Shown one piece after another: positions 1 through 64,000 of a stretch of DNA of 64,000 nt. Each line of letters starts with the position of its first letter. Positions within the stretch are counted from its first letter, which is position 1. A model generated the notes under the pieces. That model searched no databases, was not told where the DNA came from, and saw nothing but the letters and a program-made list of their open reading frames with translations. The translations under genes were made by a program, and so were the position numbers. The stretch is from Paenibacillus sp. FSL H7-0357 (GTDB lineage Bacteria; Bacillota; Bacilli; Paenibacillales; Paenibacillaceae): contig NZ_CP009241.1 of NCBI RefSeq assembly GCF_000758525.1, forward strand, positions 2,356,001 through 2,420,000, written 5' to 3'.

Positions 1-131
1 CTTACTATGATAAATCAACTTTGGTCAATAAGAATCGCATTAAAGGTCGAAAAAGAGACAAAGGTGTCTTAATTGTGACGTTTGTCGATAATTCAGAAAT
101 TGCCGTTGCAGGGCGAAGCCGCTATAGATAA
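1..131 (+). CDS. C-terminal end of an unidentified protein (partial, enters from the left)
   Basis: An open frame runs from the window edge (codons from base 3) to TAA at 129-131, giving about 43 residues. The tail is basic and ends in GRSRYR, after a hydrophobic stretch reading GVLIVTFVDN. No family is recognised. It lies on the plus strand at the left of the lysogeny module, so it is probably a prophage gene, but it could belong to an earlier inserted gene. The codon pattern is plausible and there is no internal stop. Function unknown. Confidence 0.4.
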   Translation, partial: YYDKSTLVNKNRIKGRKRDKGVLIVTFVDNSEIAVAGRSRYR

Positions 132-284
132 ATAAACGCTGCAATTGAACCCCCTTGAGTTGTGAATAGGAAACGACATTATATGACATAAAAGTCGCTG
201 CACCACATGTATAATATAAGAACAGACGGTTTACTGCAGTTTTTACTTCAAGAAATCTTGAAGTTCACGCCGGATCGGGAGGAA
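132..284. other. Non-coding stretch with a small hairpin, no gene seen
   Basis: No convincing open frame. A perfect inverted repeat (ACTTCAAG / CTTGAAGT, 245-264) lies just past the end of the minus-strand regulator. It has A's rather than U's after it on that strand, so it is not a standard terminator. A TATAAT at 211-216 has no good -35 partner and no plus-strand gene close by. A second small dyad (GGAGG/CCTCC, 279-293) overlaps the stop codon of the regulator. Confidence 0.4.
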
Positions 285-536
285 TTACCTCCGCGTCTCC
301 TTAGAATTTTTAGCAGGAACAGCCACTTCACGCCAATGATACAACATATCGCAGTTAGGCAACTTTAAAGCTTCGCTTATTGTCTTTGCAGTTGCATATC
401 CCATGGTAGTGCGATTGTGTGCATAATCGGATAACTGACTTTCGGGATATCCAGTGATGATATGTAAATCTCTTTGGCTAATCCCAGTTTCCTTATAAAA
501 TTCCAGAAGTCGACAACGATCCGGTATATACCGCAT
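285..536 (-). CDS. Small XRE-type helix-turn-helix protein
   Basis: 83 residues. After a short basic N-terminus comes a compact helix-turn-helix region of Cro/C1 type (SQRDLHIITGYPESQLSDYA, about residues 20-39), then a second helical segment ending near residue 60 and a basic tail. It starts at the ATG ending at 536, preceded on the minus strand by AAAGGAG. It is divergent from the 45-residue gene at 644 and shares with it the intergenic region containing a LexA-type box, so it may be SOS-linked. Probably a prophage DNA-binding regulator; target unknown. Confidence 0.65.
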   Translation of the reverse strand: MRYIPDRCRLLEFYKETGISQRDLHIITGYPESQLSDYAHNRTTMGYATAKTISEALKLPNCDMLYHWREVAVPAKNSKETRR

Positions 537-576
537 CGCCTTACTCCTTTTCTATTTAATTACATTAGTCTCCTCG

Positions 577-605
577 TTTACGAACGTTAGTTCCTATGTT
601 AAGAT
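577..605 (+). promoter_or_regulatory. LexA (SOS) box inside a promoter
   Basis: CGAACGTTAGTTCC at 581-594 keeps the GAAC-N4-GTTC core of the Gram-positive LexA/DinR box. It falls between a -35-like TTTACG (577-582) and a -10-like TAAGAT (600-605) with exactly 17 bp spacing, the usual place for a LexA operator. The promoter would drive the small gene at 644 and transcription antisense to the repressor at 758-1471. Confidence 0.6.
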
Positions 606-643
606 GAACTAAATAATTCACCATGAACTGGAAGGTGACTCCT

Positions 644-781
644 ATGGACGATAGAGAGTACATAATACAATTAATTACAGAAGCCGAACCTGAAGAAATA
701 AATTTATTAGCTGATTATCTAAGATCGAAGGAAAGAGAATCAAAGAATGCATCAAAATTATTTAATAAATCGTTTGACTAA
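644..781 (+). CDS. 45-residue acidic/helical small protein, possibly SOS-induced
   Basis: ATG at 644 follows a good ribosome binding site (GGAAGGTG), and the frame is open to TAA at 779-781. The product (begins MDDREYIIQLIT, ends LFNKSFD) is charged and predicted helical, with no recognised domain. Its 3' end overlaps the 3' end of the minus-strand repressor by 24 bp. With the LexA box upstream it is placed to respond to DNA damage. By position it could be an anti-repressor or a peptide on an antisense transcript; this is inference. Confidence 0.55.
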   Translation: MDDREYIIQLITEAEPEEINLLADYLRSKERESKNASKLFNKSFD

Positions 782-1471
782 TATTTTTAAATCTGGAAGG
801 TCTTCTTCTGAGGCTTGCTTTATCATTTCAATTAGATCTTTTCTGTTTTTAGATGTTTCATCATCTTCGTATTGTTGCTTCTTTTCTTTGATGTCAGATA
901 TGTTATTATAAGCATTCAAATCAACCCTTGCTGAATAATTCGTATTTGCTGCATAGAACTCTTCAAGTCTTTTCGTTATTCTATTTGACAGAAACTCAGA
1001 AGCACCAAATGGATTGGATCTAATGAGGTCTTCATCAATTTCAATGTCAGTAAAATAACTAAGGGTACTTAACATATTATTTAGCAAATCTTCCTCTATA
1101 ACCTCAGTAGTTAGAAACCTATTTTTAAAATCCCTTATTGCATCTAATGCAGATAAACAATGAAATTGTAAAGATTCATTTTTTAGCATACGATGAGAAG
1201 CGTTGTACTCAATGAGGCCCTCCTTTATTTCCTCGGGGGCCTTTTCTATGTGCCCAGCCAGTAGTAAAGCGTCAGTATCTCCTCCAGTGACTTCAGCAAG
1301 TGCTCTGGTTACATCTTCAGAAGCAGGGGGCTTGTTTCCATTTTTTAGTTTACTGATATAGGAGCGATCAATTTTAATATTTTTATTCGAAAGTCTAATT
1401 GCAATTTCCCCTAAACTCAATCCACTTTCTTCAATGTATTTTGACAACAATTCAGAATATTTCACCCTCAC
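758..1471 (-). CDS. XRE-family repressor, likely the prophage CI-like repressor
   Basis: 237 residues. An N-terminal XRE helix-turn-helix (about residues 8-65, with LSLGEIAIRLSNKN and the recognition segment DRSYISKLKNGN) is followed by a long helical acidic C-terminus without a LexA-type peptidase motif. It is read leftward from a divergent control region containing several TTGAC-based half-sites and 17-bp-spaced promoters in both directions, the usual layout of a lysogeny switch. The N-terminal half resembles the small protein at 1651, suggesting a repressor/Cro pair with related DNA recognition. No ImmA/IrrE peptidase gene is visible in the window. Confidence 0.7.
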   Translation of the reverse strand: MRVKYSELLSKYIEESGLSLGEIAIRLSNKNIKIDRSYISKLKNGNKPPASEDVTRALAEVTGGDTDALLLAGHIEKAPEEIKEGLIEYNASHRMLKNESLQFHCLSALDAIRDFKNRFLTTEVIEEDLLNNMLSTLSYFTDIEIDEDLIRSNPFGASEFLSNRITKRLEEFYAANTNYSARVDLNAYNNISDIKEKKQQYEDDETSKNRKDLIEMIKQASEEDLPDLKILVKRFIK

Positions 1472-1502
1472 TCCTACCTTTCATTTCAAAATCTCAATCT
1501 CA

Positions 1503-1531
1503 ATCATATATAGTGTTGACTTTAAAAACAA
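1503..1531 (-). promoter_or_regulatory. Leftward promoter for the repressor
   Basis: On the minus strand TTGTTT (1531-1526) and TATGAT (1508-1503) are separated by 17 bp, about 30 bp upstream of the repressor start. A TTGACTTT operator-like half-site lies in the spacer. Confidence 0.5.
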
Positions 1532-1560
1532 CGATTTGACTATTAAGTGCCAAAAAAGTG

Positions 1561-1622
1561 TTGACAAGAAAGTCACACGTTGGTACTATGTAGTCAACAG
1601 ATCAAGTGACTTAGAAGTCACT
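1561..1622 (+). promoter_or_regulatory. Rightward early promoter with operator dyads
   Basis: TTGACA (1561-1566), 17 bp, TACTAT (1584-1589) form a strong vegetative promoter facing the Cro-like gene. The -35 lies in an imperfect dyad (AGTGTTGAC...GTCACAC). A perfect dyad AGTGACTT-AG-AAGTCACT spans 1605-1622 just downstream of the start point. These are likely repressor operators. Confidence 0.6.
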
Positions 1623-1650
1623 GGTGATTAAATAGTCAAGGAGGCGCCAA

Positions 1651-1920
1651 ATGAACCGTTATACAAAATTATTAAGGAAGCTTATTCATGATTCGAATCT
1701 TTCATTGTCTCAGATTTCTAAACTACTTCAACAAAAAGGCCTTAAAACTGAAAAGTCTTATCTGAGCAAATTGCAAAACGGGAAGTTATCACCAGCAAGT
1801 GACCAAATGAATAAAGCATTAGCTGAAGTATTATCATCTGATCCTGTCGAGTTAATGGCAGCTGCCTACCGCGAAAAGATACCACCTGAAGTACTGAAAC
1901 GACTTTGCACCTCAGCATAG
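1651..1920 (+). CDS. Small XRE protein, Cro-like
   Basis: 89 residues, essentially one helix-turn-helix domain (LSLSQISKLLQQKGLKTEKS, then YLSKLQNGKLSPAS). The order of helices and the SKLQNGK signature parallel the N-terminus of the divergent repressor (SKLKNGN). AAGGAGG is placed 7 bp before the ATG. It is the first gene after the rightward promoter. Likely a Cro-type antagonist of the repressor that commits the prophage to early transcription. Confidence 0.65.
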   Translation: MNRYTKLLRKLIHDSNLSLSQISKLLQQKGLKTEKSYLSKLQNGKLSPASDQMNKALAEVLSSDPVELMAAAYREKIPPEVLKRLCTSA

Positions 1921-1936
1921 ACAGGAGGTAGATACA

Positions 1937-2179
1937 ATGGCTGTCCCACTCAATGAGCTGCATACACATAGATCAAGAGGTGATGCGGCAGTGAGCACTA
2001 AAAACACACTACCAGAAGGAAATGTAGTTAAAACCGTTTGGATCGGGGAAAGCAAAATCGAATTCTGTGATGATTTTGTAGCCCGAACACCAGAAGCTAT
2101 CGCACAAGTAGAACGAGAGTTTCACTTGGCAGGTTGGAACATTGTTAAGAAGCTCCGCAAACAAGGCATTTATATATAA
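1937..2179 (+). CDS. Hypothetical early phage protein (80 residues)
   Basis: The ATG at 1937 follows AGGAGG. The product has an HTHRSRGD segment near the N-terminus and an amphipathic C-terminal helix (VEREFHLAGWNIVKKLRKQG). No domain is recognised. It follows the Cro-like gene by 16 bp and is probably in the same early operon. Downstream (2184-2209) there is a GC-rich hairpin (CCCGCCG/CGGCGGG) without a U tract. Confidence 0.5.
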   Translation: MAVPLNELHTHRSRGDAAVSTKNTLPEGNVVKTVWIGESKIEFCDDFVARTPEAIAQVEREFHLAGWNIVKKLRKQGIYI

Positions 2180-2265
2180 CAAATCCCGCCGTGCATAATC
2201 GCAGCGGCGGGCGGGGAATGGCATCGGCAAGGGGAATTGCTTGGTTTAATCATACATCATGCCTC

Positions 2266-2325
2266 TGTCCAATAGCATCCCCATAACTTGGACAAAAAGG
2301 AAGGATATTAGGTGGCAATTGGACA
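2266..2325 (+). promoter_or_regulatory. Three TTGGACA sites around the start of the next regulator
   Basis: TGTCCAA (2266-2272) and TTGGACA (2288-2294) form an inverted repeat, and a third TTGGACA lies at 2319-2325 inside the start of the following XRE gene. The spacing suggests binding of a dimeric regulator, possibly the XRE protein itself. Inference from pattern only. Confidence 0.3.
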
Positions 2326-2827
2326 TTTTCCTACAGCCCTACAAGATGTGATGAAACGTCAGGGCTACACATTAGCACAGGTTGGCAGAGCAGCAAATAT
2401 TGACGGTTCCCAGGTTGGGAAAATCGTTAAGGGTACGCGAAAGGCATCCGAGCCGGTCATGAGAGCCGCAGCTGAGCATTATGACGATGGACAGTTGTTC
2501 CTCGCGGCCGCAGCCGAAGTGACCGGGGGAGCTTTTACCCCATGGCTGGACAACGTAGACCTACATAGAGCAAGTGTCCTATTTAAAACCATAGAGGAAA
2601 TGCAGGAAGTGCTTGATGCTTCTAAACAAGCTGCAATCAGCAAAACGAATGAGCAGATTAACGAAACCGAGCGCCAACAGATTAAGCGTCTGCTAATGGA
2701 AACGGTGGAAGCAATCACGGCGCTGAGTCACTTAGCCGCAGCAATTTGCAAGGAGTATTCGTTCAGTTGGTTGGGGACCTGGAAGGAACATCGGGCTGAG
2801 TTGAAGCTTAAAAACTATGTGAAATGA
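2312..2827 (+). CDS. XRE-type DNA-binding protein with long helical tail
   Basis: 171 residues from a GTG start preceded by GGAAGG. Residues 10-60 form a Cro/C1-type helix-turn-helix (YTLAQVGRAANI, GSQVGKIVKGTRKAS). The rest is a mostly helical region (residues 90-160) likely to dimerise. It opens the second part of the early operon, a few bases upstream of small unknown genes. It may be an early regulator, or a phage protein tied to replication control, as seen for such genes in other Firmicute phages. Function uncertain. Confidence 0.6.
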   Translation: MAIGHFPTALQDVMKRQGYTLAQVGRAANIDGSQVGKIVKGTRKASEPVMRAAAEHYDDGQLFLAAAAEVTGGAFTPWLDNVDLHRASVLFKTIEEMQEVLDASKQAAISKTNEQINETERQQIKRLLMETVEAITALSHLAAAICKEYSFSWLGTWKEHRAELKLKNYVK

Positions 2828-2836
2828 GGTAGAGGG

Positions 2837-3109
2837 ATGGAAAGAACAGCGTTGGTTGCCGAAGCGGTAGCAACCGGGAAGACTGCTCCATACAATTTGC
2901 GAGTGATCCGCAAACAGCCGGACAAGATGTTGCCGGGGAAAGTCAAAAATGCAGAAGTTTATCTGAACACCATGATCCGCATAGCAAAAGCAGAAATGAA
3001 AAACGACCGCCGGTCAGGGCAGTCGCAGTTGAGATTCCGTCTAAAGAGCCTCATTGTGTCCATTTTAACCTTAGACCGAGCGGAGCGCAAGGGGGGGCAA
3101 GCGGTATGA
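2837..3109 (+). CDS. Hypothetical early phage protein (90 residues, basic)
   Basis: The ATG at 2837 is preceded by GAGGTAGAGGG. The product is rich in Lys and Arg (e.g. RRSGQSQLRFRLKSLI), suggesting nucleic-acid contact, but no family is recognised. Its stop overlaps the start of the next gene (ATGATG), indicating translational coupling. Confidence 0.5.
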   Translation: MERTALVAEAVATGKTAPYNLRVIRKQPDKMLPGKVKNAEVYLNTMIRIAKAEMKNDRRSGQSQLRFRLKSLIVSILTLDRAERKGGQAV

Positions 3110-3321
3110 TGGACTATGAGTTTTATTATCGCCATAATTTGAATACTTTTGGCGAGTACAAAGATGCATACAAAAATAAATTTGAAGCAAGGTCTATGAG
3201 CAGCAGATTTTTTGTTCTTAAGGTCAATCGTATTTTTGAGAGAACAGAAACATCGGATGAAGAGAAATTGACTGAAATTAGAGCTATGAACGACGCTTTC
3301 AACGATAGCTTTCCCGCCTGA
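3106..3321 (+). CDS. Hypothetical early phage protein (71 residues)
   Basis: It starts at ATGATG overlapping the previous stop. The product (MMDYEFYYRHNLNTFGEYKD...) is charged and helical with no recognised motif. Three short hairpins follow (3322-3399): GGCCT/AGGCC, ACCCC/GGGGT and GCGGAT/ATCCGC. They could shape expression of the next gene. Confidence 0.5.
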   Translation: MMDYEFYYRHNLNTFGEYKDAYKNKFEARSMSSRFFVLKVNRIFERTETSDEEKLTEIRAMNDAFNDSFPA

Positions 3322-3399
3322 TGAGGCCTGAGGGATACAGGCCGAAACCCCGCAAGGGGTCGCGGATATCCGCAAATTTGCTGAAAGGGGAAAGGCATA

Positions 3400-3702
3400 A
3401 TGATTCCAGATCATTTGTTGCAGGATCGTTACTGGCGGGGGCTGATTTACATTTTCACGAAACATGCAAAACTTAGTCATTTTCTTACACCGGAATTTGT
3501 TGATTTTGAAGAATTGTCCGTTCACGTTGACAAGCTCAAGAAAGTTTCCAAGGGATGGAGTACTTCTGAAAAGTTCATGCTTGCAGTTGCATTGCACTTG
3601 TTCAATGGACGAAACAAGTTTGACATGTCAGAGGCTGACCGCCTGGACGACAGAAACACCGAGATTCTAATACATGCCCTACGGCTGCGTTACGCGATGT
3701 AA
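3400..3702 (+). CDS. Hypothetical phage protein (100 residues)
   Basis: The ATG follows GGGGAAAGG. The sequence has an aromatic N-terminus and a central segment SKGWSTSEKFMLAVALHLFN followed by an acidic helix, recalling conserved hypothetical proteins of Bacillales genomes, but no function is known to me. It is in operon with the flanking early genes; the next gene starts 13 bp after its stop. Confidence 0.5.
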   Translation: MIPDHLLQDRYWRGLIYIFTKHAKLSHFLTPEFVDFEELSVHVDKLKKVSKGWSTSEKFMLAVALHLFNGRNKFDMSEADRLDDRNTEILIHALRLRYAM

Positions 3703-3715
3703 GGGGGCGGGGAAT

Positions 3716-3901
3716 ATGCTCGTACTCAAAGGCGACACCGTTAGGACTAGCTCCGGCCTGTCCGGTGAGATCACAGATACATGGGGTTTAGCTCGACCTT
3801 GGGCTAAGCTCCGGCAGGAAGATGGTAATTTAGCCTTTATCCTCCGAACGGATGTGACTGAGATATTAAAGCGACCGCCGGTTAAGAGGGGAAAACGATG
3901 A
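3716..3901 (+). CDS. Hypothetical phage protein, small beta-rich (61 residues)
   Basis: I chose the ATG at 3716 because AGGGGGCGGGG lies just upstream; an in-frame upstream ATG at 3674 overlaps the previous gene and lacks such a site. The product (MLVLKGDTVRTSSGLSGEI...) is predicted beta-rich with an SH3/KOW-like opening and a basic tail (RPPVKRGKR). No function assigned. The replication initiator follows 21 bp later. Confidence 0.45.
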   Translation: MLVLKGDTVRTSSGLSGEITDTWGLARPWAKLRQEDGNLAFILRTDVTEILKRPPVKRGKR

Positions 3902-3922
3902 TAAGGCAGCAGAGGTGAGAAT

Positions 3923-4894
3923 ATGCCCGCAGATAGCTTTCCCTTTCCAATGTTCTCGGGGCTGCTGACGCCGGATCACTGTAAAAAAATTGGCTCAGCA
4001 TTATGGCTGTTTGTCTGGTGCATTAGCTCCACTACCGCCGAAGTCGAAGACGATGGAACCGTTTGGGGGATTGTCCTTGGTGGCAAGCCGATGAAACTAT
4101 CTGAAATCGGCGCGAACTTCGGGGTAAAAGACAAAACAGTCAGTAGGTGGATCAGTGATCTGCAGGATCATGGATACCTTCATATCACCAGAGCGCCCCG
4201 AGGTTTGATTATCAAGGTCAAACATTCGAAAAAAGGGCTTTTAAAGCGATCAGACAAAAATGTCCGATCATCAGAAAGTGATCAGACAATTTTGTCCGAT
4301 CAGTCGGACAGTGATCAGACATATTTGTTCGTTCATAGCGAAGGTGATCAGACAAAAATGTCCGATCATGGGCCGGAATTGGGTAGTGATCAGACAAAAA
4401 TGTCCGATGCAAAAGATATTATTACTACTACTACTATTACTAAATTAGAAAAAGAGTGGTGGGAAGAAGAACCGAATCAAAACCCACCCGCCGACGATGG
4501 TTATCTTGCCATCTTGGATGCTTATTGCAAAATGCACTCAAAATTCGATATACACGTCTCAACTGCTGAACGACATGCCATGGGTCAGATAGTCGCCGGA
4601 GGGATTACGGCCCCTTTTACTATCCAAACTATGGAAACCATGTATAAGGCGAAGCAGGCCAAGCAAGCCCGAGACAATGAACCTTTTGAGCAGCCAAACA
4701 GCTTTGCTTATTACGTAAAAGGCATTGAGGAAGCTTGGCGGAAGTCCCAGGGTGGCAGCAAATCTTCTAGAAAGCCTAAAACTCCGGCAGCTCAGTCAGA
4801 GCCGCCGCGCAAAACTAAGCAGCAGCAGGAACTTGAAGACCTGAAGCGTCGAGCAAAGGAGGCTAAGGAGCTTGAAGAGAGCACAAGTTATTGA
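3923..4894 (+). CDS. Phage replication initiator, winged-helix/DnaD-type
   Basis: 323 residues. Residues 1-95 carry a winged helix-turn-helix (KPMKLSEIGANFGV, KTVSRWISDLQDHGYL). Residues 105-165 are low complexity with repeated SDQT(K/I)(M/L)SD units encoded by DNA iterons. The C-terminal half (about 195-280) has a DnaD-like helical pattern with a YYVKGIEEAW-type motif, then a basic Lys/Gln-rich tail. It is followed by a helicase loader and DnaB helicase, the usual initiator-loader-helicase order. By analogy with lambda O and SPP1 gp38, it likely binds the origin inside its own gene and recruits the loader and helicase. Confidence 0.75.
   Translation: MPADSFPFPMFSGLLTPDHCKKIGSALWLFVWCISSTTAEVEDDGTVWGIVLGGKPMKLSEIGANFGVKDKTVSRWISDLQDHGYLHITRAPRGLIIKVKHSKKGLLKRSDKNVRSSESDQTILSDQSDSDQTYLFVHSEGDQTKMSDHGPELGSDQTKMSDAKDIITTTTITKLEKEWWEEEPNQNPPADDGYLAILDAYCKMHSKFDIHVSTAERHAMGQIVAGGITAPFTIQTMETMYKAKQAKQARDNEPFEQPNSFAYYVKGIEEAWRKSQGGSKSSRKPKTPAAQSEPPRKTKQQQELEDLKRRAKEAKELEESTSY
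4248..4450. other. Putative prophage replication origin: five iterons plus AT-rich trinucleotide tract
   Basis: Five imperfect-palindromic copies (TGATCAGACA-AAAA-TGTCCGATCA type) start at 4248, 4280, 4313 (degenerate), 4346 and 4388. Spacing is 32, 33, 33 and 42 bp, i.e. close to whole helical turns. They are followed by an AT-rich segment (4411-4450) whose lower strand reads four tandem 3'-GAT-5' triplets (opposite CTA at 4425-4436), resembling the DnaA-trio unwinding element. An origin within the initiator gene is known for lambdoid and SPP1-like phages. Confidence 0.7.
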
Positions 4895-5225
4895 CTTGCT
4901 TATTAAGCTCAAAGAGGAATATGCACATCAGATCGACACTAGCGATCCTGAGATAGACAGGCTTTATGAACACCTGAAGGATTTCCCTTTTGATGTGGCA
5001 GTTGAAAACGTTCGGAAGCACATTCAGACCAATTCCTTCCCACCAAAAATTAGCCAGATTCGCGGCAAGGTGGGCGACCTTCGAGAAATAGAGCAGCAGA
5101 AGAAGGAGACGGCCGAATACTTGGCCCTAAGAGATGCAGAGCGCACCAATGTGGTACTGCCGCCTGCAGGATGGAAGGAGTCACTTTATGCAAAGCTCGG
5201 AATTAATACGCGAACTACCGAATAG
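4872..5225 (+). CDS. Helicase loader, SPP1 G39P-like
   Basis: 117 residues. The N-terminal half has the G39P-like pattern of a short helical protein (VIDLLIKLKEEY, then IDRLYEHLKDFPFDVAVENV) followed by the typical NSFPPKISQIR motif (about residues 55-65) and a polar tail. I take the TTG at 4872 with AAGGAGG 9 bp upstream. It overlaps the initiator gene by 23 bp and the helicase gene by 38 bp, consistent with translational coupling. In SPP1 the G39P protein binds the hexameric helicase and delivers it to the origin-bound initiator. Confidence 0.7.
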   Translation: MKRAQVIDLLIKLKEEYAHQIDTSDPEIDRLYEHLKDFPFDVAVENVRKHIQTNSFPPKISQIRGKVGDLREIEQQKKETAEYLALRDAERTNVVLPPAGWKESLYAKLGINTRTTE

Positions 5226-6540
5226 CCCGGCGGCAGAAGCAACGGTTCTCGGTGCAATCCTTATTGACAAAACAGGGGATGCCGCAGAGATTGCGTCCAG
5301 TCTACAGCCTGACACATTCTTTAATCCGGCACATCAGCAGATATTCAAGGCCATTCTTGAACTGCACAGAGAAGATGATCCTATCGAGCTTCCGGCGCTT
5401 GTGAATGAGCTAAACCGCATGAAGCAGTTGGAGAAGATCGGAGGGGTTAGCTATCTGGCTAAATTAGCTCATGCAGTTCCGACAGCGGCAAATATTGGCT
5501 ATTACATCGGCGTTCTCGAGGACAAGCACACTTTGCGCAAGGCAATTTATGCGGCTGAACGGCAGATGAAACAGGCGTACGAAAGTGACGATGCCGGGCT
5601 GGTTGTTAACAGTATGTTGAACGAAGCAGCTGCTTTATCGGATCAGGCTTCCTCTGACGATGATTTCCAGCCAATAAAAAAGGTGCTGTTCAAGGTAATC
5701 GAATCAACGGAAGAACGTTGCGAAAACGTAAAGAACGGCATTACAACGGGGCTTTATACCGGATACACGGATTTAGATGGTATGCTGGCTGGCTTGCATA
5801 AAGGTGATCTAATTATAGTCGCTGCCCGTCCATCCGTAGGCAAGACGGCGTTCGCGCTTAACATCGCTCAGAACGTGGCAGTCAAAACCAAGGAAACTGT
5901 CGCAGTGTTCAGCCTTGAAATGTCGGCCCCGCAGCTAGTACAGCGCATGGTTAGCGCTGAAGTTAATCTGGATGCCAACGCAATGCGGACAGGTGAAATG
6001 AAGGCTCATGATTGGGATAAGATGGCCGGGGCTGCTTCCATTCTTGGCGAAGCTAATATCTTCATTGCAGATCCGGGTGTTATCACTGTTCAGGAGATAC
6101 GCACGCGCTGCCGCCGATTGAAGAAGAGCCAAGGTCTTGGGCTGATTGTTATTGATTATCTGCAATTGATTCAGGGCCGGGGCAAAAGCGGCGATAACCG
6201 CCAGCAGGAAGTATCCGAAATCTCGCGGACGCTGAAGCAAATTGCCCGGGAACTGGACGTGCCGGTGATTGCACTTTCCCAGCTCAGCCGGGGAGTGGAG
6301 CAGCGCCAGGACAAGCGCCCGATGATGAGCGACCTTCGCGAGTCTGGAGCTATTGAGCAGGATGCGGATGTTGTGGCCTTCCTTTACCGGGATGATTACT
6401 ACAACGCCGATTCGGAGAAAAAGAACATCATCGAAATTATCATTTCCAAGCAGCGTAATGGCCCGGTAGGAACCGTTGAACTGGTGTTCCTGAAGCAATT
6501 TAATAAATTTGTCAATTATGAACGGTCGCATGCTTCATGA
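5188..6540 (+). CDS. dnaB: Replicative DNA helicase, DnaB family
   Basis: 450 residues from the ATG at 5188 (AAGGAG 8 bp upstream); an upstream ATG at 5134 would add residues unrelated to the family. The N-terminal DnaB domain (SPAAEATVLGAILID...) is followed by the RecA-like core with Walker A ARPSVGKTAFALN (near residue 212), a VIDYLQLI Walker B region, and LSQLSRGVEQR plus DLRESGAIEQDAD motifs. Length matches DnaB. It unwinds phage DNA as a hexamer, loaded by the preceding gene product. Confidence 0.9.
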   Translation: MQSSELIRELPNSPAAEATVLGAILIDKTGDAAEIASSLQPDTFFNPAHQQIFKAILELHREDDPIELPALVNELNRMKQLEKIGGVSYLAKLAHAVPTAANIGYYIGVLEDKHTLRKAIYAAERQMKQAYESDDAGLVVNSMLNEAAALSDQASSDDDFQPIKKVLFKVIESTEERCENVKNGITTGLYTGYTDLDGMLAGLHKGDLIIVAARPSVGKTAFALNIAQNVAVKTKETVAVFSLEMSAPQLVQRMVSAEVNLDANAMRTGEMKAHDWDKMAGAASILGEANIFIADPGVITVQEIRTRCRRLKKSQGLGLIVIDYLQLIQGRGKSGDNRQQEVSEISRTLKQIARELDVPVIALSQLSRGVEQRQDKRPMMSDLRESGAIEQDADVVAFLYRDDYYNADSEKKNIIEIIISKQRNGPVGTVELVFLKQFNKFVNYERSHAS

Positions 6541-6584
6541 AGCAGTGCGAAGTAAACGCACATAGAAGGGTAGTGAGAAATCGA

Positions 6585-7142
6585 ATGAAGGATACCAAAA
6601 TATTAATTCCTGAAATTCCGAAGGAATGGACGGAGCGTATTCGTTCCGGTAATACGAATGTCTTTAGAAGAGATGAATTTCCGGAAATTCGCCTTGAACC
6701 TCCAATCATAGGCCTCTACGCTGAAAAATTCGATGATGCTTGGTACTGGGTATGTGGGTGCCACAAATGCCTGGGTAACGGAAAACCCTACTCTTATATT
6801 ATCTGCTATGAACATGACAGATGCGTGACCTGCGGTACACATCGAACTGAGCTGAACGAAATACCCTGGGGTAGACCGGACGGATTTCAGTGTAAGCCAT
6901 GCGCAGAGAGGGAGCATGAAGAATATAAACGCGAGGCTCTCGAAGAAGCTCGGGAACGAGGTCATTCTGAGAATGACTGCTGGTACACGGCAGATGTTCT
7001 TTGCCCGGTGTGCGGATCGGAATGTTCTGATGATGGTATGCATGACAGCAGGCAGCACGAAGTTACCTGTAATGTCTGTGACACAGAATTCATTGTAGAA
7101 GTGGAGTACGAGGCAAGGTATACATCCAGGCTGAAAGAGTAA
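6585..7142 (+). CDS. Cysteine-rich zinc-ribbon-like phage protein
   Basis: About 185 residues (an alternative start at 6537 adds 16). Several paired cysteines are visible: CGCHKC, CVTC, CKPC, CPVCGSEC and CNVC. This indicates three or more zinc-binding knuckles, the last two forming a typical zinc ribbon near the C-terminus. A charged helical segment separates the pairs. It lies directly after the helicase. It could bind nucleic acid or a host protein; the family is not recognised. Confidence 0.5.
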   Translation: MKDTKILIPEIPKEWTERIRSGNTNVFRRDEFPEIRLEPPIIGLYAEKFDDAWYWVCGCHKCLGNGKPYSYIICYEHDRCVTCGTHRTELNEIPWGRPDGFQCKPCAEREHEEYKREALEEARERGHSENDCWYTADVLCPVCGSECSDDGMHDSRQHEVTCNVCDTEFIVEVEYEARYTSRLKE

Positions 7143-7181
7143 TGTCGCAGTAGACGCATATAGCGAAGGAGTGAAAGTAAA

Positions 7182-7385
7182 GTGACCTTTAAAATTCTTA
7201 AAGAACAGAAGTACTTTCTTAATATTGGAGTGAAACGTCCTGAAGGATTCACTGGAATTATGACATCCAGTGAGCATATTGCAATATACAAAGGGAAAAG
7301 GGAAGACGGAACTTTCATCTTTGATGAAAATGGTTCTGAATTACTGGTAAATCCAAGCGATATCAGAGGTATATCAAATTTCTGA
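7182..7385 (+). CDS. Hypothetical phage protein (67 residues)
   Basis: GTG start at 7182 with AAGGAG 9 bp upstream. The product is predicted beta-rich, with a KGKREDGTFIFDENGSELLV hairpin-like pattern, and may be a small SH3- or OB-like fold. Its leader (7143-7181) resembles those of neighbouring small genes. No function assigned. Confidence 0.5.
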   Translation: MTFKILKEQKYFLNIGVKRPEGFTGIMTSSEHIAIYKGKREDGTFIFDENGSELLVNPSDIRGISNF

Positions 7386-7430
7386 GTTTTATTGAACAGT
7401 TCGAAAAGAAAAGCGAAGGAGGAATAAATC

Positions 7431-7835
7431 ATGTCTGTAATTGATGTGAGGTATGTAGGGACGACAACTGACGTTTTTACGGAAGGAAAGATATATGAGC
7501 GAGCTTTACTTATCACTGACGGTAGTCTCATCGTCGTTAACGATCAGCGTAAATCAATTGATTTTGAAGCTGGGGACTGGGAAAGCCTGTTTGTAAAGTT
7601 GGGAGTACACGGGAGTGTGGTTCGCAGAGAAGGACTCTATAACAAGTATCAGGTCTTCAACCGCAAAAGCGGACAGGAAGCAGAGGGTCAGTACTTTGTG
7701 CTTAAGCCCGAAAGTGATTATGCTGCCCGAGTTGCGCTAATGGCTTATGCGGAAGCTGCCGACAACCCGCAGCTGACTATGGATATCACGGTATGGTTAA
7801 CTGGCCTGCCTCCTCTTGGCAGCAAATCAAAGTAG
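7431..7835 (+). CDS. Hypothetical phage protein (134 residues)
   Basis: ATG with GGAGG upstream. The N-terminal half is beta-rich (VRYVGTTTDVFTEGKIYERA). The C-terminal half carries a pattern seen in many Firmicute phage hypotheticals: YFVLKPESDYAARVALMAYA followed by DNPQLTMDITVWL. The second half may be a helical module shared among small phage proteins, but its role is unknown. Confidence 0.55.
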   Translation: MSVIDVRYVGTTTDVFTEGKIYERALLITDGSLIVVNDQRKSIDFEAGDWESLFVKLGVHGSVVRREGLYNKYQVFNRKSGQEAEGQYFVLKPESDYAARVALMAYAEAADNPQLTMDITVWLTGLPPLGSKSK

Positions 7836-7881
7836 TGCGCAGTACGAAGATACCTATCAATAAGAAGTGGAGGCGGACGAA

Positions 7882-8055
7882 TTGAAAGTCGGGGAAACCA
7901 GAAAATTCGGTTATCGAGTAAATTGCTTCATCATCAACGAACTTGCCAGGGTCATCAGTACACATAAAGTTTCTTCGGGCCTCAAGGTTGTAGAAGTCGA
8001 GTTCAGAAATGGTAAGGTACGGAAATATTCACGGCAACATCTGCCGAATGATTGA
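7882..8055 (+). CDS. Hypothetical phage protein (57 residues)
   Basis: The TTG at 7882 is preferred because GGAGGCGG lies 8 bp upstream; reading from GTG 7867 would translate that site. The product is basic and beta-rich (KVGETRKFGYRVN ... VVEVEFRNGKVRKYSRQHL). No family recognised. Confidence 0.45.
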   Translation: MKVGETRKFGYRVNCFIINELARVISTHKVSSGLKVVEVEFRNGKVRKYSRQHLPND

Positions 8056-8089
8056 GCAGCACGAAGAAACAATGAAGGAGTGAAGGATA

Positions 8090-8284
8090 ATGAATAAAAA
8101 TCAAATTGGTTGCGTGGAACATGCTTTGAGAAATCAAAATCGGTTCTATGCTTCAGCAGACGACAAAGACTGGAATGACCTTGTCAACAAAGGGTATGCA
8201 ACCAAGCACCCAGGCTGGGAAGATAGCATGGCATATTTCCGAGTAACAGGTAGCGGTAAAAAGGCCATGAGTGAAGCTGATTAG
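8090..8284 (+). CDS. Hypothetical phage protein (64 residues)
   Basis: ATG with AAGGAG upstream. The product has CVEHALRNQNRFYASADD followed by DLVNKGYATKHPGWEDSMAY and VTGSGKKAM. The last pattern is often seen in small winged-helix-like phage proteins (a 'YFRVTGxGK' end). No function assigned. Confidence 0.5.
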   Translation: MNKNQIGCVEHALRNQNRFYASADDKDWNDLVNKGYATKHPGWEDSMAYFRVTGSGKKAMSEAD

Positions 8285-8314
8285 CGAATGAATCTGTGAA
8301 GGAGGGATTCCCTG

Positions 8315-8617
8315 ATGAGCACACTGTCCCCTATTCATCCACAGGCTGTGCAGATGATCAACAAGGCACTTGCCGATGTAATCCGCAGAGGCAGAAAGTT
8401 CGAGCGCATGAAACTCTATGTATGTCCTCGTTCTGAATTGGCTCAGCGTTCAACAATAAAGACAGCGTTTGGAGATTTGCGGATCTGCACAAGTGAGTAC
8501 CTGTCAAAAGGCTATTCTTATATAAGAGAAGATTTGATCGCCGAAGAGATAGGTTTTGCCTGGGTCTCCTATCCAAAAACGGCGAATATTACAGATAATC
8601 GAAGAAAGGAGGCATAA
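8315..8617 (+). CDS. Hypothetical phage protein (100 residues)
   Basis: ATG preceded by AAGGAGGG. Mixed helix and strand, ending in a basic tail. No motif recognised. The next gene starts 2 bp after its stop, so the two are probably co-translated. Confidence 0.5.
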   Translation: MSTLSPIHPQAVQMINKALADVIRRGRKFERMKLYVCPRSELAQRSTIKTAFGDLRICTSEYLSKGYSYIREDLIAEEIGFAWVSYPKTANITDNRRKEA

Positions 8618-8619
8618 GG

Positions 8620-8829
8620 GTGATCATCAAGACAGTGAAAAATGTCAATTCACCAGCTGGCTGCATTGTTTCCGGGGTTTCCTTCCGGGCGCAGCGTGAA
8701 CGCGGTGGTTACAGCATAACATTCGGGGAATTCAGAGGTCAGTACATCCCTGAATCATCTGCAATCATACTAAGTGATGTTGTATTGAATGAAGACGGAA
8801 AGATTCCGCGAGGTCAAAAGTATGCTTAA
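8620..8829 (+). CDS. Hypothetical phage protein (69 residues)
   Basis: GTG start at 8620 with AAAGGAGG upstream. Beta-rich product (MIIKTVKNVNSPAGCIVSGV). It closes the block of small genes: a GC-rich hairpin (GACCCCC/GGGGGTC, 8842-8872) follows, without a U tract, before the late regulator. Confidence 0.5.
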   Translation: MIIKTVKNVNSPAGCIVSGVSFRAQRERGGYSITFGEFRGQYIPESSAIILSDVVLNEDGKIPRGQKYA

Positions 8830-8841
8830 TGAACATGCAAA

Positions 8842-8872
8842 GACCCCCTAATCCTTGGCCGGGCCGGGGGTC
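8842..8872 (+). terminator. GC-rich hairpin at the end of the early operon
   Basis: GACCCCC (8842-8848) pairs with GGGGGTC (8866-8872), with further CCGG pairing inside. No run of T follows, so it may act as an attenuator or RNA-stability element rather than a full intrinsic terminator. Confidence 0.35.
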
Positions 8873-8926
8873 AATAAACAGTAATTTCTACCTCAACCCA
8901 TTATAACACAAAGGGGATTGAGGGGA

Positions 8927-9304
8927 ATGGCAATGGTATGGGAGCAAGGGGAATTGTTTCCGAGTGCGAATAAGGCGGATATCGTGGCTACCAAAATGCT
9001 ACTTCGTAAATATCCCAAAATGGCAGGTATCGTTAATGACTTAAAAGGTAGAAGCGAGCTTACGGCAGAAGAAGCAGCCACGTTGAAAAAATGGACTCCG
9101 ATCATTCTGAATATCGAGTTAGCGATTAAGGCCATAACGGATGCTGAAATTAGAGAAATCATGAAATATCGCTTCGTTGACCTACATCCACGCAAAGCAG
9201 CAGTGATTAAATGGTCTGCCTTCACCGGGCGCTCGCTGGATCGGAAGATTCTGGAGGGAACGGAATCGGTAGCCGGTACTCTGAAACTACTCGGTATCAT
9301 CTAA
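8927..9304 (+). CDS. ArpU-like late transcription regulator
   Basis: About 125 residues; ATG 8927 (AAAGGGG upstream) or ATG 8933 (GAGGGG upstream) are both possible. The layout fits the ArpU/late-activator group of Firmicute phages: an acidic start, long helices (ATKMLLRKYPKMAGIVNDLK, IILNIELAIKAI), then a sigma-region-4-like C-terminus (YRFVDLHPRKAAVIKW). Its position between the early genes and the recombinase/terminase block is the usual place for this gene. It probably activates late transcription at the repeat array directly downstream. Confidence 0.65.
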   Translation: MAMVWEQGELFPSANKADIVATKMLLRKYPKMAGIVNDLKGRSELTAEEAATLKKWTPIILNIELAIKAITDAEIREIMKYRFVDLHPRKAAVIKWSAFTGRSLDRKILEGTESVAGTLKLLGII

Positions 9305-9309
9305 AACGT

Positions 9310-9375
9310 GTCTGTATTGCGTCTGTAACATGTCTGTTTTGGGTCTGTTTTACGTCAACATTGCGTCTGTATATT
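9310..9375 (+). promoter_or_regulatory. Six GTCTGT repeats at 11-bp spacing and a likely late promoter
   Basis: GTCTGT occurs at 9310, 9321, 9332, 9343 and 9365, with the degenerate GTCAAC at 9354: six positions exactly 11 bp apart, on one face of the helix. A -10-like TATATT lies at 9370-9375 with only a weak -35 (TTTTAC/TTTACG), as expected for an activator-dependent promoter. The array starts 6 bp after the late-regulator gene. The late activator Alt of phage TP901-1 also uses direct repeats upstream of its late promoter. Confidence 0.6.
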
Positions 9376-9381
9376 GGAATT

Positions 9382-9659
9382 AAAGTAGGGACATAGGACG
9401 GAAACATCGTCCGGGTGTCCCTACTGCCCCTTATCGCGGTAGGACTCTTCAGAGCTGAGCAGTGTTGATGCCCGTTGTGATAACAACGAATTTAGTGGCG
9501 GAGCTGATAGCACTTGGTGCGGCGGTCTGTTCGGGGGAATGAGAGTTATAATATCACTCTCAACGCGCTCCGCCTGGGCGCGCTATGAGCACTAAAAAGG
9601 GTGCAAATACGGGCTAATATATCAAAATTTAACTAAGGTCGCTCTCGGGCGGCTTTTTT
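9382..9659 (+). ncRNA. Putative structured phage RNA ending in an intrinsic terminator
   Basis: No gene is seen here, but many pairings are. TAGGGACA/TGTCCCTA (9386-9393/9416-9423) has inner GGACG/CGTCC. CGTTGT/ACAACG lies at 9473-9488. A perfect long-range GGCGGAGC/GCTCCGCC (9497-9504/9567-9574) encloses GCAC/GTGC and TGAGAGT/ACTCTCA hairpins. GCAC/GTGC (9589-9604) and GCCCGT/ACGGGC (9470-9475/9609-9614) follow. The 3' strand of the long-range stem could alternatively pair locally (CGCGC/GCGCG). The 5' end is inferred from the -10 at 9370. The family is unknown. Confidence 0.55.
9638..9659 (+). terminator. Intrinsic terminator ending the structured RNA
   Basis: GTCGC (9638-9642) pairs with GCGGC (9649-9653), with a TCTCGG loop, followed by six T's (9654-9659). 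It sits just before the recombinase gene, so late transcription must pass it by readthrough or antitermination. Confidence 0.6.
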
Positions 9660-9684
9660 GCTGTCCATGAATGCGGGTGGTGAT

Positions 9685-10245
9685 ATGAAGACTGTTCAGC
9701 CGATCCGAGACGATCGGATCATAGAAGGGATGAAGCATTATTTTCGGAGTCGTAGTATGCGGAATTACCTGTTCTTCTGTATCGGGATATACTCCGGCCT
9801 TCGTGTCTCTGACTTGCTCACAATCACAGTAAGAGAAGCCAGATACAATTATATAAACAAGGTGGAGAAGAAGAATGGGCACAGCAAAAGATTTGTTGTT
9901 CATCCTAGTATTCGCTCTGATTTGGATACATTCATTGCTGATAAGGCGGATGACGAATATTTGTTTGCAAGCAGACAAAGGAAAACGATAAGTCAGCTCA
10001 AGCAGCAACCGATAGACCGCTCAACGGCCTATCGCTTTCTTAATGAGGCAGCAAGGAAGTTTGGTCTTGAGGAGTTTGGCAATCACACGCTTCGAAAAAC
10101 GTGGGGATATCGACTATATCAACAAGATGAGCGAAATCTCGCGTTACTAATTGATGCATTCGGACATAGCGATATGAGGGTTACATTGCGCTATATAGGC
10201 CTGACACAAGACCTTTTAGACCGTGCAACCATGAGAATGCGTTGA
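9685..10245 (+). CDS. Minimal tyrosine recombinase (phage integrase family)
   Basis: 186 residues from ATG 9685 (GGTGGTG upstream). The catalytic set is complete: Arg40 in SGLRVSDLL, His134-Thr-Leu-Arg137 in HTLRKTW, His161 in FGHSDMRV and Tyr170 in LRYIGL. It is much shorter than XerC/XerD or typical phage integrases (about 300-400) because it lacks the N-terminal arm- and core-binding domains. It lies between the late regulator and the terminase genes, a position shared by similar small recombinases in other Bacillales phages, so it may act on genome resolution or late DNA handling rather than on lysogenic integration. Confidence 0.8.
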   Translation: MKTVQPIRDDRIIEGMKHYFRSRSMRNYLFFCIGIYSGLRVSDLLTITVREARYNYINKVEKKNGHSKRFVVHPSIRSDLDTFIADKADDEYLFASRQRKTISQLKQQPIDRSTAYRFLNEAARKFGLEEFGNHTLRKTWGYRLYQQDERNLALLIDAFGHSDMRVTLRYIGLTQDLLDRATMRMR

Positions 10246-10296
10246 TTCTACCGCACCACAATTCAACGTGTGTCGCACTCAGTAAAAAGAGGCCGG

Positions 10297-10407
10297 ATGC
10301 ATTATATGAAGGAACAGAAAAAAATGGTGGATGCTCTACTGCACCAGAATTCCTTTATGGTTCACTCAAAGCCTGTTTTTGAGGGGTTTAGCAGCAGCAG
10401 CCTTTAG
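10297..10407 (+). CDS. Possible 36-residue small protein
   Basis: ATG 10297 with AAGAGG upstream, open to TAG at 10405. The product has no recognised motif and ends in a Ser run (FSSSSL). It fills part of the 240-bp gap between the recombinase and the first terminase-like gene. A small hairpin (CTTTAG/CTAAAG, 10402-10417) overlaps its end. It could equally be non-coding leader sequence. Confidence 0.25.
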   Translation: MHYMKEQKKMVDALLHQNSFMVHSKPVFEGFSSSSL

Positions 10408-10486
10408 GTCGCTAAAGTAACGAATGTAAATAACTGTTAAAAGTGTACTGTTCAAACACGAATGATGTGCGGAGGTGTTGTAATGA

Positions 10487-11236
10487 GTGAGTAGGGGCCG
10501 CAGTGAGAACCGTGACAAAGCATTTCGGATGTGGGAGAAAAGCGGTAGAACGCTTCCGCTGGTAGAGATTGCAAAGCGCTTGGGTATCGCTTCATCGCTG
10601 GTGCGTAAGTGGAAACATGAAGATGCATGGGAGGCGCGGCCAAGTCGGAAACGCGGCGGTCAGCCGGGGAATACGAATGCCGTGGGCAATAAGGGTGGTG
10701 CTGCTCCGCCAGGTAATTCAAACGCCTGGAAGAATGGGAACTATGAATCCATGTGGATGAGTCAGATTGCGGCTGAGCATAAGCTGCAGCTCATGAAGAT
10801 GGAAACAGACCCGCGTGAAATCCTGCTGAATGAAGTCAGGCTGCTTGAGTTCCGCGAATACATGCTAATGAAGAACATGAAGGATATCGAGGCCGGAGAA
10901 GATCGGCTCAGCATAGAACGGAAATATCAATTCTATGAAGAGGATGATGTTGAAGCAGGCGGAGCAGAGATGCTGCGCTTCGTGAATGATGTTCCTGAGT
11001 TCCAGCCGGTCAAGGTTGTGAAGAAGCAGATTGTTGAAGAGAAGACCAAGGAGCCGCAGAAGATGGAGCGCATCTTGCAAATACATGGCGCTTTAACGGC
11101 GGTTCAGGGCCGGAAGCTCAGGTGCATTGCTCTACTGGATCAATTCGACCGCAACGAGCTGACGACCGACGAGCTGCGGCTTAAGGTTGAACGCATGCAG
11201 CTTGAAGTGAATAAACTCAGATCGGAGGCGTGGTGA
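10487..11236 (+). CDS. Terminase small subunit-like protein (PBSX/XtmA type)
   Basis: 249 residues from GTG 10487 with GGAGG 11 bp upstream. The N-terminus has the PBSX-type HTH (LPLVEIAKRLGIASSLVRKW, then the KW..EDAWE motif) followed by a Gly/Asn-rich linker (GGQPGNTNAVGNKGG) characteristic of XtmA/YqaS-like small terminases. The C-terminal half is helical and coiled-coil-like. A second, P27-type small subunit lies downstream at 12204, so this one may be an auxiliary DNA-recognition factor or a remnant of another packaging system. Confidence 0.65.
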   Translation: MSRGRSENRDKAFRMWEKSGRTLPLVEIAKRLGIASSLVRKWKHEDAWEARPSRKRGGQPGNTNAVGNKGGAAPPGNSNAWKNGNYESMWMSQIAAEHKLQLMKMETDPREILLNEVRLLEFREYMLMKNMKDIEAGEDRLSIERKYQFYEEDDVEAGGAEMLRFVNDVPEFQPVKVVKKQIVEEKTKEPQKMERILQIHGALTAVQGRKLRCIALLDQFDRNELTTDELRLKVERMQLEVNKLRSEAW

Positions 11237-11919
11237 TGGCACGGCATGCAATACTGCAGGCGTTTTACACATCGGAAGTATGGCGCTTGTTCCGGCTTAC
11301 CTTAATAGGAGAGCGCGGCAATGGTTGCCAGCGCTGCGGCCGGATCATCGCCAAATCCGTTGATATCATTGGTCACCACAAGATTGAGCTAACGCCTGAG
11401 AATGTCAACGACCATTCAATCAGCCTTAACCCGGATTTGGTTGAGCTCATCTGTTATGACTGCCATAACCAGGAGCATAAACGGTTTGGATACCAAAACA
11501 GGAAAGAAGTCTTCTTAGTCTACGGCCCGCCGTTGTCCGGTCTGTTGGAGCTTGTGCGGCAGCAGATGAGCCGGGGCGATCTGATCGTTAACATGGACAT
11601 GCTGTACTCGGCGCTGTCCGGCCTGCCTGATTATGACAAGCCCGATGCACTGTTCTCCAATGTGATCGGTGTTCAGAACTTCCTTATCGACAACATCAAG
11701 ACGAGGCTGGGCAAGTGGGGCACAGCTTGGATTGTCGGCGGATTCCCTGAGAAGTTCAAGCGTGATCGGCTGGCCGAAGAGACTGGTGCGGAACTGATCT
11801 ACTGTCCAGTAAGCCGGGAGGATTGCCTTGCAAGGCTGGAGAGCAATGAGGCGCTGCAGTATCGGAAGGATGAATGGCGCGGGTACATTGAGAAATGGTT
11901 TGAACAATACCGTGAATGA
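11236..11919 (+). CDS. HNH endonuclease fused to a degenerate P-loop (kinase-like) domain
   Basis: 227 residues from ATG 11236 (overlaps the upstream stop; GGAGG before it). Residues 31-77 form a zinc HNH module: CQRC (31-34), HH (47-48), a conserved Asn-rich loop, then CYDCH (73-77). Residues 91-227 resemble P-loop kinases (EVFLVYGPPLSG, IVNMDM, WIVGGFPEKFKRD), but the Walker A lysine is missing: G97-P-P-L-S-G102-L103-L104. HNH proteins next to terminase are required for cos cleavage by TerL in HK97-type phages. The second domain looks structurally kept but probably does not hydrolyse ATP. Confidence 0.75.
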   Translation: MARHAILQAFYTSEVWRLFRLTLIGERGNGCQRCGRIIAKSVDIIGHHKIELTPENVNDHSISLNPDLVELICYDCHNQEHKRFGYQNRKEVFLVYGPPLSGLLELVRQQMSRGDLIVNMDMLYSALSGLPDYDKPDALFSNVIGVQNFLIDNIKTRLGKWGTAWIVGGFPEKFKRDRLAEETGAELIYCPVSREDCLARLESNEALQYRKDEWRGYIEKWFEQYRE

Positions 11920-11933
11920 AGGAGGTTTACTAT

Positions 11934-12119
11934 ATGGCAGAGGTATGGGTTCAGTTTAGCAGAACGACTGAAGAGGCAAGTGAATCAACCGAATACACCA
12001 TCCGGGAAATTACGGAAGAAGCAGCGATCAATTTTGTTAATGACTTAATCAAATCCAATGAACCAATCATGGATACTGGAATTTTTTATCTCGATGGTAC
12101 CCCCCCTGAAAAAGTTTAA
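11934..12119 (+). CDS. Hypothetical protein between HNH and small terminase (61 residues)
   Basis: ATG 11934 with AAGGAGG upstream; an ATG at 11916 overlaps the HNH stop but lacks a site. The product is acidic (TTEEASESTEYTIREITEEA) and ends at the start of an AT-rich gap thought to hold the cos site. No family recognised. Confidence 0.5.
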   Translation: MAEVWVQFSRTTEEASESTEYTIREITEEAAINFVNDLIKSNEPIMDTGIFYLDGTPPEKV

Positions 12120-12190
12120 AAAAAATATTTTGGGAACCGTAGAGGGGACACAATTTTGGTGTAAACCCAAAAATTTTGAATTTGGATTGA
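12095..12190. other. Candidate cos (cohesive end) region
   Basis: Between the HNH-associated gene and the P27 small terminase lies a run of seven C's (at about 12100), a long A/T tract (AAAAAAAATATTTT) and GAGGGGACACAATTTTGG. A C-run, an A/T tract and a G-rich segment just before a P27 small terminase is a pattern I associate with packaging sites of HNH-type cos phages. The cleavage site cannot be placed from sequence alone. Confidence 0.35.
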
Positions 12191-12203
12191 GGTGTTGAAA
12201 TCT

Positions 12204-12533
12204 ATGGAAAAATCGGAGGTCTACAGCCAAGAGTTGGCGAAGTTGCAGGACATCTTTGCTGATGTTGATCCTTCAAAGGCTCAGCTTGTTGAGGGTCTGC
12301 TGGAGGATGCGGCGTTCCTGAAGGCTGAAAACACCGTTCTGAAGAAGGCTCTTAAGATAACGGGAATGGTGAAGATCCATCCGACAAACCCGGATCTACA
12401 GAAGCCGGTTGAGGCAGCTCGGCAATACCTGAAGAACGTCAACTCCTATTCGGTCATTATTAAGACGCTGAACAGCATCTTGAACAAGAACATCATAGAT
12501 GAAGAAGACGATGATATGAAGGAATTTGAATGA
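12204..12533 (+). CDS. terS: Phage terminase small subunit, P27 family
   Basis: 109 residues from ATG 12204 (GAGGTG 9 bp upstream; GTG 12192 would overlap it). Helical protein with a P27-like core: YSQELAKLQDIFADVDPSKA near the start, a FLKAENTVLKKAL segment, then NPDLQKPVEAARQYLKN. The stop overlaps the TerL start (ATGA). Small terminase binds the packaging site and regulates TerL. P27 small subunits characteristically pair with HNH proteins and HK97-type TerL, as found here. Confidence 0.75.
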   Translation: MEKSEVYSQELAKLQDIFADVDPSKAQLVEGLLEDAAFLKAENTVLKKALKITGMVKIHPTNPDLQKPVEAARQYLKNVNSYSVIIKTLNSILNKNIIDEEDDDMKEFE

Positions 12534-14239
12534 GTGCGCCGTTTGCATCATGGCTGCATGAGTACATGTCACTATGCCGAAGCGGTGAAATATTAGTCGG
12601 GCAGGAGCTGCTGCAAACGTTCGATATTTTAGACGAACACCTGCGAGATCCCAACATCCGATTTGAACCGGAAGATGGAAACAAACGAATTAAATTTATT
12701 GAAGAGAAGTGCCGTCACTTTGAAGCGCCTTATGCGGGAAAGCCGTTCAAATTGGTATTGTTCCAGAAGGCGTTTATCACAGCTTTACATGCTTTCAAGA
12801 TATTCGAAGAGGAAATTCAGCGCTGGGTACGTCTTTTCCAAGACGTACTATTTGTCGTGGGCCGGAAGAATGGCAAAACACCGTTAATCGGGGCCATGAA
12901 TCTGGCTGAGTTCTTCTGCGGGCCAGAGGGCATCAAGATTCTTTGCTCCAGCAATGACTATGAGCAGGCTTCACTTATGTTTGATGCCATTAATGCCATG
13001 CGGGAAGAGAGTCCATCCCTTGAAAAGGTGACACGCAAAAACCTAACCGGCATTTACTTCGGAAACCCGAAACGCCGGAAGAAGAATAGTAAATTCAGCT
13101 ACCGGAATAAGGGCCACATCAAGAAGATATCCGCCAAAACAGGTGCGAAGGAAGGCCGGAATATCGCGGTGGGCGCTGCGGATGAAGTCCATGAAATGAA
13201 GGACAACAGCGGCGTGATGCCGATCCGCCAATCCTTATCCACCCAGGATGAACCATTGTACTATGAGCTAACAACTGAGGGATTCACCAATGATGGATAT
13301 CTGGACGGCAGGATGGTAGAGGCTCGACAGGTGCTGAGCCGGGAATTGCATCGCCCGCGCTGGCTGGTGTGGATGTACACACAGGACAGCGAACAGGAAG
13401 TATGGCAGGATGAGCGCACTTGGGTGAAGAGCAATCCGGGGCTTGGCACAATCAAGAAATGGAGCTTCCTTCGCGGGATGATGGAAGAGTCCAAGACCAA
13501 CAAGGCTACTCGTATTTTTGTGTTGGCAAAGGACTTTAACATCAAACAAAACAACGCAGCTGCTTGGCTGACTATGGATGATATCGTCAACTCCAAGGAT
13601 CAAACATTTGACCTGGAGGAAATGCGTGGGCGCGTAGCTATCGGCGGGGTGGATCTTTCCAAGTCTGGCGACTTGGCTTGTGCAAGAGCGTTGTTCCTAA
13701 AGGATGGTAAGAAATTTACGGTTTCGCAATACTTCATTCCAGAGTCGAAGTTGTCTAATCTTTCGAAAGAGGATTTAGAGAAGTACAAAGAATGGATTCG
13801 TCAGGACAGAATTACGGTGAGTCCAGGGAATGAAAATGATTTCCGTTTGGTTAGCGCCTGGTTCGTGAAGCTGGTCAAGGATTACGGGATTCGCTTCTTG
13901 AAGATCGGCTATGATAAGTGGTCCGCCGTTTATTGGGTGAAGGAGATGGAAGAGTACGGATTTGACATGGTTAGAGTCGCCCAGGATTGGGCACCGATGT
14001 CGGAGCCGATGAAGCTCGTTGAGGCAGACTTAAAAAGCGATCTGATTCATTACAACAATGACGGCCTGGATAGATGGTGTTTGGAAAACACGGCGATCAC
14101 AGTCAATTCCAAGATGGAGCAAATGCCAATCAAGGTGCAAGGGAAAGAGGACAGGAAAATTGATGGAGCGGTTACCCTAATTGTTTCTTATCGGGTGTAC
14201 ATCGACAATCGCAGTGATTTCCTTCGCCTCTGCGCTTAG
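12530..14239 (+). CDS. terL: Terminase large subunit (ATPase and nuclease)
   Basis: 569 residues, typical for HK97-type TerL. The N-terminal packaging ATPase has Walker A GRKNGKTP (near residue 108), an AADEVHEMKD Walker B region (near 212) and a LTTEG coupling motif (near 247). The C-terminal RNase H-like nuclease shows acidic metal sites in GGVDLSKSGDLA (near 370) and GYDKWSA (near 463). It translocates DNA into proheads and cuts at cos. It starts within the stop codon of the small subunit and is followed by portal after 25 bp. Confidence 0.92.
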   Translation: MSAPFASWLHEYMSLCRSGEILVGQELLQTFDILDEHLRDPNIRFEPEDGNKRIKFIEEKCRHFEAPYAGKPFKLVLFQKAFITALHAFKIFEEEIQRWVRLFQDVLFVVGRKNGKTPLIGAMNLAEFFCGPEGIKILCSSNDYEQASLMFDAINAMREESPSLEKVTRKNLTGIYFGNPKRRKKNSKFSYRNKGHIKKISAKTGAKEGRNIAVGAADEVHEMKDNSGVMPIRQSLSTQDEPLYYELTTEGFTNDGYLDGRMVEARQVLSRELHRPRWLVWMYTQDSEQEVWQDERTWVKSNPGLGTIKKWSFLRGMMEESKTNKATRIFVLAKDFNIKQNNAAAWLTMDDIVNSKDQTFDLEEMRGRVAIGGVDLSKSGDLACARALFLKDGKKFTVSQYFIPESKLSNLSKEDLEKYKEWIRQDRITVSPGNENDFRLVSAWFVKLVKDYGIRFLKIGYDKWSAVYWVKEMEEYGFDMVRVAQDWAPMSEPMKLVEADLKSDLIHYNNDGLDRWCLENTAITVNSKMEQMPIKVQGKEDRKIDGAVTLIVSYRVYIDNRSDFLRLCA

Positions 14240-14264
14240 GGATTGGAGGAAGGAGGACAACAAT

Positions 14265-15524
14265 GTGGCGTTAATTGATAGTTTGAAAGGGATTGTTACA
14301 AAATCGAAGGAATTCATCAGAGCCAAAATGTTGAGTGGTTACATGCCTGTCTTCAGTCGGTTCGGAAATGATATCTACGCTTCAGACGTGGTGCAAAACT
14401 GTATTGATATTATTGCAACAGAAATCAGTAAGCTTCAGCCGAGGCATATCCGTACTGACAACAATGGCATCCAGACAACACCGCGCGGAAATCTGAACAG
14501 ACTTTTCAAATTTGGGCCAAACGAGTTAATGACGACAAAAGATTTCTTGGAAAAGATCGTTTGGCTACTCTTTATGAATTTCAATGTGTTCGTTTATCCG
14601 GTCTATACAGTACAACGGCGCGAAGATGGTTCAGAAAGTCGGAGTTTTTCTGCGATGTATCCGCTCAATCCCTATCAGGTTGATTTCCTTCAAGATCCTG
14701 TTGGCGGTTTGTATGTGAAAATGTTTTTTTCTTCGGGCGAGAACTTTACGGTTCCTTACTCTGATGTGATTCATATCAGAAAGCGGTATTCAATGAATGA
14801 AATCATGGGCGGGGGGCTGAACGGTCAGCCAGATAATGAGGCGCTGCTGAAGATCCTGCGGATCAATGACACCGTGCTGCAAGGAATCGAAAAAGGCATC
14901 AAGACAAGCATGTCCATACGGGGAGTGCTAAAGATTGCAACCATGATGGATGATGATACGCAGCGTAAGGAGCGGGAGAGATTTGAAAAGCTAATGGCTT
15001 CAGGTGATTCCGGCATACTCCCGATTGACTTAAAGGGAGATTTCACGCCTGTGTCCATTGATCCGAAGATGGTGGATAAAGATACGATGGACTTTCTTAA
15101 AACTAGCGTTCAGGAATGGTTCGGTGTTTCTTTACCTATGCTTGCCCGTGATTACAATGATGAGCAGTATCAGGCTTTCTACGAAAGCACCTTAGAACCT
15201 ATTTTAATCGGACTCAGTCAAGCCTTTTCAAAAACGATCTTCAGCCCCCGGGAGCTTGATATGGGGAATGAGATCGTTTTTTATCAGCGGGACATGATGT
15301 ACCTCAGTACAGCGGCCAAGCTTGAATTGATCAAGACGGCAGGGGAGCAGGGGCTACTCAATGATAATCAAAAGCTGGCTCTGCTCGGTTACCCTCCACT
15401 CCCGGATGGCAACCGAATTACGCAGAGCCTTAACTATGTGGATCGAGCCATCATCAACATCTATCAGTTGAACGGAACGAAGCCCCAACCTACTAAGGCG
15501 GTGAAAGAAGATGCAGAAGAATAA
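14265..15524 (+). CDS. Phage portal protein (HK97 family)
   Basis: 419 residues from GTG 14265, chosen because AGGAGG is 8 bp upstream; earlier in-frame ATGs lie inside terL. HK97 portal features include NDIYASDVVQNCIDIIATEI near the N-terminus, DVIHIRKRYS in the middle, and a C-terminal LARDYNDEQYQAFYESTLEP segment. It forms the dodecameric ring through which DNA enters the capsid. The stop overlaps the start of the protease gene by 14 bp. Confidence 0.9.
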   Translation: MALIDSLKGIVTKSKEFIRAKMLSGYMPVFSRFGNDIYASDVVQNCIDIIATEISKLQPRHIRTDNNGIQTTPRGNLNRLFKFGPNELMTTKDFLEKIVWLLFMNFNVFVYPVYTVQRREDGSESRSFSAMYPLNPYQVDFLQDPVGGLYVKMFFSSGENFTVPYSDVIHIRKRYSMNEIMGGGLNGQPDNEALLKILRINDTVLQGIEKGIKTSMSIRGVLKIATMMDDDTQRKERERFEKLMASGDSGILPIDLKGDFTPVSIDPKMVDKDTMDFLKTSVQEWFGVSLPMLARDYNDEQYQAFYESTLEPILIGLSQAFSKTIFSPRELDMGNEIVFYQRDMMYLSTAAKLELIKTAGEQGLLNDNQKLALLGYPPLPDGNRITQSLNYVDRAIINIYQLNGTKPQPTKAVKEDAEE

Positions 15525-16149
15525 GCTTCCGGTTATGCATGAGCCGGAGCGCCGGGCGTTTGTTATGAATGATCTTCGGACAGATCCGGCAGGGAATATC
15601 ATGGAAGGACATGCAGCCGTGTTTGATCAAGCAACCGTTATCGGAGGCTGGTTCAAGGAAATCATTGAGCGCGGAGCATTCGACAAAACCGATTTTAAGG
15701 ATGTGATCATGAGCGTCAATCATGACCTGAAGCGGATTCCATTGGCTCGAAGCCGGAATAACAATGCAAATTCCACACTTCAACTTCAAGTGGATGAGCA
15801 GGGGCTGAATACGAGGGCTGAACTGGATGTTGAGAACAACATGGAGGCTAAAGCTTTATACAGCGCAGTTGGGCGAGGGGACATTTCTGGAATGTCCTTT
15901 ATTTTTACTGTACGGGACGAAACCTGGGAGGGGCTTGATACAGAACTTCCCACCCGCCGCATTAAAGACATTGGCCGAGTGATTGAAATCTCTGCGGTAT
16001 CCTTCCCGGCTTATGACGGGACTGATATAAATGCTCGTGACCAGCAGGCACTGGATAGCGCCCGCGCCGCACTGGAGAGTGCGAGGTCTGGACTGGATAG
16101 TTCATTGAGCGATTTGGATTTGGCAAAAGAGAAATTGAAATTCATCTAA
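15511..16149 (+). CDS. HK97-type prohead protease
   Basis: 212 residues. Herpes-assemblin/U35-like fold with the expected His in SVNHDLKRI (near residue 72) and Ser in GDISGMSF (near 128), plus EISAVSFPAYDGT near the C-terminus. The C-terminal 40 residues are an Ala/Leu-rich coil that may act as a scaffold tail. It cleaves the delta domain of the major capsid protein during maturation. It overlaps the end of the portal gene and precedes the capsid gene by 20 bp. Confidence 0.88.
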   Translation: MQKNKLPVMHEPERRAFVMNDLRTDPAGNIMEGHAAVFDQATVIGGWFKEIIERGAFDKTDFKDVIMSVNHDLKRIPLARSRNNNANSTLQLQVDEQGLNTRAELDVENNMEAKALYSAVGRGDISGMSFIFTVRDETWEGLDTELPTRRIKDIGRVIEISAVSFPAYDGTDINARDQQALDSARAALESARSGLDSSLSDLDLAKEKLKFI

Positions 16150-16169
16150 TTAACTGGAGGTTATCGAAA

Positions 16170-17453
16170 ATGAAAGATTTCCTGAAAAAGCTTTTGAAAA
16201 ATAAAGAAGAGGCTCGCTCTGCTCTTAAAGACAAGGGCTTGAAGAGCAATGACATTGTAGAAGTGCGTTCGATTGGTGCACAAGTGGAAGCTATTGATGC
16301 TGAAATCGCTGAGCTTCGGCAACAACTGGAGTCAATGCCTGATGATCCAATTGCGGGAGGGGCCACACCACCAGAACCCGAACAACGGGGAGCGGGACAA
16401 CTTCCTGCTGGAAATGCAGCAATGGCTCAGTTCTTGAAATCATTCAACATCGGAGGGCAGTCGCAAGAACGCTCCGAGGAACCGGCTGACCCTTATGGAA
16501 CTGTTGAATACCGGAACGCCTTTATGATCTTCGCAAAAACTGGCGAGGTTAAGCCGGAGCTGCGAGCTAATGCGACAACTACTACAGCTGATGTGTCGGC
16601 AGTCATTCCGACAACCATCCTTAATGAGATTATCAAGAAGGTAACCGTCTATGGTCAAGTCTTCAGTCGAGTGCGTAAGCTCAACATCAAGGGCGGGGTT
16701 GAGGTTCCGATTCTAACTCTCAAACCAGTGGCAACGTGGATCGGTGAAACAACGGTATCCGACAAGCAAAAAGCGCAGGCTAACACCAAACTTACATTCA
16801 CCTATTTTGGACTGGAATGCAAAGTGGCTATTTCGCTTTTGGCAGATACAGTTACTCTTGCTGGATTTGAAACGGTAATTACTGATTTGATTGTTGAGGC
16901 TATGGTACAAGCAATTGACCTGGCCGTAATCAAAGGTACAGGCACGGGACAGCCCAAGGGGATCACTGTTGATACCCGTGTTCCGGCTGCTCAGATCGTA
17001 TCTATGACACCAACCGAATTTGCAAGCTGGGAGAGTTGGTCAAAGCTTGTTCTTGCCAAGATGCCCCTGGCCTATAAGGCTGGAGCAACGTTCTTGATGG
17101 CTTCCGGTACGTTTGAAGGCTACATTAACGGGATGGTTGATGATAACGGTCAACCTATTGGCAGGGTTAATTATGGCATTGCCGATGGACCGCAGGAGCG
17201 GCTTGCTGGGAAAGAAGTTATCCAGGTTGAAGACGATGTAATTGCACCATACGCATCTGCTGCTACAGGTGATGTGGTAGCGGTGTACTGCAACCTCAAG
17301 AACTATGGGTTTAACTCCAACATGCAAATGACTATGTTCCGTTACTTCGACCATGACACGAATGAGTGGGTGGACAAGGCGATTCTGATTGCGGATGGCA
17401 AACTGATTGACCCTAACGGCGTGGTCATTGTCAAGAAGGCAGCAGCATCCTAA
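16170..17453 (+). CDS. Major capsid protein (HK97 fold)
   Basis: 427 residues, strong AGGAGG-type site (GGAGGT) before the ATG. Residues 1-125 are a charged, partly coiled-coil delta domain with a Pro/Gly-rich linker. The mature part begins near the ELRANATTTTADV segment and carries HK97 elements (TWIGETTVSDKQ, TFTYFGLECKVAISLLAD, KGTGTGQPKGI). The delta domain is presumably removed by the upstream protease. No separate scaffold gene is seen, in line with HK97. Confidence 0.9.
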   Translation: MKDFLKKLLKNKEEARSALKDKGLKSNDIVEVRSIGAQVEAIDAEIAELRQQLESMPDDPIAGGATPPEPEQRGAGQLPAGNAAMAQFLKSFNIGGQSQERSEEPADPYGTVEYRNAFMIFAKTGEVKPELRANATTTTADVSAVIPTTILNEIIKKVTVYGQVFSRVRKLNIKGGVEVPILTLKPVATWIGETTVSDKQKAQANTKLTFTYFGLECKVAISLLADTVTLAGFETVITDLIVEAMVQAIDLAVIKGTGTGQPKGITVDTRVPAAQIVSMTPTEFASWESWSKLVLAKMPLAYKAGATFLMASGTFEGYINGMVDDNGQPIGRVNYGIADGPQERLAGKEVIQVEDDVIAPYASAATGDVVAVYCNLKNYGFNSNMQMTMFRYFDHDTNEWVDKAILIADGKLIDPNGVVIVKKAAAS

Positions 17454-17489
17454 TACGTGGGGCCACAAGGCCCCTTAAAGGTGGTGAAT

Positions 17490-17795
17490 ATGATGGCTAA
17501 GAAATCACAGGCTACAAAGATTGAGGGTGTTGACCTTTCCAATCAGGCGAGTGAAACGGTGCTGCTCTGGAAGGCTACCCGTGAATTGTCTGCGGAAGAG
17601 CATGAACAGCTTGCCAGCAAGCTGCGGCTTGAGCAAGAACATGCCGGAATTAAAATCGTCCTGGTGCCGTTGTCCGTGGATGTGGAGTTGAGCACTATTC
17701 CAACCTCTGACCCAGCAGACGAGCCGATTACTGAACCAGCGGCGGAACCTGCTGCGGACTCGACCGATGCCCCAGAACAAGGCGGTGACAATTAA
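17490..17795 (+). CDS. Hypothetical protein downstream of the capsid gene (101 residues)
   Basis: ATG 17490 (AAGGTGGTG upstream). The N-terminal 65 residues are mixed, then an acidic Pro/Ala/Glu-rich tail (SDPADEPITEPAAEPAADST) extends to the end. Its position between capsid and connector suggests a head decoration or assembly role, but no family is recognised. The next gene starts at its stop codon (TAATG). Confidence 0.5.
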   Translation: MMAKKSQATKIEGVDLSNQASETVLLWKATRELSAEEHEQLASKLRLEQEHAGIKIVLVPLSVDVELSTIPTSDPADEPITEPAAEPAADSTDAPEQGGDN

Positions 17796-18079
17796 TGACG
17801 GATGCAGAACTGCTGATGCAGTGCAAAATCGGGCTGGGGATGCCCGCAGGCGGAGATGTTTTTGACGGCATACTTTTGCCGAAGTTGCTGGCCGTCAAGT
17901 CCTACATGGGCGGAGCTGGCGTGTCTGAAGAAGTCATGGCCGATGATGCGGCTCTTGGGGCTATCGTGGTCGGTGTGACGGACTTATACAATCTGAGCAG
18001 CGGAGATATTCAATTCTCCGCTGTTTTTCATCTGCTGCTGACGCAACTCGCCTGCCGTAGCTTGCCGAAGGTGACTTGA
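17795..18079 (+). CDS. Head-tail connector (gp6-like)
   Basis: 94 residues, all-helical pattern of gp6/YqbG-type adaptors (TDAELLMQCKIGLGMP..., then a C-terminal LLLTQLACRSLPK helix). In HK97-like phages this protein forms the first ring below the portal. Size and position right after the capsid block agree. The call is mainly by position and helical pattern. Confidence 0.65.
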   Translation: MTDAELLMQCKIGLGMPAGGDVFDGILLPKLLAVKSYMGGAGVSEEVMADDAALGAIVVGVTDLYNLSSGDIQFSAVFHLLLTQLACRSLPKVT

Positions 18080-18080
18080 T

Positions 18081-18425
18081 ATGTGGAAACCTGGAGTACA
18101 GCAGTTCAGCACACAGATCCGGGTACAGCACCGGCAGGAAACGAAGGTGAACGGTGCGCCAGATATCAGCTATGTTGATGCCGATATCCCCTTAGGTCTA
18201 TGTAACTGGAAGGGGCGCGGCGGCTCGGAGAGTGTGACGGCTGGGACAGTAGTTGTTGCGGACACTGCGGAGCTTACTATGTGGTATCGCCCGGACATAA
18301 CGGAAAAGACTCGCATGCTGCTGCATGATGATGTGAAACTCCCCTATGAGGTCACGAATGTCGAGAATGTGGAAATGCGGAATCAATTCATGATCGTCAA
18401 GGTCAAACGGGTGGTGAATGGCTAA
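18081..18425 (+). CDS. Head closure (head-tail joining) protein
   Basis: 114 residues, beta-rich. Begins with a QIRVQHRQETK-type strand and has the typical C-terminal pattern of SPP1 gp16/Phage_H_T_join proteins (DDVKLPYEVTNVENVEMRNQ followed by MIVKVKRV). It seals the connector after packaging. It lies 1 bp after the gp6-like gene and directly before the HK97 gp10-like gene, the canonical order. Confidence 0.7.
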   Translation: MWKPGVQQFSTQIRVQHRQETKVNGAPDISYVDADIPLGLCNWKGRGGSESVTAGTVVVADTAELTMWYRPDITEKTRMLLHDDVKLPYEVTNVENVEMRNQFMIVKVKRVVNG

Positions 18426-18854
18426 ATGGCACGAAGCCGCAGAGTGACCAACTCGCGTACTATCACCTTGGACGTGTCCGGCGTTGAGGATTACCTTGCT
18501 CGGGTGCAAGCAGCTGGCCGGAGCGTGGACGATGCTGTTAAGGCCGCACTGACCGAAAGCGCCGCACCGATCCAGACAGATATTAAGAAATGGGCTGAGA
18601 AGCATAAGCTGACCGGAACCACACTGGCCGGGGTAGATATCGCGGAACCGAAGCAGTTCGGCAATAACATTGTTGTCCAGGTCGGTGTTGATGATACCAA
18701 ATCGCCGGGGGCATGGCACTCCACTTTCGTGGAATACGGTACACCTACTCAACCAGCAGACCCCGGTATTCGGACAGCCTTCGAAAAGAATAAGAACAAG
18801 GTCAAGAAGATCCAGCGTGAAGTGCTGAAGCGGGAGGGGTTGCCGGTTGATTAA
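18426..18854 (+). CDS. HK97 gp10-like tail-joining protein
   Basis: 142 residues. Shows the family features: VSGVEDYLARVQAAGRSVDD near the start, PIQTDIKKWAEKHK, and the hallmark HSTFVEYGTPTQPADPGIRT before a basic C-terminal helix. It follows the head closure gene without a gap and overlaps the next gene by 8 bp. It probably helps to attach the tail tube to the head. Confidence 0.75.
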   Translation: MARSRRVTNSRTITLDVSGVEDYLARVQAAGRSVDDAVKAALTESAAPIQTDIKKWAEKHKLTGTTLAGVDIAEPKQFGNNIVVQVGVDDTKSPGAWHSTFVEYGTPTQPADPGIRTAFEKNKNKVKKIQREVLKREGLPVD

Positions 18855-19203
18855 CATCTATGAGTTGGCCTGTTCCACCCTGGAACAGTTGGGGCACGAT
18901 GTGCGGGAGCAAGGCACGTATGCCCCTAATGATGTGCTACCTGATAGCTTTGTAACCTATCAAGTGATTGACGACAGCCCCGCAGGACATGCGGACAACA
19001 AGCCTACATCTCTTGTATGGCGTGTTCAAGTAGTTTTGTATAGTAAGAGGCCCGCAATCAAACAAGGCGCTTCTAAGGCGATTAAGGCAGTCATGTTGGC
19101 GGCTGGGTTCCTGAGAGTTGGCGGGCGCGATCTACCGTTCCTGGAGGCGACAGGACACTACGGATATACCTGTGATTACAGGTTCTATGAAATGGAGGAA
19201 TGA
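18847..19203 (+). CDS. Tail terminator / completion protein
   Basis: 118 residues from a TTG start overlapping the previous gene. An alpha/beta pattern (LACSTLEQLG..., VTYQVIDDSPAG, WRVQVVLYSKRP, YTCDYRFYEMEE) matches small tail completion proteins that precede the major tail gene in siphophages. It is assumed to cap the tail tube. It overlaps the start of the major tail gene by 4 bp (ATGA). Confidence 0.65.
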   Translation: MINIYELACSTLEQLGHDVREQGTYAPNDVLPDSFVTYQVIDDSPAGHADNKPTSLVWRVQVVLYSKRPAIKQGASKAIKAVMLAAGFLRVGGRDLPFLEATGHYGYTCDYRFYEMEE

Positions 19204-20102
19204 ATGTGGAAAAGAAATATGGTGAATTTGTCGGAGTTGATAACCTGCACTTTGCCAAGGTCACGGATACAACGGACAGTTATACAGCAGAGGCTCCTAA
19301 GTATCTTGCACCGGCTGCAGAAATTTCAGCGGAAGCTGAAACCAGCAACACGCCGACTTACTATGACAACGTTCCGGGAAACAACTATGTATCTGAGGGT
19401 GTAACCACCCTGACGATTACGGTGTCCGGCATTCCGGCTTATCTGGCTGCGGAGCTGCTCGGCAAAGATTTTGACCCGGCAACCGGACGGCTGATCGACA
19501 GCGGCCAGCCCAATCCGCCAGATGTGGCAGTTGGATACCGTGCAAACATCGGCAGAGAAGATTATCGCTATACATGGTATCTCAAGGGCACATTTTCTGG
19601 GGGAGCGGAAGAGGCTGCGACTAAAACAGCGGATGTTGATATCCGCACTTATCAGTTGACCTTTACTGCCGTTGCAACCACTAAGCAGTTTGATGTTATG
19701 GGTGAGGACAAGCCTATCAAGAAGGTATCAGGTGATACGACACACGAAGCCTTTGATCCTACGGGCTGGTTTGCGCAAGTCCAGACCCCGGATAACTCCG
19801 GTGCGCCTGCCGCGCTAACATTTACCAGCGTCCCAGCTAATAATGCTACAAGCGTGGCCGTAGGGGCCAATATGGTTCTGACATTTGCGAACAAGCTTTC
19901 TTCATACTCGGCTGTGCTGCTTAATGGCAGCTTTGACGTTATTGCTTCGGCAATCACACTGGACTCCACAGGTAAAGTGCTAACGATTAACCCGAATGCA
20001 AACTTGGCAGCAGCGACAGAGTACGCGGTGATCATCAACGGGGCAAAGGATGTTTACGGCCAGACGCTGCCGCAGACGGTGATTAGCTTTACAACGGCAT
20101 AA
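19200..20102 (+). CDS. Major tail protein with C-terminal Ig-like domain
   Basis: 300 residues. Residues 1-195 are a phi13/TP901-1-type tail tube protein (VGVDNLHFAKVT, then GIPAYLAAELLGKDFD, and YRYTWYLKGTFSGG). Residues 205-300 form a bacterial Ig-like (Big_5/SbsA-type) domain with PANNATSVAVGANMVLTFAN and an ALTLDSTGKVL-like turn (AITLDSTGKVLTI). Such Ig domains decorate tail surfaces and may bind cell-surface carbohydrate. A weak GC-rich hairpin with a T-rich tail lies at 20111-20140. Confidence 0.85.
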   Translation: MNVEKKYGEFVGVDNLHFAKVTDTTDSYTAEAPKYLAPAAEISAEAETSNTPTYYDNVPGNNYVSEGVTTLTITVSGIPAYLAAELLGKDFDPATGRLIDSGQPNPPDVAVGYRANIGREDYRYTWYLKGTFSGGAEEAATKTADVDIRTYQLTFTAVATTKQFDVMGEDKPIKKVSGDTTHEAFDPTGWFAQVQTPDNSGAPAALTFTSVPANNATSVAVGANMVLTFANKLSSYSAVLLNGSFDVIASAITLDSTGKVLTINPNANLAAATEYAVIINGAKDVYGQTLPQTVISFTTA

Positions 20103-20158
20103 TTCAATTAAGGGGCGGAGCGATCCGTCCTATTTTATTTATCCAGGAGGCGGTTTTT

Positions 20159-20470
20159 TTGAAACCAGTAATTATTAATTTTTCGGATGAGCAGGGAGTT
20201 ACTACGAAGACATTCACCACATGTAGCCTTAAAACGGGAATGATGGATACGATTTTTGACATAGCGGAGCGGGCAGAGGGGTTCAGGACTGGGACACCGG
20301 ATGTGAAGAAAGTGCGTGAATTCTACAAAGATGTCAAAGCGGTCATTGTCGCGGCGTTCGGCAAGCAGTTCACCTATGACGAACTGAATGAAGGAGTTGA
20401 AACTGCTGAACTGATGGATGTATTTCAGAGCCTCTGCACAAACGTCATGAGCGGTATCAAAAAAAACTAA
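20159..20470 (+). CDS. Tail assembly chaperone, short form (gpG-like)
   Basis: 103 residues from a TTG start with GGAGG upstream. Its place between major tail protein and tape measure, its size and its helical content fit gpG-type chaperones. It stops at TAA 20468-20470, immediately after a slippery A-AAA-AAC heptamer. It should coat the tape measure protein during tail assembly together with the frameshifted long form. Confidence 0.75.
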   Translation: MKPVIINFSDEQGVTTKTFTTCSLKTGMMDTIFDIAERAEGFRTGTPDVKKVREFYKDVKAVIVAAFGKQFTYDELNEGVETAELMDVFQSLCTNVMSGIKKN

Positions 20471-20700
20471 GCCCGGGGGATCAACCGAAAGACGATTCCC
20501 CGGCTAGTTATCGTACAACACTGTTGAGCCTTAAGTACAACTTATCGAAAAATTTAAAATGGACGCTTCATGCGATTGATGAGACGGATTTTCATAATCT
20601 GCTGTCATTTCTCAACTTCAAACCGTCAGATGATCCTAACACTCGTGTTATCAATGGCAAGACCTATCGCCGCGCGAACACTGCGCCTAGCTGGATATAA
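20159..20700 (+). CDS. Tail assembly chaperone, long form by -1 frameshift (gpGT-like)
   Basis: Slipping -1 at A-AAA-AAC (20461-20467) continues the frame through 20468-20700, adding about 77 residues that begin LSPGDQPKDD and end RRANTAPSWI, with an in-frame TAA at 20698-20700. The extension contains a typical aromatic/hydrophobic gpT-like core (LHAIDETDFHNLLSFL). Tape measure starts 13 bp later. In siphophages, the gpG/gpGT ratio set by frameshifting is needed for tail assembly. Confidence 0.85.
20461..20503 (+). promoter_or_regulatory. Programmed -1 frameshift signal: slippery site and stem-loop
   Basis: Heptamer A-AAA-AAC in the zero frame at 20461-20467, a 5-nt spacer, then a 9-bp stem CCGGGGGAT/ATTCCCCGG (20473-20481 / 20495-20503, one G-U pair) with a 13-nt loop. 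All parts are in the canonical arrangement. Confidence 0.88.
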
Positions 20701-20712
20701 GGGGGCGAATAG

Positions 20713-23571
20713 ATGGCAGACAATACAAATGACATCGGCGGTCGCGTCAGTCTAGATACAACGGATTTTAAAACGAACATTGCCGCGCTGGATCGGCAAA
20801 TTAAGATTATCGACACCGGATTTCGGGCTGCGGCTGCTGGCATGGACGATTGGGGAGCGTCCCAGGACGGACTTGAGCAGCGGATTAGTGCCCTGAATGG
20901 TATTACGGACTTGCAGCGGCAGAAAGTGGCCAACCTGACCGCACAATATGAGCAAATTGTTGCAGAGCAGGGTGAAAGTAGCCGCGCAGCTCAAACATTA
21001 CAGATTGCAATCAACCGCGAGACGGAAGCGCTGAACCGGAACTTACAAGAAATAGGGAATGTTACAAGTTCACTTGAAGAACTACGCAACGGTGCGGATG
21101 ATGCTTCCGATCAGACAGGTGACTTGGCGGATGCCGCCGATGAATCTGCGGATTCACTGCGAGAAATGGGCGAAGCTGCTGCGGAAAAGGCGGCGCTTGG
21201 TATTGCCGCAATTGGCGCGGCAGCTATAGCGGCGGTAACTAGCCTGGTTAAATTCGGTGACGAGAGCAATAAGGCCATGAACCACCTTCAGGCGCAGACC
21301 GGGGCGACAGCGGAAGAAATGGAAGAATTCAGGTCTGTCGCAAATGATATTTATGGAGATAACTTCGGGGAATCCGTGGACGATATCGCAGATTCCATGG
21401 CGGCAATCAATCAGGTTACCAAGCAGACAGGCGATGAGCTCAAGGACACAACTGAAAATGCATTGCTCATGCGGGATGTATTCGGCTTTGAAGTAGCCGA
21501 CAGCATTAAAACGGTCAATACCCTAATGAATAATTTCGGCATCACGGCAGATGAAGCGTATACCTTAATCGCTCAAGGTACCCAAATGGGGGCCAATGCC
21601 AGCGGTGACCTCCTAGATATCATGAACGAGTTCGCGCCGCATTTTGCGCAACTGGGCCTTGATGCAAATGAATTTACGGACACCCTGATCCAAGGGGCAT
21701 CATCTGGCGCGTTTGAGATTGCAACTGTGGGGGATGCCGTCAAGGAATTCGGGATCATTACCCGTGAAGGCACGGATGATGCGCGGGCTGCACTCACAGA
21801 TATGGGCCTGGATGCATCTAAGCTGTTTGCAACCTTTTCCGCAGGCGGGCCTGAATCAGCAGCATCCTTTAACGAAGTTGTTGAGCGACTGGGTGCGATG
21901 AAAGACCCTATTGCCCAAAATGCGGCCGGAGTTGCACTCTTCGGTTCGATGTGGGAAGACCTAGGAGTTGAGGCAATCAAAGCGCTCGGAGATATCGACG
22001 ATAACGCCGATATGACCCGCGACACGCTTCAGCAACTAAATGATGTTCAATATAATGACATCGGATCGGCACTTGAAGGGATTAAGCGTACCCTTGTCTC
22101 TGAACTCGCTGTGCCTGTTAGTGAAGTGGTCATGCCTGCGGTCAATGATCTGCTTGATGTAATCACCAACATGGATTTCAGTCCTCTTGTAGCTGGCATG
22201 CAGTGGCTGGTGGACAATGCTGGTAGTGTGGCGGCAGGGCTTGCAGGCATCGGAGGTTCCATGATTACGATGCAGGCAGTACAAGCAGTTACAGCGATTG
22301 TAAATTCATACAAAGCTTTTAAGCTGGTTACTGAGGGGGCCACAATTGCCCAGTGGCTTATGAATGCGGCAATGTCCGCTAATCCAATAGGCCTTATTAT
22401 TGCAGCGATAGGCGGGCTGGTAGCTGGATTAATCGTACTGTGGCAAACCAATGATGGATTCAGGGATGCGGTCATTGGAGCATGGGAATCCATAAGGTCT
22501 GCTGGTGCTGCTGTTTGGGATTGGTTAGTTCAGGTATTTACAGTGGACATTCCAAGTGCGATTACGACAGTTACAGAATGGTTTGGTCAACTACCGGGAA
22601 AAATCTCCGCTGTGTTTACATCTGTAATAGATGGGATTAAACAATGGGGTACAGGCGTTTTATCCTGGGTAGCAACGGAGATTCCAAAAATAATCCAAAA
22701 TATTATTAAATTTTTCAGCGAACTTCCCACGAAAATCGGTTATGCCATGGGCTATGCACTCGGCACACTGATTAAGTGGGGGGCGGATGCACTAAATTGG
22801 ATAAATACCGAGGTACCGAAGTTAATTCAGAAGGTGGGAAATTTCTTTGCGGAACTTCCTGGTAAAATCGCGTCCGCTTTAACCACAGCAATAGGCGGTA
22901 TCAAGACATGGGGTATCAACGTAGGTACCTGGATCGCTACGGAAGTTCCAAAACTGATATCCAGCATCGTTAACTTTTTCATGGGGTTGCCTGGGAAAAT
23001 AGGCGCGGAGCTTAGTAAATCCTTTACTGAATTTACTAAATGGTCATCCAACCTCATTTCCACCGCAAAGGTTGAGATTCCAAAGGTAATTAGTGCTATC
23101 GTGGAATTCTTCGCAACGCTTCCTGGTAAAATGCTGGATATTGGCGAAAACATAGTCAAGGGGTTATGGGAAGGCATTAAGAACATGACCGGCTGGATCA
23201 AAGATAAGATATCTGACTTTGCTGGCGGTATCGTAGACGGCATGAAGGATGCGCTTGGAATCCACTCTCCATCCCGTGTCATGCGGGATCAAGTTGGTAT
23301 GATGGTCGGCGCAGGCATGGCTGAAGGGATTGCAGACAGCGCTCGACAGGTCAATGCAGCTATGCAGGATCTGAGCGGAAGTGTTACTGGAGTGCTTCCA
23401 GATATGAATGCTGGCGGGACGGTTAGTAAATCTGAAGTAACGAATACAATCAGCTTCGCGGATATGTTCCGGGGGGCTAATTTCACTGTTCGGAGTGACG
23501 ACGATTTGACGGTGCTAGGGCAATTGCTCGGCGGGCAAATCACTGGCGCTCTGCGCGGAGCGGGGGTGTAG
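20713..23571 (+). CDS. Tape measure protein
   Basis: 952 residues. An N-terminal coiled-coil region (to about residue 150) is followed by a hydrophobic Ala/Ile-rich segment near 160-180, the TP901-type domain (DESNKAMNHLQAQTGATAEE onward), hydrophobic helices near 510-580, and about five repeats of roughly 44 residues between 600 and 830. Each repeat contains a W..(E/D)(V/I)PK(L/V)I..I..FF..LPGKI pattern. The C-terminus has the LGIHSPSRVMRD motif common in tape measures. Its length sets tail length and it helps DNA entry at infection. Confidence 0.92.
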   Translation: MADNTNDIGGRVSLDTTDFKTNIAALDRQIKIIDTGFRAAAAGMDDWGASQDGLEQRISALNGITDLQRQKVANLTAQYEQIVAEQGESSRAAQTLQIAINRETEALNRNLQEIGNVTSSLEELRNGADDASDQTGDLADAADESADSLREMGEAAAEKAALGIAAIGAAAIAAVTSLVKFGDESNKAMNHLQAQTGATAEEMEEFRSVANDIYGDNFGESVDDIADSMAAINQVTKQTGDELKDTTENALLMRDVFGFEVADSIKTVNTLMNNFGITADEAYTLIAQGTQMGANASGDLLDIMNEFAPHFAQLGLDANEFTDTLIQGASSGAFEIATVGDAVKEFGIITREGTDDARAALTDMGLDASKLFATFSAGGPESAASFNEVVERLGAMKDPIAQNAAGVALFGSMWEDLGVEAIKALGDIDDNADMTRDTLQQLNDVQYNDIGSALEGIKRTLVSELAVPVSEVVMPAVNDLLDVITNMDFSPLVAGMQWLVDNAGSVAAGLAGIGGSMITMQAVQAVTAIVNSYKAFKLVTEGATIAQWLMNAAMSANPIGLIIAAIGGLVAGLIVLWQTNDGFRDAVIGAWESIRSAGAAVWDWLVQVFTVDIPSAITTVTEWFGQLPGKISAVFTSVIDGIKQWGTGVLSWVATEIPKIIQNIIKFFSELPTKIGYAMGYALGTLIKWGADALNWINTEVPKLIQKVGNFFAELPGKIASALTTAIGGIKTWGINVGTWIATEVPKLISSIVNFFMGLPGKIGAELSKSFTEFTKWSSNLISTAKVEIPKVISAIVEFFATLPGKMLDIGENIVKGLWEGIKNMTGWIKDKISDFAGGIVDGMKDALGIHSPSRVMRDQVGMMVGAGMAEGIADSARQVNAAMQDLSGSVTGVLPDMNAGGTVSKSEVTNTISFADMFRGANFTVRSDDDLTVLGQLLGGQITGALRGAGV

Positions 23572-23574
23572 CCA

Positions 23575-24381
23575 TTGAGCGGCGTTGTTGCATACTTGGG
23601 CGATAAGCGCCCGCAGGATTTAGGCCTGCAAACACTTCGGGAGTCACAGCGGCCAATCCTACCGCCGACAGTAGACCGGATATACACTGTTCCATACATG
23701 CATGGGGCGTATGACTTCGGATCAGACATGGGGCCGCGTTCTTTGCCTCTGGAGTGTGCGTTCATGGAGCGGAATTCCTACCAATTACAGCGGCGGGTGT
23801 CGGCACTAGCTGCTCATTTAGTCGATGGTGACGGCAGGCCGCGCACGATGTCCTTGATCTTCTCCAATCAGCCAGATCGTCATTACATGGTGCGATTATC
23901 CGGTCAATTACCTATTGATCGCATGGTTGGGTTAGGTAAATTTTCCTTGCCGATGGTAGCATATGACCCATTCGCCTATAGTATCTACGATTCAGATGAT
24001 ATCAATGTTGATTCACCGGTGCTGGTAGATACTGAAGTATCCGTTGATGCTGCTTATGAGTTTGCGGTAACTGGTCCGGTCACGCTGGTCGTTGATAATT
24101 TCGGCGCTTTGAATGTCAAACCAGTTATTGAGATTGCTGGAAGCTTCGGCACGCTCTCGCTGACCGTGGGTGGTGTGGTAACCACATATAATGCGGCCAT
24201 GTCAGGAACGCTGATTCTTGACTTCCAGCGAGGTACAGCGCGTATCGGTTCAACGAACTTGCTGCTAAACACTAATGCTAGGTTCGGCGCACTATCTCCA
24301 GGAGTATCTTCGGTTATAGTTGGTGGTACGGGCCTGAACTTCAGCATGTCCATTAAATTCAAAGCAAAGTATGCGGGGTGA
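23575..24381 (+). CDS. Distal tail protein (Dit)
   Basis: 268 residues from a TTG start 4 bp after the tape measure stop, with a G-rich site upstream. The N-terminal 140 residues show the Sipho_tail/Dit pattern (YTVPYMHGAYDFGSDMGPRS, then VGLGKFSLPMVAYDPFAYS). The C-terminal galectin-like part (about 160-268) is beta-rich (GPVTLVVDNFGALNVKPVIE). Dit forms the hub at the tail tip. Unusually, the next gene is a spike, with the Tal gene only after a further insert. Confidence 0.85.
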   Translation: MSGVVAYLGDKRPQDLGLQTLRESQRPILPPTVDRIYTVPYMHGAYDFGSDMGPRSLPLECAFMERNSYQLQRRVSALAAHLVDGDGRPRTMSLIFSNQPDRHYMVRLSGQLPIDRMVGLGKFSLPMVAYDPFAYSIYDSDDINVDSPVLVDTEVSVDAAYEFAVTGPVTLVVDNFGALNVKPVIEIAGSFGTLSLTVGGVVTTYNAAMSGTLILDFQRGTARIGSTNLLLNTNARFGALSPGVSSVIVGGTGLNFSMSIKFKAKYAG

Positions 24382-24386
24382 TAGCA

Positions 24387-26345
24387 ATGGCGAATATTGA
24401 ACAAATCAAGGGTGCGGACAATGGGAATCCTCCAGATAAACTATCTGAAGCATATCCCAAAATCAATCGCAGCTTAACAAACATGAATAACCAGGTCATA
24501 AATCATGAGGGCCGTTTGGGTACTGCGGAAGCAGCGGTCAGTAATCACGGTAGCCGGATTGCAGAGGCTGAGACAAAGCTTGTTAACCAGGATAACCGTA
24601 TAACGACCATTGTTGCGCACAACGGAGATGGAACGAAGGATACGGAGCTAATTGACGCTCGTGGAAATAAACCGATCCTATCTGCTCGACTGGATGCCAC
24701 TGATGCGCAGTTGGCGGATATTGCGAGTGACGCATCATTTTACGGGGCCGATCCTGGAAAAGGAGATAATACTGCGTCACTACAGTCAGCCCTCAATAAA
24801 GGCGGCACTGTCAATGTCACAAAGCCAGGGGATTACTACACAAGGACTTTGTACATCGGCAGCGACACCTCGTTATGCCTAGGTCAAGGAGTCAGACTGA
24901 TTCTGATCGGGGGTACAAGTGACTACCTTATTGTAAATAAGGGGGAAGTAGCGGAGCCAAAGTACCGAGACAAAAACATCTCCATCAATGGCGGGGAGTA
25001 TAATTATAATGGAGAAAACAATCCAATTACAGGCGCGTATTCCGCTGGATTATTCCCCGGACATGGCATCTTTCTGAACAAGGTAGACGGGGTGAAAGTA
25101 ACAAACATCGCAAAGGCAGGACGTGCGGTCAAATACGCATTCTTACTGGTGGATGTTACGAACGTTGTCATTGACAATGTCAATTTCGATAATGAGAGTG
25201 ACGGTTTTCACTTTCAAGCTCCTATTAAAAATATTCGAATATCGAATATCACCGGTTATACGGGCGATAACTGTCTTGGATTTACAACAGGGGATTATAG
25301 TACTTTTGTTGTTAGCGAGAACGGGGATGGCGAAAACATACTAATCGAAAACCTCTTTCTCGGAAGTGTTGACAAGCCTGTAAATGGTCCGATTAGGTTT
25401 GTGGGCGCTGGAAAGAGTGATTTGGGTTTTTATGACAATATCGAAATTAAAAATATTGTTGTTTACATGACGACACTTAATCCGGTCGTCGAATTCATGG
25501 GCGCAGATCAAGCGGTTGCAAATGATTATCTTAAGAGTACCCGGATTAAAAACGTTCAAATATCGAATGTGAAATGTTTGAGCGCAACAACATCTCGTGA
25601 TTTGATATCTGCTGCGGCGCGCGTGGACAACATGACAGTTAGCGACATGGAAGTGACCGCTACCCTACAGAACAAAATATTAACAGCAATCGGGACTGTA
25701 GGTAATCTGTATCTCAGAAACATCAAGTTTGAGGGTGGCGGAACTACGCGAGATTATGCCCAGCCGTTTTTCTACTTCGGTACAGAATGGTCTCAGTATA
25801 CCGTCAAAAATTTAACATTCGATAATTGCAGATTCGAAATTGCCTCGGGTACTGATTTTGTTTTTATTAAGTCTGTAAATAACTCAATTCAGCAATTAAA
25901 CATCTGCAATTCACTGATCAAGTTTGACTCAAACAAAGGGTACATGCTTGATTTCGATGGATCAAATAAGAGCACCTTAAACCCCGTTAACATAAGTAAT
26001 TCGACCATGACAGGGATCAAGAATAGAATAAAAAATAACTGCCATCTGTCGATTAACAATTGTCACGTCGATGCTGCGGGCTTTAAAATCGCTGATCTTG
26101 CAGGGGTGGGCATCTTAAGATTATTGGTCGCCTCAAGTAACTTTTCGTTCTCGGTTGATGGACTTACTGGCGCTGCTAAATTGTCCTACAATGGCACGTC
26201 CGCTGTTTGCAGCCATCCATTAAACCAATTAACACCGCAAAACGGGGACGTGTTTAACGTAATCTATGGGGCCTATGCTGGGATTTATCGACTTGGCGGC
26301 AGCAGCACCTTTTATCAATTGAGCCAGACTGCAATTACCGTTTGA
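24387..26345 (+). CDS. Tail spike with parallel beta-helix (polysaccharide-binding/degrading)
   Basis: 652 residues from ATG 24387. Residues 1-100 are a coiled-coil-like stalk (NHEGRLGTAEAAVSNHGSRI). From about 115 the SFYGADPGKGDNTASLQSAL motif marks the entry of a pectate-lyase-like right-handed beta-helix, with Asn- and Ile-rich rungs (VTNVVIDNVNFDNESDGFHF, IEIKNIVVYM) up to about residue 590, then a small C-terminal cap. Such spikes bind and often cleave surface glycans. The catalytic residues cannot be assigned. It is immediately followed by an acyltransferase cassette that could modify the same glycan. Confidence 0.8.
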   Translation: MANIEQIKGADNGNPPDKLSEAYPKINRSLTNMNNQVINHEGRLGTAEAAVSNHGSRIAEAETKLVNQDNRITTIVAHNGDGTKDTELIDARGNKPILSARLDATDAQLADIASDASFYGADPGKGDNTASLQSALNKGGTVNVTKPGDYYTRTLYIGSDTSLCLGQGVRLILIGGTSDYLIVNKGEVAEPKYRDKNISINGGEYNYNGENNPITGAYSAGLFPGHGIFLNKVDGVKVTNIAKAGRAVKYAFLLVDVTNVVIDNVNFDNESDGFHFQAPIKNIRISNITGYTGDNCLGFTTGDYSTFVVSENGDGENILIENLFLGSVDKPVNGPIRFVGAGKSDLGFYDNIEIKNIVVYMTTLNPVVEFMGADQAVANDYLKSTRIKNVQISNVKCLSATTSRDLISAAARVDNMTVSDMEVTATLQNKILTAIGTVGNLYLRNIKFEGGGTTRDYAQPFFYFGTEWSQYTVKNLTFDNCRFEIASGTDFVFIKSVNNSIQQLNICNSLIKFDSNKGYMLDFDGSNKSTLNPVNISNSTMTGIKNRIKNNCHLSINNCHVDAAGFKIADLAGVGILRLLVASSNFSFSVDGLTGAAKLSYNGTSAVCSHPLNQLTPQNGDVFNVIYGAYAGIYRLGGSSTFYQLSQTAITV

Positions 26346-26386
26346 CCGCTGTAGAAAAAAGTTGCATATCACATTTTATAACATCC

Positions 26387-26395
26387 TGATATACT
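26387..26395 (+). promoter_or_regulatory. Extended -10 promoter for the acyltransferase
   Basis: TGATATACT (26387-26395) is an extended -10 (TG-N-TATACT), 22 bp upstream of the acyltransferase ATG and its AGGAGGG site. No good -35 is needed for this class. It gives the gene its own expression within the late operon. Confidence 0.5.
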
Positions 26396-26417
26396 GTGGT
26401 ATTACAGGAGGGAAGTT

Positions 26418-27503
26418 ATGGAAAGGAATTATTCTTTAGATATTGCAAAATTTTTCGCTATTTTCTTTGTGATATGTGTGCATGTTCAACCATTTAGCGA
26501 TTACCAAAGTCAAGTTGGCTTTTGGCCTGGACTTTCTGCGACTATTGTGACATTTTCACGATTTGCCGTACCTCTGTTTTTTTGTATTTCTGGTTACTTA
26601 TTTGGGCAGAAAGTCCAGGAAGTTCAGAATCAAGGCAAGTACTTTAATAAATTCGTTAAGAAAAACTTGAAGATGTATTTTACTTGGTTGTTTTTATATT
26701 TTATGTTTGACTTGTCAGTAATCTTATTGAAATCCTATACAGAAAATTCATCCCTTTACCTCAATATTCTTAAGTACTCAGAAGAGTACTCGATCTGGAA
26801 GGTGCTTTATTTTGGCACAAATTCTACGGCATATCCATTGTGGTTTCTTCCGGCTTTAGTTTGGTCTGTTTCAATACTTTTCTTTTTTGTGAAAATTAAT
26901 AAAACAGGGCTATTACTTGTAATGAGTTTAGGTTTAAATGTCTTAGGGCAGTTTGGGCAGTCTTACTCCGGGTTAATAAGACTTCCCGTTGATACAAAGG
27001 ATGCCGTTTTCTTTGGTCTTTTTTACACCACGTTAGGGTTCTTTGCTTCTAAGCATGCTAGAGCCTTATCCAATAAAGTGAAAATTAGAAATCTACATTT
27101 AGTATTGATGGCAGCTGGTCTGTTCGGTATTCAGTTCTTAGAGAAGCAACTAACGGTAGATTGGCTAGGGGGGAATGGAGGGAATTATTATATGTCTACC
27201 ATACCGTTAACTGCTGTCCTTCTGCTACTAAGTATTCGTAATCACATTAAAACAAACACTCGATGTATAGTTAAAATCGGGCAGAATGCCTCTGGAATTT
27301 TTGTTACTCATAACCTTATCATTAATATTGTGTCTTTAATGGTATCGGTTTTAAAATTATCTTATATCCAAGAAACGTTTATATGGAATATAGTATTTGC
27401 ACCGGCAGTCTTACTCCTATCCCATTACTTTTATACAGTAATACAAATTACAAAAAATAGACTTTGGAGAGGTAATAGCTACTTGGACCATACTGCGCAC
27501 TAA
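26418..27503 (+). CDS. Membrane acyltransferase (acyltransferase-3 family), lysogenic conversion candidate
   Basis: 361 residues with about ten hydrophobic segments. The N-terminus has the acyltransferase-3 signature (LDIAKFFAIFFVICVHVQPF, with the key His in VHVQ) and an RFAVPLFFCISGY motif. The coding region is visibly more AT-rich than the flanking tail genes. It has its own extended -10 promoter and its own terminator, the layout of a phage 'moron'. It probably O-acylates a cell-wall or capsular glycan in the lysogen, altering the phage receptor and blocking superinfection. Substrate unknown. Confidence 0.8.
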   Translation: MERNYSLDIAKFFAIFFVICVHVQPFSDYQSQVGFWPGLSATIVTFSRFAVPLFFCISGYLFGQKVQEVQNQGKYFNKFVKKNLKMYFTWLFLYFMFDLSVILLKSYTENSSLYLNILKYSEEYSIWKVLYFGTNSTAYPLWFLPALVWSVSILFFFVKINKTGLLLVMSLGLNVLGQFGQSYSGLIRLPVDTKDAVFFGLFYTTLGFFASKHARALSNKVKIRNLHLVLMAAGLFGIQFLEKQLTVDWLGGNGGNYYMSTIPLTAVLLLLSIRNHIKTNTRCIVKIGQNASGIFVTHNLIINIVSLMVSVLKLSYIQETFIWNIVFAPAVLLLSHYFYTVIQITKNRLWRGNSYLDHTAH

Positions 27504-27516
27504 CTGAATATTCTGT

Positions 27517-27547
27517 AAGAGCTGCAGGATTACGCTGTGGCTCTTTT
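27517..27547 (+). terminator. Terminator of the acyltransferase cassette
   Basis: AAGAGCTGCAG (27517-27527) pairs with the CTGTGGCTCTT arm (27535-27545), with two G-U pairs, followed by a short T run. It closes the moron transcript before the Tal gene. Confidence 0.65.
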
Positions 27548-27568
27548 GTATGTAAAGGAGGGGCTACA

Positions 27569-29236
27569 TTGATTACTGTACTAAACCCATTGCTCCAACC
27601 GTTGGCCGTCATTGATCTGTACGACAACGACAGCATAGACGAGACAATCAACGGCGAGTATAAATTTAGCTTCACCACACTGATCGACCCAGATGGCAAA
27701 AGTGAATACCTGACAGACAGCAATCTGGCCGAAATAGAGGATCAGCTATTCAACATCGTCCATCATCGCCGCACGCGGGCCGGAGACGGATCTACACTGG
27801 TCGCCGTGGAGTGCGAACAGGTTAGTTATGATCTAGTGAAATATGAGTGGGCAGACGGTTTTGTTCATGCAGGAACACCGCTGCAACTGCTCACTATGGT
27901 ATTGGAAGGTACTGGATTCACTGTTGGTACCGTGGAGTTGAGCGGATTTATTTCCGTGAATCTGGCCGAGGAAAATATCAGCGCCCGCGCAATCCTGATG
28001 GAAATCGCGGTACAATCGAGCGGTGAACTGCGGTTTGATCGGTACAGCATATCGTTGCTGGTTCGTCGCGGGGCATTAAGGCCTGTCCGGTTCCAGTTGG
28101 GGAAGAACCTGAAGGGAATCGTCAAAGACGTAGACATTCGTTCCGGGGATCGTGTTACCGCCTACGAGATTGATGTGCTGGAGCTGAACAGCCTGCCAGA
28201 ATTTTACGGGCTGGAATATTTTGAGCTGGGCGACACGGTAGGGATAGGTGATCCTGAGCTTGGCATTGATGAGCAGCAGCGCATTGTCGGATATTCCTAC
28301 AGCCCGCGACGCCGGATTAACAGCAAAGTGACTATATCCAAGAAGATACCAGGGATCACGGATGCAGTAGTGAGCTTACGGAAGACAACGGTAGTGAAGG
28401 ATAAGGTTTACAACGGTACCCGGATCGGACCGGAAAATGGATTTGAAGCTATTCGGTCGGATAATATGGCTAGAACAGTTATGAATGCCACCGAAGGGAT
28501 CAAGATTCAGAAGGGAAACGGCAGTGGCTCCAGTTGGACAGATGTTATTTATTTAGATACAGAAGGCAATGCAGTGTTCTCCGGTAAGGTAACGGCGTCT
28601 ATTATACAGGGTTCAGAGATATTAGGCGGAACTATCATGATCGGCAGCGGGGACAATGCATTCCGTGCCAGCGACTGGGGCATTTGGTTAGGTGATGAAG
28701 CCTTTGCTGATGCTGATTTCAGTGTCACTCCTGCCGGGAAAATGAAGGCCGTGGACGCCGATTTTCAGGGAAGGATTACGGCTACAGACATTGAAGGTGG
28801 GGTGATAACTGGAACCAAGTACCAGACCTCAGATACACTCTGGCCGCGAGTGGTAATTGATCCGTCCAGCGTTGCCTTTGGAGTGTACGCGGACGAGCAT
28901 AACGGTATACTAATTCCTGCTTATGAAGATGGGATCAGTAAAATTAGATTTCTGGCAAATGGCGACGAATCTACAATTTACAATTCTCCAACGGCAGGAT
29001 TAGTTATATCGGGATTCACTGCAACAAGATTGGCAGGGCCTACTGTTCACCTTTCTCCTGCCGGAAATGTTTACATTCCGGCATGGTCTAGACTGTATAG
29101 TGACAACGAAGGAATGACTCTCCAAGACGTTATTGATAATATATATTCAGTTCTGAATGGTAAGGCGAATGTTTCACATTCACATACTGTTACGATTCCA
29201 CCCGGTTCTGCTGGCGGAACCTTCTCAGTCTCCTAA
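27569..29236 (+). CDS. Tail-associated lysin/hub protein (Tal, prophage endopeptidase-tail family)
   Basis: 555 residues from a TTG/ATT-type start region with AAGGAGG upstream. The N-terminal 320 residues match Tal hub proteins (LLQPLAVIDLYDNDSIDETI, then GEYKFSFTTL, and a FELGDTVGIGDPELGID segment). The C-terminal part (about 330-555) is a beta-rich fibre-like region with GKVTASIIQGSEILGGTI and DADFQGRITATDIEGG repeats and a His/Ser/Gly tail. It forms the tail tip below Dit and may carry a peptidase or fibre role. No clear peptidase motif is visible. Confidence 0.75.
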   Translation: MITVLNPLLQPLAVIDLYDNDSIDETINGEYKFSFTTLIDPDGKSEYLTDSNLAEIEDQLFNIVHHRRTRAGDGSTLVAVECEQVSYDLVKYEWADGFVHAGTPLQLLTMVLEGTGFTVGTVELSGFISVNLAEENISARAILMEIAVQSSGELRFDRYSISLLVRRGALRPVRFQLGKNLKGIVKDVDIRSGDRVTAYEIDVLELNSLPEFYGLEYFELGDTVGIGDPELGIDEQQRIVGYSYSPRRRINSKVTISKKIPGITDAVVSLRKTTVVKDKVYNGTRIGPENGFEAIRSDNMARTVMNATEGIKIQKGNGSGSSWTDVIYLDTEGNAVFSGKVTASIIQGSEILGGTIMIGSGDNAFRASDWGIWLGDEAFADADFSVTPAGKMKAVDADFQGRITATDIEGGVITGTKYQTSDTLWPRVVIDPSSVAFGVYADEHNGILIPAYEDGISKIRFLANGDESTIYNSPTAGLVISGFTATRLAGPTVHLSPAGNVYIPAWSRLYSDNEGMTLQDVIDNIYSVLNGKANVSHSHTVTIPPGSAGGTFSVS

Positions 29237-29277
29237 CATAATGGTATTATTAGGGAAACTGATAGGGGGTTATACGA

Positions 29278-29832
29278 GTGAAAAAATTCGTTACAGGATT
29301 GATTGTAGGTGTTCTATTATTTACAAGTGTTTCAGTATTTGCTGCACCAACCAGTTTGATAGGACAGAAGGTTCAGGGGCTATTTAGTATTGAAAAGAAT
29401 GGGACTAAGATAGCCGACGCAGTTATCATCAACGGTTCAACCTATGCACCTGTGAGAGCCTTGGCCGAAGTAACTGGTACGAATCTGAACGTGGAAGGGA
29501 AAAAAATTATTATGAGTGATAACGCTTCGGCGGCAGTTGATGTGCCTTCAACAAGCGGTAATGTTGTCACACTTAAAGAGCTTCAATCTAAAAGGTCTGA
29601 GTTAGTAGACTTAATATCGAAGAAAGAAACTCATGTGCTTGAGTATAAGGAAAATCAAGTTGTATTTTGGGAAACATTAATTAAAGAAAATCCTAATTCC
29701 ACAACTAAAACGCAATGGGAAAAATCATTGGCCGATGGAAATAAGCGTTTAGAAGAAATAAAATCAGAACTCACTTCTCTTCAACAGCAGCTTGCTGAAC
29801 TAGATGCTCAAATTGCCGATTATAAAAAATAA
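29278..29832 (+). CDS. Secreted protein with copper-amine-oxidase-N-like domain and coiled coil
   Basis: 184 residues from GTG 29278 (GGGGG upstream). A signal peptide (KKFVTGLIVGVLLFTSVSVFA) is followed by a stalk-like domain of the type named for copper amine oxidase N-terminus (ADAVIINGSTYAPVRALAEV, residues 50-85), then a long coiled coil (residues 95-184). Such stalk domains are common in Paenibacillus surface proteins. Finding one between the tail and lysis genes suggests a cargo gene acting at the envelope. An intrinsic-type hairpin follows at 29853-29870. Confidence 0.65.
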   Translation: MKKFVTGLIVGVLLFTSVSVFAAPTSLIGQKVQGLFSIEKNGTKIADAVIINGSTYAPVRALAEVTGTNLNVEGKKIIMSDNASAAVDVPSTSGNVVTLKELQSKRSELVDLISKKETHVLEYKENQVVFWETLIKENPNSTTKTQWEKSLADGNKRLEEIKSELTSLQQQLAELDAQIADYKK

Positions 29833-29852
29833 CATACTTTAACATTCAGGGT

Positions 29853-29876
29853 CTCGCCAACATTGGCGAGGCTCTT
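29853..29876 (+). terminator. Hairpin after the secreted protein gene
   Basis: CTCGCCA (29853-29859) pairs with TGGCGAG (29864-29870), followed by GCTCTTT. Likely a moderate terminator. Confidence 0.5.
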
Positions 29877-29898
29877 TCTGTTACCGGAGGGATAATTT

Positions 29899-30141
29899 AT
29901 GACAGTAGTAATCAGAAACAAGATGGCCGTGGAAATAGAGCCCACAGTGCCGGATATTTGCACCTTGATATCAGCGGCATCTGCTTATCATCGGAGCAGC
30001 GGCAATGAACTTCGGTTTCTTCAAGGGATTAGCGAATCTCTGAATGAACGGATTAAGGAGCTTCAACTGCCGCCCGCGAATCGCAGTAAAAAGGGATCTC
30101 ATGAAAGGAGGCGAGGCAAAAAAACTAATGCAGATAGATAA
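29899..30141 (+). CDS. Hypothetical phage protein before the lysis genes (80 residues)
   Basis: ATG with GGAGGG upstream. A helical central part (PDICTLISAASAYHRSSGNE) and a strongly basic tail (SKKGSHERRRGKKTNADR). No domain recognised. The stop overlaps a terminator-like hairpin. Confidence 0.45.
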   Translation: MTVVIRNKMAVEIEPTVPDICTLISAASAYHRSSGNELRFLQGISESLNERIKELQLPPANRSKKGSHERRRGKKTNADR

Positions 30142-30164
30142 CGCGCCTACGCAGGCGTGTTTTT
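30141..30164 (+). terminator. Intrinsic terminator before the lysis cassette
   Basis: ACGCGCCT (30141-30148) pairs with AGGCGTGT (30153-30160), followed by T's to 30164. It separates the upstream gene from XhlA. Confidence 0.6.
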
Positions 30165-30221
30165 ACTTTTCAGGGAGTTCATATGAGAGGGGGAAGGGGA
30201 ATGCCGGGAGGAGGAGGACCT

Positions 30222-30485
30222 GTGACTGCTGAGGATAAGCTTGTTGAAATTCAGATCATGCTAGCCCGAATGGAAAAGACGCTTGAAGCAGTGCCAACGC
30301 TGACAACAACCATCGAAGCTACTCGGGATTTAGCAAGGGAAGCCATGCAATCAACTAAATCGGCACATCACCGGTTGGATCGGATCGAAGACGGCCAGCG
30401 GTGGTTATGGCGTACTATCGGGGGGTCAATCATTACCGTTGTTATTGCTGCAATCATAGCAGCTATTAAACTTACTGGAGGTTAA
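30222..30485 (+). CDS. xhlA: Haemolysin XhlA-like lysis accessory protein
   Basis: 87 residues from GTG 30222, chosen because GGAGGAGGAGG lies 6 bp upstream; an upstream ATG at 30183 would translate that Gly-rich site. The N-terminal two-thirds is an amphipathic coiled coil (EIQIMLARMEKTLEAVPTLT ... HHRLDRIEDGQRWLWRT) and the C-terminus is one membrane helix (GGSIITVVIAAIIAAIKLTG). This is the XhlA layout. In PBSX, XhlA works with the holin and the endolysin in lysis. Confidence 0.8.
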   Translation: MTAEDKLVEIQIMLARMEKTLEAVPTLTTTIEATRDLAREAMQSTKSAHHRLDRIEDGQRWLWRTIGGSIITVVIAAIIAAIKLTGG

Positions 30486-30489
30486 GATC

Positions 30490-30750
30490 ATGGAATGGAA
30501 TGCAGTAGCTAATTTTATCAAGCCAGAATTGCTTATCGTCGTGGCGGTATGTTGGGTGGTCGGTTACATCCTTAAGCAGACGCCGTGGGTGCCGGACTGG
30601 ACGATCATTTATGTTGTCACACTGGTGGCTCTCTTTGCAGTCTGTTTCACACTGGGCTTTACACCTGAGAGCGTTCTTCAGGGCATTCTATGCGGAGCTG
30701 TCGCCGTATACGGAAATCAACTACTTAAGCAGGCCAAAAAGGGGGAGTGA
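30490..30750 (+). CDS. Phage holin
   Basis: 86 residues with three hydrophobic segments (LLIVVAVCWVVGYIL, WTIIYVVTLVALFAVCFTL, and a third ending near GAVAVYG) and a short Lys-rich cytoplasmic tail (LLKQAKKGE). Size and order (XhlA-holin-endolysin) fit. It forms the membrane lesion that releases the endolysin. The stop overlaps the endolysin start region (GTGA). Confidence 0.8.
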   Translation: MEWNAVANFIKPELLIVVAVCWVVGYILKQTPWVPDWTIIYVVTLVALFAVCFTLGFTPESVLQGILCGAVAVYGNQLLKQAKKGE

Positions 30751-30752
30751 CA

Positions 30753-31379
30753 GTGAGCCGTAAAATATCGCAAGTGGGAATTAACCTCATCAAGTCGTTT
30801 GAAGGATGCAGGTTGAAAGCCTATAAACCGGTACCGACCGAAGAATATTGGACCATCGGCTGGGGCCATTACGGCCCGGATATCAAGGCGGGCATGACCA
30901 TGACACAGGCTCAGGCAGACAGTATGCTGGTCGCCGACCTCGCTAAATACGAGGCATACGTCAACAACCCGGCGTATGTACCGGTCACAGCGCAGCTCAA
31001 TCAAAATCAATTTGATGCGCTGGTGAGCTTCTGCTATAACTGCGGCAGCGGTAGCTTAAAAAAGCTTTGCGCAGGCCGGACGATAGTGGAGATTGCTCAA
31101 AATATCACGAAGTACAACAAGGGCGGGGGTAATGTCCTGGCCGGGCTTGTACGCCGTCGCCAGGTGGAACTGGAATTATTCACTAAGGCCGCAGAGGCCA
31201 TCAAGGAGGACGACACTTTGGAATTAACAAACTATCAATGGACAACTTTACGCGCTCAAGTAAAGGCGTTACTGGATACAGGTACGATTAAGGATACGAC
31301 TTGGTTGGATAAGATCGACAGTAAGGAATTGACGACATCAGAGCTTGCTTGGCTGTCATTTATAGTTGCCAAAAAGTAA
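30753..31379 (+). CDS. Endolysin, lysozyme (GH24) with C-terminal binding region
   Basis: 208 residues (GTG 30753, or GTG 30747 which overlaps the holin stop; GGGGGAG upstream). The N-terminal 150 residues are a GH24 lysozyme: catalytic Glu in IKSFEGCRLKAY and the WTIGWGHYG motif, then FDALVSFCYNCGSGSL. The C-terminal 50 residues (LTNYQWTTLRAQVKALLDTG...) look like a small substrate-binding or accessory module. It hydrolyses peptidoglycan glycan strands at the end of the lytic cycle. Confidence 0.88.
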   Translation: MSRKISQVGINLIKSFEGCRLKAYKPVPTEEYWTIGWGHYGPDIKAGMTMTQAQADSMLVADLAKYEAYVNNPAYVPVTAQLNQNQFDALVSFCYNCGSGSLKKLCAGRTIVEIAQNITKYNKGGGNVLAGLVRRRQVELELFTKAAEAIKEDDTLELTNYQWTTLRAQVKALLDTGTIKDTTWLDKIDSKELTTSELAWLSFIVAKK

Positions 31380-31425
31380 GAGAAATGATAATCTAACTAC
31401 ATCAAAACCGGAAGCACCGGTCAAG

Positions 31426-31454
31426 AAGCCTCTGCCCAGCGCAGGGGCTTTTTT
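31426..31454 (+). terminator. Late-operon terminator
   Basis: AAGCCTCTGC (31426-31435) pairs with GCAGGGGCTT (31441-31450, one G-U), followed by T's. Ends late transcription after the endolysin. Confidence 0.8.
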
Positions 31455-31458
31455 CTTG

Positions 31459-31488
31459 TTGTATAAAGAACGTTTGTTCGCATATACT
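31459..31488 (+). promoter_or_regulatory. Second LexA (SOS) box within a promoter
   Basis: AGAACGTTTGTTCG at 31467-31480 has the GAAC-N4-GTTC core. It lies between a weak -35 TTGTAT (31459-31464) and -10 TATACT (31483-31488), 18 bp apart. It controls the 131-residue gene at 31509. Confidence 0.65.
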
Positions 31489-31508
31489 TAAGACAGGAGG
31501 CGAAAGAT

Positions 31509-31904
31509 ATGAACAATTCAACGGGCAGTATGCTGTCAAATGATGAGAGGGAAATGGTTCGGGACTTAATACTGCTCCCTTACATAGACACAATGGTCAG
31601 CAAGAGTCTGAAAGAGGTCGAACGATCCGGCAATGTGCTCAGCAGATCCTACATAATAGCTGGTCGATATATCCAAAAGCGAATTATTCAGGAGGTTTAC
31701 CAGCTGCGTCAGGAATTGAAAAAGCGAAATATAAAAGTGGTCGAGGATATTCAGGATGATTTTATTTCATATAATATGATCTACTTTCGAGGGTACCAAG
31801 AGCGTTTTGGTTTAACCCGGGATGTAATGCGTACCGAAATCAGCCTAAGGTTGACACACTATACATCAGAGCTTGGAGGAGTATTGAAAAATCATTTTAA
31901 ATAA
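31509..31904 (+). CDS. SOS-controlled protein of unknown function at the prophage right end
   Basis: 131 residues with AGGAGG before the ATG. All-helical, charged product (DEREMVRDLILLPYIDTMVS, SYIIAGRYIQKRIIQEVYQL) without a known motif. It is the last gene before the attachment junction, with its own LexA-box promoter and terminator-like repeat, so it can be expressed in the lysogen on DNA damage. It may influence induction, excision or host SOS physiology. Family not recognised. Confidence 0.6.
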   Translation: MNNSTGSMLSNDEREMVRDLILLPYIDTMVSKSLKEVERSGNVLSRSYIIAGRYIQKRIIQEVYQLRQELKKRNIKVVEDIQDDFISYNMIYFRGYQERFGLTRDVMRTEISLRLTHYTSELGGVLKNHFK

Positions 31905-31928
31905 AACATATCCAAACACATTTTAACG

Positions 31929-31978
31929 ACAAGGTTTTGTTTTATAATAAAAACACCGATTTAGTGAACCTTGTTTTT
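31929..31978 (+). terminator. Nested inverted repeat with T run near the attachment junction
   Basis: ACAAGGTT (31929-31936) pairs with AACCTTGT (31967-31974) and encloses TGTTTT/AAAACA (31938-31943 / 31950-31955). Five T's follow the outer arm. It can act as a terminator for the SOS gene, or be an integrase arm site given its place 40 bp from the junction. Confidence 0.45.
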
Positions 31979-31998
31979 AAGTGGAACATGACAGACAA

Positions 31999-32024
31999 CA
32001 ACAACGTACGTAAGAGTTTGCCCA
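31999..32024. other. Right attachment junction (attR) of the prophage in cotJC
   Basis: cotJC coding similarity starts abruptly at GAG 32014 (EFAHLEM...), with a stop codon TAA directly before it in frame. Everything to the left is phage. The shared core is probably around AAGAGTTTGCC. The matching left site must lie before base 1. Confidence 0.65.
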
Positions 32025-32394
32025 TCTTGAGATGATTGCCACCATGATCTACAAGCTGACCAAGGACGCCTCTATCTGTGAGCTGGAAGCGGCAGGCCTT
32101 GGCCCGAATTATGCGACACGGGATCATGCCTTGTTCTACAACAATGCGGCGGGTGTCCCGTTCACCACGACCTATATCGCAGCCAAAGGCGATCCGCTGG
32201 CCGATCTCTATGAAGACATCGCCGCTGAGGAGAAAGCCCGGGCTACATACCAATGGCTGATTGATATGACTGATGACGTGGATCTGCAGGACAGCCTGAA
32301 ATTCCTGCGGGAGCGGGAGATTATTCATGCAATCCGGTTCAAGGAGTCGGTGCAGATATTGATTGATGAGCGGGGGAAGAAGAAGGTGTTTTAA
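32014..32394 (+). pseudogene. cotJC: 3' part of cotJC, spore coat manganese-catalase-like protein
   Basis: 126 codons matching the C-terminal two-thirds of CotJC (usual length about 189): EFAHLEMIATMIYKL, HALFYNNAAGVPF, DLYEDIAAEEKARATYQWL and LREREIIHAIRF. Metal ligands of the manganese catalase fold in EFAHLE and REREIIH remain, but about 63 N-terminal residues are absent, displaced by the prophage. ATG 32032 gives an in-frame internal start but no ribosome binding site. If excision is precise the full gene would be restored, as in skin/sigK. Terminator at 32434-32470. Confidence 0.85.
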
Positions 32395-32433
32395 TAAGAT
32401 GTATACATGAAGTAATTATTCAGATTGATAGAA

Positions 32434-32470
32434 AAGAGCCCAGAGAAGTATCTGCGGTTCTTTTTTTCTG
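32434..32470 (+). terminator. cotJC terminator
   Basis: AAGAGCCCAG pairs with CTGCGGTTCTT around a short loop, followed by a T run. A very similar terminator is attached to the second cotJC fragment at 34193. Confidence 0.7.
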
Positions 32471-32493
32471 GTAACAACTCAATGCAGTTTCGA

Positions 32494-33063
32494 TTAGAGC
32501 CGTAAACCGTTCATCACGTAAGAGCGGACAGTATCTACAAGTAGATCGGTTCGATCTTTCTCCCCGCTTATAAACCAGTAATACGCAGCACTATAGATCG
32601 CTGAACCTGTCATAGCCGAAATGACCTTGGTATGATGGCGGTCTGCCATACGCTGATTATCACCGTTCAAAATTATGCTTTCGATCATTTGCTGCAGCAT
32701 CTTTTTTACCTTTTCATGAACAAGCGTATCAATAGATTTGGAGTCCATTCTGCATACCTGATAAAAATCTACGATGTAGTTATGTGTCAGCAAGATCAAC
32801 TCTGTACATATTTCATCCGTGAACTCCTGCGCTTTCACCACTTGCTCAGGAATCAACTCTTGGAAAGCCTGTTCTGTTATTTTCTCCAGCAAAGCGTATT
32901 TATCTTCATAGTGGGCATAGAAGGTGGCACGGTTAATGGTAGCTCTCTGTGCTATATCTTTTATGGTAATTGCATTAAATCCTTTATACCGCAACAAATC
33001 TCTGAATGCTTCCCTAATTAACTGTCGTGTGCGCAAAACTCTTGGATCTTCCTGATTTGCCAT
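32494..33063 (-). CDS. TetR-family transcriptional regulator
   Basis: 189 residues. The N-terminal TetR helix-turn-helix (ITIKDIAQRATINRATFYAH, residues 34-53) is followed by a helical ligand-binding domain of the TetR_C type seen in Bacillales (YSAAYYWFISGE near the C-terminus). Divergent from the reductase at 33224. A perfect dyad TAATAGTA-CCA-TACTATTA lies in the promoter spacer of that gene, making it the likely operator. It probably represses the reductase and itself until an unknown ligand binds. Confidence 0.8.
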   Translation of the reverse strand: MANQEDPRVLRTRQLIREAFRDLLRYKGFNAITIKDIAQRATINRATFYAHYEDKYALLEKITEQAFQELIPEQVVKAQEFTDEICTELILLTHNYIVDFYQVCRMDSKSIDTLVHEKVKKMLQQMIESIILNGDNQRMADRHHTKVISAMTGSAIYSAAYYWFISGEKDRTDLLVDTVRSYVMNGLRL

Positions 33064-33135
33064 ATCAATATCTCCCTATGTAAACATCAGATATCTAAAT
33101 GTGTTGTCTATGCAACTTTTTCTTTACTCTGCTGA

Positions 33136-33164
33136 TTGAAATCGTAATAGTACCATACTATTAT
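33136..33164 (+). promoter_or_regulatory. Promoter with TetR-type operator
   Basis: TTGAAA (33136-33141), 17 bp, TATTAT (33159-33164). The spacer and -10 hold the dyad TAATAGTA/TACTATTA (33145-33163). Confidence 0.6.
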
Positions 33165-33223
33165 CGTATCAGACAGGTGTTGCTTAAACAAACTGTGATA
33201 GTTAGCTGAAAGGAAGGATAGTA

Positions 33224-34159
33224 TTGAACATCAAACAAAATAGACTTTTGATAGTTGGCGCCGGTGTGATTGGCAGTTTATACGCACTCAGATTTGCACA
33301 GTCAGGACTGGACGTCACATTGCTTGCCCGGGGAAAGAGGTTGGATTCGCTTAAAACGGATGGGTTGCGATATAACGATAATGAGACGATACAGCAAATA
33401 TCTATCAAGATGATAGAAAAGCTTGCGAGTGACGATACCTACGATTTCATCTTTGTTCCTGTGCGCTATGATCAGGCAGAATCTGCCCTGTCTGCGATCA
33501 AGAATAATCAGAGCAAAACAATAATCACCTTGAGCAACACCGTGGGATACGACCGCTGGCTTGAAATCGTGGGTGATCGTTTACTTCCAGGATTCCCGGG
33601 TGCAGGTGGAGACATCAAAGACGGTGTTCTATACGCCCAATTCGGTTCCAAAACTTTTTTTGGTGAAATAAATGGACAATTGACTGAAAGAGTGACGAGG
33701 CTTGCCCAAATATTTGAAACAGTTGATTTGCCTTATGAAATACAAAAAGACATTCAAGCATTCCATGTTTCGCATGCTGCGCTCGCTGTAGTGAACAAGC
33801 ATCTCTATACGAACGACGGAATGGTGGATATAGAGACAGCAAGAAACGAGAGTACTCTAAGCAAGATTGCTGCAGATATTAAACAAAATATTCATCTGGT
33901 AGCGCAAGCCGGAATTCCGGTGATTCCGCCTGAAACGAAGTTAATGGGTGAATTGCCTGTAGAAGATATTATATCCCAATACCGCCAGATGCTGAGCGAT
34001 GAGTTTATCATTGATGTTAAGCTTGGAAACCAGGCTGTCAGCAGGAAGGCTGAAATAATGTTATTGGATGAGGATTTTCATAAAAAATATCTGTTCGACA
34101 ATGACATCAGCGCCGAAGAGAGCGCCCGGCCTATATTGCCGCCAAAGGCGATCCGCTGA
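33224..34159 (+). CDS. Ketopantoate reductase (PanE/ApbA)-family oxidoreductase
   Basis: 311 residues. N-terminal Rossmann fold with LLIVGAGVIGSLYALRFAQ (residues 8-26) and a NADP-type LLARGKR loop. The central SNTVGYDRWLEIVGDR and the all-helical C-terminal dimerisation domain fit the family, though the canonical catalytic Lys is not obvious. The last ten or so residues (PILPPKAIR) are read out of frame from a cotJC fragment, so the native C-terminus has been replaced at the breakpoint near 34129. TetR-regulated; substrate unknown. Confidence 0.75.
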   Translation: MNIKQNRLLIVGAGVIGSLYALRFAQSGLDVTLLARGKRLDSLKTDGLRYNDNETIQQISIKMIEKLASDDTYDFIFVPVRYDQAESALSAIKNNQSKTIITLSNTVGYDRWLEIVGDRLLPGFPGAGGDIKDGVLYAQFGSKTFFGEINGQLTERVTRLAQIFETVDLPYEIQKDIQAFHVSHAALAVVNKHLYTNDGMVDIETARNESTLSKIAADIKQNIHLVAQAGIPVIPPETKLMGELPVEDIISQYRQMLSDEFIIDVKLGNQAVSRKAEIMLLDEDFHKKYLFDNDISAEESARPILPPKAIR

Positions 34160-34226
34160 CCGACCTTTATGAAGACATCGCCGCTGAGATGAAAGAGCCC
34201 AGAGATAGTTCTGCGGCTCTTTTTTC
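34130..34226 (+). repeat. Second, internally deleted cotJC fragment with terminator
   Basis: 34130-34190 matches 32171-32231 of cotJC with about five differences (encodes YIAAKGDPLTDLYEDIAAE). It then jumps to the cotJC terminator (GAGCCCAGAGA...CTGCGGCTCTTTTTT, 34196-34226), so the intervening 3' third of the gene is missing. The end of the reductase gene reads into it in another frame. Confidence 0.8.
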
Positions 34227-34375
34227 ATGTTCTGAAATTTTTTTATTGCTAACATTGCGATGATCTTACGAACATGTTGCCGCGTTATGCTGTAATAACT
34301 AGTCCTTTAAAATTTTAATTTTTATAAAGAGGTTTCGAAGTTAACAAGAACAGACAACAAGGAGCGTGAAAGTTA

Positions 34376-37300
34376 GTGAGTTATCATCATCCATTTGTAA
34401 AGAGAGTATTGAGCGGGATATTGGCAATGACGGTTCTGCTCCCGCTTATTCCCCCCTCCCTTTCATCGTCATCGACTGTCTATGGGGATGCAGCGGAGCC
34501 TAGCGGTATCGTCATGGCAGAAGATTTCGAAAAGGTTAACTTAGCTGACTTAACCTTTGACAGTGCACGCATTCATAGCGGCAGTATGGCGCTTGAAACG
34601 AATCCGAAATACGTTCGTAACGGGGCAAGGTCCTTGCGGATTGATTATGACTTCATTGGCGTAACAGATAATCCATCCCAAGTTGCGGTAGGGCCAGCAA
34701 CTCAGTTGGCGTTGACAAACAGAGTTCCCAAAAAAATCGGGATGTGGGTATACGCCAATAACGAAGGACATGGTCTAACCTCTAAGTTCTACATTTCATC
34801 CACTGGAAAATCCAAAACGTATGAGATTAGGAGTGAAGAGGTAGGTATAGACTGGAGCGGCTGGAAGTATGTAGAGGCTGAAATAGGGGCTGATTTGACT
34901 CTGCCGGGTACCCTGGCGTTCTACTTCCAGATGAAAGAAAGACAAATGAGCAAAAAGAATAAAGGCTCGGTTTGGATTGACGACGTCAGGCTCATTTATG
35001 ATGAACCGGTGGATGAAGATATGGATGTTCCCGTATTAAGTCCAACTACACCCACTCCCAATCAAACCTTGAACGCCCCCGTCTCTGACATTATCCTGTC
35101 AGCGGATGATGCTAAGTCGGGTATCGATCCAGACTCAATCCGGTTAACTGTGGATGGTCAGTCTGTTGCACCGGCGGCCTATGCATATGATCTGAATAAT
35201 AAGGTGATAACCTATCACCCGGCTATACCGCTCGGCGGCGGCTATCATCAAGTGCTGGCAGAGGTTAAAGATCTGGCCGGCAATCCGGCAGCAGCAGAAT
35301 ATGCTTTTAATATTGAGCATGGCGCCATGTTTACGTTAGAAGCTCCAGCGGAAGCTGTCAGCAACGAGACCTACCGGTTGAAGCTCGAGGCGAAGGATGT
35401 AGGCGAAGCCAAGCGCGTGCATGCTAAGATCAAGTTCGATCCGGAGACGCTGCAAGCGAATGCTATTAACGCACGTTCCGATTTAAGCAATGTGCAGACT
35501 ACCATCGATAATGCAGGCGGTTATGTTGAATTTAGTGCAGAGGGACTGCAAGGCGACCATGCGGATGCTCTGGCAATCATCGATTTCGGCGTGAATAGAT
35601 CCGCGAAGATGGAACGTGGCGAGAGGTATAAGCATATTGCCATGGTGGGGGGCGGCTTTGGGTATGACGGCGGCCCTTCGGTGAATTCCTTTGCCTCACC
35701 GGTTAATTATAAGATCGGGTTTCCGTACACTCTAAAAGTTAAGGGATCAGGCCTGCAAACACAGAATATAATCACCGTCACAACTCACGCAGGAGATCCG
35801 GTAGAAGGAGCGGAAATTGATTTTACCGATGCAAGCGGCCCTCGGACTTATGTGACCGTAACAGCTGAGGGTTCCAATATATATACGAGCGCTGATAGTT
35901 CGTCCGCAGTGTTGCTGGCGGCAGAGAAAAACGGGCAATTTTTCGCCGCAACAGGAAGTACATCCGGATTCGTAAAAGTGTATATGCCGGATGGAACCAA
36001 GACCGGTTACATACCATCCGCTGATGTACAGCAGAAGGATCTTACCGAAGGGTTGGGCTTGACGGATGCCAGGGGAGAGATCCATACGTCACTAGCTAAC
36101 CTTGCAATAGGCACCTGGAAGGTGCAAGCGGTCAAGGATGGCGGTACCAGCGAGAGTATCAGCATGACCGTTGTTTCTCAGTTTGGTGGAGACGATCCGA
36201 AATATGTACAAACCTTTGTTACCGAAGATATGAGTACAATGATGAGTGTAGGGTGGCAGACGGCACCTAGAGTTCAACAAACTTCTATCCAATATGTGAA
36301 AGATAGCGATTTGGTTAATAGTGACTTGAGTAATGTACCGGAAAAAGCGGTAGAGCAGCTTGCGCTTTCTGATGTGGAGGTCATTCATGAGGTCGCAGGT
36401 GGGCCTCTGGGCGAAATTAAGTTCCATAAATCATTGGTTACTGGCCTCGAGTCAGGTACGGATTATCATTACAGAGTCGGCTACGAAGGACATTGGAGTA
36501 CATGGTACGATTACAAGACATTGGAGGCAGTACCGGATCATCCCGTTTCTTTTGTATTTGTAACTGATTCGCACACCAAAGGTGATAATGGGCTTGCGAT
36601 TTATCAACAATTGATCAGCAATGCTTTAACTAATTATCCGGACACCCAGTTCATTATGCATGGCGGCGATATGGTTGACGATGGGTCGATCTTGAATGAG
36701 TGGAACCAGTTCTGGGAAGCTTCATCGATCTACGCATCCTCTATTCCTTCTGGTTACACAATGGGGAATCATGATGTTAAAGGGGAAGGCAAAGATATTT
36801 TTGCCAAGGGATTGGATCTTCCAAATAATGGGCCCGATATCCAGAAGGAGTATGCATATTCGTTCGATTCAGGCGAGGTGCATTTCATTGTGCTGAATTC
36901 CGAAGCAGACGAAGTAATTATGGACAAGCAAGCAGCATGGCTTCGTGAGGATATTCAGAAAAGTAATAAAAAATGGAAGATTGTTATGTTCCATAAACCT
37001 GCTTATCATACCGAAGATGGACGCGGCAATATGATCGAATATACACAAACATATTTTGCCCCTATTCTGGAAGAATTGAAAGTAGACTTGGTGCTGGAAG
37101 GTCACGACCACGTGTACGCGCGCACCTATCCAATGAGTGAAGGGAAGCCATTGTTGAACGGAGAGCAGGGGACTGTCTATTTGGACGGAGGCGCATCTGG
37201 CTGGAAATTCTACGATGGAACAAAATATGAGTATCTGAATTTCATGTTTGACGATGATGTTCCGGTATACTCTGCAATTCAAGTTAGCCATGATAAAATT

Positions 37301-38893
37301 ATAATTCAAGCTCGTACTACGGAAAGCGAAGAATTGATCGACAACTACACGATTGAGAAGAAGGATGAGCTAAAGGTAACTTCCGTGGCAGTATCACCAG
37401 CCGAATTGACGTTAAAGGTCGGTGACGAGCGCGGGACTGTTCTTACCGCTACCTATAGCGATAATTCCGCTGTCGATGTCACGAATCAAGCAACATGGAT
37501 TTCTTCGAATGAGAGTGTAGCTACGGTAGATGCCAAAGGCATCATTCACGCTGTTGGAATTGGCGGGGCTACAATCCAGGCGAGTTACGGCAACATGTCG
37601 CCAGTTAAAATTTCTGTAACCGTTCAGGCTGAAGGTACGGTTCCTGTTCTGCTTAAGCTGACAGCCGATCCAGGCACTCACACATTGCAAGCGGGTCAGA
37701 CAGCTGCTTCTGTTATCACGGCAGTATATGACAATGCAGTGAATACAGTTGTAACGGATCAGGTCATTTGGACGACTTCGGACCCTGCCATTGCCTCGGT
37801 ATCGGGTGAAGGTGTCATTACTGGCGTTGCAGCAGGTAAAGGGGTAACGATCACGGCTTCGTTCGGCGGCAAATCAATTGCGATTCCAATTGTGGTTACT
37901 GAGGTTCCAATTCTGACCTTGGTTGAACTGGCTGTAACACCTGCTTCGCTCTCCTTGAAAGCAGGTCAAACGCAAGCCTTGTCGGTGACGGCAAAGTATT
38001 CGGATCTTTCTACTGTCCTTAAGACCTTGGATGCGAATTATGTATCGAGCGCAACTTCTGTTGCTACTGTGAGTGAAACAGGGGTAGTGACAGCGGCTGG
38101 CACGGGGACGGCCTCGATCGTAATATCTTTTGGGGGAATCAAGAAGGAGATTTCGGTTTCGGTAACGGCGGCCACAGGCAACAACAATGGAGGCACGACA
38201 CCGGCAGCAACGCCAACGCCGGCAGCAACACCAACATCAACGCCAACACCAACACCAGCTGTAACTGTAGAGCCTGCGAAGCCAACCGGAGTGAAACCTG
38301 TGTTCAACGACAGAGTAGACTTAGATAAGGTTAAAGCTATCGTGGCGAAAGAGCGAACAGCTTCTGTTGTTAAATTCCCGGACGTACCTGCAGCTCTGTG
38401 GAGTGCAGCGTTCGTTGATCGCGCGGCCCTGATGGGGATCGTAACTGGCTATGCGGATGGATCATACCGTCCTGACGCCAAATTAACGCGCGCTGAGTTT
38501 GCTGCAATGCTTGTAAAAGCTTTTGGTCTGACAGCTTCGGGGGGGACCGGATTCTCCGATACGCAAGGGCATTGGGCTTCGGAGGCGATTGTTGCGCTTC
38601 AAGATAATGGAGTGATTATGGGCTACGCCGATGGTTCATTCCATCCCAAACAGGAGATAACCCGTGCGGAAATTGTGACTATGCTGGCTCGTCTTACGAA
38701 CTATGTTACCAGCACATCGACGCAATTTTCCGACGTCTCTACGAACTGGGCAGCAGAGCAAATCAATGCCTTCGCTAATGCAGGTATCGTATCGGGTAAA
38801 GGCAACGGAGTGTTCAAACCGAACGAAGCTGCTTCCCGTGCCGAATCAGTAGTGATGATCATCCGTCTCTTGGATAAGGTCCTTGCACCATAA
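34376..38893 (+). CDS. Giant S-layer-anchored metallophosphoesterase with Ig-like domains
   Basis: 1,505 residues from GTG 34376 (AAGGAG upstream). Order: signal peptide (1-40); carbohydrate-binding-like beta domain (about 50-215); Ig-like (220-315); cohesin-like (about 325-450); SH3-like (about 495-555); purple-acid-phosphatase-type N-terminal domain (about 605-715); calcineurin-type phosphoesterase (about 720-930) with VTDSH, GGDMVDD, GNHD, and GHDHVYART metal motifs; three Big_2 Ig repeats (about 1000-1270); a Pro/Thr linker; three SLH domains to the end. It is a surface enzyme bound to wall polymers by SLH, likely releasing phosphate from extracellular esters. It sits as a single cargo gene between two cotJC fragments. 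Confidence 0.88.
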   Translation: MSYHHPFVKRVLSGILAMTVLLPLIPPSLSSSSTVYGDAAEPSGIVMAEDFEKVNLADLTFDSARIHSGSMALETNPKYVRNGARSLRIDYDFIGVTDNPSQVAVGPATQLALTNRVPKKIGMWVYANNEGHGLTSKFYISSTGKSKTYEIRSEEVGIDWSGWKYVEAEIGADLTLPGTLAFYFQMKERQMSKKNKGSVWIDDVRLIYDEPVDEDMDVPVLSPTTPTPNQTLNAPVSDIILSADDAKSGIDPDSIRLTVDGQSVAPAAYAYDLNNKVITYHPAIPLGGGYHQVLAEVKDLAGNPAAAEYAFNIEHGAMFTLEAPAEAVSNETYRLKLEAKDVGEAKRVHAKIKFDPETLQANAINARSDLSNVQTTIDNAGGYVEFSAEGLQGDHADALAIIDFGVNRSAKMERGERYKHIAMVGGGFGYDGGPSVNSFASPVNYKIGFPYTLKVKGSGLQTQNIITVTTHAGDPVEGAEIDFTDASGPRTYVTVTAEGSNIYTSADSSSAVLLAAEKNGQFFAATGSTSGFVKVYMPDGTKTGYIPSADVQQKDLTEGLGLTDARGEIHTSLANLAIGTWKVQAVKDGGTSESISMTVVSQFGGDDPKYVQTFVTEDMSTMMSVGWQTAPRVQQTSIQYVKDSDLVNSDLSNVPEKAVEQLALSDVEVIHEVAGGPLGEIKFHKSLVTGLESGTDYHYRVGYEGHWSTWYDYKTLEAVPDHPVSFVFVTDSHTKGDNGLAIYQQLISNALTNYPDTQFIMHGGDMVDDGSILNEWNQFWEASSIYASSIPSGYTMGNHDVKGEGKDIFAKGLDLPNNGPDIQKEYAYSFDSGEVHFIVLNSEADEVIMDKQAAWLREDIQKSNKKWKIVMFHKPAYHTEDGRGNMIEYTQTYFAPILEELKVDLVLEGHDHVYARTYPMSEGKPLLNGEQGTVYLDGGASGWKFYDGTKYEYLNFMFDDDVPVYSAIQVSHDKIIIQARTTESEELIDNYTIEKKDELKVTSVAVSPAELTLKVGDERGTVLTATYSDNSAVDVTNQATWISSNESVATVDAKGIIHAVGIGGATIQASYGNMSPVKISVTVQAEGTVPVLLKLTADPGTHTLQAGQTAASVITAVYDNAVNTVVTDQVIWTTSDPAIASVSGEGVITGVAAGKGVTITASFGGKSIAIPIVVTEVPILTLVELAVTPASLSLKAGQTQALSVTAKYSDLSTVLKTLDANYVSSATSVATVSETGVVTAAGTGTASIVISFGGIKKEISVSVTAATGNNNGGTTPAATPTPAATPTSTPTPTPAVTVEPAKPTGVKPVFNDRVDLDKVKAIVAKERTASVVKFPDVPAALWSAAFVDRAALMGIVTGYADGSYRPDAKLTRAEFAAMLVKAFGLTASGGTGFSDTQGHWASEAIVALQDNGVIMGYADGSFHPKQEITRAEIVTMLARLTNYVTSTSTQFSDVSTNWAAEQINAFANAGIVSGKGNGVFKPNEAASRAESVVMIIRLLDKVLAP

Positions 38894-38954
38894 GAAGCAG
38901 TTCAATTTCTCATTGTAGAGTTTAACGACTAAGGCTTATGTAAATAAGCTGAAT

Positions 38955-38987
38955 AAAACGAGCAGCCCAAGCCGGGTTGCTCGTTTT
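38955..38987. terminator. Strong bidirectional terminator
   Basis: AAAACGAGCAGCCC (38955-38968) pairs with GGGTTGCTCGTTTT (38974-38987), one G-U. Located 60 bp after the SLH gene and just before the third cotJC fragment. Confidence 0.8.
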
Positions 38988-39000
38988 GCTGGTTGTATCA

Positions 39001-39073
39001 GGGCGATCCGCTGGCCGGCCTCTATGAAGACATCGCTGCCGAAGAGAAAGCCCGGGCTACATACCAATGGCTG
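39001..39073 (+). repeat. Third cotJC fragment
   Basis: 39001-39073 matches cotJC 32187-32259 with a handful of differences (encodes GDPLAGLYEDIAAEEKARAT and YQWL). No upstream or downstream parts of the gene remain. It extends further 3' than the second fragment, so it is an independent copy. It marks the right edge of the SLH-protein block. Confidence 0.8.
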
Positions 39074-39150
39074 GGACTGCTTTTTCCCAATGGTGAAACA
39101 GGGAGTACACCCTCTATCCGATTGTCCTCTTTAATCTCTTTTGTAATATC

Positions 39151-39492
39151 TTAGAAAATGGATAAGCTCACAATTTTATCATCTACAATGCTGAAGTGAT
39201 ATTCCAGCAATAACGGATCGGGTAAACCTGTTTTGTCATAAGTTCCATCCAACTTGCATGTTACAACAACCTCATCCTTATTTTCTTTTACTGCTTTTGG
39301 CTCTAATGTTACGTTTGCTCCAAAATGGTATTGATCACTCCATTTTTTAATCGCTTTTTGGCCAATCCGCTTTTTTCCTTCATCTAACACAACGGCATCT
39401 TCTGAAAAGCAGTTTACAAATGCTTCCGGATCGGGCTTATTCGATGCATCAATAAATTTACTGATCGCAGCAGGGATTTGATCGATTTCCAT
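39151..39492 (-). CDS. NTF2/SnoaL-like small enzyme or binding protein
   Basis: 113 residues with the SnoaL_2 pattern: N-terminal helices (PAAISKFIDASNKPDPEAFV), NCFSEDAVVLDEGK, a GQKAIKKWSDQ helix and a curved beta sheet to the C-terminus. Such proteins act as ligand-binding cones or small isomerases. It lies 29 bp after the SDR gene on the same strand and is probably co-transcribed, under the divergent LysR regulator. Confidence 0.75.
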   Translation of the reverse strand: MEIDQIPAAISKFIDASNKPDPEAFVNCFSEDAVVLDEGKKRIGQKAIKKWSDQYHFGANVTLEPKAVKENKDEVVVTCKLDGTYDKTGLPDPLLLEYHFSIVDDKIVSLSIF

Positions 39493-39521
39493 TATTTCTC
39501 CCCCTTATTTAGTTTGAACAA

Positions 39522-40316
39522 TTAAACTGTCGGAATGGTACCGCCATCAATGACATATTCGCTTCCTGTAATGGATGCTGCACGGTCAGAAACCAAAAAT
39601 GCAACCAGCTCAGCGACTTCTTCAGGTAATCCCGGTCTGCCAATTGGAATTCCTCCGAGCGAATCCATAAGCTGCTGGAGCGCACTTTCTCTGCTTCCTG
39701 TTGTAGTTTGCATCCGATCAATTAACGCATCTGCTGCCTCAGTTTGAATAAAACCAGGAGACAATGAATTAATCCGAATGCCACGGGGAGAAAATTCATT
39801 AGAAAGTCCCTTGCTGTAATTAGCGAGAGCAGCTTTAGCTGCTGCATAAGCTAATGTAGTTTCATAAAGGGGCAATCTCCTTTGGATTGAGGTGAAATGA
39901 AGAATAACACCTGATTTATTTTCCAACATTAATGGAATAAGGCCGCGATCAAGCCGGACTGCGGCCAGAAGATTCCAATTTAAAGCCTGCAGCCAATCGT
40001 CATCGCTAAGAACAAGAGCGCCACCTGGCGGAGTAGTTGATCCGCCTACACAATGGACAATAATATCGATACCGCCAAGCTGTTCTTTCACTGCTGTAAT
40101 CACTTGCTCTACCCCTTCAGGTGACACAAGATCAGCTTGAACGAATTTAACCGAATGTGCCATGTCAGCGGAAACGGAACGGGCCGTTGTCAGGACTGTT
40201 GCTCCGCTGCTTACAAGTCTATTCACAACAGCTTGTCCCATTCCTTTTGTTCCGCCCGTTACAAGCACTTTCTTGCCTTTAAATTCTGTTGCCGAGTACT
40301 CAAATGATCTACTCAT
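39522..40316 (-). CDS. Short-chain dehydrogenase/reductase (SDR)
   Basis: 264 residues, classical [14 protein letters not shown] cofactor motif (about residues 20-30), VHCVGGS (NAG-like position), Ser and Y-A-A-A-K active site in [15 protein letters not shown] (about 158-172), then [12 protein letters not shown]. Uses NAD(P)H. The substrate cannot be told. It is transcribed with the SnoaL-like gene, divergently from the LysR gene, so it is likely the regulated target. Confidence 0.85.
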
Positions 40317-40447
40317 ATCTATACCTCCTTATTATGAATAACTGAATCCGTGTGTTCAGCGCTCTGTCCCTTAAACCTTTATGTAATGTTCAAGAGGAGC
40401 TGGATATAATATTACACTTGACTCTTTTATAACGTCCAATTTATTAT

Positions 40448-40466
40448 ATTCATGAAACTTATGAAT
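40448..40466. promoter_or_regulatory. Possible LysR-type operator
   Basis: ATTCAT (40448-40453) and ATGAAT (40461-40466) form an inverted repeat with a 7-bp centre, close to the T-N11-A geometry, in the divergent SDR/LysR intergenic region. Confidence 0.45.
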
Positions 40467-40492
40467 AATATTAATATAAAGAAGGTCATGTT

Positions 40493-41404
40493 ATGGAGCT
40501 TACACAATTAGAGTACTTTATGACTGTTGCACGGTTAGAACACATGACGCTGGCTTCAAAGGCACTCGGCATTACCCAGCCAGCGCTAAGTCATGCGATT
40601 GCCAAACTTGAGAACGAAATCGGCGCTCCCTTGTTTGAGCGCAATGGGCGAAATGTGAAGCTGAACCGTAATGGCGCAATGTTTTCTAAATGGGTCGGCA
40701 AAGCATTGCAAAATATTGAAAACGGCGTAAAAGAAATCGAAGAATGGTCTAACCCGGATACGGGGGTTATTACTTTATCTTATCTCAATATTCTTGGCGT
40801 TGACTTAATTCCCCATTTAGTCCGAAGCTATCAATTAGACTATCCCAAAGTCCGCTTTGAATTGACACAAGGAAATCTTGGAGATATAGATGATCATTTG
40901 GAACAAGGACACTCGGATCTTATGATTACATCGAAGGAATCCACCTTAGATAATCATAAATGGGTGGTTATGCAAAATATACCGTTGTTTATTGTTGTAT
41001 CCTCCCAGCATCATTTAGCGAATCGTCCAGCTTTGAGTTTGGCAGAGCTGTCGGGCGAACCATTCATTGGTTTGAAAAACAACTGCGGATTAAAAGCGAC
41101 GATTATGTCACGTTTCCAGCATACTGGTTTTGTCCTTGATTCGGCGTATGAAGCCGAGGACTTAATCACAGTAGCCGGATTTATTAAGTCAAATCTCGGT
41201 GTATCTGTCTTGCCTAAGACTATGGGGTTGATGTTGGATGAACTTGTTTGGATTCCGATTACTGATGAGGGCTGGTATTGGGAAATAGGCTTAAAGTGGA
41301 GAGAGGATCGTCATATTTCTCCAACTGCCAAGCGGTTTATTGCATACATTGAAAATGAGCAGCAGTCGCTCAGCGCATATTCGGTTCGGCTGAATGAAGC
41401 TTAA
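40493..41404 (+). CDS. LysR-family transcriptional regulator
   Basis: 303 residues. N-terminal winged HTH (LEYFMTVARLEHMTLASKAL, ITQPALSHAIAKLE) and a periplasmic-binding-like effector domain (from about residue 90, with DLMITSKES and LPKTMGLMLDELVWIPI). Divergent from the SDR-SnoaL pair, the classic LysR arrangement, with a dyad in between. Probably an activator of that pair in response to a small effector. Confidence 0.88.
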   Translation: MELTQLEYFMTVARLEHMTLASKALGITQPALSHAIAKLENEIGAPLFERNGRNVKLNRNGAMFSKWVGKALQNIENGVKEIEEWSNPDTGVITLSYLNILGVDLIPHLVRSYQLDYPKVRFELTQGNLGDIDDHLEQGHSDLMITSKESTLDNHKWVVMQNIPLFIVVSSQHHLANRPALSLAELSGEPFIGLKNNCGLKATIMSRFQHTGFVLDSAYEAEDLITVAGFIKSNLGVSVLPKTMGLMLDELVWIPITDEGWYWEIGLKWREDRHISPTAKRFIAYIENEQQSLSAYSVRLNEA

Positions 41405-41438
41405 AAACGCCGTTTTTTAATCATTCGGAGACAATGAA

Positions 41439-41465
41439 AGACTGTCGAGAAAGTCTCGACAGTCT
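41439..41465. other. Perfect 12-bp hairpin between convergent genes
   Basis: AGACTGTCGAGA (41439-41450) pairs perfectly with TCTCGACAGTCT (41454-41465). No T run follows. It may be a decayed insertion-sequence end (TCTCGACAGTCT-like ends occur around some transposases) or a processing structure. No transposase gene is present. Confidence 0.35.
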
Positions 41466-41534
41466 GACGTATCCCTTTCGGGATGTTATTGTATGACATG
41501 TTCCATTTGGAGGGGGATTCCCTCCGCATGTCGG

Positions 41535-42146
41535 TCATTGAAGGCCTTTTACTAGCACTTCCACCGATTTCTCTTCCGTTTTCACGATATCGTAGGCAAA
41601 GTCGGATTGGCACCAGGTGACCAAAGCTCCCGTGATATAGGTGTATAAATAATTTACGATTTCTTCTCTGGACAATCCGCCGGTGAACAGCGATCGGGAT
41701 AGCCCTTCATCCACGATTTCATACAGCAATCCCGGTTTCAAACAGTCTGCCAGATAGGAGGAGCCGTCCGGCGATGTCGAGGATAAATTGAAGATATGTG
41801 CCAGTTTTGTCAATTCTGCTCCAGCGACCGACGAAAAGCTTAAAGCGATAATAACAAATGCTTTCAGCTTGTCTAACGGGGCAGATCCTGGATGTTCGTC
41901 CACATACTTCTGGAATTGATCATTTATATATTCGCTGATATCCTCGCGGTATAATTGTTTGACGATAGCCTCTTTCGACTTGTAGTGAATGTAAAAAGCC
42001 CCTTTGGAAAGGCCGCATTTCGCGCAAATTTCATCTACCGTAACCTGATTGTAGCCTTTGGCTAAAATGAGCTCTTTGGCTATAGCAAATATTTTCTTTT
42101 TTGTTTGTTTCCCTTTGAGGTACCGCTTCGTTTCCGCCGTTTTCAT
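41535..42146 (-). CDS. TetR-family transcriptional regulator
   Basis: 203 residues from the ATG ending at 42146, with GAGGGAAG just upstream on the minus strand; an ATG 10 codons earlier lacks a site. HTH: YNQVTVDEICAKCGLSKGAF then YIHYKSKEAIVKQL. The C-terminal ligand domain is helical. Divergent from the reductase at 42354. An inverted repeat (AAAAGTGAC/GTCACTTTT) covers the reductase promoter, so repression of that gene is likely. Confidence 0.8.
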   Translation of the reverse strand: MKTAETKRYLKGKQTKKKIFAIAKELILAKGYNQVTVDEICAKCGLSKGAFYIHYKSKEAIVKQLYREDISEYINDQFQKYVDEHPGSAPLDKLKAFVIIALSFSSVAGAELTKLAHIFNLSSTSPDGSSYLADCLKPGLLYEIVDEGLSRSLFTGGLSREEIVNYLYTYITGALVTWCQSDFAYDIVKTEEKSVEVLVKGLQ

Positions 42147-42257
42147 ATCTTCCCTCTTCCGCAGGTTCAAGGTCAACTTCCTATTCTTCGAATGAACATC
42201 TATAACTATAATGCATGTTTTTTGTCGATGTCAAAGCTATGGCTTGGCAAAGAAGGA

Positions 42258-42302
42258 TTGACGCTTAAAAGTGACCGGAGTATACTGACTGTAGTCACTT
42301 TT
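42258..42302 (+). promoter_or_regulatory. Promoter overlapped by a TetR-type dyad
   Basis: TTGACG (42258-42263), 17 bp, TATACT (42281-42286), a near-perfect vegetative promoter. The dyad AAAAGTGAC (42267-42275) / GTCACTTTT (42294-42302) spans the -10. Confidence 0.7.
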
Positions 42303-42353
42303 AAATGAGTGTACGACATATCAGCCAATCAGACGAAAGGAAGGTTTAATAAT

Positions 42354-43220
42354 ATGAAGATTGCTATCATCGGAACCGGACGTATCGGGGGGAACCTCGC
42401 CAGAGCATTTACAAAATGGGGGCATGACGTTGCCATCGCCAATTCCGGCAATGCAGAGGCCCTGCAGAATTTGGCCCAAGAGACAGGGGCGAAGCCGGCA
42501 ACGATGCGGGGCGTCGCCGAAGGCGCTGAGGTCGTGATCATCTCTATTCCGATAAAACGCATTCCGAGCCTGCCGTCCGGATTTCTGGACAAGGCCGCTC
42601 CAAGCGTGGTCGTCATCGATACAAACAACTATTATCCATTTATGCATCGCGACGGCGTGATCGAGGAGATCGAAAAAGGACTTCCCGAAAGCCGTTGGGT
42701 GGAGCAGCAAATCAAACGCCCGGTCATTAAGGCGTTCAATGCGACCCCGTGGTATAACTTGACTTGGGGTGTGCCTGCAGGAACTCCGGGCCGTTTGGCT
42801 CTGCCTGTCGCCGGCGACGATCCCGCGGCGAAAGCCATTGTTTTCAAATTGGTCGATCAGGTAGGGGTCGACCCCGTCGATGCTGGCGTTTTGAATGAGT
42901 CTTGGCGCCTGCAACCCGGCAAGCCGGTCTATTGCGTCGACCTTGATGTACCAGGGGTAAAGCGGGCGCTCGCCGCGGCGAGCCCGGAACGCGGTCCCGA
43001 ATTAACAGCGTTCCACCTTAGCAAGGAAGTGATTCAAGCAGCGCACGAGCAGCAAAGTGCGTTTTACGAGAAATACTTCAAAGCCTGCCTACTGCTCGCG
43101 GAAGCGAACGATTGGACGGAAGCGAAAGCCACTAAGGCGGTGCATGTGCGATTTGAGAAAGGCGACAAGTCCCCAGACGATATTTTGAACTTTGTACTAG
43201 AACAGCAACGACTTGATTGA
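42354..43220 (+). CDS. NADP-dependent reductase, F420-dependent-NADP-reductase-like
   Basis: 288 residues from ATG 42354 (GGAAGG upstream). Rossmann signature KIAIIGTGRIGGNLARAFTK followed by HDVAIANSGN, VVIISIPIKRIPSL and VVIDTNNYYP, as in the NADP-oxidoreductase/F420H2 reductase group. The longer C-terminal part (HVRFEKGDKSPDD near the end) is not recognised. Regulated by the divergent TetR gene. Possibly a detoxifying reductase; substrate unknown. Confidence 0.75.
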   Translation: MKIAIIGTGRIGGNLARAFTKWGHDVAIANSGNAEALQNLAQETGAKPATMRGVAEGAEVVIISIPIKRIPSLPSGFLDKAAPSVVVIDTNNYYPFMHRDGVIEEIEKGLPESRWVEQQIKRPVIKAFNATPWYNLTWGVPAGTPGRLALPVAGDDPAAKAIVFKLVDQVGVDPVDAGVLNESWRLQPGKPVYCVDLDVPGVKRALAAASPERGPELTAFHLSKEVIQAAHEQQSAFYEKYFKACLLLAEANDWTEAKATKAVHVRFEKGDKSPDDILNFVLEQQRLD

Positions 43221-43290
43221 TGACGTGGTTGAGGCCGTTTTTTATTGAGTGGTAATGATCCGCTGGTTTGATTTGTACGAGGACTATAAA

Positions 43291-43331
43291 AAAGAATCAA
43301 ACAGCGCCTTATTCGGGTTGTTTGATTCTTT
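43291..43331. terminator. Bidirectional terminator
   Basis: AAAGAATCAAACA (43291-43303) pairs with TGTTTGATTCTTT (43319-43331). Serves the convergent reductase and SGNH esterase genes. Confidence 0.8.
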
Positions 43332-43370
43332 TTGATATTTGTCTTGATGGGTTGTACAGATATTCAGCTC

Positions 43371-45110
43371 TTATACGTTATAGCCGAAGCCGAGGATCGT
43401 GAAGCATTTGTCCTCATCACCAGCGGCCATTCTTATTTCTATCACGTGCTCCAAGTTAAGCTCATTCTGGTACAGGATAACCGGGTTGCAGTGTGTCCAG
43501 TTGTTCTCATGCGGATCAGCAGTGACCACCAGTTTGCCATCGACGAGAATGTCCGCTTTTCCAAATTCGGGACTGCCTGAATCCTTGTATACCAGGATAA
43601 GGTTTTTGCTTGTTATCGTCAGCTTGAAGCTGTCCTGTCCCGAAGCAGCCTCATGCATCCAGTTATGCGGGAATTCTGGGGTCCCGTAAGGGTTCGCGTC
43701 CATTTCCACCATCTGCAATTCCGTATCGCTTCCCGAGAAACCGCCTGCTTCAATGCTGGCAGCGCCTATATGGCTCTTGCGGTCCAGCAGCCGGGTGCAG
43801 GCAAAATCATTTCCCAGAACCGGCGGTTTATCCAGTGTGATATCCCCGCCGGTCGTAAGCGATTTATAGGTCTCGGAGAATAAGAAGGTGAGGCAATCCG
43901 CCATTACCCGGTGACCCTCGTTAGTGGGATGATAGATATCATAGAAAAATTGCCTTTTCGATATGATATTACCTTCAGCCTTGCTCAGTCGGAACTGTTC
44001 TGTCACTGCGTTCTTTACACTCACCATAGGGAGATGATAGTGCAGGCCTACGGGGGAGAGCCGTTCCTGGAGGTTCCAGTCATTCACAAAAACACTAAAC
44101 AGCAGGATCACGGCCGGTTGGTTGCTCGCGGAAAGGATCTTCAGGCAGAGGCTTTCAAAGCAGTTGCCCTTTGTTTCATCGCCCTCGTCGTTTACCGCGA
44201 ATTCCACCACTACAATGTCCGGTGTTACGGCACCGTCCCTGAGAATATCTCTTTCATAGCGGATGACCCCAAGCTCCGATGGCGTTCCGCCTACTCCGGC
44301 CTTCACATAATGAATGTTCTCTCCGCCGTCCTTGCCGAATAGTTCCTTAAATCTTAAATAGGACTGATAGGCATAACACTGGGTATGTATAGGCTTGGCC
44401 CCCGCACCTTGAGTGATGGAACCTCCGATGTATGCGATCGTGACGTCCTCACCTTTGACTGCCTTTGCTATCGCTGCCCTCAATCTTGTATTATTGCCTG
44501 AATGCATCAAGGACTTTGCGATCATGTCCCTGTATTCATTCGAGCCGAACGAAACCGGAGGTTCAGTGCTAAGTTCAGGCACAGCATAACCGTCATTCAG
44601 ATAGAAAATGATACTACCCGTCGCCAGCTCGCCCTCCCGGCTGAATTCGAAGGCGAATTTGCCGGGAGACTCATCATCCTCGGACCATGTGAAGTCCTCT
44701 AGCTTGAGCATGATTTCCGTTCCGTCGCCCGGGCAGGGAACAACCAGCCGGGTGCCTGTCTCATATTTACTCGTTTTGCCCCAGTTCTGGAGATGGAAAG
44801 ACACCTCCACATCTGCCCTGGCTGTCTTTACGGACACCCCGATACTATGAACCAGACGGCGAAATCCAGTCCAGCTCCCCAAAAGATCCAGAATCTTCTC
44901 ATCTGTGACTCCACCTATATATTTGGCCTTGTCTATCAGATAGTTGCCTTCGAGATAAATTTCCTGTGAAGGCCTGCCCTGAGCCCGCGCTGTCGCCTCA
45001 ATAGCTGTTTCAAACAGCACGAAAAATCCGCTTCTTTTCTGAGCCGGGTCCTTGGGTGCCTTAGGACCTTCATTTATACCGGCAGAATAGACCTTACTAT
45101 TGTCTTCCAC
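43371..45110 (-). CDS. SGNH/GDSL-type esterase (579 residues)
   Basis: N-terminal beta domain (about 1-190), then the SGNH hydrolase: IGGSITQGAG with the nucleophile Ser (near 228), EFAVNDEGD (near 310), and DIYHPTNEGH with the catalytic His/Asp (near 395). A C-terminal beta domain follows (about 430-579). No signal peptide, so probably cytoplasmic. It is divergent from a GH115 alpha-glucuronidase, both flanking cre-like sites, pointing to deacetylation of imported xylo-oligosaccharides. Start is GTG with GAGG upstream. Confidence 0.8.
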   Translation of the reverse strand: MEDNSKVYSAGINEGPKAPKDPAQKRSGFFVLFETAIEATARAQGRPSQEIYLEGNYLIDKAKYIGGVTDEKILDLLGSWTGFRRLVHSIGVSVKTARADVEVSFHLQNWGKTSKYETGTRLVVPCPGDGTEIMLKLEDFTWSEDDESPGKFAFEFSREGELATGSIIFYLNDGYAVPELSTEPPVSFGSNEYRDMIAKSLMHSGNNTRLRAAIAKAVKGEDVTIAYIGGSITQGAGAKPIHTQCYAYQSYLRFKELFGKDGGENIHYVKAGVGGTPSELGVIRYERDILRDGAVTPDIVVVEFAVNDEGDETKGNCFESLCLKILSASNQPAVILLFSVFVNDWNLQERLSPVGLHYHLPMVSVKNAVTEQFRLSKAEGNIISKRQFFYDIYHPTNEGHRVMADCLTFLFSETYKSLTTGGDITLDKPPVLGNDFACTRLLDRKSHIGAASIEAGGFSGSDTELQMVEMDANPYGTPEFPHNWMHEAASGQDSFKLTITSKNLILVYKDSGSPEFGKADILVDGKLVVTADPHENNWTHCNPVILYQNELNLEHVIEIRMAAGDEDKCFTILGFGYNV

Positions 45111-45139
45111 TTTAAACCAGCCTCACTTTCCAATGTGTA

Positions 45140-45153
45140 TGAAGGCGCTTTCG
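45140..45153 (-). promoter_or_regulatory. cre-like site near the esterase start
   Basis: TGAAGGCGCTTTCG matches 12 of 14 positions of the CcpA cre consensus, 30 bp upstream of the esterase start codon. Suggests catabolite control. Confidence 0.45.
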
Positions 45154-45245
45154 AACACTTTCATTATAGACTTGAAATCCGGGAGGGCTCAACGATATTC
45201 ATAAATCCCAATAGTTATTACAATAAGTCCTTTAGTTTGTATATG

Positions 45246-45273
45246 TTGATTGAAACCGCTTTAATTATATAAT
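45246..45273 (+). promoter_or_regulatory. Promoter with cre-like site for the GH115 gene
   Basis: TTGATT (45246-45251), 16 bp, TATAAT (45268-45273). TGAAACCGCTTTAA (45251-45264), matching 13 of 14 cre positions, lies between them, so CcpA binding would block the promoter. Confidence 0.6.
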
Positions 45274-45335
45274 ATGCCTAAGCAGAGTTTTGTCTGAACC
45301 TACATTAATCAAGAAAAACAAGGAGCGACATTGCA

Positions 45336-48218
45336 ATGATAACGAATCGTACAAAGCCTGGTTCCTCGCCGGTCAAGCAATTTACGCTTGTAAAAGAGGG
45401 AATCGCGGGCAAGATTTACATAGATCCCAAGGGGGAGGATTATGACGGATTACATCGGGTGGCCAAGTCTTTTGCCGCGGATGTGCATCTCGTGACGGGT
45501 ACAGAGCCTTCCATCCTTACACAAAAGGAGCACCTGGCTGGAACGGCTGTTATTGCCGGATCGATTGGCAGCAATGATGTCATTGATACGTTAATTGCAG
45601 AGGGGATTCTTGATGTATCCGCCATTCAGGGCAAGCGGGAATGCTACCGGATTCAGAGGGTGGAACATCCGGTTCCCGGAGTAGATCAGGGACTGGTTAT
45701 CGCCGGGAGTGATAAGCGGGGCACGATATACGGCATCTATGCAATTTCCGAAAGGATTGGAGTCAGCCCGTGGGTATTCTGGGGGGATGTTGTCCCGGAC
45801 AAGAAGCCGCTGCTGGCTTTTTCCGCAGAACAGCTCAACAGCACATCCAAGGAACCCTCCGTCAAATACAGAGGGATATTTCTGAATGACGACTGGCCCT
45901 CCCTGGGCTCTTGGGTGACTCAGGCGTTTGGCGACTTCAACGAAGAGTTTTACGATAAGGTATTTGAGCTGATTCTCAGACTGAAAGGGAATTTTTTATG
46001 GCCGGCTATGTGGAGTGCTGAATTCAGCCTGAACGGCAAAAGCAGCCCGATCGCCAATGCCAGGCATGCTGAAGCATACGGCATCATCATGGGAACCTCC
46101 CATCATGAACCTCTGTTCCGGGCAGGCAGCGAATGGCAGAAGGTATACAAGCAGTATGGAACAAGCAACCTGTGGGATTTTGCCCGGAATAAACAGGCGA
46201 TCACCAATTTCTGGGAAGATGGAATCAAGCGCAATAAGAGCTTTCATAACCTGATCACCCTCGGCATGCGGGGGGAGGCCGATTCCGCACTGGAGGGTTC
46301 TGACCGGGAGAATATTGAACTGCTTAAGGACATCATCCTGACCCAGAAAGACTTACTACGGAAATATAATCTGGACCATGCGCCGCAAATTCTCGCCGTA
46401 TACAAGGAAGTAGAGAAATACTGGTACGGCACTGCTGAAGTAAAGGGCTTGAAGGACTGGGAGGTCCTGAAGGATGTTACAATTCTGCTGGCTGACGACA
46501 ACTTCGGCAATCTGCGGAAAATCCCCGCGGTACACGAGCAGCACCGCAGTGCCGGCTGGGGCATGTATTATCATTTTGACTATCATGGCGGTCCGCATTC
46601 CTATGAATGGGTGAATACCATTCCGCTGGAGAAGGTCTGGGAGCAAATGTCTATGGCATTCGATTACGGCATCCGCGAGGTATGGGTCGTTAATGTAGGA
46701 GACCTTAAGCCCATGGAATTGCCGATATCCTATTTTCTGGATTTGGCATATGACTTTGAAGCTTGGGGGAGCCATGCAATCAACCGGACTGGCGAATATA
46801 CCAGACGGTGGGTGGAGCAGCAATTCGGCCATTCTCTGGAGGCAGGAAGTATAGAAGGAATCGGCCAGTTGTTATCGGATTACACTAGAATGAACGGCCG
46901 GCGCAAACCGGAAATTATCAATACTTCAACCTTTAGTCTTGTGAACGGTCACGAGGCGCAGAGAGTTCTGCAGCTGGCGCTTGGAATTGAAAATGCAGCC
47001 GATAACTATAATGCGTTGATCCCTGAATCGCAGAAGGATGCCTATTATCAGCTCGTCTATTATCCTGCGGTAGCTTCGGCCAATGTGGTCAAAATGCATA
47101 TCTATGCCGGAATGAGCAAGCTGTATGCTGAGCGGGGCAGTGTTCTGGCCAATACCTATGCGAAGTTGACAACGGAAGCAATCGAGCGGGATAAGGAACT
47201 GGAGCATTATTATAATACCCGGCTTTCAGGAGGGAAATGGCAGGGGATGATGAGTTCCGCTCATGTCGGGTATGTCCGCTGGGATGCGGAAGGGTGGAAG
47301 TATCCGGCAGTGCACACCATAATTCCTGATCAGGATTCTCAAATGATCGTTGATGTAGAGGGAACGGAGCGAGGATATGTTACGGGTACGGCTACTCTAC
47401 CGGTATTCAGCAATCTGCACCAAGAGACGTATGAGATCACGATCAGCAATGGTGGAGCGGCGGGCTTCATGTATCGGGCAGACTGCAATGCGGACTGGAT
47501 CAGGCTGGATAGCACGCAGGAGTGGGTGGACACAGGGAAGACGATACAGGTAAGTGTGGACTGGGAGAAAGCAAAGGGGAAGGAATCGGGCGAAATTACC
47601 CTCACAGGTGCCGGAGGAACGGTTAGGATCGATGTATCCTTGGACTGGTTTGACCACCGGGAGGTGCCGCCGGCAACCTTTATTGAAGCTCATAATATCG
47701 TGGCGATTGAGGCGGAGCATGCCCTAAGCCGTGTTTCGAAATCCGGAGTTGAATGGAGGATTATCGAGAACTATGGCCGTTCTTTATCCTCGGTCAAAAT
47801 GTTCCCGGACGGAGCATCTTTTGCCGGGCCGGAGCATGCGCCATATCTGGAGTACCGGATTCTGGTGCGTCAGGACGGGGAGTACACCTTGACCGCCTAT
47901 CTTGCTCCGACAAACAATCTTTCACCGGTCAGAGGGTTGAAATATGCGGCAGGTTTTGATGGCGAAACTCCGGTGATTGCGGACGCGCTGCCGCCGCACT
48001 ATGAAGGCGGCAACCATGACAATGAACCTTGGTGCCGCGCCGTTATGGACAATATTCATACGCCCGTCACCCGCCATACGCTGACCCAAGGGGTGCATAC
48101 TCTCCGCTTTTACGGACTCGCTGCCGGACTGGTTGTTCAAAAGCTGGTGCTGTCTGCTTCCACGCTGCCCTATACCTGCCTTGGGCCGGAGGAGAGCTAC
48201 CGTACGGGACGGGCGTAA
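45336..48218 (+). CDS. GH115 family xylan alpha-1,2-glucuronidase
   Basis: 960 residues, the family length. N-terminal domain (about 1-170), then the barrel with VKYRGIFLNDDWPSLGSWV (about 180), LKGNFLWPAMWSAEF (about 220), MGTSHHEPLFRA (about 250) and GMYYHFDYHGGPHSYEWVN (about 410-430). Beta-type C-terminal domains follow (from about 670). It removes (4-O-methyl)glucuronic acid from xylan side chains. No signal peptide is seen, so it likely acts on imported oligosaccharides with the divergent SGNH esterase. Confidence 0.88.
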   Translation: MITNRTKPGSSPVKQFTLVKEGIAGKIYIDPKGEDYDGLHRVAKSFAADVHLVTGTEPSILTQKEHLAGTAVIAGSIGSNDVIDTLIAEGILDVSAIQGKRECYRIQRVEHPVPGVDQGLVIAGSDKRGTIYGIYAISERIGVSPWVFWGDVVPDKKPLLAFSAEQLNSTSKEPSVKYRGIFLNDDWPSLGSWVTQAFGDFNEEFYDKVFELILRLKGNFLWPAMWSAEFSLNGKSSPIANARHAEAYGIIMGTSHHEPLFRAGSEWQKVYKQYGTSNLWDFARNKQAITNFWEDGIKRNKSFHNLITLGMRGEADSALEGSDRENIELLKDIILTQKDLLRKYNLDHAPQILAVYKEVEKYWYGTAEVKGLKDWEVLKDVTILLADDNFGNLRKIPAVHEQHRSAGWGMYYHFDYHGGPHSYEWVNTIPLEKVWEQMSMAFDYGIREVWVVNVGDLKPMELPISYFLDLAYDFEAWGSHAINRTGEYTRRWVEQQFGHSLEAGSIEGIGQLLSDYTRMNGRRKPEIINTSTFSLVNGHEAQRVLQLALGIENAADNYNALIPESQKDAYYQLVYYPAVASANVVKMHIYAGMSKLYAERGSVLANTYAKLTTEAIERDKELEHYYNTRLSGGKWQGMMSSAHVGYVRWDAEGWKYPAVHTIIPDQDSQMIVDVEGTERGYVTGTATLPVFSNLHQETYEITISNGGAAGFMYRADCNADWIRLDSTQEWVDTGKTIQVSVDWEKAKGKESGEITLTGAGGTVRIDVSLDWFDHREVPPATFIEAHNIVAIEAEHALSRVSKSGVEWRIIENYGRSLSSVKMFPDGASFAGPEHAPYLEYRILVRQDGEYTLTAYLAPTNNLSPVRGLKYAAGFDGETPVIADALPPHYEGGNHDNEPWCRAVMDNIHTPVTRHTLTQGVHTLRFYGLAAGLVVQKLVLSASTLPYTCLGPEESYRTGRA

Positions 48219-48220
48219 GT

Positions 48221-49312
48221 TCAGATGCGTTTTTTGATGTGATAGACAATGAGCAGCATTAGCGGGAAAACGATGGAATAGGTGAAGTCCCAGTCTACCC
48301 AGTAGGCGGGGATTTCTTTGACGTAGAAAATAAGATCTTTTGCAATCAGATGGGTCAGACCGTAAAGCAAAAATGCCACCGGAAAAATTAGGGGACGGTA
48401 TGATTTCAGCTTCAGCAGCTGGGCGGTCCCTAAGACAAAGGCGTAGAAGTAAAGCGCTGTTTTGAAATAGGTGCTTATAATCCATGTGGTAGCCATTAAA
48501 GCTTCAAGCCGCTGCAGAAAATTGCCGATGTTAATCCTTTGGGCAAGAATATAAGCTGCATAGAAGTTGTGCTCGGAGAAATAAGCGCCCAACACCGTCA
48601 GGGAAAGAAACAAAATAAGGTTCAGTCCAACCCCTCCGATGAGCAGGGCGATGAATATATCCCGGCTTGTATTGCTTTGTTTTTTGGCATAGGGATACAC
48701 CATGAAGAATACGCATAATTCCCCAAACGGATAAAATACCCCAAAAAAGACCGTGTGCAGCATGTCAGGAAACGGTGTATTCATAATCGGATAGATCTGC
48801 TCTATATGAATATCGGGAATCAGCAGAGCGAGCAGGCCGATCAGAAAAACCGAAAAGAAAGGGAGGAAAATCTGGGCCGCCCGCCCCAGCGTTTCCAGAC
48901 CCAGTCTTAAGCCATACACCAGCAGAACAATGGCCATGAAACGGATAACTCCCCCGGGGGTCGCCTCGTAAACCTGTGTGCACATAAAATCTTCAATTTC
49001 CCTGACATAGGTAGAGGCAGCAATGAGAAAAAAGATTAAATAACTCAGAGCTACCGCTCCACCCACCCATTTTCCTAAAATTTGTTGTGAAAGCTCGATA
49101 ATTGTTTTATTAGGATCAATATTGGCTGTAGTTATCATCAGCTTTAGGGTTGCGAGACCCAAGGGAATACTAATGAGGCCGGCGATCCACGCATCTTCGT
49201 GAGCTTCTGCTGTCATTATCGAAGGATATACAAGCGCCATGTCCCCAATAAGAGTGAAAAGCCCGAGTACTATCATTTGAGCTGTACTGATCTGGTCCTT
49301 TTCAAGTCTCAT
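48221..49312 (-). CDS. Spore germination permease, GerAB family
   Basis: 363 residues from the ATG ending at 49312 (GGAGG upstream). About ten membrane helices in the APC fold (MIVLGLFTLIGDMALVYPSI, AVALSYLIFFLIAASTYV). The B subunit binds the germinant. Here it is divergent from the A and C genes instead of lying between them. Upstream on the minus strand TGCATA-17-CATGCTA matches a sigma-G promoter, as expected for forespore expression. Confidence 0.85.
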   Translation of the reverse strand: MRLEKDQISTAQMIVLGLFTLIGDMALVYPSIMTAEAHEDAWIAGLISIPLGLATLKLMITTANIDPNKTIIELSQQILGKWVGGAVALSYLIFFLIAASTYVREIEDFMCTQVYEATPGGVIRFMAIVLLVYGLRLGLETLGRAAQIFLPFFSVFLIGLLALLIPDIHIEQIYPIMNTPFPDMLHTVFFGVFYPFGELCVFFMVYPYAKKQSNTSRDIFIALLIGGVGLNLILFLSLTVLGAYFSEHNFYAAYILAQRINIGNFLQRLEALMATTWIISTYFKTALYFYAFVLGTAQLLKLKSYRPLIFPVAFLLYGLTHLIAKDLIFYVKEIPAYWVDWDFTYSIVFPLMLLIVYHIKKRI

Positions 49313-49367
49313 GTGATTCCTCCGTATCTGCTGCAAGCCCTTTTCAGCGTTTCAATATTATTTTCCT

Positions 49368-49397
49368 TAGCATGCAATATCCTTCCATAATTATGCA
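49368..49397 (-). promoter_or_regulatory. Sigma-G-like promoter of the gerAB-type gene
   Basis: On the minus strand TGCATA (49397-49392), 17 bp, CATGCTA (49374-49368). Close to the sigma-G consensus. Confidence 0.6.
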
Positions 49398-49422
49398 CCC
49401 TAAACAAAATAGAGGTGGAATC

Positions 49423-49452
49423 GGGATAATTATCAAATTCCGCATCATACTA
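49423..49452 (+). promoter_or_regulatory. Sigma-G-like promoter of the gerAA-gerAC-type operon
   Basis: GGGATA (49423-49428), 17 bp, CATACTA (49446-49452). The -10 is the sigma-G consensus. Confidence 0.55.
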
Positions 49453-49487
49453 AGGACAGTTTGTTCACGAAAAACGGAGGTTACGTT

Positions 49488-51017
49488 ATGGAGGATGTCC
49501 TTAGGAGCCCATTGTCACACCGGCTAGAGGATAATCAGAAGCAGCTATCCCAATTGCTCGGGAAAAGCACCGATCTGATAATCAAAGAATTGCAGCTGGA
49601 TCCATGTACGCAAATTGCGGTGATCTATATAGATGGTCTTGTAGACACGCAGGTGCTGCATAACTCTATTCTTTTTTCCCTTCAGGAAGGCTGTGCCCCT
49701 GAGCTCCTGCGGGATCTTGATGCCGGGCAGAAGTTTGAGCTTCTGCAGAAACGTATCCTAATCGCAGGAGATCTATCTGTTACTGATGATCTGAGACAAT
49801 TTGCGTATCAGCTAATGTCCGGCAATGTGATGGTGCTGGTGGACGGAATACCGAGTGCCCTGCGGATCGGGCTTCCCGGGTGGGATGACCGGAATGTAAG
49901 TGAACCCAGCTCGCAATCGGTTGTGAGGGGGCCGATGGAGGCGTTCACAGAGAATATGAGAACGAACACGTCATTGATCCGAAGAAAAATAAAAGACAGT
50001 CACCTGTGGCTCGAAACGTTCCAGATCGGCAAGGTGACGCAGACCAGCGTGTCCATTATGTATCTCACTAATCTCGCAAGCCCTGACCTGGTGCTGGAGG
50101 TAAAGCGCCGGCTGGACCAAATAGATACAGACAGCATTCTGGAGAGCGGATATATCGAGGAATTTATTCAGGATAAGACTGCCACGCCTTTCCCGACAAT
50201 CTATAACAGTGATCGGCCGGATACCATCGCGGCGGGAATTCTGGAAGGAAAAGTGGCGATTCTTGTGGACGGAACGCCGTTTGTCCTGCTGGTGCCTTGC
50301 TTTTTTGTCTCCTTTTTCCAATCTGCCGAAGATTATTATCAGCGGTCCGATATTGCCACCTTGCTGCGGTTTGTTCGCTTTCTTTCTTTTTTTATTACGA
50401 TGCTTGCCCCCTCTTTTTACGTGGCGGTTACTACGTATCATCAGGAGATGATCCCTACCAGTCTGGTCATAAGCCTTGCCGCACAACGGGAGAGCGTCCC
50501 GGTTCCGGCTTTCGTAGAGGCGCTGCTTATGGAATTAACGTATGAGATTCTCCGGGAAGCGGGTGTGAGAATACCGAAGAATATAGGGCAGGCCATCTCA
50601 ATCGTCGGTACGCTGGTCATTGGCCAGGCAGCCGTTGCGGCGGGTTTTATCTCATCGGCGATGGTTATTATTGTATCCATTACGGCCATTTCCAGCTTTG
50701 TCATACCGGAGTCGGGCATGGCCATTGCCGCAAGAATGATTCGTTTTGTATTTATCGTGCTGGCTGGTTTTATAGGGTTGTACGGGATATTGTTTGGCGT
50801 GTTTTTGATTGTGCTGCATTTGGCAAGCCTTCGTTCATTCGGCATGCCTTATATGAGTCCAATCGCTCCATACGAATCGAAAGATCTGAAGGATTCGATC
50901 TTCCGCTTTCCTTGGCCGCTTTTAAAGACAAGGCCGGCTAACTTGAAAGTACAGAATTTAAACCGCCAAGACACTTCCATGGGGAAGGAACCGATTTATG
51001 AGCCCAATAAAAAGTAA
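49488..51017 (+). CDS. Spore germination protein, GerAA family
   Basis: 509 residues from ATG 49488 (CGGAGG upstream). N-terminal soluble domain (about 1-240) with STDLIIKELQ, then the membrane half with four to six helices (VPCFFVSFFQSAEDYYQRSD, IVGTLVIGQAAVAAGFISSA). It forms the germination receptor with GerB and GerC, and recent work on the family assigns an oligomeric ion channel role to the A subunit. It overlaps the C gene by 20 bp. Confidence 0.9.
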   Translation: MEDVLRSPLSHRLEDNQKQLSQLLGKSTDLIIKELQLDPCTQIAVIYIDGLVDTQVLHNSILFSLQEGCAPELLRDLDAGQKFELLQKRILIAGDLSVTDDLRQFAYQLMSGNVMVLVDGIPSALRIGLPGWDDRNVSEPSSQSVVRGPMEAFTENMRTNTSLIRRKIKDSHLWLETFQIGKVTQTSVSIMYLTNLASPDLVLEVKRRLDQIDTDSILESGYIEEFIQDKTATPFPTIYNSDRPDTIAAGILEGKVAILVDGTPFVLLVPCFFVSFFQSAEDYYQRSDIATLLRFVRFLSFFITMLAPSFYVAVTTYHQEMIPTSLVISLAAQRESVPVPAFVEALLMELTYEILREAGVRIPKNIGQAISIVGTLVIGQAAVAAGFISSAMVIIVSITAISSFVIPESGMAIAARMIRFVFIVLAGFIGLYGILFGVFLIVLHLASLRSFGMPYMSPIAPYESKDLKDSIFRFPWPLLKTRPANLKVQNLNRQDTSMGKEPIYEPNKK

Positions 51018-52221
51018 AGTCCTTCCTCGGCTGCTGCTTGCCCTTCTCATTCCCCTGCTGCTTAGCGGTTGCTGGGAAAGAAAGGAATTAAATGAATTAG
51101 CCTTTGTGCTGGGAATGGGACTGGATAAGGCGGAATCCGGCTACAGGGTCACGATGCAGGTGGTTATTCCTTCTTCGATTTCTTCGCAGACAGCAGGAGG
51201 AACGAGCGGCGGCGGGGTACCAGTGGTTGTATCCAGCTTCACAGTGCCCACGTTCTATGAATCGGACCGGCAATACAATCTCATCAGTTCGAGAACCGCC
51301 TACAAAGGGCATATCCGCGTACTGGTGATCGGAGAGGAGCTAGCACGGACCGGTATCGCTGAGATACTTGATGTACTGAAGCGGAGCCGGGAGCCGCGGA
51401 ATGATTACTATGTCATGGTCGCGAAAGGGACCACAGCGGAAGAAATGCTGAAGGTTCTCACCCCGCTTGATAAAATACCGGCGAATAAATTGTTTAGTTC
51501 CCTGGACAAATCCTACAAGATATCAGCCAAAACTGCTGCGGTACCCCTTAACAGGTTTGTTGATGATCTGCTGTATGAAGGAATTAACCCGGTGTTGACC
51601 GGAGTTGAGGTGGTTGGCAATGCCAGCGAAGGCGACAAGATGAGCAATCTGGAACAGAGCGTACCTAAAGCCAGTTTACAATACCGTAGCTTAGCTGTAT
51701 TCAAGAAAGACAAGATGGTCGGGTGGTTAAGTGATAAAGAGACAATCGGCTACAATTACATCACCGATAACGTTGTCAAAACCTCAGGTATTGTAATAGG
51801 GGACGACGGCCGGCCTATTGTTATTGAAGCGATACGGACAACCACTAAACGGAAAATGAAGATGGTCGGCGGCGAACCGCATATTTATATTCATGTAAAG
51901 GCGGAGGGCAATGTGCAAGAAGTCCAGAGCAAGGATAACCTGGAGGCGGAGAGCGTGATTAGACAACTTGAAAGGAAATCGGAAGAGCGGATAATCCTGC
52001 GGATGGAAACTGCCGTCAAGCATATTAACGAGCGCTACAATGTGGATGTCATGGGCTTTGGACAGTTGATCTACCGTGCCAATCCTAAAGCTTGGGCCAG
52101 GCTGAAGCAGACAAAGGGGGACAATTACCTGAAATCGCTGCCTGTCCATTACAAAGTCACCATGTCGATTAACCGGATCGGTGTTACGGACAAATCTTTT
52201 ATTGATGATGTCAAGGAGTGA
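50998..52221 (+). CDS. Spore germination lipoprotein, GerAC (Ger(x)C) family
   Basis: 407 residues. Lipoprotein signal with a LLLSGCWERKELNEL lipobox and family start, then the three-domain GerC body (AFVLGMGLDKAESGYRVTMQ; ISSRTAYKGHIRVLVIGEEL; VDVMGFGQLIYRANPKAW). It is anchored to the spore inner membrane. Start ATG 50998 overlaps the A gene. Followed by a small membrane protein with a 5-bp gap. Confidence 0.9.
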   Translation: MSPIKSKVLPRLLLALLIPLLLSGCWERKELNELAFVLGMGLDKAESGYRVTMQVVIPSSISSQTAGGTSGGGVPVVVSSFTVPTFYESDRQYNLISSRTAYKGHIRVLVIGEELARTGIAEILDVLKRSREPRNDYYVMVAKGTTAEEMLKVLTPLDKIPANKLFSSLDKSYKISAKTAAVPLNRFVDDLLYEGINPVLTGVEVVGNASEGDKMSNLEQSVPKASLQYRSLAVFKKDKMVGWLSDKETIGYNYITDNVVKTSGIVIGDDGRPIVIEAIRTTTKRKMKMVGGEPHIYIHVKAEGNVQEVQSKDNLEAESVIRQLERKSEERIILRMETAVKHINERYNVDVMGFGQLIYRANPKAWARLKQTKGDNYLKSLPVHYKVTMSINRIGVTDKSFIDDVKE

Positions 52222-52226
52222 GCGAA

Positions 52227-52457
52227 ATGCTGCTGCTGTTATTTCTGGTTATTGCGGCTGTCTGTATAGCCGTCGATGTGCCCTTGCTAAAGCAGGGAAG
52301 CAGGACCCGGGATTTGCTGGTCTGGGGCGTACTCTGGATCATGGGCCTTGGTGCGACTGTCTGCTTCTTGTACAGAATCAAAGTACCAAGCCCGCTCCTT
52401 CTGGTCATGCTGATCTATAGGCCCGTCAACAGCCTGTTTGAATCATGGTTTTATTAG
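52227..52457 (+). CDS. Small two-helix membrane protein, candidate germination receptor D subunit
   Basis: 76 residues from ATG 52227 (AAGGAG 9 bp upstream). Two clear membrane helices (MLLLLFLVIAAVCIAVDV and LLVWGVLWIMGLGATVCFLY) and a short C-terminus. Small two-helix 'D' proteins accompany several GerA-type operons and modulate germination. Size, topology and position fit, but sequence identity cannot be claimed. Confidence 0.6.
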   Translation: MLLLLFLVIAAVCIAVDVPLLKQGSRTRDLLVWGVLWIMGLGATVCFLYRIKVPSPLLLVMLIYRPVNSLFESWFY

Positions 52458-52543
52458 GTTCGTCAATGGGTTGCCTGATGTCTGCAAAAATTAACAGCAT
52501 GGTTTTGAAAAAAATGGTATCCTATTCAAAATGAGGAGGATGA

Positions 52544-53311
52544 GTGATGGGTATGCAGGGAGTTGCGGCATTGAATTCTTTCAGACCGCTTATTACCAAT
52601 AATAATCTCTACAATAGCAAAGCAAATGTGTCTGATTTCAAGAACCTATTAAATGGCGTTGAACAAAAAGTGGGAAAAACAAATACATTTATCAGTGCGA
52701 AGCAGAGTCTGCAAGAGACCTACCCTGACTTAAAATATCATGTGTTGGATTCGTCTCAATTTACGTATTGGAACAGGCTGGACTTTCCTGATTCAAAGAT
52801 TTTTGAAGATCATATAGATGCTGAGGCCTTAAAAACCTGGAAACCAACCACCCAGACTGCGACAGGCTATGAACCATGGGTGCAACGTGATCTTGAAAAA
52901 ATTCAAAAAGGTCTTCACGTAGTTTTTATACATCCTGCCACACAGGAAAAGATGGATAAAGATCCTGAATATGCGAAATGGATTGCAGATAAAATCGAGA
53001 AATATTTTGAAAACGACATAAAGATCAATAAAGCGATAGATCCGAAGTCGGTTGAACAGATGTCACAGGCAGTTTCAATTACAGAAGATGGTCAAATCGG
53101 ATTGCATGTAACAGTTTGTGATGGGCCTTCAGCACAACCATCCGCTGAGAAGGAAGCATCCGCTATAAGAGGAAGAGAACAGGAGCCGTTAAGGCAACTC
53201 TATGAGATGCCGATTCGCGTTTCATTGGGTAAGGCAACAGCTGCTCCATTACAATATGATTATAGATATGCATATAGCATTATTCCGACAACGCAGATCA
53301 CAAGGTCATGA
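52544..53311 (+). CDS. Conserved hypothetical protein (255 residues)
   Basis: ATG with GAGGAGG upstream. The product is soluble with no signal peptide: a polar N-terminus, a YHVLDSSQFTYWNRLDFPDS segment, a helical WIADKIEKYFENDIKINKAI middle and a disordered tail. It resembles uncharacterised Firmicute proteins of this length, but I do not recall a function. A bidirectional terminator separates it from the MerR gene. Confidence 0.55.
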   Translation: MMGMQGVAALNSFRPLITNNNLYNSKANVSDFKNLLNGVEQKVGKTNTFISAKQSLQETYPDLKYHVLDSSQFTYWNRLDFPDSKIFEDHIDAEALKTWKPTTQTATGYEPWVQRDLEKIQKGLHVVFIHPATQEKMDKDPEYAKWIADKIEKYFENDIKINKAIDPKSVEQMSQAVSITEDGQIGLHVTVCDGPSAQPSAEKEASAIRGREQEPLRQLYEMPIRVSLGKATAAPLQYDYRYAYSIIPTTQITRS

Positions 53312-53322
53312 TCCTATCTAAC

Positions 53323-53354
53323 CAAAGCGGAGGATTCCCAGGAATTCTCCGCTT
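53323..53354. terminator. Bidirectional terminator
   Basis: AAAGCGGAGGATTC (53323-53336) pairs with GAATTCTCCGCTTT (53341-53354), one G-U. Confidence 0.75.
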
Positions 53355-53370
53355 TCTGTTCCGGTGCAGG

Positions 53371-54195
53371 TTAGCAGTCTGAAACTTCAACTGATATTTG
53401 TATAACATAGTTGTCCGGATTTTTTTCTGCCAAATAGTTGAGGAGATCCACTGAGTAAGCACTCCCGGAGATAGCCATTCCTTTGCTACTTATATATTTG
53501 TTTATAATTGAGTACGTTACGGGCATTGTTTCATACGATCCTCTATGATTCATGATGACATAGCGTCCTTTGGGTTTGATGATCATCCGCTCCCCCGGAA
53601 TCGGGGTCTTGAGCCTATTGGCAATATAATCCGCATAATAATCTCCCGACTCCAGGCGGTCCTTGCCTAAAATGGTCCAAATCGGGAACTCGCAATCAAT
53701 AAAATGACTCTCGCAATATTCCCGGTGTTCGCTTAATTTGTGAGCAAACTCCTTGTCACCATCGCCCTGTTGTAATTGTATGGCAATGAAATATTCCTCT
53801 TCACATTCCTCTATCGACGGCCCATCGTCTACCTCCCCCTGAGCTTGCTCCGTCATTTCAATAGCACCTTTCAATAGGCTTTGCATCCTTTTAATTTTAT
53901 TCCGCTCGACTTCCAGGACATCCAGCTTCTGTTTGAGCAGCTCTAGGAGCAATGGTGTGTTCTGATTTTGCATGAACCCCTTGATTTCCTGAAGTGAACT
54001 CCCTGCCTTTTTCAGCACATTTATAATATCAAGCGTGTAAGATTGCGGAATGGAATAATAACGGTAGCCCTTTGAGTTGGTATATTCCGGTTTTAAAAGC
54101 CCGATTTCATCATAATGAAACAGGGTATGTTTGGTGACTCCGCAAGTTTTGGCAAATTCGCTGGTAGTAAGGTATTGATTGTGATTTTCCGTCAT
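53371..54195 (-). CDS. MerR-family regulator with GyrI-like effector domain (BmrR type)
   Basis: 274 residues from the ATG ending at 54195 (GGAGG upstream). MerR HTH ([40 protein letters not shown]), dimerisation helix (about 80-120), then a GyrI-like small-molecule domain (about 130-274). This is the BmrR/TipAL-type architecture that activates drug exporters. It is divergent from a QacA-like exporter whose promoter has a MerR-type dyad in a 19-bp spacer. Confidence 0.82.
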
Positions 54196-54210
54196 ATGCA
54201 GTTCCTCCAT

Positions 54211-54509
54211 CCGATTCTAGATGTGTTATATAAATTGAACTTATAATTCTTCTATTCTGGGAATGGCCGTGACTCCAGAGAATGTTTGGACTTCCGGCCG
54301 CTGTTAGGTTTGGATTTCCTGAATTTAACCGCGAATCGCGGTAGAAATCCAAACCTTGCCCATGCTTCCGAAGAGAGCTTTCCTACGGAAAGCTTTCAGG
54401 CGGACGCTATCGCTCCTCCAGTTCCAAAATTCCCCTCCGCCACTTTTCCCTAAATGTAATTCTCAAGTTCAATCTATATAGCTTAATATTTTATCCTGAA
54501 ATTCAACGC
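54211..54509. repeat. Non-coding region with composite inverted repeats
   Basis: AGGTTTGGATTTC (54306-54318) pairs with GAAATCCAAACCT (54344-54356) and encloses ACCGCGA/TCGCGGT (54328-54334 / 54336-54342). A second dyad (GAGCTTTCC-tac-GGAAAGCTT) follows near 54370-54390. No gene. Pattern and GC-rich tail recall dispersed Paenibacillus intergenic repeats. Confidence 0.5.
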
Positions 54510-54540
54510 TTGACTATAGGGTTACCCTATAGTTTAACGT
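54510..54540 (+). promoter_or_regulatory. MerR-type promoter/operator of the exporter gene
   Basis: TTGACT (54510-54515), 19-bp spacer, TAACGT (54535-54540). The perfect dyad ACTATAGGG-TTA-CCCTATAGT (54513-54533) fills the overlong spacer, the hallmark of MerR-activated promoters. Confidence 0.75.
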
Positions 54541-54580
54541 TTGAAATGTAAAATATACTTTGTATTATTGGAGGAACAAC

Positions 54581-56080
54581 ATGTCTAAGTTCAAACGTTG
54601 GATGATTCTGGCTATCGTATCAAGCGCACTTTTGCTTATTGTGATGGATATGACCATCCTGTATACTGCATTGCCCAGCTTAACGCATGATCTCGGTGCG
54701 TCTGCGTCAGAAAAATTATGGATTCTCAATGGTTACTCTCTTGTTATGGCGGGTTTGCTTCCGGCGATGGGGACACTTGGGGACCGTTTGGGTTATAAAA
54801 AAATCTTCACCCTCGGGTTGCTCGTATTTTCTGTTGCTTCACTTACTGCAGCCTTTTCCCCCGTCCCTCTAGTATTGGTTGCAGCCCGGGTTCTTCTTGC
54901 AGTTGGAGCATCCATGATGATGCCTGCAACATTGTCCATTATCAGAGTTACCTTTACGGATGATCGTGAACGTGCACTTGCGATCGGCATTTGGGGCTCC
55001 ATTTCCTCAGGCGGTGCAGGGCTTGGTCCGATTGTCGGCGGGCTTTTGCTGGAACATTTCTGGTGGGGTTCCGTGTTTCTGATTAACCTGCCAATTGCGA
55101 TCATTGCCTTGGCCTTAACAGTGATGTATGTTCCGCAACATGCTGGCAATAAAGATAAGAAATGGGACCTCATCGGTTCGATCCAGATCATGATCGCTAT
55201 GGTGGGACTTATCTACTCAATTAAAGAATTTGCGCGGCGTGACGGGTCCATAACATTCGCCATAATGGGGGCCGTTGCCGGTGCCCTGGCACTGATCATC
55301 TTTATCCGCCGCCAGAACAACAGCAGCAGTCCGCTAATTGATCTTTCTTTATTCAAAATCACAAGATTCTCCACTGGTTTTATCACTGCCCTGGTTGGTG
55401 CATTTGCACAAATGGGGATTCAATATATTGTGACCCAGCGTCTTCAATTGGTGGAAGGTCTGACACCGCTCCAAGCAGGGTTGTTCACGATAAGCATCCC
55501 GGCTGCAGCTTTAATTGCCGGCCCGATAACGGGGGCTGTAATGCACCGTTTTGATGTTATCCGGTTGAAGAGCCTCTCTCTGCTGATTGCCAGTCTGGGG
55601 ATGGCCATCTATTTAACGCAGTTTAATGCAGGGATTGCCGGGCAAATTGTTGGACTGGCTTTATTGGGTGCCGGATTGGGAGCAGGTATGACAGCTGCCT
55701 CTCATTCGATTATGAACTATGCCCCTTCACATAAAGCAGGGATGGCTGCGTCCATTGAAGAGGTTGCATATGAGATGGGGGGAGCATCGGGTATAGCTAT
55801 CATCGGAAGTATGTCGGCGCTTGTGTATTCCCTGTCGATGAAAATTCCTTCGGGCCTTAAGGTGCCTGCGATTGTGAAGGACAGTCTGGATGAAGCACTG
55901 CTGGTTGCAGAGGGCTTGCCTCCTCAGGCTGCAGAAGCATTGAAAGAGGCAGGCCGTACTGCCCTTGACCACTCTTTTTTTATTATTCTTGCGGGTGTAG
56001 CTGTATTTTTGGCAGCAGCGTCGCTAATCGTCCGGTTGGCCGGAGGGCGGTCCAAGGCTCATGATCTTTTAAAGCTTTAG
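54581..56080 (+). CDS. MFS multidrug exporter, DHA2 (QacA-like, 14 helices)
   Basis: 499 residues from ATG 54581 (GGAGG upstream). Fourteen predicted membrane helices, the first with the acidic DMTILYTALPSL motif used for drug/proton coupling in QacA-type pumps, motif A GDRLGYKKIF and motif C-like GPIVGGLL. Exports hydrophobic cations by proton antiport in related proteins. Divergent from, and probably activated by, the BmrR-like regulator. Confidence 0.88.
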   Translation: MSKFKRWMILAIVSSALLLIVMDMTILYTALPSLTHDLGASASEKLWILNGYSLVMAGLLPAMGTLGDRLGYKKIFTLGLLVFSVASLTAAFSPVPLVLVAARVLLAVGASMMMPATLSIIRVTFTDDRERALAIGIWGSISSGGAGLGPIVGGLLLEHFWWGSVFLINLPIAIIALALTVMYVPQHAGNKDKKWDLIGSIQIMIAMVGLIYSIKEFARRDGSITFAIMGAVAGALALIIFIRRQNNSSSPLIDLSLFKITRFSTGFITALVGAFAQMGIQYIVTQRLQLVEGLTPLQAGLFTISIPAAALIAGPITGAVMHRFDVIRLKSLSLLIASLGMAIYLTQFNAGIAGQIVGLALLGAGLGAGMTAASHSIMNYAPSHKAGMAASIEEVAYEMGGASGIAIIGSMSALVYSLSMKIPSGLKVPAIVKDSLDEALLVAEGLPPQAAEALKEAGRTALDHSFFIILAGVAVFLAAASLIVRLAGGRSKAHDLLKL

Positions 56081-56123
56081 CGCTGGGCATCAGGAGATGA
56101 AGAGAGGGGAAAGGGAGTAACGC

Positions 56124-56152
56124 AAAAAAGCCACTTCACAGTGTGAAGTGGC
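56124..56152 (-). terminator. Terminator of the FMN reductase gene
   Basis: GCCACTTCACA (56130-56140) pairs with TGTGAAGTGGC (56142-56152). On the minus strand it is followed by six U's. Confidence 0.75.
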
Positions 56153-56171
56153 CCGAAATACCGTTCCTCTA

Positions 56172-56714
56172 TTATTGACGCAATGTCTTTAGCGCTCCGC
56201 TCCAGGCCAGCACTTGATCAAGCATCGCGTTTACATTTGCGGTATGCAGATCAGCCGGTTTGAAGACTGTACCGTTCTCGAAGTCTGTGAACAAGGACAA
56301 CAGCGGGTGTACCCGGACATCCGCAACCTGCAGTTCACCGAGAATTCCACGCAAGTGTTCAGCGGCGCGTACACCGCCTGCAGAACCATAACTTACGATA
56401 CCTGCAGCTTTATTGTTCCATTCATCACGGGCAGAATCCAGTGCATTCTTAAGTGCTCCCGTAAGGCTGTGATTATATTCCTGGGCAATAAATACGAATC
56501 CGTCGAGTGTGGCAAGCTTTGCTCCCCAAGCCTGAGCGGGTGCGTAATTATCACTTTCACCAAGCAGCGGCAATTTGAAATCAGCAATGTCCACGATTTC
56601 ATAGTTGGCATCTCCGCGTGCGTCTGCGATTCCTTTTACCCATTCACCTACTTGCGGACTTACCCGTCCTTGACGAGTGCTGCCGAGTATAATACCGATG
56701 TTTAACTTTGTCAT
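56172..56714 (-). CDS. NAD(P)H-dependent FMN reductase
   Basis: 180 residues, flavodoxin-like fold: GSTRQGRVSPQVGEWV at the FMN phosphate site (residues 10-25), FVFIAQEYNHSLTGALKNAL (about 75-95) and YGSAGGVRAAEHLR (about 108-121), all standard for this family. AGGAGG precedes the ATG and a TTGCTT-16-TATAAT promoter lies about 50 bp upstream. Reduces FMN, quinones or azo compounds in relatives. Confidence 0.88.
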   Translation of the reverse strand: MTKLNIGIILGSTRQGRVSPQVGEWVKGIADARGDANYEIVDIADFKLPLLGESDNYAPAQAWGAKLATLDGFVFIAQEYNHSLTGALKNALDSARDEWNNKAAGIVSYGSAGGVRAAEHLRGILGELQVADVRVHPLLSLFTDFENGTVFKPADLHTANVNAMLDQVLAWSGALKTLRQ

Positions 56715-56963
56715 TTGAATTACCTCCTGAGTGATTTCTTAGTTATAGTTTCTAATAACTTCTATGCGTTTATTATAGCATATTACTTTTTTAAAGCAAG
56801 TGGTTTTTCGAAACTATTAATCTTTTAAATTTGAGCAGAAATTACTAGACGTACTACAAGTGGAAACGGCTTCGCCGTCCTCAAAAGGACGGTATCCGTT
56901 TCAGCGGGAAATAAAATCTTATATTTTAAAAAAATCCGCCAAAACGGCGGATTCTGATGCTGC
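56715..56963. other. Intergenic region with promoter, composite hairpin and terminator
   Basis: On the minus strand a promoter (TTGCTT/TATAAT) serves the FMN reductase. A composite hairpin lies at 56863-56902 (GAAACGG/CCGTTTC around CCGTCC/GGACGG). AATCCGCC/GGCGGATT (56933-56953) with a U tract on the minus strand ends the acetyltransferase transcript. No gene. Confidence 0.6.
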
Positions 56964-57587
56964 TTATTGATCAATCTCAATGTCTCTGTAATATTCGTCT
57001 TTGAGAGTTTCCCAATGCTGTTTGTCTTCTTCAGTAATAGATCTAAGCACTTTGCAGGGGTTGCCCACAGCAATAACATTATCGGGAATATCCTTGGTGA
57101 CTACGGCCCCGGAACCGATGATCACATTGTTGCCGATGTTGACACCGGGATTTATTACTGTGTTTGCGCCGACCCACACGTTGTTTCCAATAGTAATCGG
57201 TTTGCCAAATTCGAGCATGGTATTGCGGACCTCTGCATCAATGGGGTGGCCGGCAGTATATACACCTACCCTTGGACCCAATAACACATTGCTGCCGATG
57301 GTTACGGGTGCCACGTCAATGATGATGCAGTCATAATTTGCATAAAAGTTATTGCCGATTGTGATGTTGCAGCCATAATCGCAGCGGAAAGGGGGTTCAA
57401 TATACAAGGATTCCCCTGTAGAACAGAATAATTCCTTGAGCAATTCCACTCTATATCCTAACTGTTCTTCCGTACTGTTGTTGAACAAACGGGTGAGCAT
57501 TCTGGATTTCTTATGGTCTCGGGCTAATTCCCCGCCTCCGGCAAGGTATAGCTTGCCCGCTAGCATGTTTTCTTTGTTTGTCGCCAT
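56964..57587 (-). CDS. Sugar O-acetyltransferase (maltose acetyltransferase/LacA type)
   Basis: 207 residues with AGGAGG upstream. N-terminal helical Mac domain (about 1-60), then left-handed beta-helix hexapeptide repeats (ITIGNNFYANYDCIIIDVAP, ITIGNNVWVGANTVINPGVN, VIIGSGAVVTKDIPDNVIAV) and GNPCKVLRSI. The catalytic His lies in YTAGHPID. Transfers acetyl from acetyl-CoA to sugars. Paralogue of the gene at 58837; both flank and are co-directional with the ROK gene. Confidence 0.85.
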   Translation of the reverse strand: MATNKENMLAGKLYLAGGGELARDHKKSRMLTRLFNNSTEEQLGYRVELLKELFCSTGESLYIEPPFRCDYGCNITIGNNFYANYDCIIIDVAPVTIGSNVLLGPRVGVYTAGHPIDAEVRNTMLEFGKPITIGNNVWVGANTVINPGVNIGNNVIIGSGAVVTKDIPDNVIAVGNPCKVLRSITEEDKQHWETLKDEYYRDIEIDQ

Positions 57588-57643
57588 GATTTCGGCCTCC
57601 TGAAGTGTTCTTTATTATCTTTACTGCAAGATTGCCGCCAGAA

Positions 57644-58675
57644 TTACCGGCGTTTCTCTATAAGCTGTAAAGAGTACGTCATGCTTTCGAGTGTGATGGC
57701 AATAAGGCCGTTCATGTAATCATCATCAGGATCATCCAGCAGGATAAGCTGAGGCATATGTTCTGCGGGGATGATCTCCAGACAGCTTTCCAGAATGTGC
57801 TGCACATCTTCTTGTCTGAATTGCTCTCCCGTAAGTGCAATGGTCTTCGGATTAATAACCGCGGTCAATGAAGCTACAGCATGCACGGCCAAAGGGAGAA
57901 AGGTATCATCTCCACCTAAGCGGATGAACTGCTCTTCCCGGGAAATTCCAAAGGGCAAAAAAGAAACTTCGCCAGCAAACCGGGTATTTCCCTTGTGAAT
58001 ATGTCCGTCGATTATAATCCCCGAGCCCGGAAAGCTGCCGCGGATAAAGGTCAGCACCACGATGGTTTTGTCTTCATCATAGGACTGCTTGTTATAGAAT
58101 CCGTAGGCGGTGAGATTCATATCATTTTCAACAGTGACCTCGACGTTGTACTTCTCCTTAAGCAGTGATTCCAGCGGAACATTGATTAACGAATGGATAT
58201 CACAAATATTAATAACACCTTGATGAACAAGACCCGGAATACCGATGCCAACGGCCTTAATATTGTTATATTTCTGTGTGAGCGTTGCGACCAGATGATC
58301 AAAGCTTGCCGCGTCAATAAGCTCGGGTTCCAGCAGACCTTGTTCCACAAGTTCACCGGTTGAATTTGTTACCGCAAAAGTTAAGGATAACGAGCCGTCC
58401 TCCGTTTTGGCATAGATGCAGGCGATATAGGAGAAATCAGCATTGTACAGGAAACGCCTTGCCGGACGTCCTCCGCTGGAAGCTTCCAGTTCGGTCTCAA
58501 TAACCTCGCCGGTTTCTACCAGCTCATTGAGGATGTTTCCGCAGGTCGCTATACTTAACCCTGTAACGCTGGCTACCGCAGCCTTTGTGCCTTGCTTCAT
58601 CGCTTTTAAGGCTTCCTTGATCAGCTCCTGATTTATCCTTTTAACGCGCATAGAATTGTTGGCGATCTGATTCAT
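57644..58675 (-). CDS. ROK-family transcriptional regulator
   Basis: 343 residues from the ATG ending at 58675, with GGAGG 9 bp upstream; further upstream ATG/GTG starts overlap that site. N-terminal winged HTH (AAVASVTGLSIATCGNILNE) followed by a ROK sugar-kinase-like domain (VGIGIPGLV and ENDMNLTAYGFYN). The usual Cys-rich zinc motif of ROK kinases is not obvious. Probably senses a sugar and controls the flanking acetyltransferase genes. Confidence 0.82.
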   Translation of the reverse strand: MNQIANNSMRVKRINQELIKEALKAMKQGTKAAVASVTGLSIATCGNILNELVETGEVIETELEASSGGRPARRFLYNADFSYIACIYAKTEDGSLSLTFAVTNSTGELVEQGLLEPELIDAASFDHLVATLTQKYNNIKAVGIGIPGLVHQGVINICDIHSLINVPLESLLKEKYNVEVTVENDMNLTAYGFYNKQSYDEDKTIVVLTFIRGSFPGSGIIIDGHIHKGNTRFAGEVSFLPFGISREEQFIRLGGDDTFLPLAVHAVASLTAVINPKTIALTGEQFRQEDVQHILESCLEIIPAEHMPQLILLDDPDDDYMNGLIAITLESMTYSLQLIEKRR

Positions 58676-58777
58676 TGGGTGCATCCTCCATACCTTCGAC
58701 ACTTTCGATATTGGTTATTAAAAGTATTGTAAATAATATACCCTGAGTTTTTGCAATTGTCCAGCAAGCCAAAGAAA

Positions 58778-58803
58778 AAAGCAGCCCTCACCAGGGCTGC
58801 TTT
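58778..58803. terminator. Bidirectional-type terminator
   Basis: AAAGCAGCCCT (58778-58788) pairs with AGGGCTGCTTT (58793-58803). On the minus strand it ends the acetyltransferase gene at 58837. Confidence 0.75.
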
Positions 58804-58836
58804 CTTAAGATCACAATATCCAATGGACTCAGACGG

Positions 58837-59430
58837 CTATTCCCGCCGGTATTTATCCCGGTCTGCTTCCGTAATTTCACGGATGACCCGGCAGGGATTG
58901 CCGGCTGCCAGCACACCGGAGGGAATGTCCTTGGTTACGACACTCCCGGCGCCGATGACCGTGTTGTCACCGATGGTCACGCCCGGCAGGACGCTTACGC
59001 CGCCGCCAATCCAGACGTTGTTTCCTACTGCAATCGGAAAGGCAACTTCCAGCCCTTGATTGCGCTGTTCCACGTCAAGTGCGTGCCCTGCAGTATAAAA
59101 TCCGCAGTTGGGCGCTACGAATACATTGTCGCCGAAGGTAATCTTCGCCCCATCTAGCATTACACTGTTGTGGTTGATATAGAAATTTTCTCCGATCTCA
59201 ATATTATAGCCATAGTCGCAGACAAAAGGCTGTTCGACCAGGAACCGCTCTGCTGTGCTTCCCAGAAGTTTTCTGATGATTTCTTCTCTACCTTCGGTAT
59301 TTGCCGGATGCAGCCGGTTGTATTCATAACACATTCCCTTAGCGTATAAACGTTCTTCGATCAATTCCTTGTCATAATTTGCATCGTACAATAAACCTAA
59401 ATGTGATTTTTCTTTTTCTGTCATAACCAT
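58837..59430 (-). CDS. Sugar O-acetyltransferase, paralogue of 56964-57587
   Basis: 197 residues (start ending at 59430, GTGGAG upstream). Mac domain then hexapeptide repeats (IEIGENFYINHNSVMLDGAK, VSVLPGVTIGDNTVIGAGSV) and GNPCRVIREI. The catalytic His is in YTAGHALD. Closely similar to the downstream paralogue. Separated from the ROK gene by a terminator, so likely its own transcript. Confidence 0.85.
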   Translation of the reverse strand: MVMTEKEKSHLGLLYDANYDKELIEERLYAKGMCYEYNRLHPANTEGREEIIRKLLGSTAERFLVEQPFVCDYGYNIEIGENFYINHNSVMLDGAKITFGDNVFVAPNCGFYTAGHALDVEQRNQGLEVAFPIAVGNNVWIGGGVSVLPGVTIGDNTVIGAGSVVTKDIPSGVLAAGNPCRVIREITEADRDKYRRE

Positions 59431-59613
59431 CTGGTCTCCACTTCCTATCATTTTATTGCCGTATATTGGTAAAATAGACCTTTAAATTTTACCATACGAT
59501 TTCTATTTTATTCAAATAGGATGGAATTTACAGGTGAACTGATCTAAAATAAAAGTTGTGTACAAAACAACCGGAGCCATTAGAGCCGGATCTATGGAGA
59601 GGAGCAGTGTGAT

Positions 59614-60552
59614 ATGAAGTATCGCAGATTGGGTGGAACAGGGCTTAAGGTCAGTGAAATCAGCTTGGGAAGCTGGCTGACTTACGGCGGTTACGTGGAA
59701 CGTGAGAATGCCGTTAAAGCCATTGAAACCGCTTACGGATTGGGTGTTAATTTTTTTGATACGGCCAATGTATATGAAAAAGGAGCGGCGGAGAAAGTGC
59801 TGGGCGAAACTTTACGCGGATTTCCCCGCGAGTCCTATGTTCTGGCGACCAAGGTTTTCGGCGTTATGGGGGAGGGGCCTAATGACCGCGGATTGTCCCG
59901 CAAGCATATTACCGAGCAGTGCCATGCCAGTCTGAAACGGCTTGGGGCCGAATATGTGGACATTATGTACTGCCATCGCTATGATCCGGAAACTCCTATT
60001 GAAGAAACACTGCGGACACTGGATGATCTGGTCCGTCAGGGCAAGGTGCTCTATGTGGGTGTAAGTGAATGGACGGCAGCGCAAATGGCGGAAGCGCTCG
60101 CGGTCGCCGACCGTTACCTTCTGGATCATATCGTTGTTAACCAGCCTATTTATAATATGTTCGAACGTTATATTGAGAAAGAGATCATTCCGCTCGGCCA
60201 GCGTAAAGGAATCGGACAAGTTGTCTTTTCCCCGCTGGCCCAAGGTCTGCTGACGGGTAAGTACAGCTCCGTCTCTGATATTCCTGAGGACAGCCGGGCA
60301 GCTAAGCTGGACTGGATGCGTAAAGGGATAACGGAAGAGAAAATTGCCAAAGTGCGTCAGCTTGAGGGTGTTGCGGCTGAACTGGACATTTCTGTCGGCA
60401 ATTTGGCGCTGGCCTGGATTCTGCGTCAGCCTAATGTGGCAAGCGCGCTGGTCGGTGCAAGCCGTCCGGAGCAGGTTGAGGAGAATGTTCTGGCCTCAGG
60501 CATAGAGCTCTCCGGGGATATTGTGACCAAGATTGAAGAGATTCTGGGCTAA
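59614..60552 (+). CDS. Aldo/keto reductase (potassium-channel-beta-like group)
   Basis: 312 residues. TIM-barrel AKR with catalytic set Asp/Tyr in FFDTANVYEKGAAEKVLG, Lys in LATKVFG and His in IMYCHRYDPETPIEE, then GVSEWTAAQ and NLALAWILRQPNVASALVGA at the NADP site. Uses NADPH to reduce aldehydes. GAGGAGC site before the ATG. An NAD-epimerase gene follows 18 bp later, so the two form an operon. Confidence 0.88.
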   Translation: MKYRRLGGTGLKVSEISLGSWLTYGGYVERENAVKAIETAYGLGVNFFDTANVYEKGAAEKVLGETLRGFPRESYVLATKVFGVMGEGPNDRGLSRKHITEQCHASLKRLGAEYVDIMYCHRYDPETPIEETLRTLDDLVRQGKVLYVGVSEWTAAQMAEALAVADRYLLDHIVVNQPIYNMFERYIEKEIIPLGQRKGIGQVVFSPLAQGLLTGKYSSVSDIPEDSRAAKLDWMRKGITEEKIAKVRQLEGVAAELDISVGNLALAWILRQPNVASALVGASRPEQVEENVLASGIELSGDIVTKIEEILG

Positions 60553-60570
60553 AGAGAGGAGCAGAAAGAG

Positions 60571-61593
60571 ATGAAGGTATTATTTATCGGAGGGACAGGA
60601 TTAATCAGCGAGGCCGTCTCCAGACTGGCTGTTCAGCGCGGGATAGAGCTGTATCTGTTTAATCGCGGAGAGCGGGGCGAATTCGTGCCGGAAGGTGCGA
60701 AGGTGATCCAGGGAGATATCCGCAAGGGGGCGGAAGCCCGTGAAGTGCTGAAGGGGTATGAATTTGATGTTGTGGTAGACTGGATCGCGTTCACTCCTGA
60801 GCAGGTGCAGCTCGACATTGATCTGTTCACCGGCAAGACGAAGCAATATATCTTTATCAGCTCGGCATCGGCTTACCAGAAGCCGCAGCGGCATTACCGG
60901 ATCACAGAAGAGACGCCGCTTGTCAATCCATACTGGCAGTATTCACGCGATAAAATCGCCTGTGAGGAACTGCTGCTGGAAGCCCATCGCAGCAACGGCT
61001 TCCCGGTTACAATTGTCCGTCCGTCGCATACTTATGGCGTTACAGCAATTCCTGCAGTTTTGACGAGCTGGCAGCATCCCTGGTCACTGGTAGAGCGCAT
61101 CCGCAAAGGCCAGCCCCTCGTGATTCATGGGGATGGAACCTCACTTTGGACGCTGACCCACAATACCGATTTTGCCAAAGGGGTTGTCGGCCTGCTGGGA
61201 CATGCTGAAGCCATTGGAGAGGCTATCCATATCACTTCTGATGAAGTGCTGAGCTGGAATCAGATTTATGCTGCCATTGGAGAGGCTGCAGGCAGAGAGC
61301 CGAAGGTTGTGCATATCTCCACGGATTTCATCGCAGCCCATACACCGGCGGGCACGGCGGATGGCCTGATCGGGGACCAGGCGGTAAGCAGTGTGTTCGA
61401 CAACAGTAAAATCAAACGGCTTGTGCCGGATTACGAGGCTACGGTTCCATTCGCAGAAGGAGTGAAGCTGTCGGTGGCGTGGTTTGAGCGTCATCCTAAG
61501 CTGTGCTTGATGGACCAGGAATGGTCGAAGATGCTGGACAACCTGATCGGCAAACATGGCATCGATCCCAAGCTGCTTTCTTATTACGTTTAA
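60571..61593 (+). CDS. NAD-dependent epimerase/SDR-extended protein
   Basis: 340 residues. Extended SDR with the GGTGLISEAVSRLAV nucleotide motif at the N-terminus, VVDWIAFTPEQV, SSASAYQKPQRHY and YSRDKIACEELLLEA (Tyr-X3-Lys-like). Resembles the CSP41/UDP-glucose epimerase-type group. Substrate unknown; co-transcribed with the aldo/keto reductase, suggesting sugar metabolism. A bidirectional terminator follows. Confidence 0.82.
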   Translation: MKVLFIGGTGLISEAVSRLAVQRGIELYLFNRGERGEFVPEGAKVIQGDIRKGAEAREVLKGYEFDVVVDWIAFTPEQVQLDIDLFTGKTKQYIFISSASAYQKPQRHYRITEETPLVNPYWQYSRDKIACEELLLEAHRSNGFPVTIVRPSHTYGVTAIPAVLTSWQHPWSLVERIRKGQPLVIHGDGTSLWTLTHNTDFAKGVVGLLGHAEAIGEAIHITSDEVLSWNQIYAAIGEAAGREPKVVHISTDFIAAHTPAGTADGLIGDQAVSSVFDNSKIKRLVPDYEATVPFAEGVKLSVAWFERHPKLCLMDQEWSKMLDNLIGKHGIDPKLLSYYV

Positions 61594-61622
61594 GCTTAAG
61601 CTCATAGGCTGCACATAAGCTC

Positions 61623-61659
61623 AAAAGACGGTGATTCCTAATAAGGATCACCGTCTTTT
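61623..61659. terminator. Strong bidirectional terminator
   Basis: AAAAGACGGTGAT (61623-61635) pairs with ATCACCGTCTTTT (61647-61659). Confidence 0.85.
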
Positions 61660-61766
61660 TGTGGGGAATTTTGTTGCTTCTACGTACTGATGTGAGGGCG
61701 TGGCATGAAACTGGGAATCTTGAATATACTCTCACTACCGAAATTCCCTTAAAAGGAGTCCTGGCC

Positions 61767-62426
61767 ATGCCGACACATCCGTATGTCTCCCGTTTTTTTG
61801 TAAATTCCGATGCACGCCGTGAGAAGCTGATTTACGATCTGCCGGAATCCTGGTGGAGCCGCCCTTATGAATACGAGTGGTGTACAAACTTTATTTCGCC
61901 CCATGATGTGGTGCTGGATGCCGCTTGCGGCATTTCCCATCCGCTGAAGTTCTATCTCGCCGGATTCAGCGACGAGGTCTATGCCTGTGATCTTGATGCC
62001 CGTATCCTGTCAAGGGAAGCGATCCTCCAGAACATTGCCGATGATATCGGAGCCGAAGCGGCGCGGCAGGCAGGGGCGAGACGGACAACAAGTCTTCATC
62101 TGGCCCAGGCCGATCTCACCAAGCTGCCGTATGCCGATGAGAGCTTTGATACGATTTTTTGCATCTCGGTACTGGAGCATCTGTCGCTGGAGGATTCTGT
62201 GCGTGCGGTGCAGGAGTTCCACAGAACGCTGAACGGAGAGGGCCTGCTGGTACTGACCTTTGATTATCCTACAGTCAATCTGCCGCTGATGAACGACGTG
62301 CTGCTGCAGTCCGGATTCCAGTATTGGGGGGAGACGGATTTCAATCTTCCTGAGGATGCTGTGCGAACGGATTTGTGGGGCGGACTGAATTGTTTCAGAG
62401 CTGTGCTCAAAAAAGCGCAAAACTAG
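61767..62426 (+). CDS. SAM-dependent methyltransferase (class I)
   Basis: 219 residues from ATG 61767 (AAAGGAG upstream). SAM-binding motif I VVLDAACGISHPLKF (about 45-60), acidic VYACDLDARIL, then LTKLPYADESFDTIFCISVL (motif post I/II) and EHLSLEDSVRAVQEF. Methyltransf_11-like. Substrate not predictable. Independent gene between two terminators. Confidence 0.82.
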   Translation: MPTHPYVSRFFVNSDARREKLIYDLPESWWSRPYEYEWCTNFISPHDVVLDAACGISHPLKFYLAGFSDEVYACDLDARILSREAILQNIADDIGAEAARQAGARRTTSLHLAQADLTKLPYADESFDTIFCISVLEHLSLEDSVRAVQEFHRTLNGEGLLVLTFDYPTVNLPLMNDVLLQSGFQYWGETDFNLPEDAVRTDLWGGLNCFRAVLKKAQN

Positions 62427-62502
62427 CAGGACTTTATACCCTTCTTTTAAGAATCTGCTTTCAGTATAGTAGAACAATATCTTATAAAAAGGGGCTAGAG
62501 TA

Positions 62503-63531
62503 TTGAAAAGATTGGCAATCATTACAGTTATATTGTGCCTGCTTGTTCCCTCGTCTGCTGTATTTAGCAAAGGGGCAGCGGGGCAGGAGAACATCACACT
62601 TGCTTTTGCCGGAGATATTCTGCTGGACGGTTTTGTGGGCGAGCAGATTGCAAAATACGGGGTTCATTTTCCATTCACCAAAGTGGCGCCGGTCCTGCAG
62701 AAAGCGGATCTTGCGTTTGCGAATCTGGAGACGCCGGTATCGGTTAGAGGGAAGGCGGCCGAGAAGACCTTTGCCTTCCGCTCCAAGCCGGAAACACTGG
62801 GTGGACTCAGCTATGCGGGAATTGATGGCGTGACCGTGGCCAACAATCATATCCTCGATTACGGGCAGAATGCCATGCTGGATACGTTGGTGCATCTGGA
62901 CCGGCACAAGATTGGCCATACGGGTGCAGGCAACAATATTGAAGAAGCCTTCAAACCGTATATTAAGACTGTCAAAGGTAAAAGCATAGCTGTGCTGGGC
63001 ACAAGCCGCGTGTTATCCGGCACCTCCTGGTATGCCGGGAAAAACAATCCCGGAGCTGCTTCAGCCTACACTGCGGAGCCGCTGATGGGTGCGATTAAGA
63101 AGTCGGCTAAGGACAACGATTATACCATTGTGTATATCCATTGGAACCAGGAGTTCAAGGACTATCCGGAGGACTACGCCCGGACGCTGGCCAAGCAAAT
63201 GATCGACTGCGGCGCGGATATTATCCTTGGCGCGCACAGCCACAACCTGATGGGGATCGAATATTACAAGCACAAGCCGATCTACTATTCGCTGGGTAAT
63301 TTTGTGTTCAACCGTTCTACGCGCGGCGGAGAGAAGACCCTGCATTCGATGCTGGTCAACTTTACAATCAGCGATAGCGGCGTAACCGGCAAAATTACGC
63401 CGGTTAAGATTATGGGCGGACAGCCGAATTTTATGGGCAACGCCTATAATCAGGAGACCATCAAGCGAATGAACAAGCTGTCGTTTAATGCTGTCGTAGC
63501 GGCAGACGGTACAGTTACAGAGGATCTCTGA
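62503..63531 (+). CDS. CapA/PgsA-family metallophosphatase-like secreted protein
   Basis: 342 residues from TTG 62503. Signal peptide (KRLAIITVILCLLVPSSAVF). CapA fold with FAGDILLDG, ANLETPVSVRG, VTVANNHILDYG, YIHWNQEF and ILGAHSHNLMG motifs. Family members are linked to poly-gamma-glutamate synthesis/anchoring or act as surface metallo-enzymes. No pgs genes are nearby, so this is likely a stand-alone copy of uncertain role. Confidence 0.82.
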   Translation: MKRLAIITVILCLLVPSSAVFSKGAAGQENITLAFAGDILLDGFVGEQIAKYGVHFPFTKVAPVLQKADLAFANLETPVSVRGKAAEKTFAFRSKPETLGGLSYAGIDGVTVANNHILDYGQNAMLDTLVHLDRHKIGHTGAGNNIEEAFKPYIKTVKGKSIAVLGTSRVLSGTSWYAGKNNPGAASAYTAEPLMGAIKKSAKDNDYTIVYIHWNQEFKDYPEDYARTLAKQMIDCGADIILGAHSHNLMGIEYYKHKPIYYSLGNFVFNRSTRGGEKTLHSMLVNFTISDSGVTGKITPVKIMGGQPNFMGNAYNQETIKRMNKLSFNAVVAADGTVTEDL

Positions 63532-63543
63532 CCTCAATAATAT

Positions 63544-63586
63544 AAAGAGCATGTGATCGAGCCAAATGGCTAATCACATGCTCTTT
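63544..63586. terminator. Bidirectional terminator
   Basis: AAAGAGCATGTGAT (63544-63557) pairs with ATCACATGCTCTTT (63573-63586), serving the convergent CapA and permease genes. Confidence 0.85.
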
Positions 63587-63619
63587 TTTTGTCATATGAG
63601 GTTTAACACTGTATTGAAA

Positions 63620-64000
63620 TCAGCCCTTCACTGCCCCGGCGACAACGCCTTTAACAATATACTTCTGCAGGAAGATGAATACGACGATGGACGGCAGTAC
63701 AGCCATTACCATGGCCGTCATCGCATATTGCCAGTCCGAAGTGTATTGGCCCACGAATGTATAAGCCGCCAGTGTAAGTGTCTTCGTATCCGGCGAGCCG
63801 TTGACCATAAGCAGCGGAAGCAGGAAGTCATTCCAGATCCACATGACGTCGATGATGACGATGGTTGTCGTTACCGATTTCAGCAGCGGGAAGATTACAC
63901 TGAAGAACAGGCGGAAGCCGGAAGCCCCGTCGATCGTGGCGCTTTCATCGATTTCCAGCGGAATGCCTTTGACGAAGCCGTGATAGATGAATACGGCCAG
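63620..64000 (-). CDS. Carbohydrate ABC transporter permease, C-terminal part (MalG/AraQ type)
   Basis: The last 126 residues of a binding-protein-dependent permease that continues beyond the right edge. The cytoplasmic EAA loop that contacts the ATPase is visible (EIDESATIDGASGFRLFFSV), followed by two membrane helices (MWIWNDFLLPLL region; MTAMVMAVLPSIVVFIFLQK) and the usual GVVAGAVKG end. The WNDFLLPLL motif is typical of sugar permeases of the MalG branch. Partner permease and binding protein should lie beyond base 64,000. Confidence 0.9.
   Translation of the reverse strand: MAVFIYHGFVKGIPLEIDESATIDGASGFRLFFSVIFPLLKSVTTTIVIIDVMWIWNDFLLPLLMVNGSPDTKTLTLAAYTFVGQYTSDWQYAMTAMVMAVLPSIVVFIFLQKYIVKGVVAGAVKG

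Follow-up and report, generated by a model that had tools for sequence, protein, structure and literature searches.

Spore genes can be split by mobile DNA, and those named as such in the available text of two reports are sigK, spsM, spoVFB, gerE, and yabG (PMC5595907, PMC10747680). In Bacillus subtilis, excision of the prophage SPbeta rebuilds spsM in the mother cell, and its timing is set by the factor SprB, which is YotN; in the sprB promoter the sigma-E/K -10 is perfect and the -35 imperfect, as given in the sections accessible to us (PMC4191935). Excision by serine phage integrases requires an additional factor, according to the consulted part of PMC5595907. Elements of this kind vary in behavior: the skin element of B. 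subtilis is described, in the portion seen of PMC13141910, as making no phage particles, and yin, in yabG of C. botulinum, is reported in the available text to be excised at every time point (PMC10747680). As far as the accessible text of the open-access literature goes, no report of a split and rebuilt cotJC was found, the nearest case being the prophage phi027 beside a CotJC-like gene.

A prophage within cotJC

Within the window (the whole stretch of 64,000 nucleotides that was analyzed, C1:2356001-2420000 of the 7.69-Mb single-contig genome of a soil Paenibacillus, G000), phage sequence gives way to cotJC at position 32014, exact to the base. From there to 32394 the DNA encodes CotJC from EFAHLEM to the stop, the 120-aa open reading frame (ORF) at 32032-32394 matches PF05067 (E = 3.3e-33), and a TAA stands in frame immediately 5' of the gene part (T*EFAHLEM). 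A preliminary description of this DNA had placed the change from phage to CotJC frame at this very point, with an in-frame stop just before it, and had found the N-terminal third of the protein missing from the window; both observations are confirmed. The missing part is in the genome. The 5' piece (C1:2353799-2354002, 67 aa, PF05067, E = 3.4e-24) comes right after cotJA and cotJB, and these two genes with the first 64 codons of cotJC occupy C1:2353229-2353990, approximately 2 kb left of the window; unjoined, the frame closes after residue 67. The same description had proposed reading leftward of the window for the cotJC 5' part and an integrase, both of which are present, and for an excisionase: a serine integrase gene is there, but no nameable recombination directionality factor was found in the window's own phage.

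The two ends have the dinucleotide GA in common (C1:2353988-2353989, equal to L005 7988-7989, and window 32014-32015), and the distance from GA to GA, 34,026 bp, is the length of the prophage. The core had been guessed to lie near AAGAGTTTGCC, which is right for the window end, but only GA is shared with the other. Joined in silico at GA, the pieces give 189 open codons and an unbroken CotJC, reading ...DISTEEFAHLEM.... The coding region of a sporulation gene is interrupted, with residues 1-64 and 65-189 on opposite sides of the prophage, and exact removal at the shared core restores the frame, as is expected of a sporulation-gene-intervening prophage. Chance is not a sufficient account of the junction, because the joined frame is open over 189 codons and the breakpoint recurs in 66 of 80 integrase-related loci (the best 80 of 128 relatives). 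What was described as a possibly excisable element within cotJC is borne out in part, as a site-specific insertion with the 5' half beside a large serine integrase and a clean in-frame join; its excision in sporulating cells is predicted.

Table 1. Features of the prophage and of the divided cotJC gene; positions refer to the window unless preceded by C1
Feature	Position	Strand	Support or remark
Prophage, right 32 kb (of 34,026 bp)	1..32015		left 2 kb with integrase outside window
DnaD-like helicase loader	3923..4894	+	phrog_7498, E 2.2e-73
DnaB-like replicative helicase	5134..6540	+	phrog_19, E 1.6e-118
Large terminase	12530..14239	+	phrog_9, E 4.3e-108
Portal protein	14181..15524	+	phrog_12, E 8e-54
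Head maturation protease	15511..16149	+	phrog_80, E 8.1e-40
Major head protein	16170..17453	+	phrog_10, E 4.1e-43
Major tail protein	19200..20102	+	phrog_88, E 6.8e-31
Tail tape measure protein	20713..23571	+	phrog_1272, E 7.6e-161
Holin	30183..30485	+	phrog_689, E 6e-18
Endolysin	30747..31379	+	phrog_7, E 4.8e-52
attR (phage arm, GA crossover at 32014-32015, cotJC arm)	31989..32040		inverted-repeat match
cotJC 3' part, from GA of codon 64 to stop	32014..32394	+	PF05067; in-frame join with C1:2353799-2353989
attL	C1:2353988		outside window
Large serine integrase, 528 aa	C1:2354025-2355611	-	PF00239 + PF07508

The prophage has all the gene classes of a phage, with families of PHROGs for head, tail, packaging, lysis, and replication (Table 1). 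A 195-aa protein encoded at window 9658-10245, inside this phage that integrates by a serine integrase, matches phrog_216 (E = 3.2e-49), which we take to be a phage integrase family of tyrosine type. In Paenibacillus sp. VTT E-133291 (G038), a homologous phage sits at the same cotJC codon, with an integrase 86% identical and about 78% DNA identity across a 12.5-kb stretch. Between the two phages, dN/dS is 0.03-0.27 for the genes in which it is computable, and the synonymous divergence differs by gene, being usually lower than in the host flanks, where it is near saturation. Both phages look functional and mosaic, and they were probably acquired separately.

The crossover site

Around GA, the phage arms of the two ends match as an inverted repeat at 14 of 25 positions in the window's phage and at 21 in that of G038. 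Among 22 related loci with both cotJC pieces, GA is the right-hand core in every one, and the inverted repeats formed by the element arms agree at 18 of 25 positions in the median (6.8 when shuffled). Sliding the center along these loci gives a single peak at GA, with a median of 15 of 20, and values of 3-8 at shifts of 1-8 bases either way. A search of viral_contigs for an intact attP of the exact pattern found none, and one of 390 gut-family genomes has an intact attP as predicted, deviating from the pattern at a single base. This site, at C13:45646-45682 (L200) of G271, a genome also with a split cotJC, would represent either tandem elements or an assembled excised circle. In the Paenibacillus phage phiIBB_P123 (L195, KF010834), the arm that directly follows the integrase gene, reading TTGATAACACCATGGTACAGAAGA on the opposite strand, closely resembles that of the gut cotJC elements, so that this isolated phage may also target cotJC.

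Integrase and a candidate directionality factor

The integrase gene adjoins the cotJC 5' half at the prophage end, and its product is related to YokA of SPbeta (phmmer, E = 1.4e-48 to PDB 9dxh), the structures of which have been solved alone and as a fusion with YotN. An ORF with a LytTR domain is divergent from the integrase gene in the window's phage and is a conserved neighbor in G038. One CATAGTGT stands upstream of the integrase gene in the window's genome and is altered in G038; a sporulation promoter at this place was considered and found unconvincing.

In 52 of the 80 loci (best 80 of 128 integrase relatives), the integrase gene is closely preceded, on its own strand, by an ORF of 47 aa whose size and position are like those of a directionality factor. 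Its product has no family match at the usual cut-offs and no relative in PDB, and its structure model is weak (pLDDT 72.8, pTM 0.36). The sigma-E/K-like -10 motif CATAnnnT precedes this ORF in 44 of 49 gut elements, against a shuffled mean of 2.9, and stands 16-18 nt from the start in 42 of those 44; the -35 is weak. In the same 49 full upstream regions, which are not independent because the sequences are related, a sigma-A-like promoter occurs in 23 and the hairpin CAAGAC..GTCTTG in 29. The 47-aa protein is a likely candidate for the directionality factor of these elements. A scan for a common -35 upstream of cotJC genes gave mixed boxes, and this idea was dropped. In G106, a partial serine recombinase (L145 48-353) lies immediately upstream of the cotJC 5' part and may mark a further element in the cotJ operon.

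Recurrence at the same codon

Querying public genomes with the integrase gave 128 confirmed relatives, the best 80 of which were kept. Pieces of cotJC lie at 68 of these 80 loci, the other 12 having no cotJC match; 66 of the 68 are broken at the window's codon, while L120 is broken near residue 76 and L137 is at a contig end. The cotJC loci extend from Paenibacillus to gut Clostridia and are mostly MAGs of the latter, and the 22 gut loci with both pieces have an inter-piece distance of 3.3-6.7 kb. The integrase usually adjoins the 5' part, and in L064, L066, L084, and L125 the 3' part. In G258, two integrases of the window's family stand at the same cotJC break, one per side (L184 408-2012; L074), perhaps belonging to two tandem elements.

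Frame lengths were counted in 102 of 116 matching gut-family genomes and 83 of 105 matching genomes of the class, leaving out rows with a partial 5' piece and remote paralogues. The 102 full 5' matches of the gut-family sample comprise 58 frames of at least 180 aa, 33 of at most 100, and 11 between; in the class sample, 62 of 83 have at least 175 aa, 18 at most 103, and 3 lie between. Some short frames in both samples are explained by contig ends.

Each of the 100 genomes in the genus sample has a match to the cotJC 5' part, and the open frame is at most 138 aa in 8. The short frames at the window's codon are those of G000, P. albidus (G002), and G038; others are broken near residue 76 (G015, G036) and near residue 123 (G035, G097). 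P. lacisoli (L063, G665) has the same break as the window, with the pieces about 50 kb apart on one contig. In G042 (L055 3500-3600), the eighth genome with a short frame, the frame breaks a few bases from the GA core with no element, which could be a scar, a mutation, or a sequencing error.

Other break positions and multiple elements

The pattern of breaks around cotJC in other spore formers is a more surprising result than the window's own split. Six further positions in the gene are also interrupted, chiefly by recombinases of other lineages, and in gut Clostridia such breaks lie near residues 35, 101, 117, and 136. Other large serine recombinases adjoin these breaks, nine of which (residues 35, 76, 101, 117, and 136) have PF00239 and PF07508. 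In a tree of 42 proteins, recombinases group by site with support of at least 96/91, three each for residues 35 and 136 and two each for residues 76, 101, and 123; that of residue 117 is a single long branch, and the program warned that some deep joins are possibly false. A strict rule of one lineage per site does not hold, as the Thermoflavimicrobium integrase (L120), which is of the window's lineage, sits near residue 76. The element at residue 76 in L046 (G015 C1:2386001-2404000) measures 14.5 kb and has no obvious phage genes by ORF reading, and the large ORFs beside its recombinase resemble a putative type I restriction system.

Some genes are broken more than once. Two breaks lie on one contig in G108 and G111, and in the gut genome G258 cotJC is in four pieces, one contig having residues 1-65 and a second having residues 62-102, 98-136, and 134-191, which means at least three interruptions. 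It should be noted that such cases need care singly because the genomes are MAGs. At least seven positions within about 190 codons, multiple breaks, and several serine-recombinase lineages are seen in the sequences, and the carriers range in size from mini-elements of 3 kb to phages of 34 kb or longer. The question of whether spore formers in general offer cotJC as a landing pad, and whether the genes in three or four pieces would all be joined in the mother cell to give one protein, is evenly poised; the joining itself is what we infer.

Copies, decay, and divergence

A whole-genome search of G000 with PF05067 gave four matches and no intact CotJC; two of the matches are the cotJC pieces, and the other two are parts of a longer Mn-catalase elsewhere. 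Two findings had been named as telling against an interrupted gene, the absence of a 5' fragment from the left prophage end and another intact cotJC; the fragment is in place, no intact gene was found by this search, and the reading is refuted by neither. The second Mn-catalase gene (C1:3418500-3419313, L006) is of the long kind and has a broken frame. Elsewhere, P. albidus has an intact full-length cotJC besides the split one. In 22 gut genomes, CotJC is nowhere covered over its full length by a close match, and five have a remote paralogue of 169-211 aa. Among 28 further genomes, one (G283) has a full-length copy, six yielded the 5' piece alone, and a frame of 183 aa lies at the start of a contig in G281; two of six other genomes (G668, G669) have full-length and split copies.

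To the right of the window's gene, debris of the cotJC 3' end lies at 34132-34194 and 38975-39073, one piece after TetR and ketopantoate-reductase-like genes, and may be traces of earlier insertions or rearrangements. The stretch at 32274-34121 is 96.4% identical over 1850 bases to contig C37 of P. albidus (cotJC 3' end, TetR, ApbA), while the DNA around it matches at only 75-81%; judged by this difference, it is a cassette recently shared with P. albidus.

The pieces of cotJC have low dN/dS in pair after pair. Since synonymous divergence is often lower in the integrases than in the adjoining pieces, these low values are no evidence of selection while the gene is split, and insertions may be recent. 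By the same comparison, the elements move between hosts faster than cotJC diverges, and vertical inheritance of the element is unsupported: four genomes looked vertical on the 5' piece, and the sole pair with a 3' piece, G264/G265, disagreed, with proportions of synonymous differences of 0.45 for the 3' piece and 0.19 for the integrase. Turnover is also suggested by G216 and G107, because their cotJC pieces are near-identical but their integrases clearly different.

No stop was found in the aligned 3' part in any of 35 related loci, and the 5' part has a frame break in 2 of 54 (L069, L113), which rules out the idea of no decay at all. Together, the stop-free 3' parts and the rarity of 5' breaks lean toward a gene that is still used, short of proof. 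In approximately ten more gut-family genomes (for example, G116, G166, G206, and G223), cotJC matches overlap in two frames near residue 30, and the one inspected (L113, from G116) has a frame break.

Proposed mechanism and alternatives

A temperate phage has the host spore-coat gene cotJC as its attachment site, and the crossover made by its large serine integrase falls on the GA of the second Glu codon in TEEFAHLEM. Insertion leaves CotJC residues 1-64 at one end of the 34-kb prophage and the rest at the other, as the sequence and its relatives show, and in silico reversal at the same GA restores the 189-codon cotJC. Most likely, a small directionality factor from the sporulating mother cell would turn the integrase to excision, in the way of SPbeta and spsM, and the lysogen would thereby rebuild CotJC in the coat-making cell, the chromosome of which is not inherited, with the forespore retaining the prophage. 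The structural claim is firm, and the structure and reversibility of the prophage come close to certainty on the sequences at hand; the developmental claim is likely, if unproven, with excision in the mother cell reasonably probable. The statement as a whole is probable. It is favored by the 5' piece and integrase at the far end, the 189-codon join, and a full phage gene set with low dN/dS; by the same break in G038, P. albidus, P. lacisoli, and 66 of the 80 loci (best 80 of 128), with att arms centered on GA; by the lack of an intact CotJC in G000, 35 of 35 stop-free 3' parts, and an SPbeta-related integrase; and by the 47-aa ORF in 52 of the 80 loci (best 80 of 128), with a sigma-E/K-like -10 in 44 of 49. 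It is weakened because the window's phage shows neither a factor nor a clear mother-cell promoter and CotJC may be dispensable, because fast movement of the elements means that intact pieces may partly reflect recent insertion, and because of the full-length copies in P. albidus, G283, G668, and G669, the 5' breaks in 2 of 54, and the 5' piece alone in 6 of 28.

The alternative that survives best is an ordinary temperate phage that uses a dispensable coat gene as its att site and is excised only on induction, the CotJC-less lysogens tolerating the loss. Such a phage would have functional-looking, mosaic genes and no visible sporulation promoter, as here, and the integrase family also stands at the 12 loci of 80 without a cotJC match (best 80 of 128). 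Little effect is reported for the loss of CotJC-like proteins: in the parts available, a review considers the catalase activity of CotJC apparently unimportant for coat assembly (PMC3533761), and C. difficile mutants in two CotJC-like genes had no significant coat defect (PMC11222575). Yet known elements at such sites are, by the available accounts, excised in development (PMC5595907, PMC10747680, PMC4191935), the site is kept from Paenibacillus to gut Clostridia, and the 35 aligned 3' parts are free of stops even in multiply broken genes; this alternative is rather unlikely. Excision might instead be real but random or tied to growth phase, with cells that have rebuilt cotJC supplying the function, as the turnover suggested by G216 and G107 would allow. 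Against it, cotJ should be expressed in no cell but the mother cell. In the available text, yin, excised at all times (PMC10747680), provides a precedent, but serine phage integrases require an extra factor (PMC5595907), and such excision is improbable. Finally, a dead cotJC or a misjoin is scarcely credible: the 3'-end debris indicates that the locus was rearranged and many relatives are fragmentary MAGs, but the genome is a single contig, the joined frame is open, and the same junction occurs in independent genomes, both named isolates and MAGs.

If excision in the mother cell is the correct reading, cotJC would join the short list of spore genes rebuilt by DNA excision, and a probably active phage and the mini-elements of gut bacteria would share a single integrase family and attachment site, the number of elements in this one gene forming a natural series from zero to three. 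It would become testable why mobile DNA gathers in mother-cell genes, whether multiple elements are excised in a set order, and whether they affect the spore coat of gut bacteria. With one or more such elements splitting it in related bacteria, many from animal guts, cotJC lends itself to the study of how genes may be put back together at the DNA level in spore formation.

Comparison with known systems

The closest counterpart is SPbeta in spsM of B. subtilis, likewise a phage inserted in a spore-envelope gene, whose large serine recombinase belongs to the family of the cotJC integrase. The cotJC prophage differs from it in its target and in that neither an SprB-like factor nor a mother-cell promoter for it was found; the analogy is structurally well supported, and excision in sporulating mother cells would be its developmental side. 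The skin element in sigK is also a serine recombinase element splitting a mother-cell gene, by the available text of PMC5025042 and PMC5595907, but its gene encodes a sigma factor, whereas cotJC encodes a coat protein and is split by a full phage gene set. The elements vfbin in spoVFB, gin in gerE, and yin in yabG, described in the accessible parts of PMC5595907 and PMC10747680 as serine-recombinase elements in spore genes, prophage-like or not, have target genes other than cotJC. Like gin, the gut cotJC mini-elements have no obvious phage gene set, but gin, as described there, has three recombinases and 28.6 kb compared with their 3.3-6.7 kb. The prophage phi027 of C. difficile R20291 lies directly beside a CotJC-like coat gene (PMC11222575, PMC12122855), but in the text available it is described as adjacent and at most altering expression, not as splitting and rebuilding the gene, and is set apart by that description. 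The nif elements of heterocysts, as far as the accessible part of PMC4874684 tells, resemble the multiple cotJC elements in that several occur per gene (four in nifD of Rivularia sp. PCC 7116) and in a terminal cell type, but they belong to cyanobacteria, other genes, and heterocysts. Were its pieces joined in the mother cell, the multi-piece cotJC would be the gut-microbe counterpart of these multi-element nif genes.
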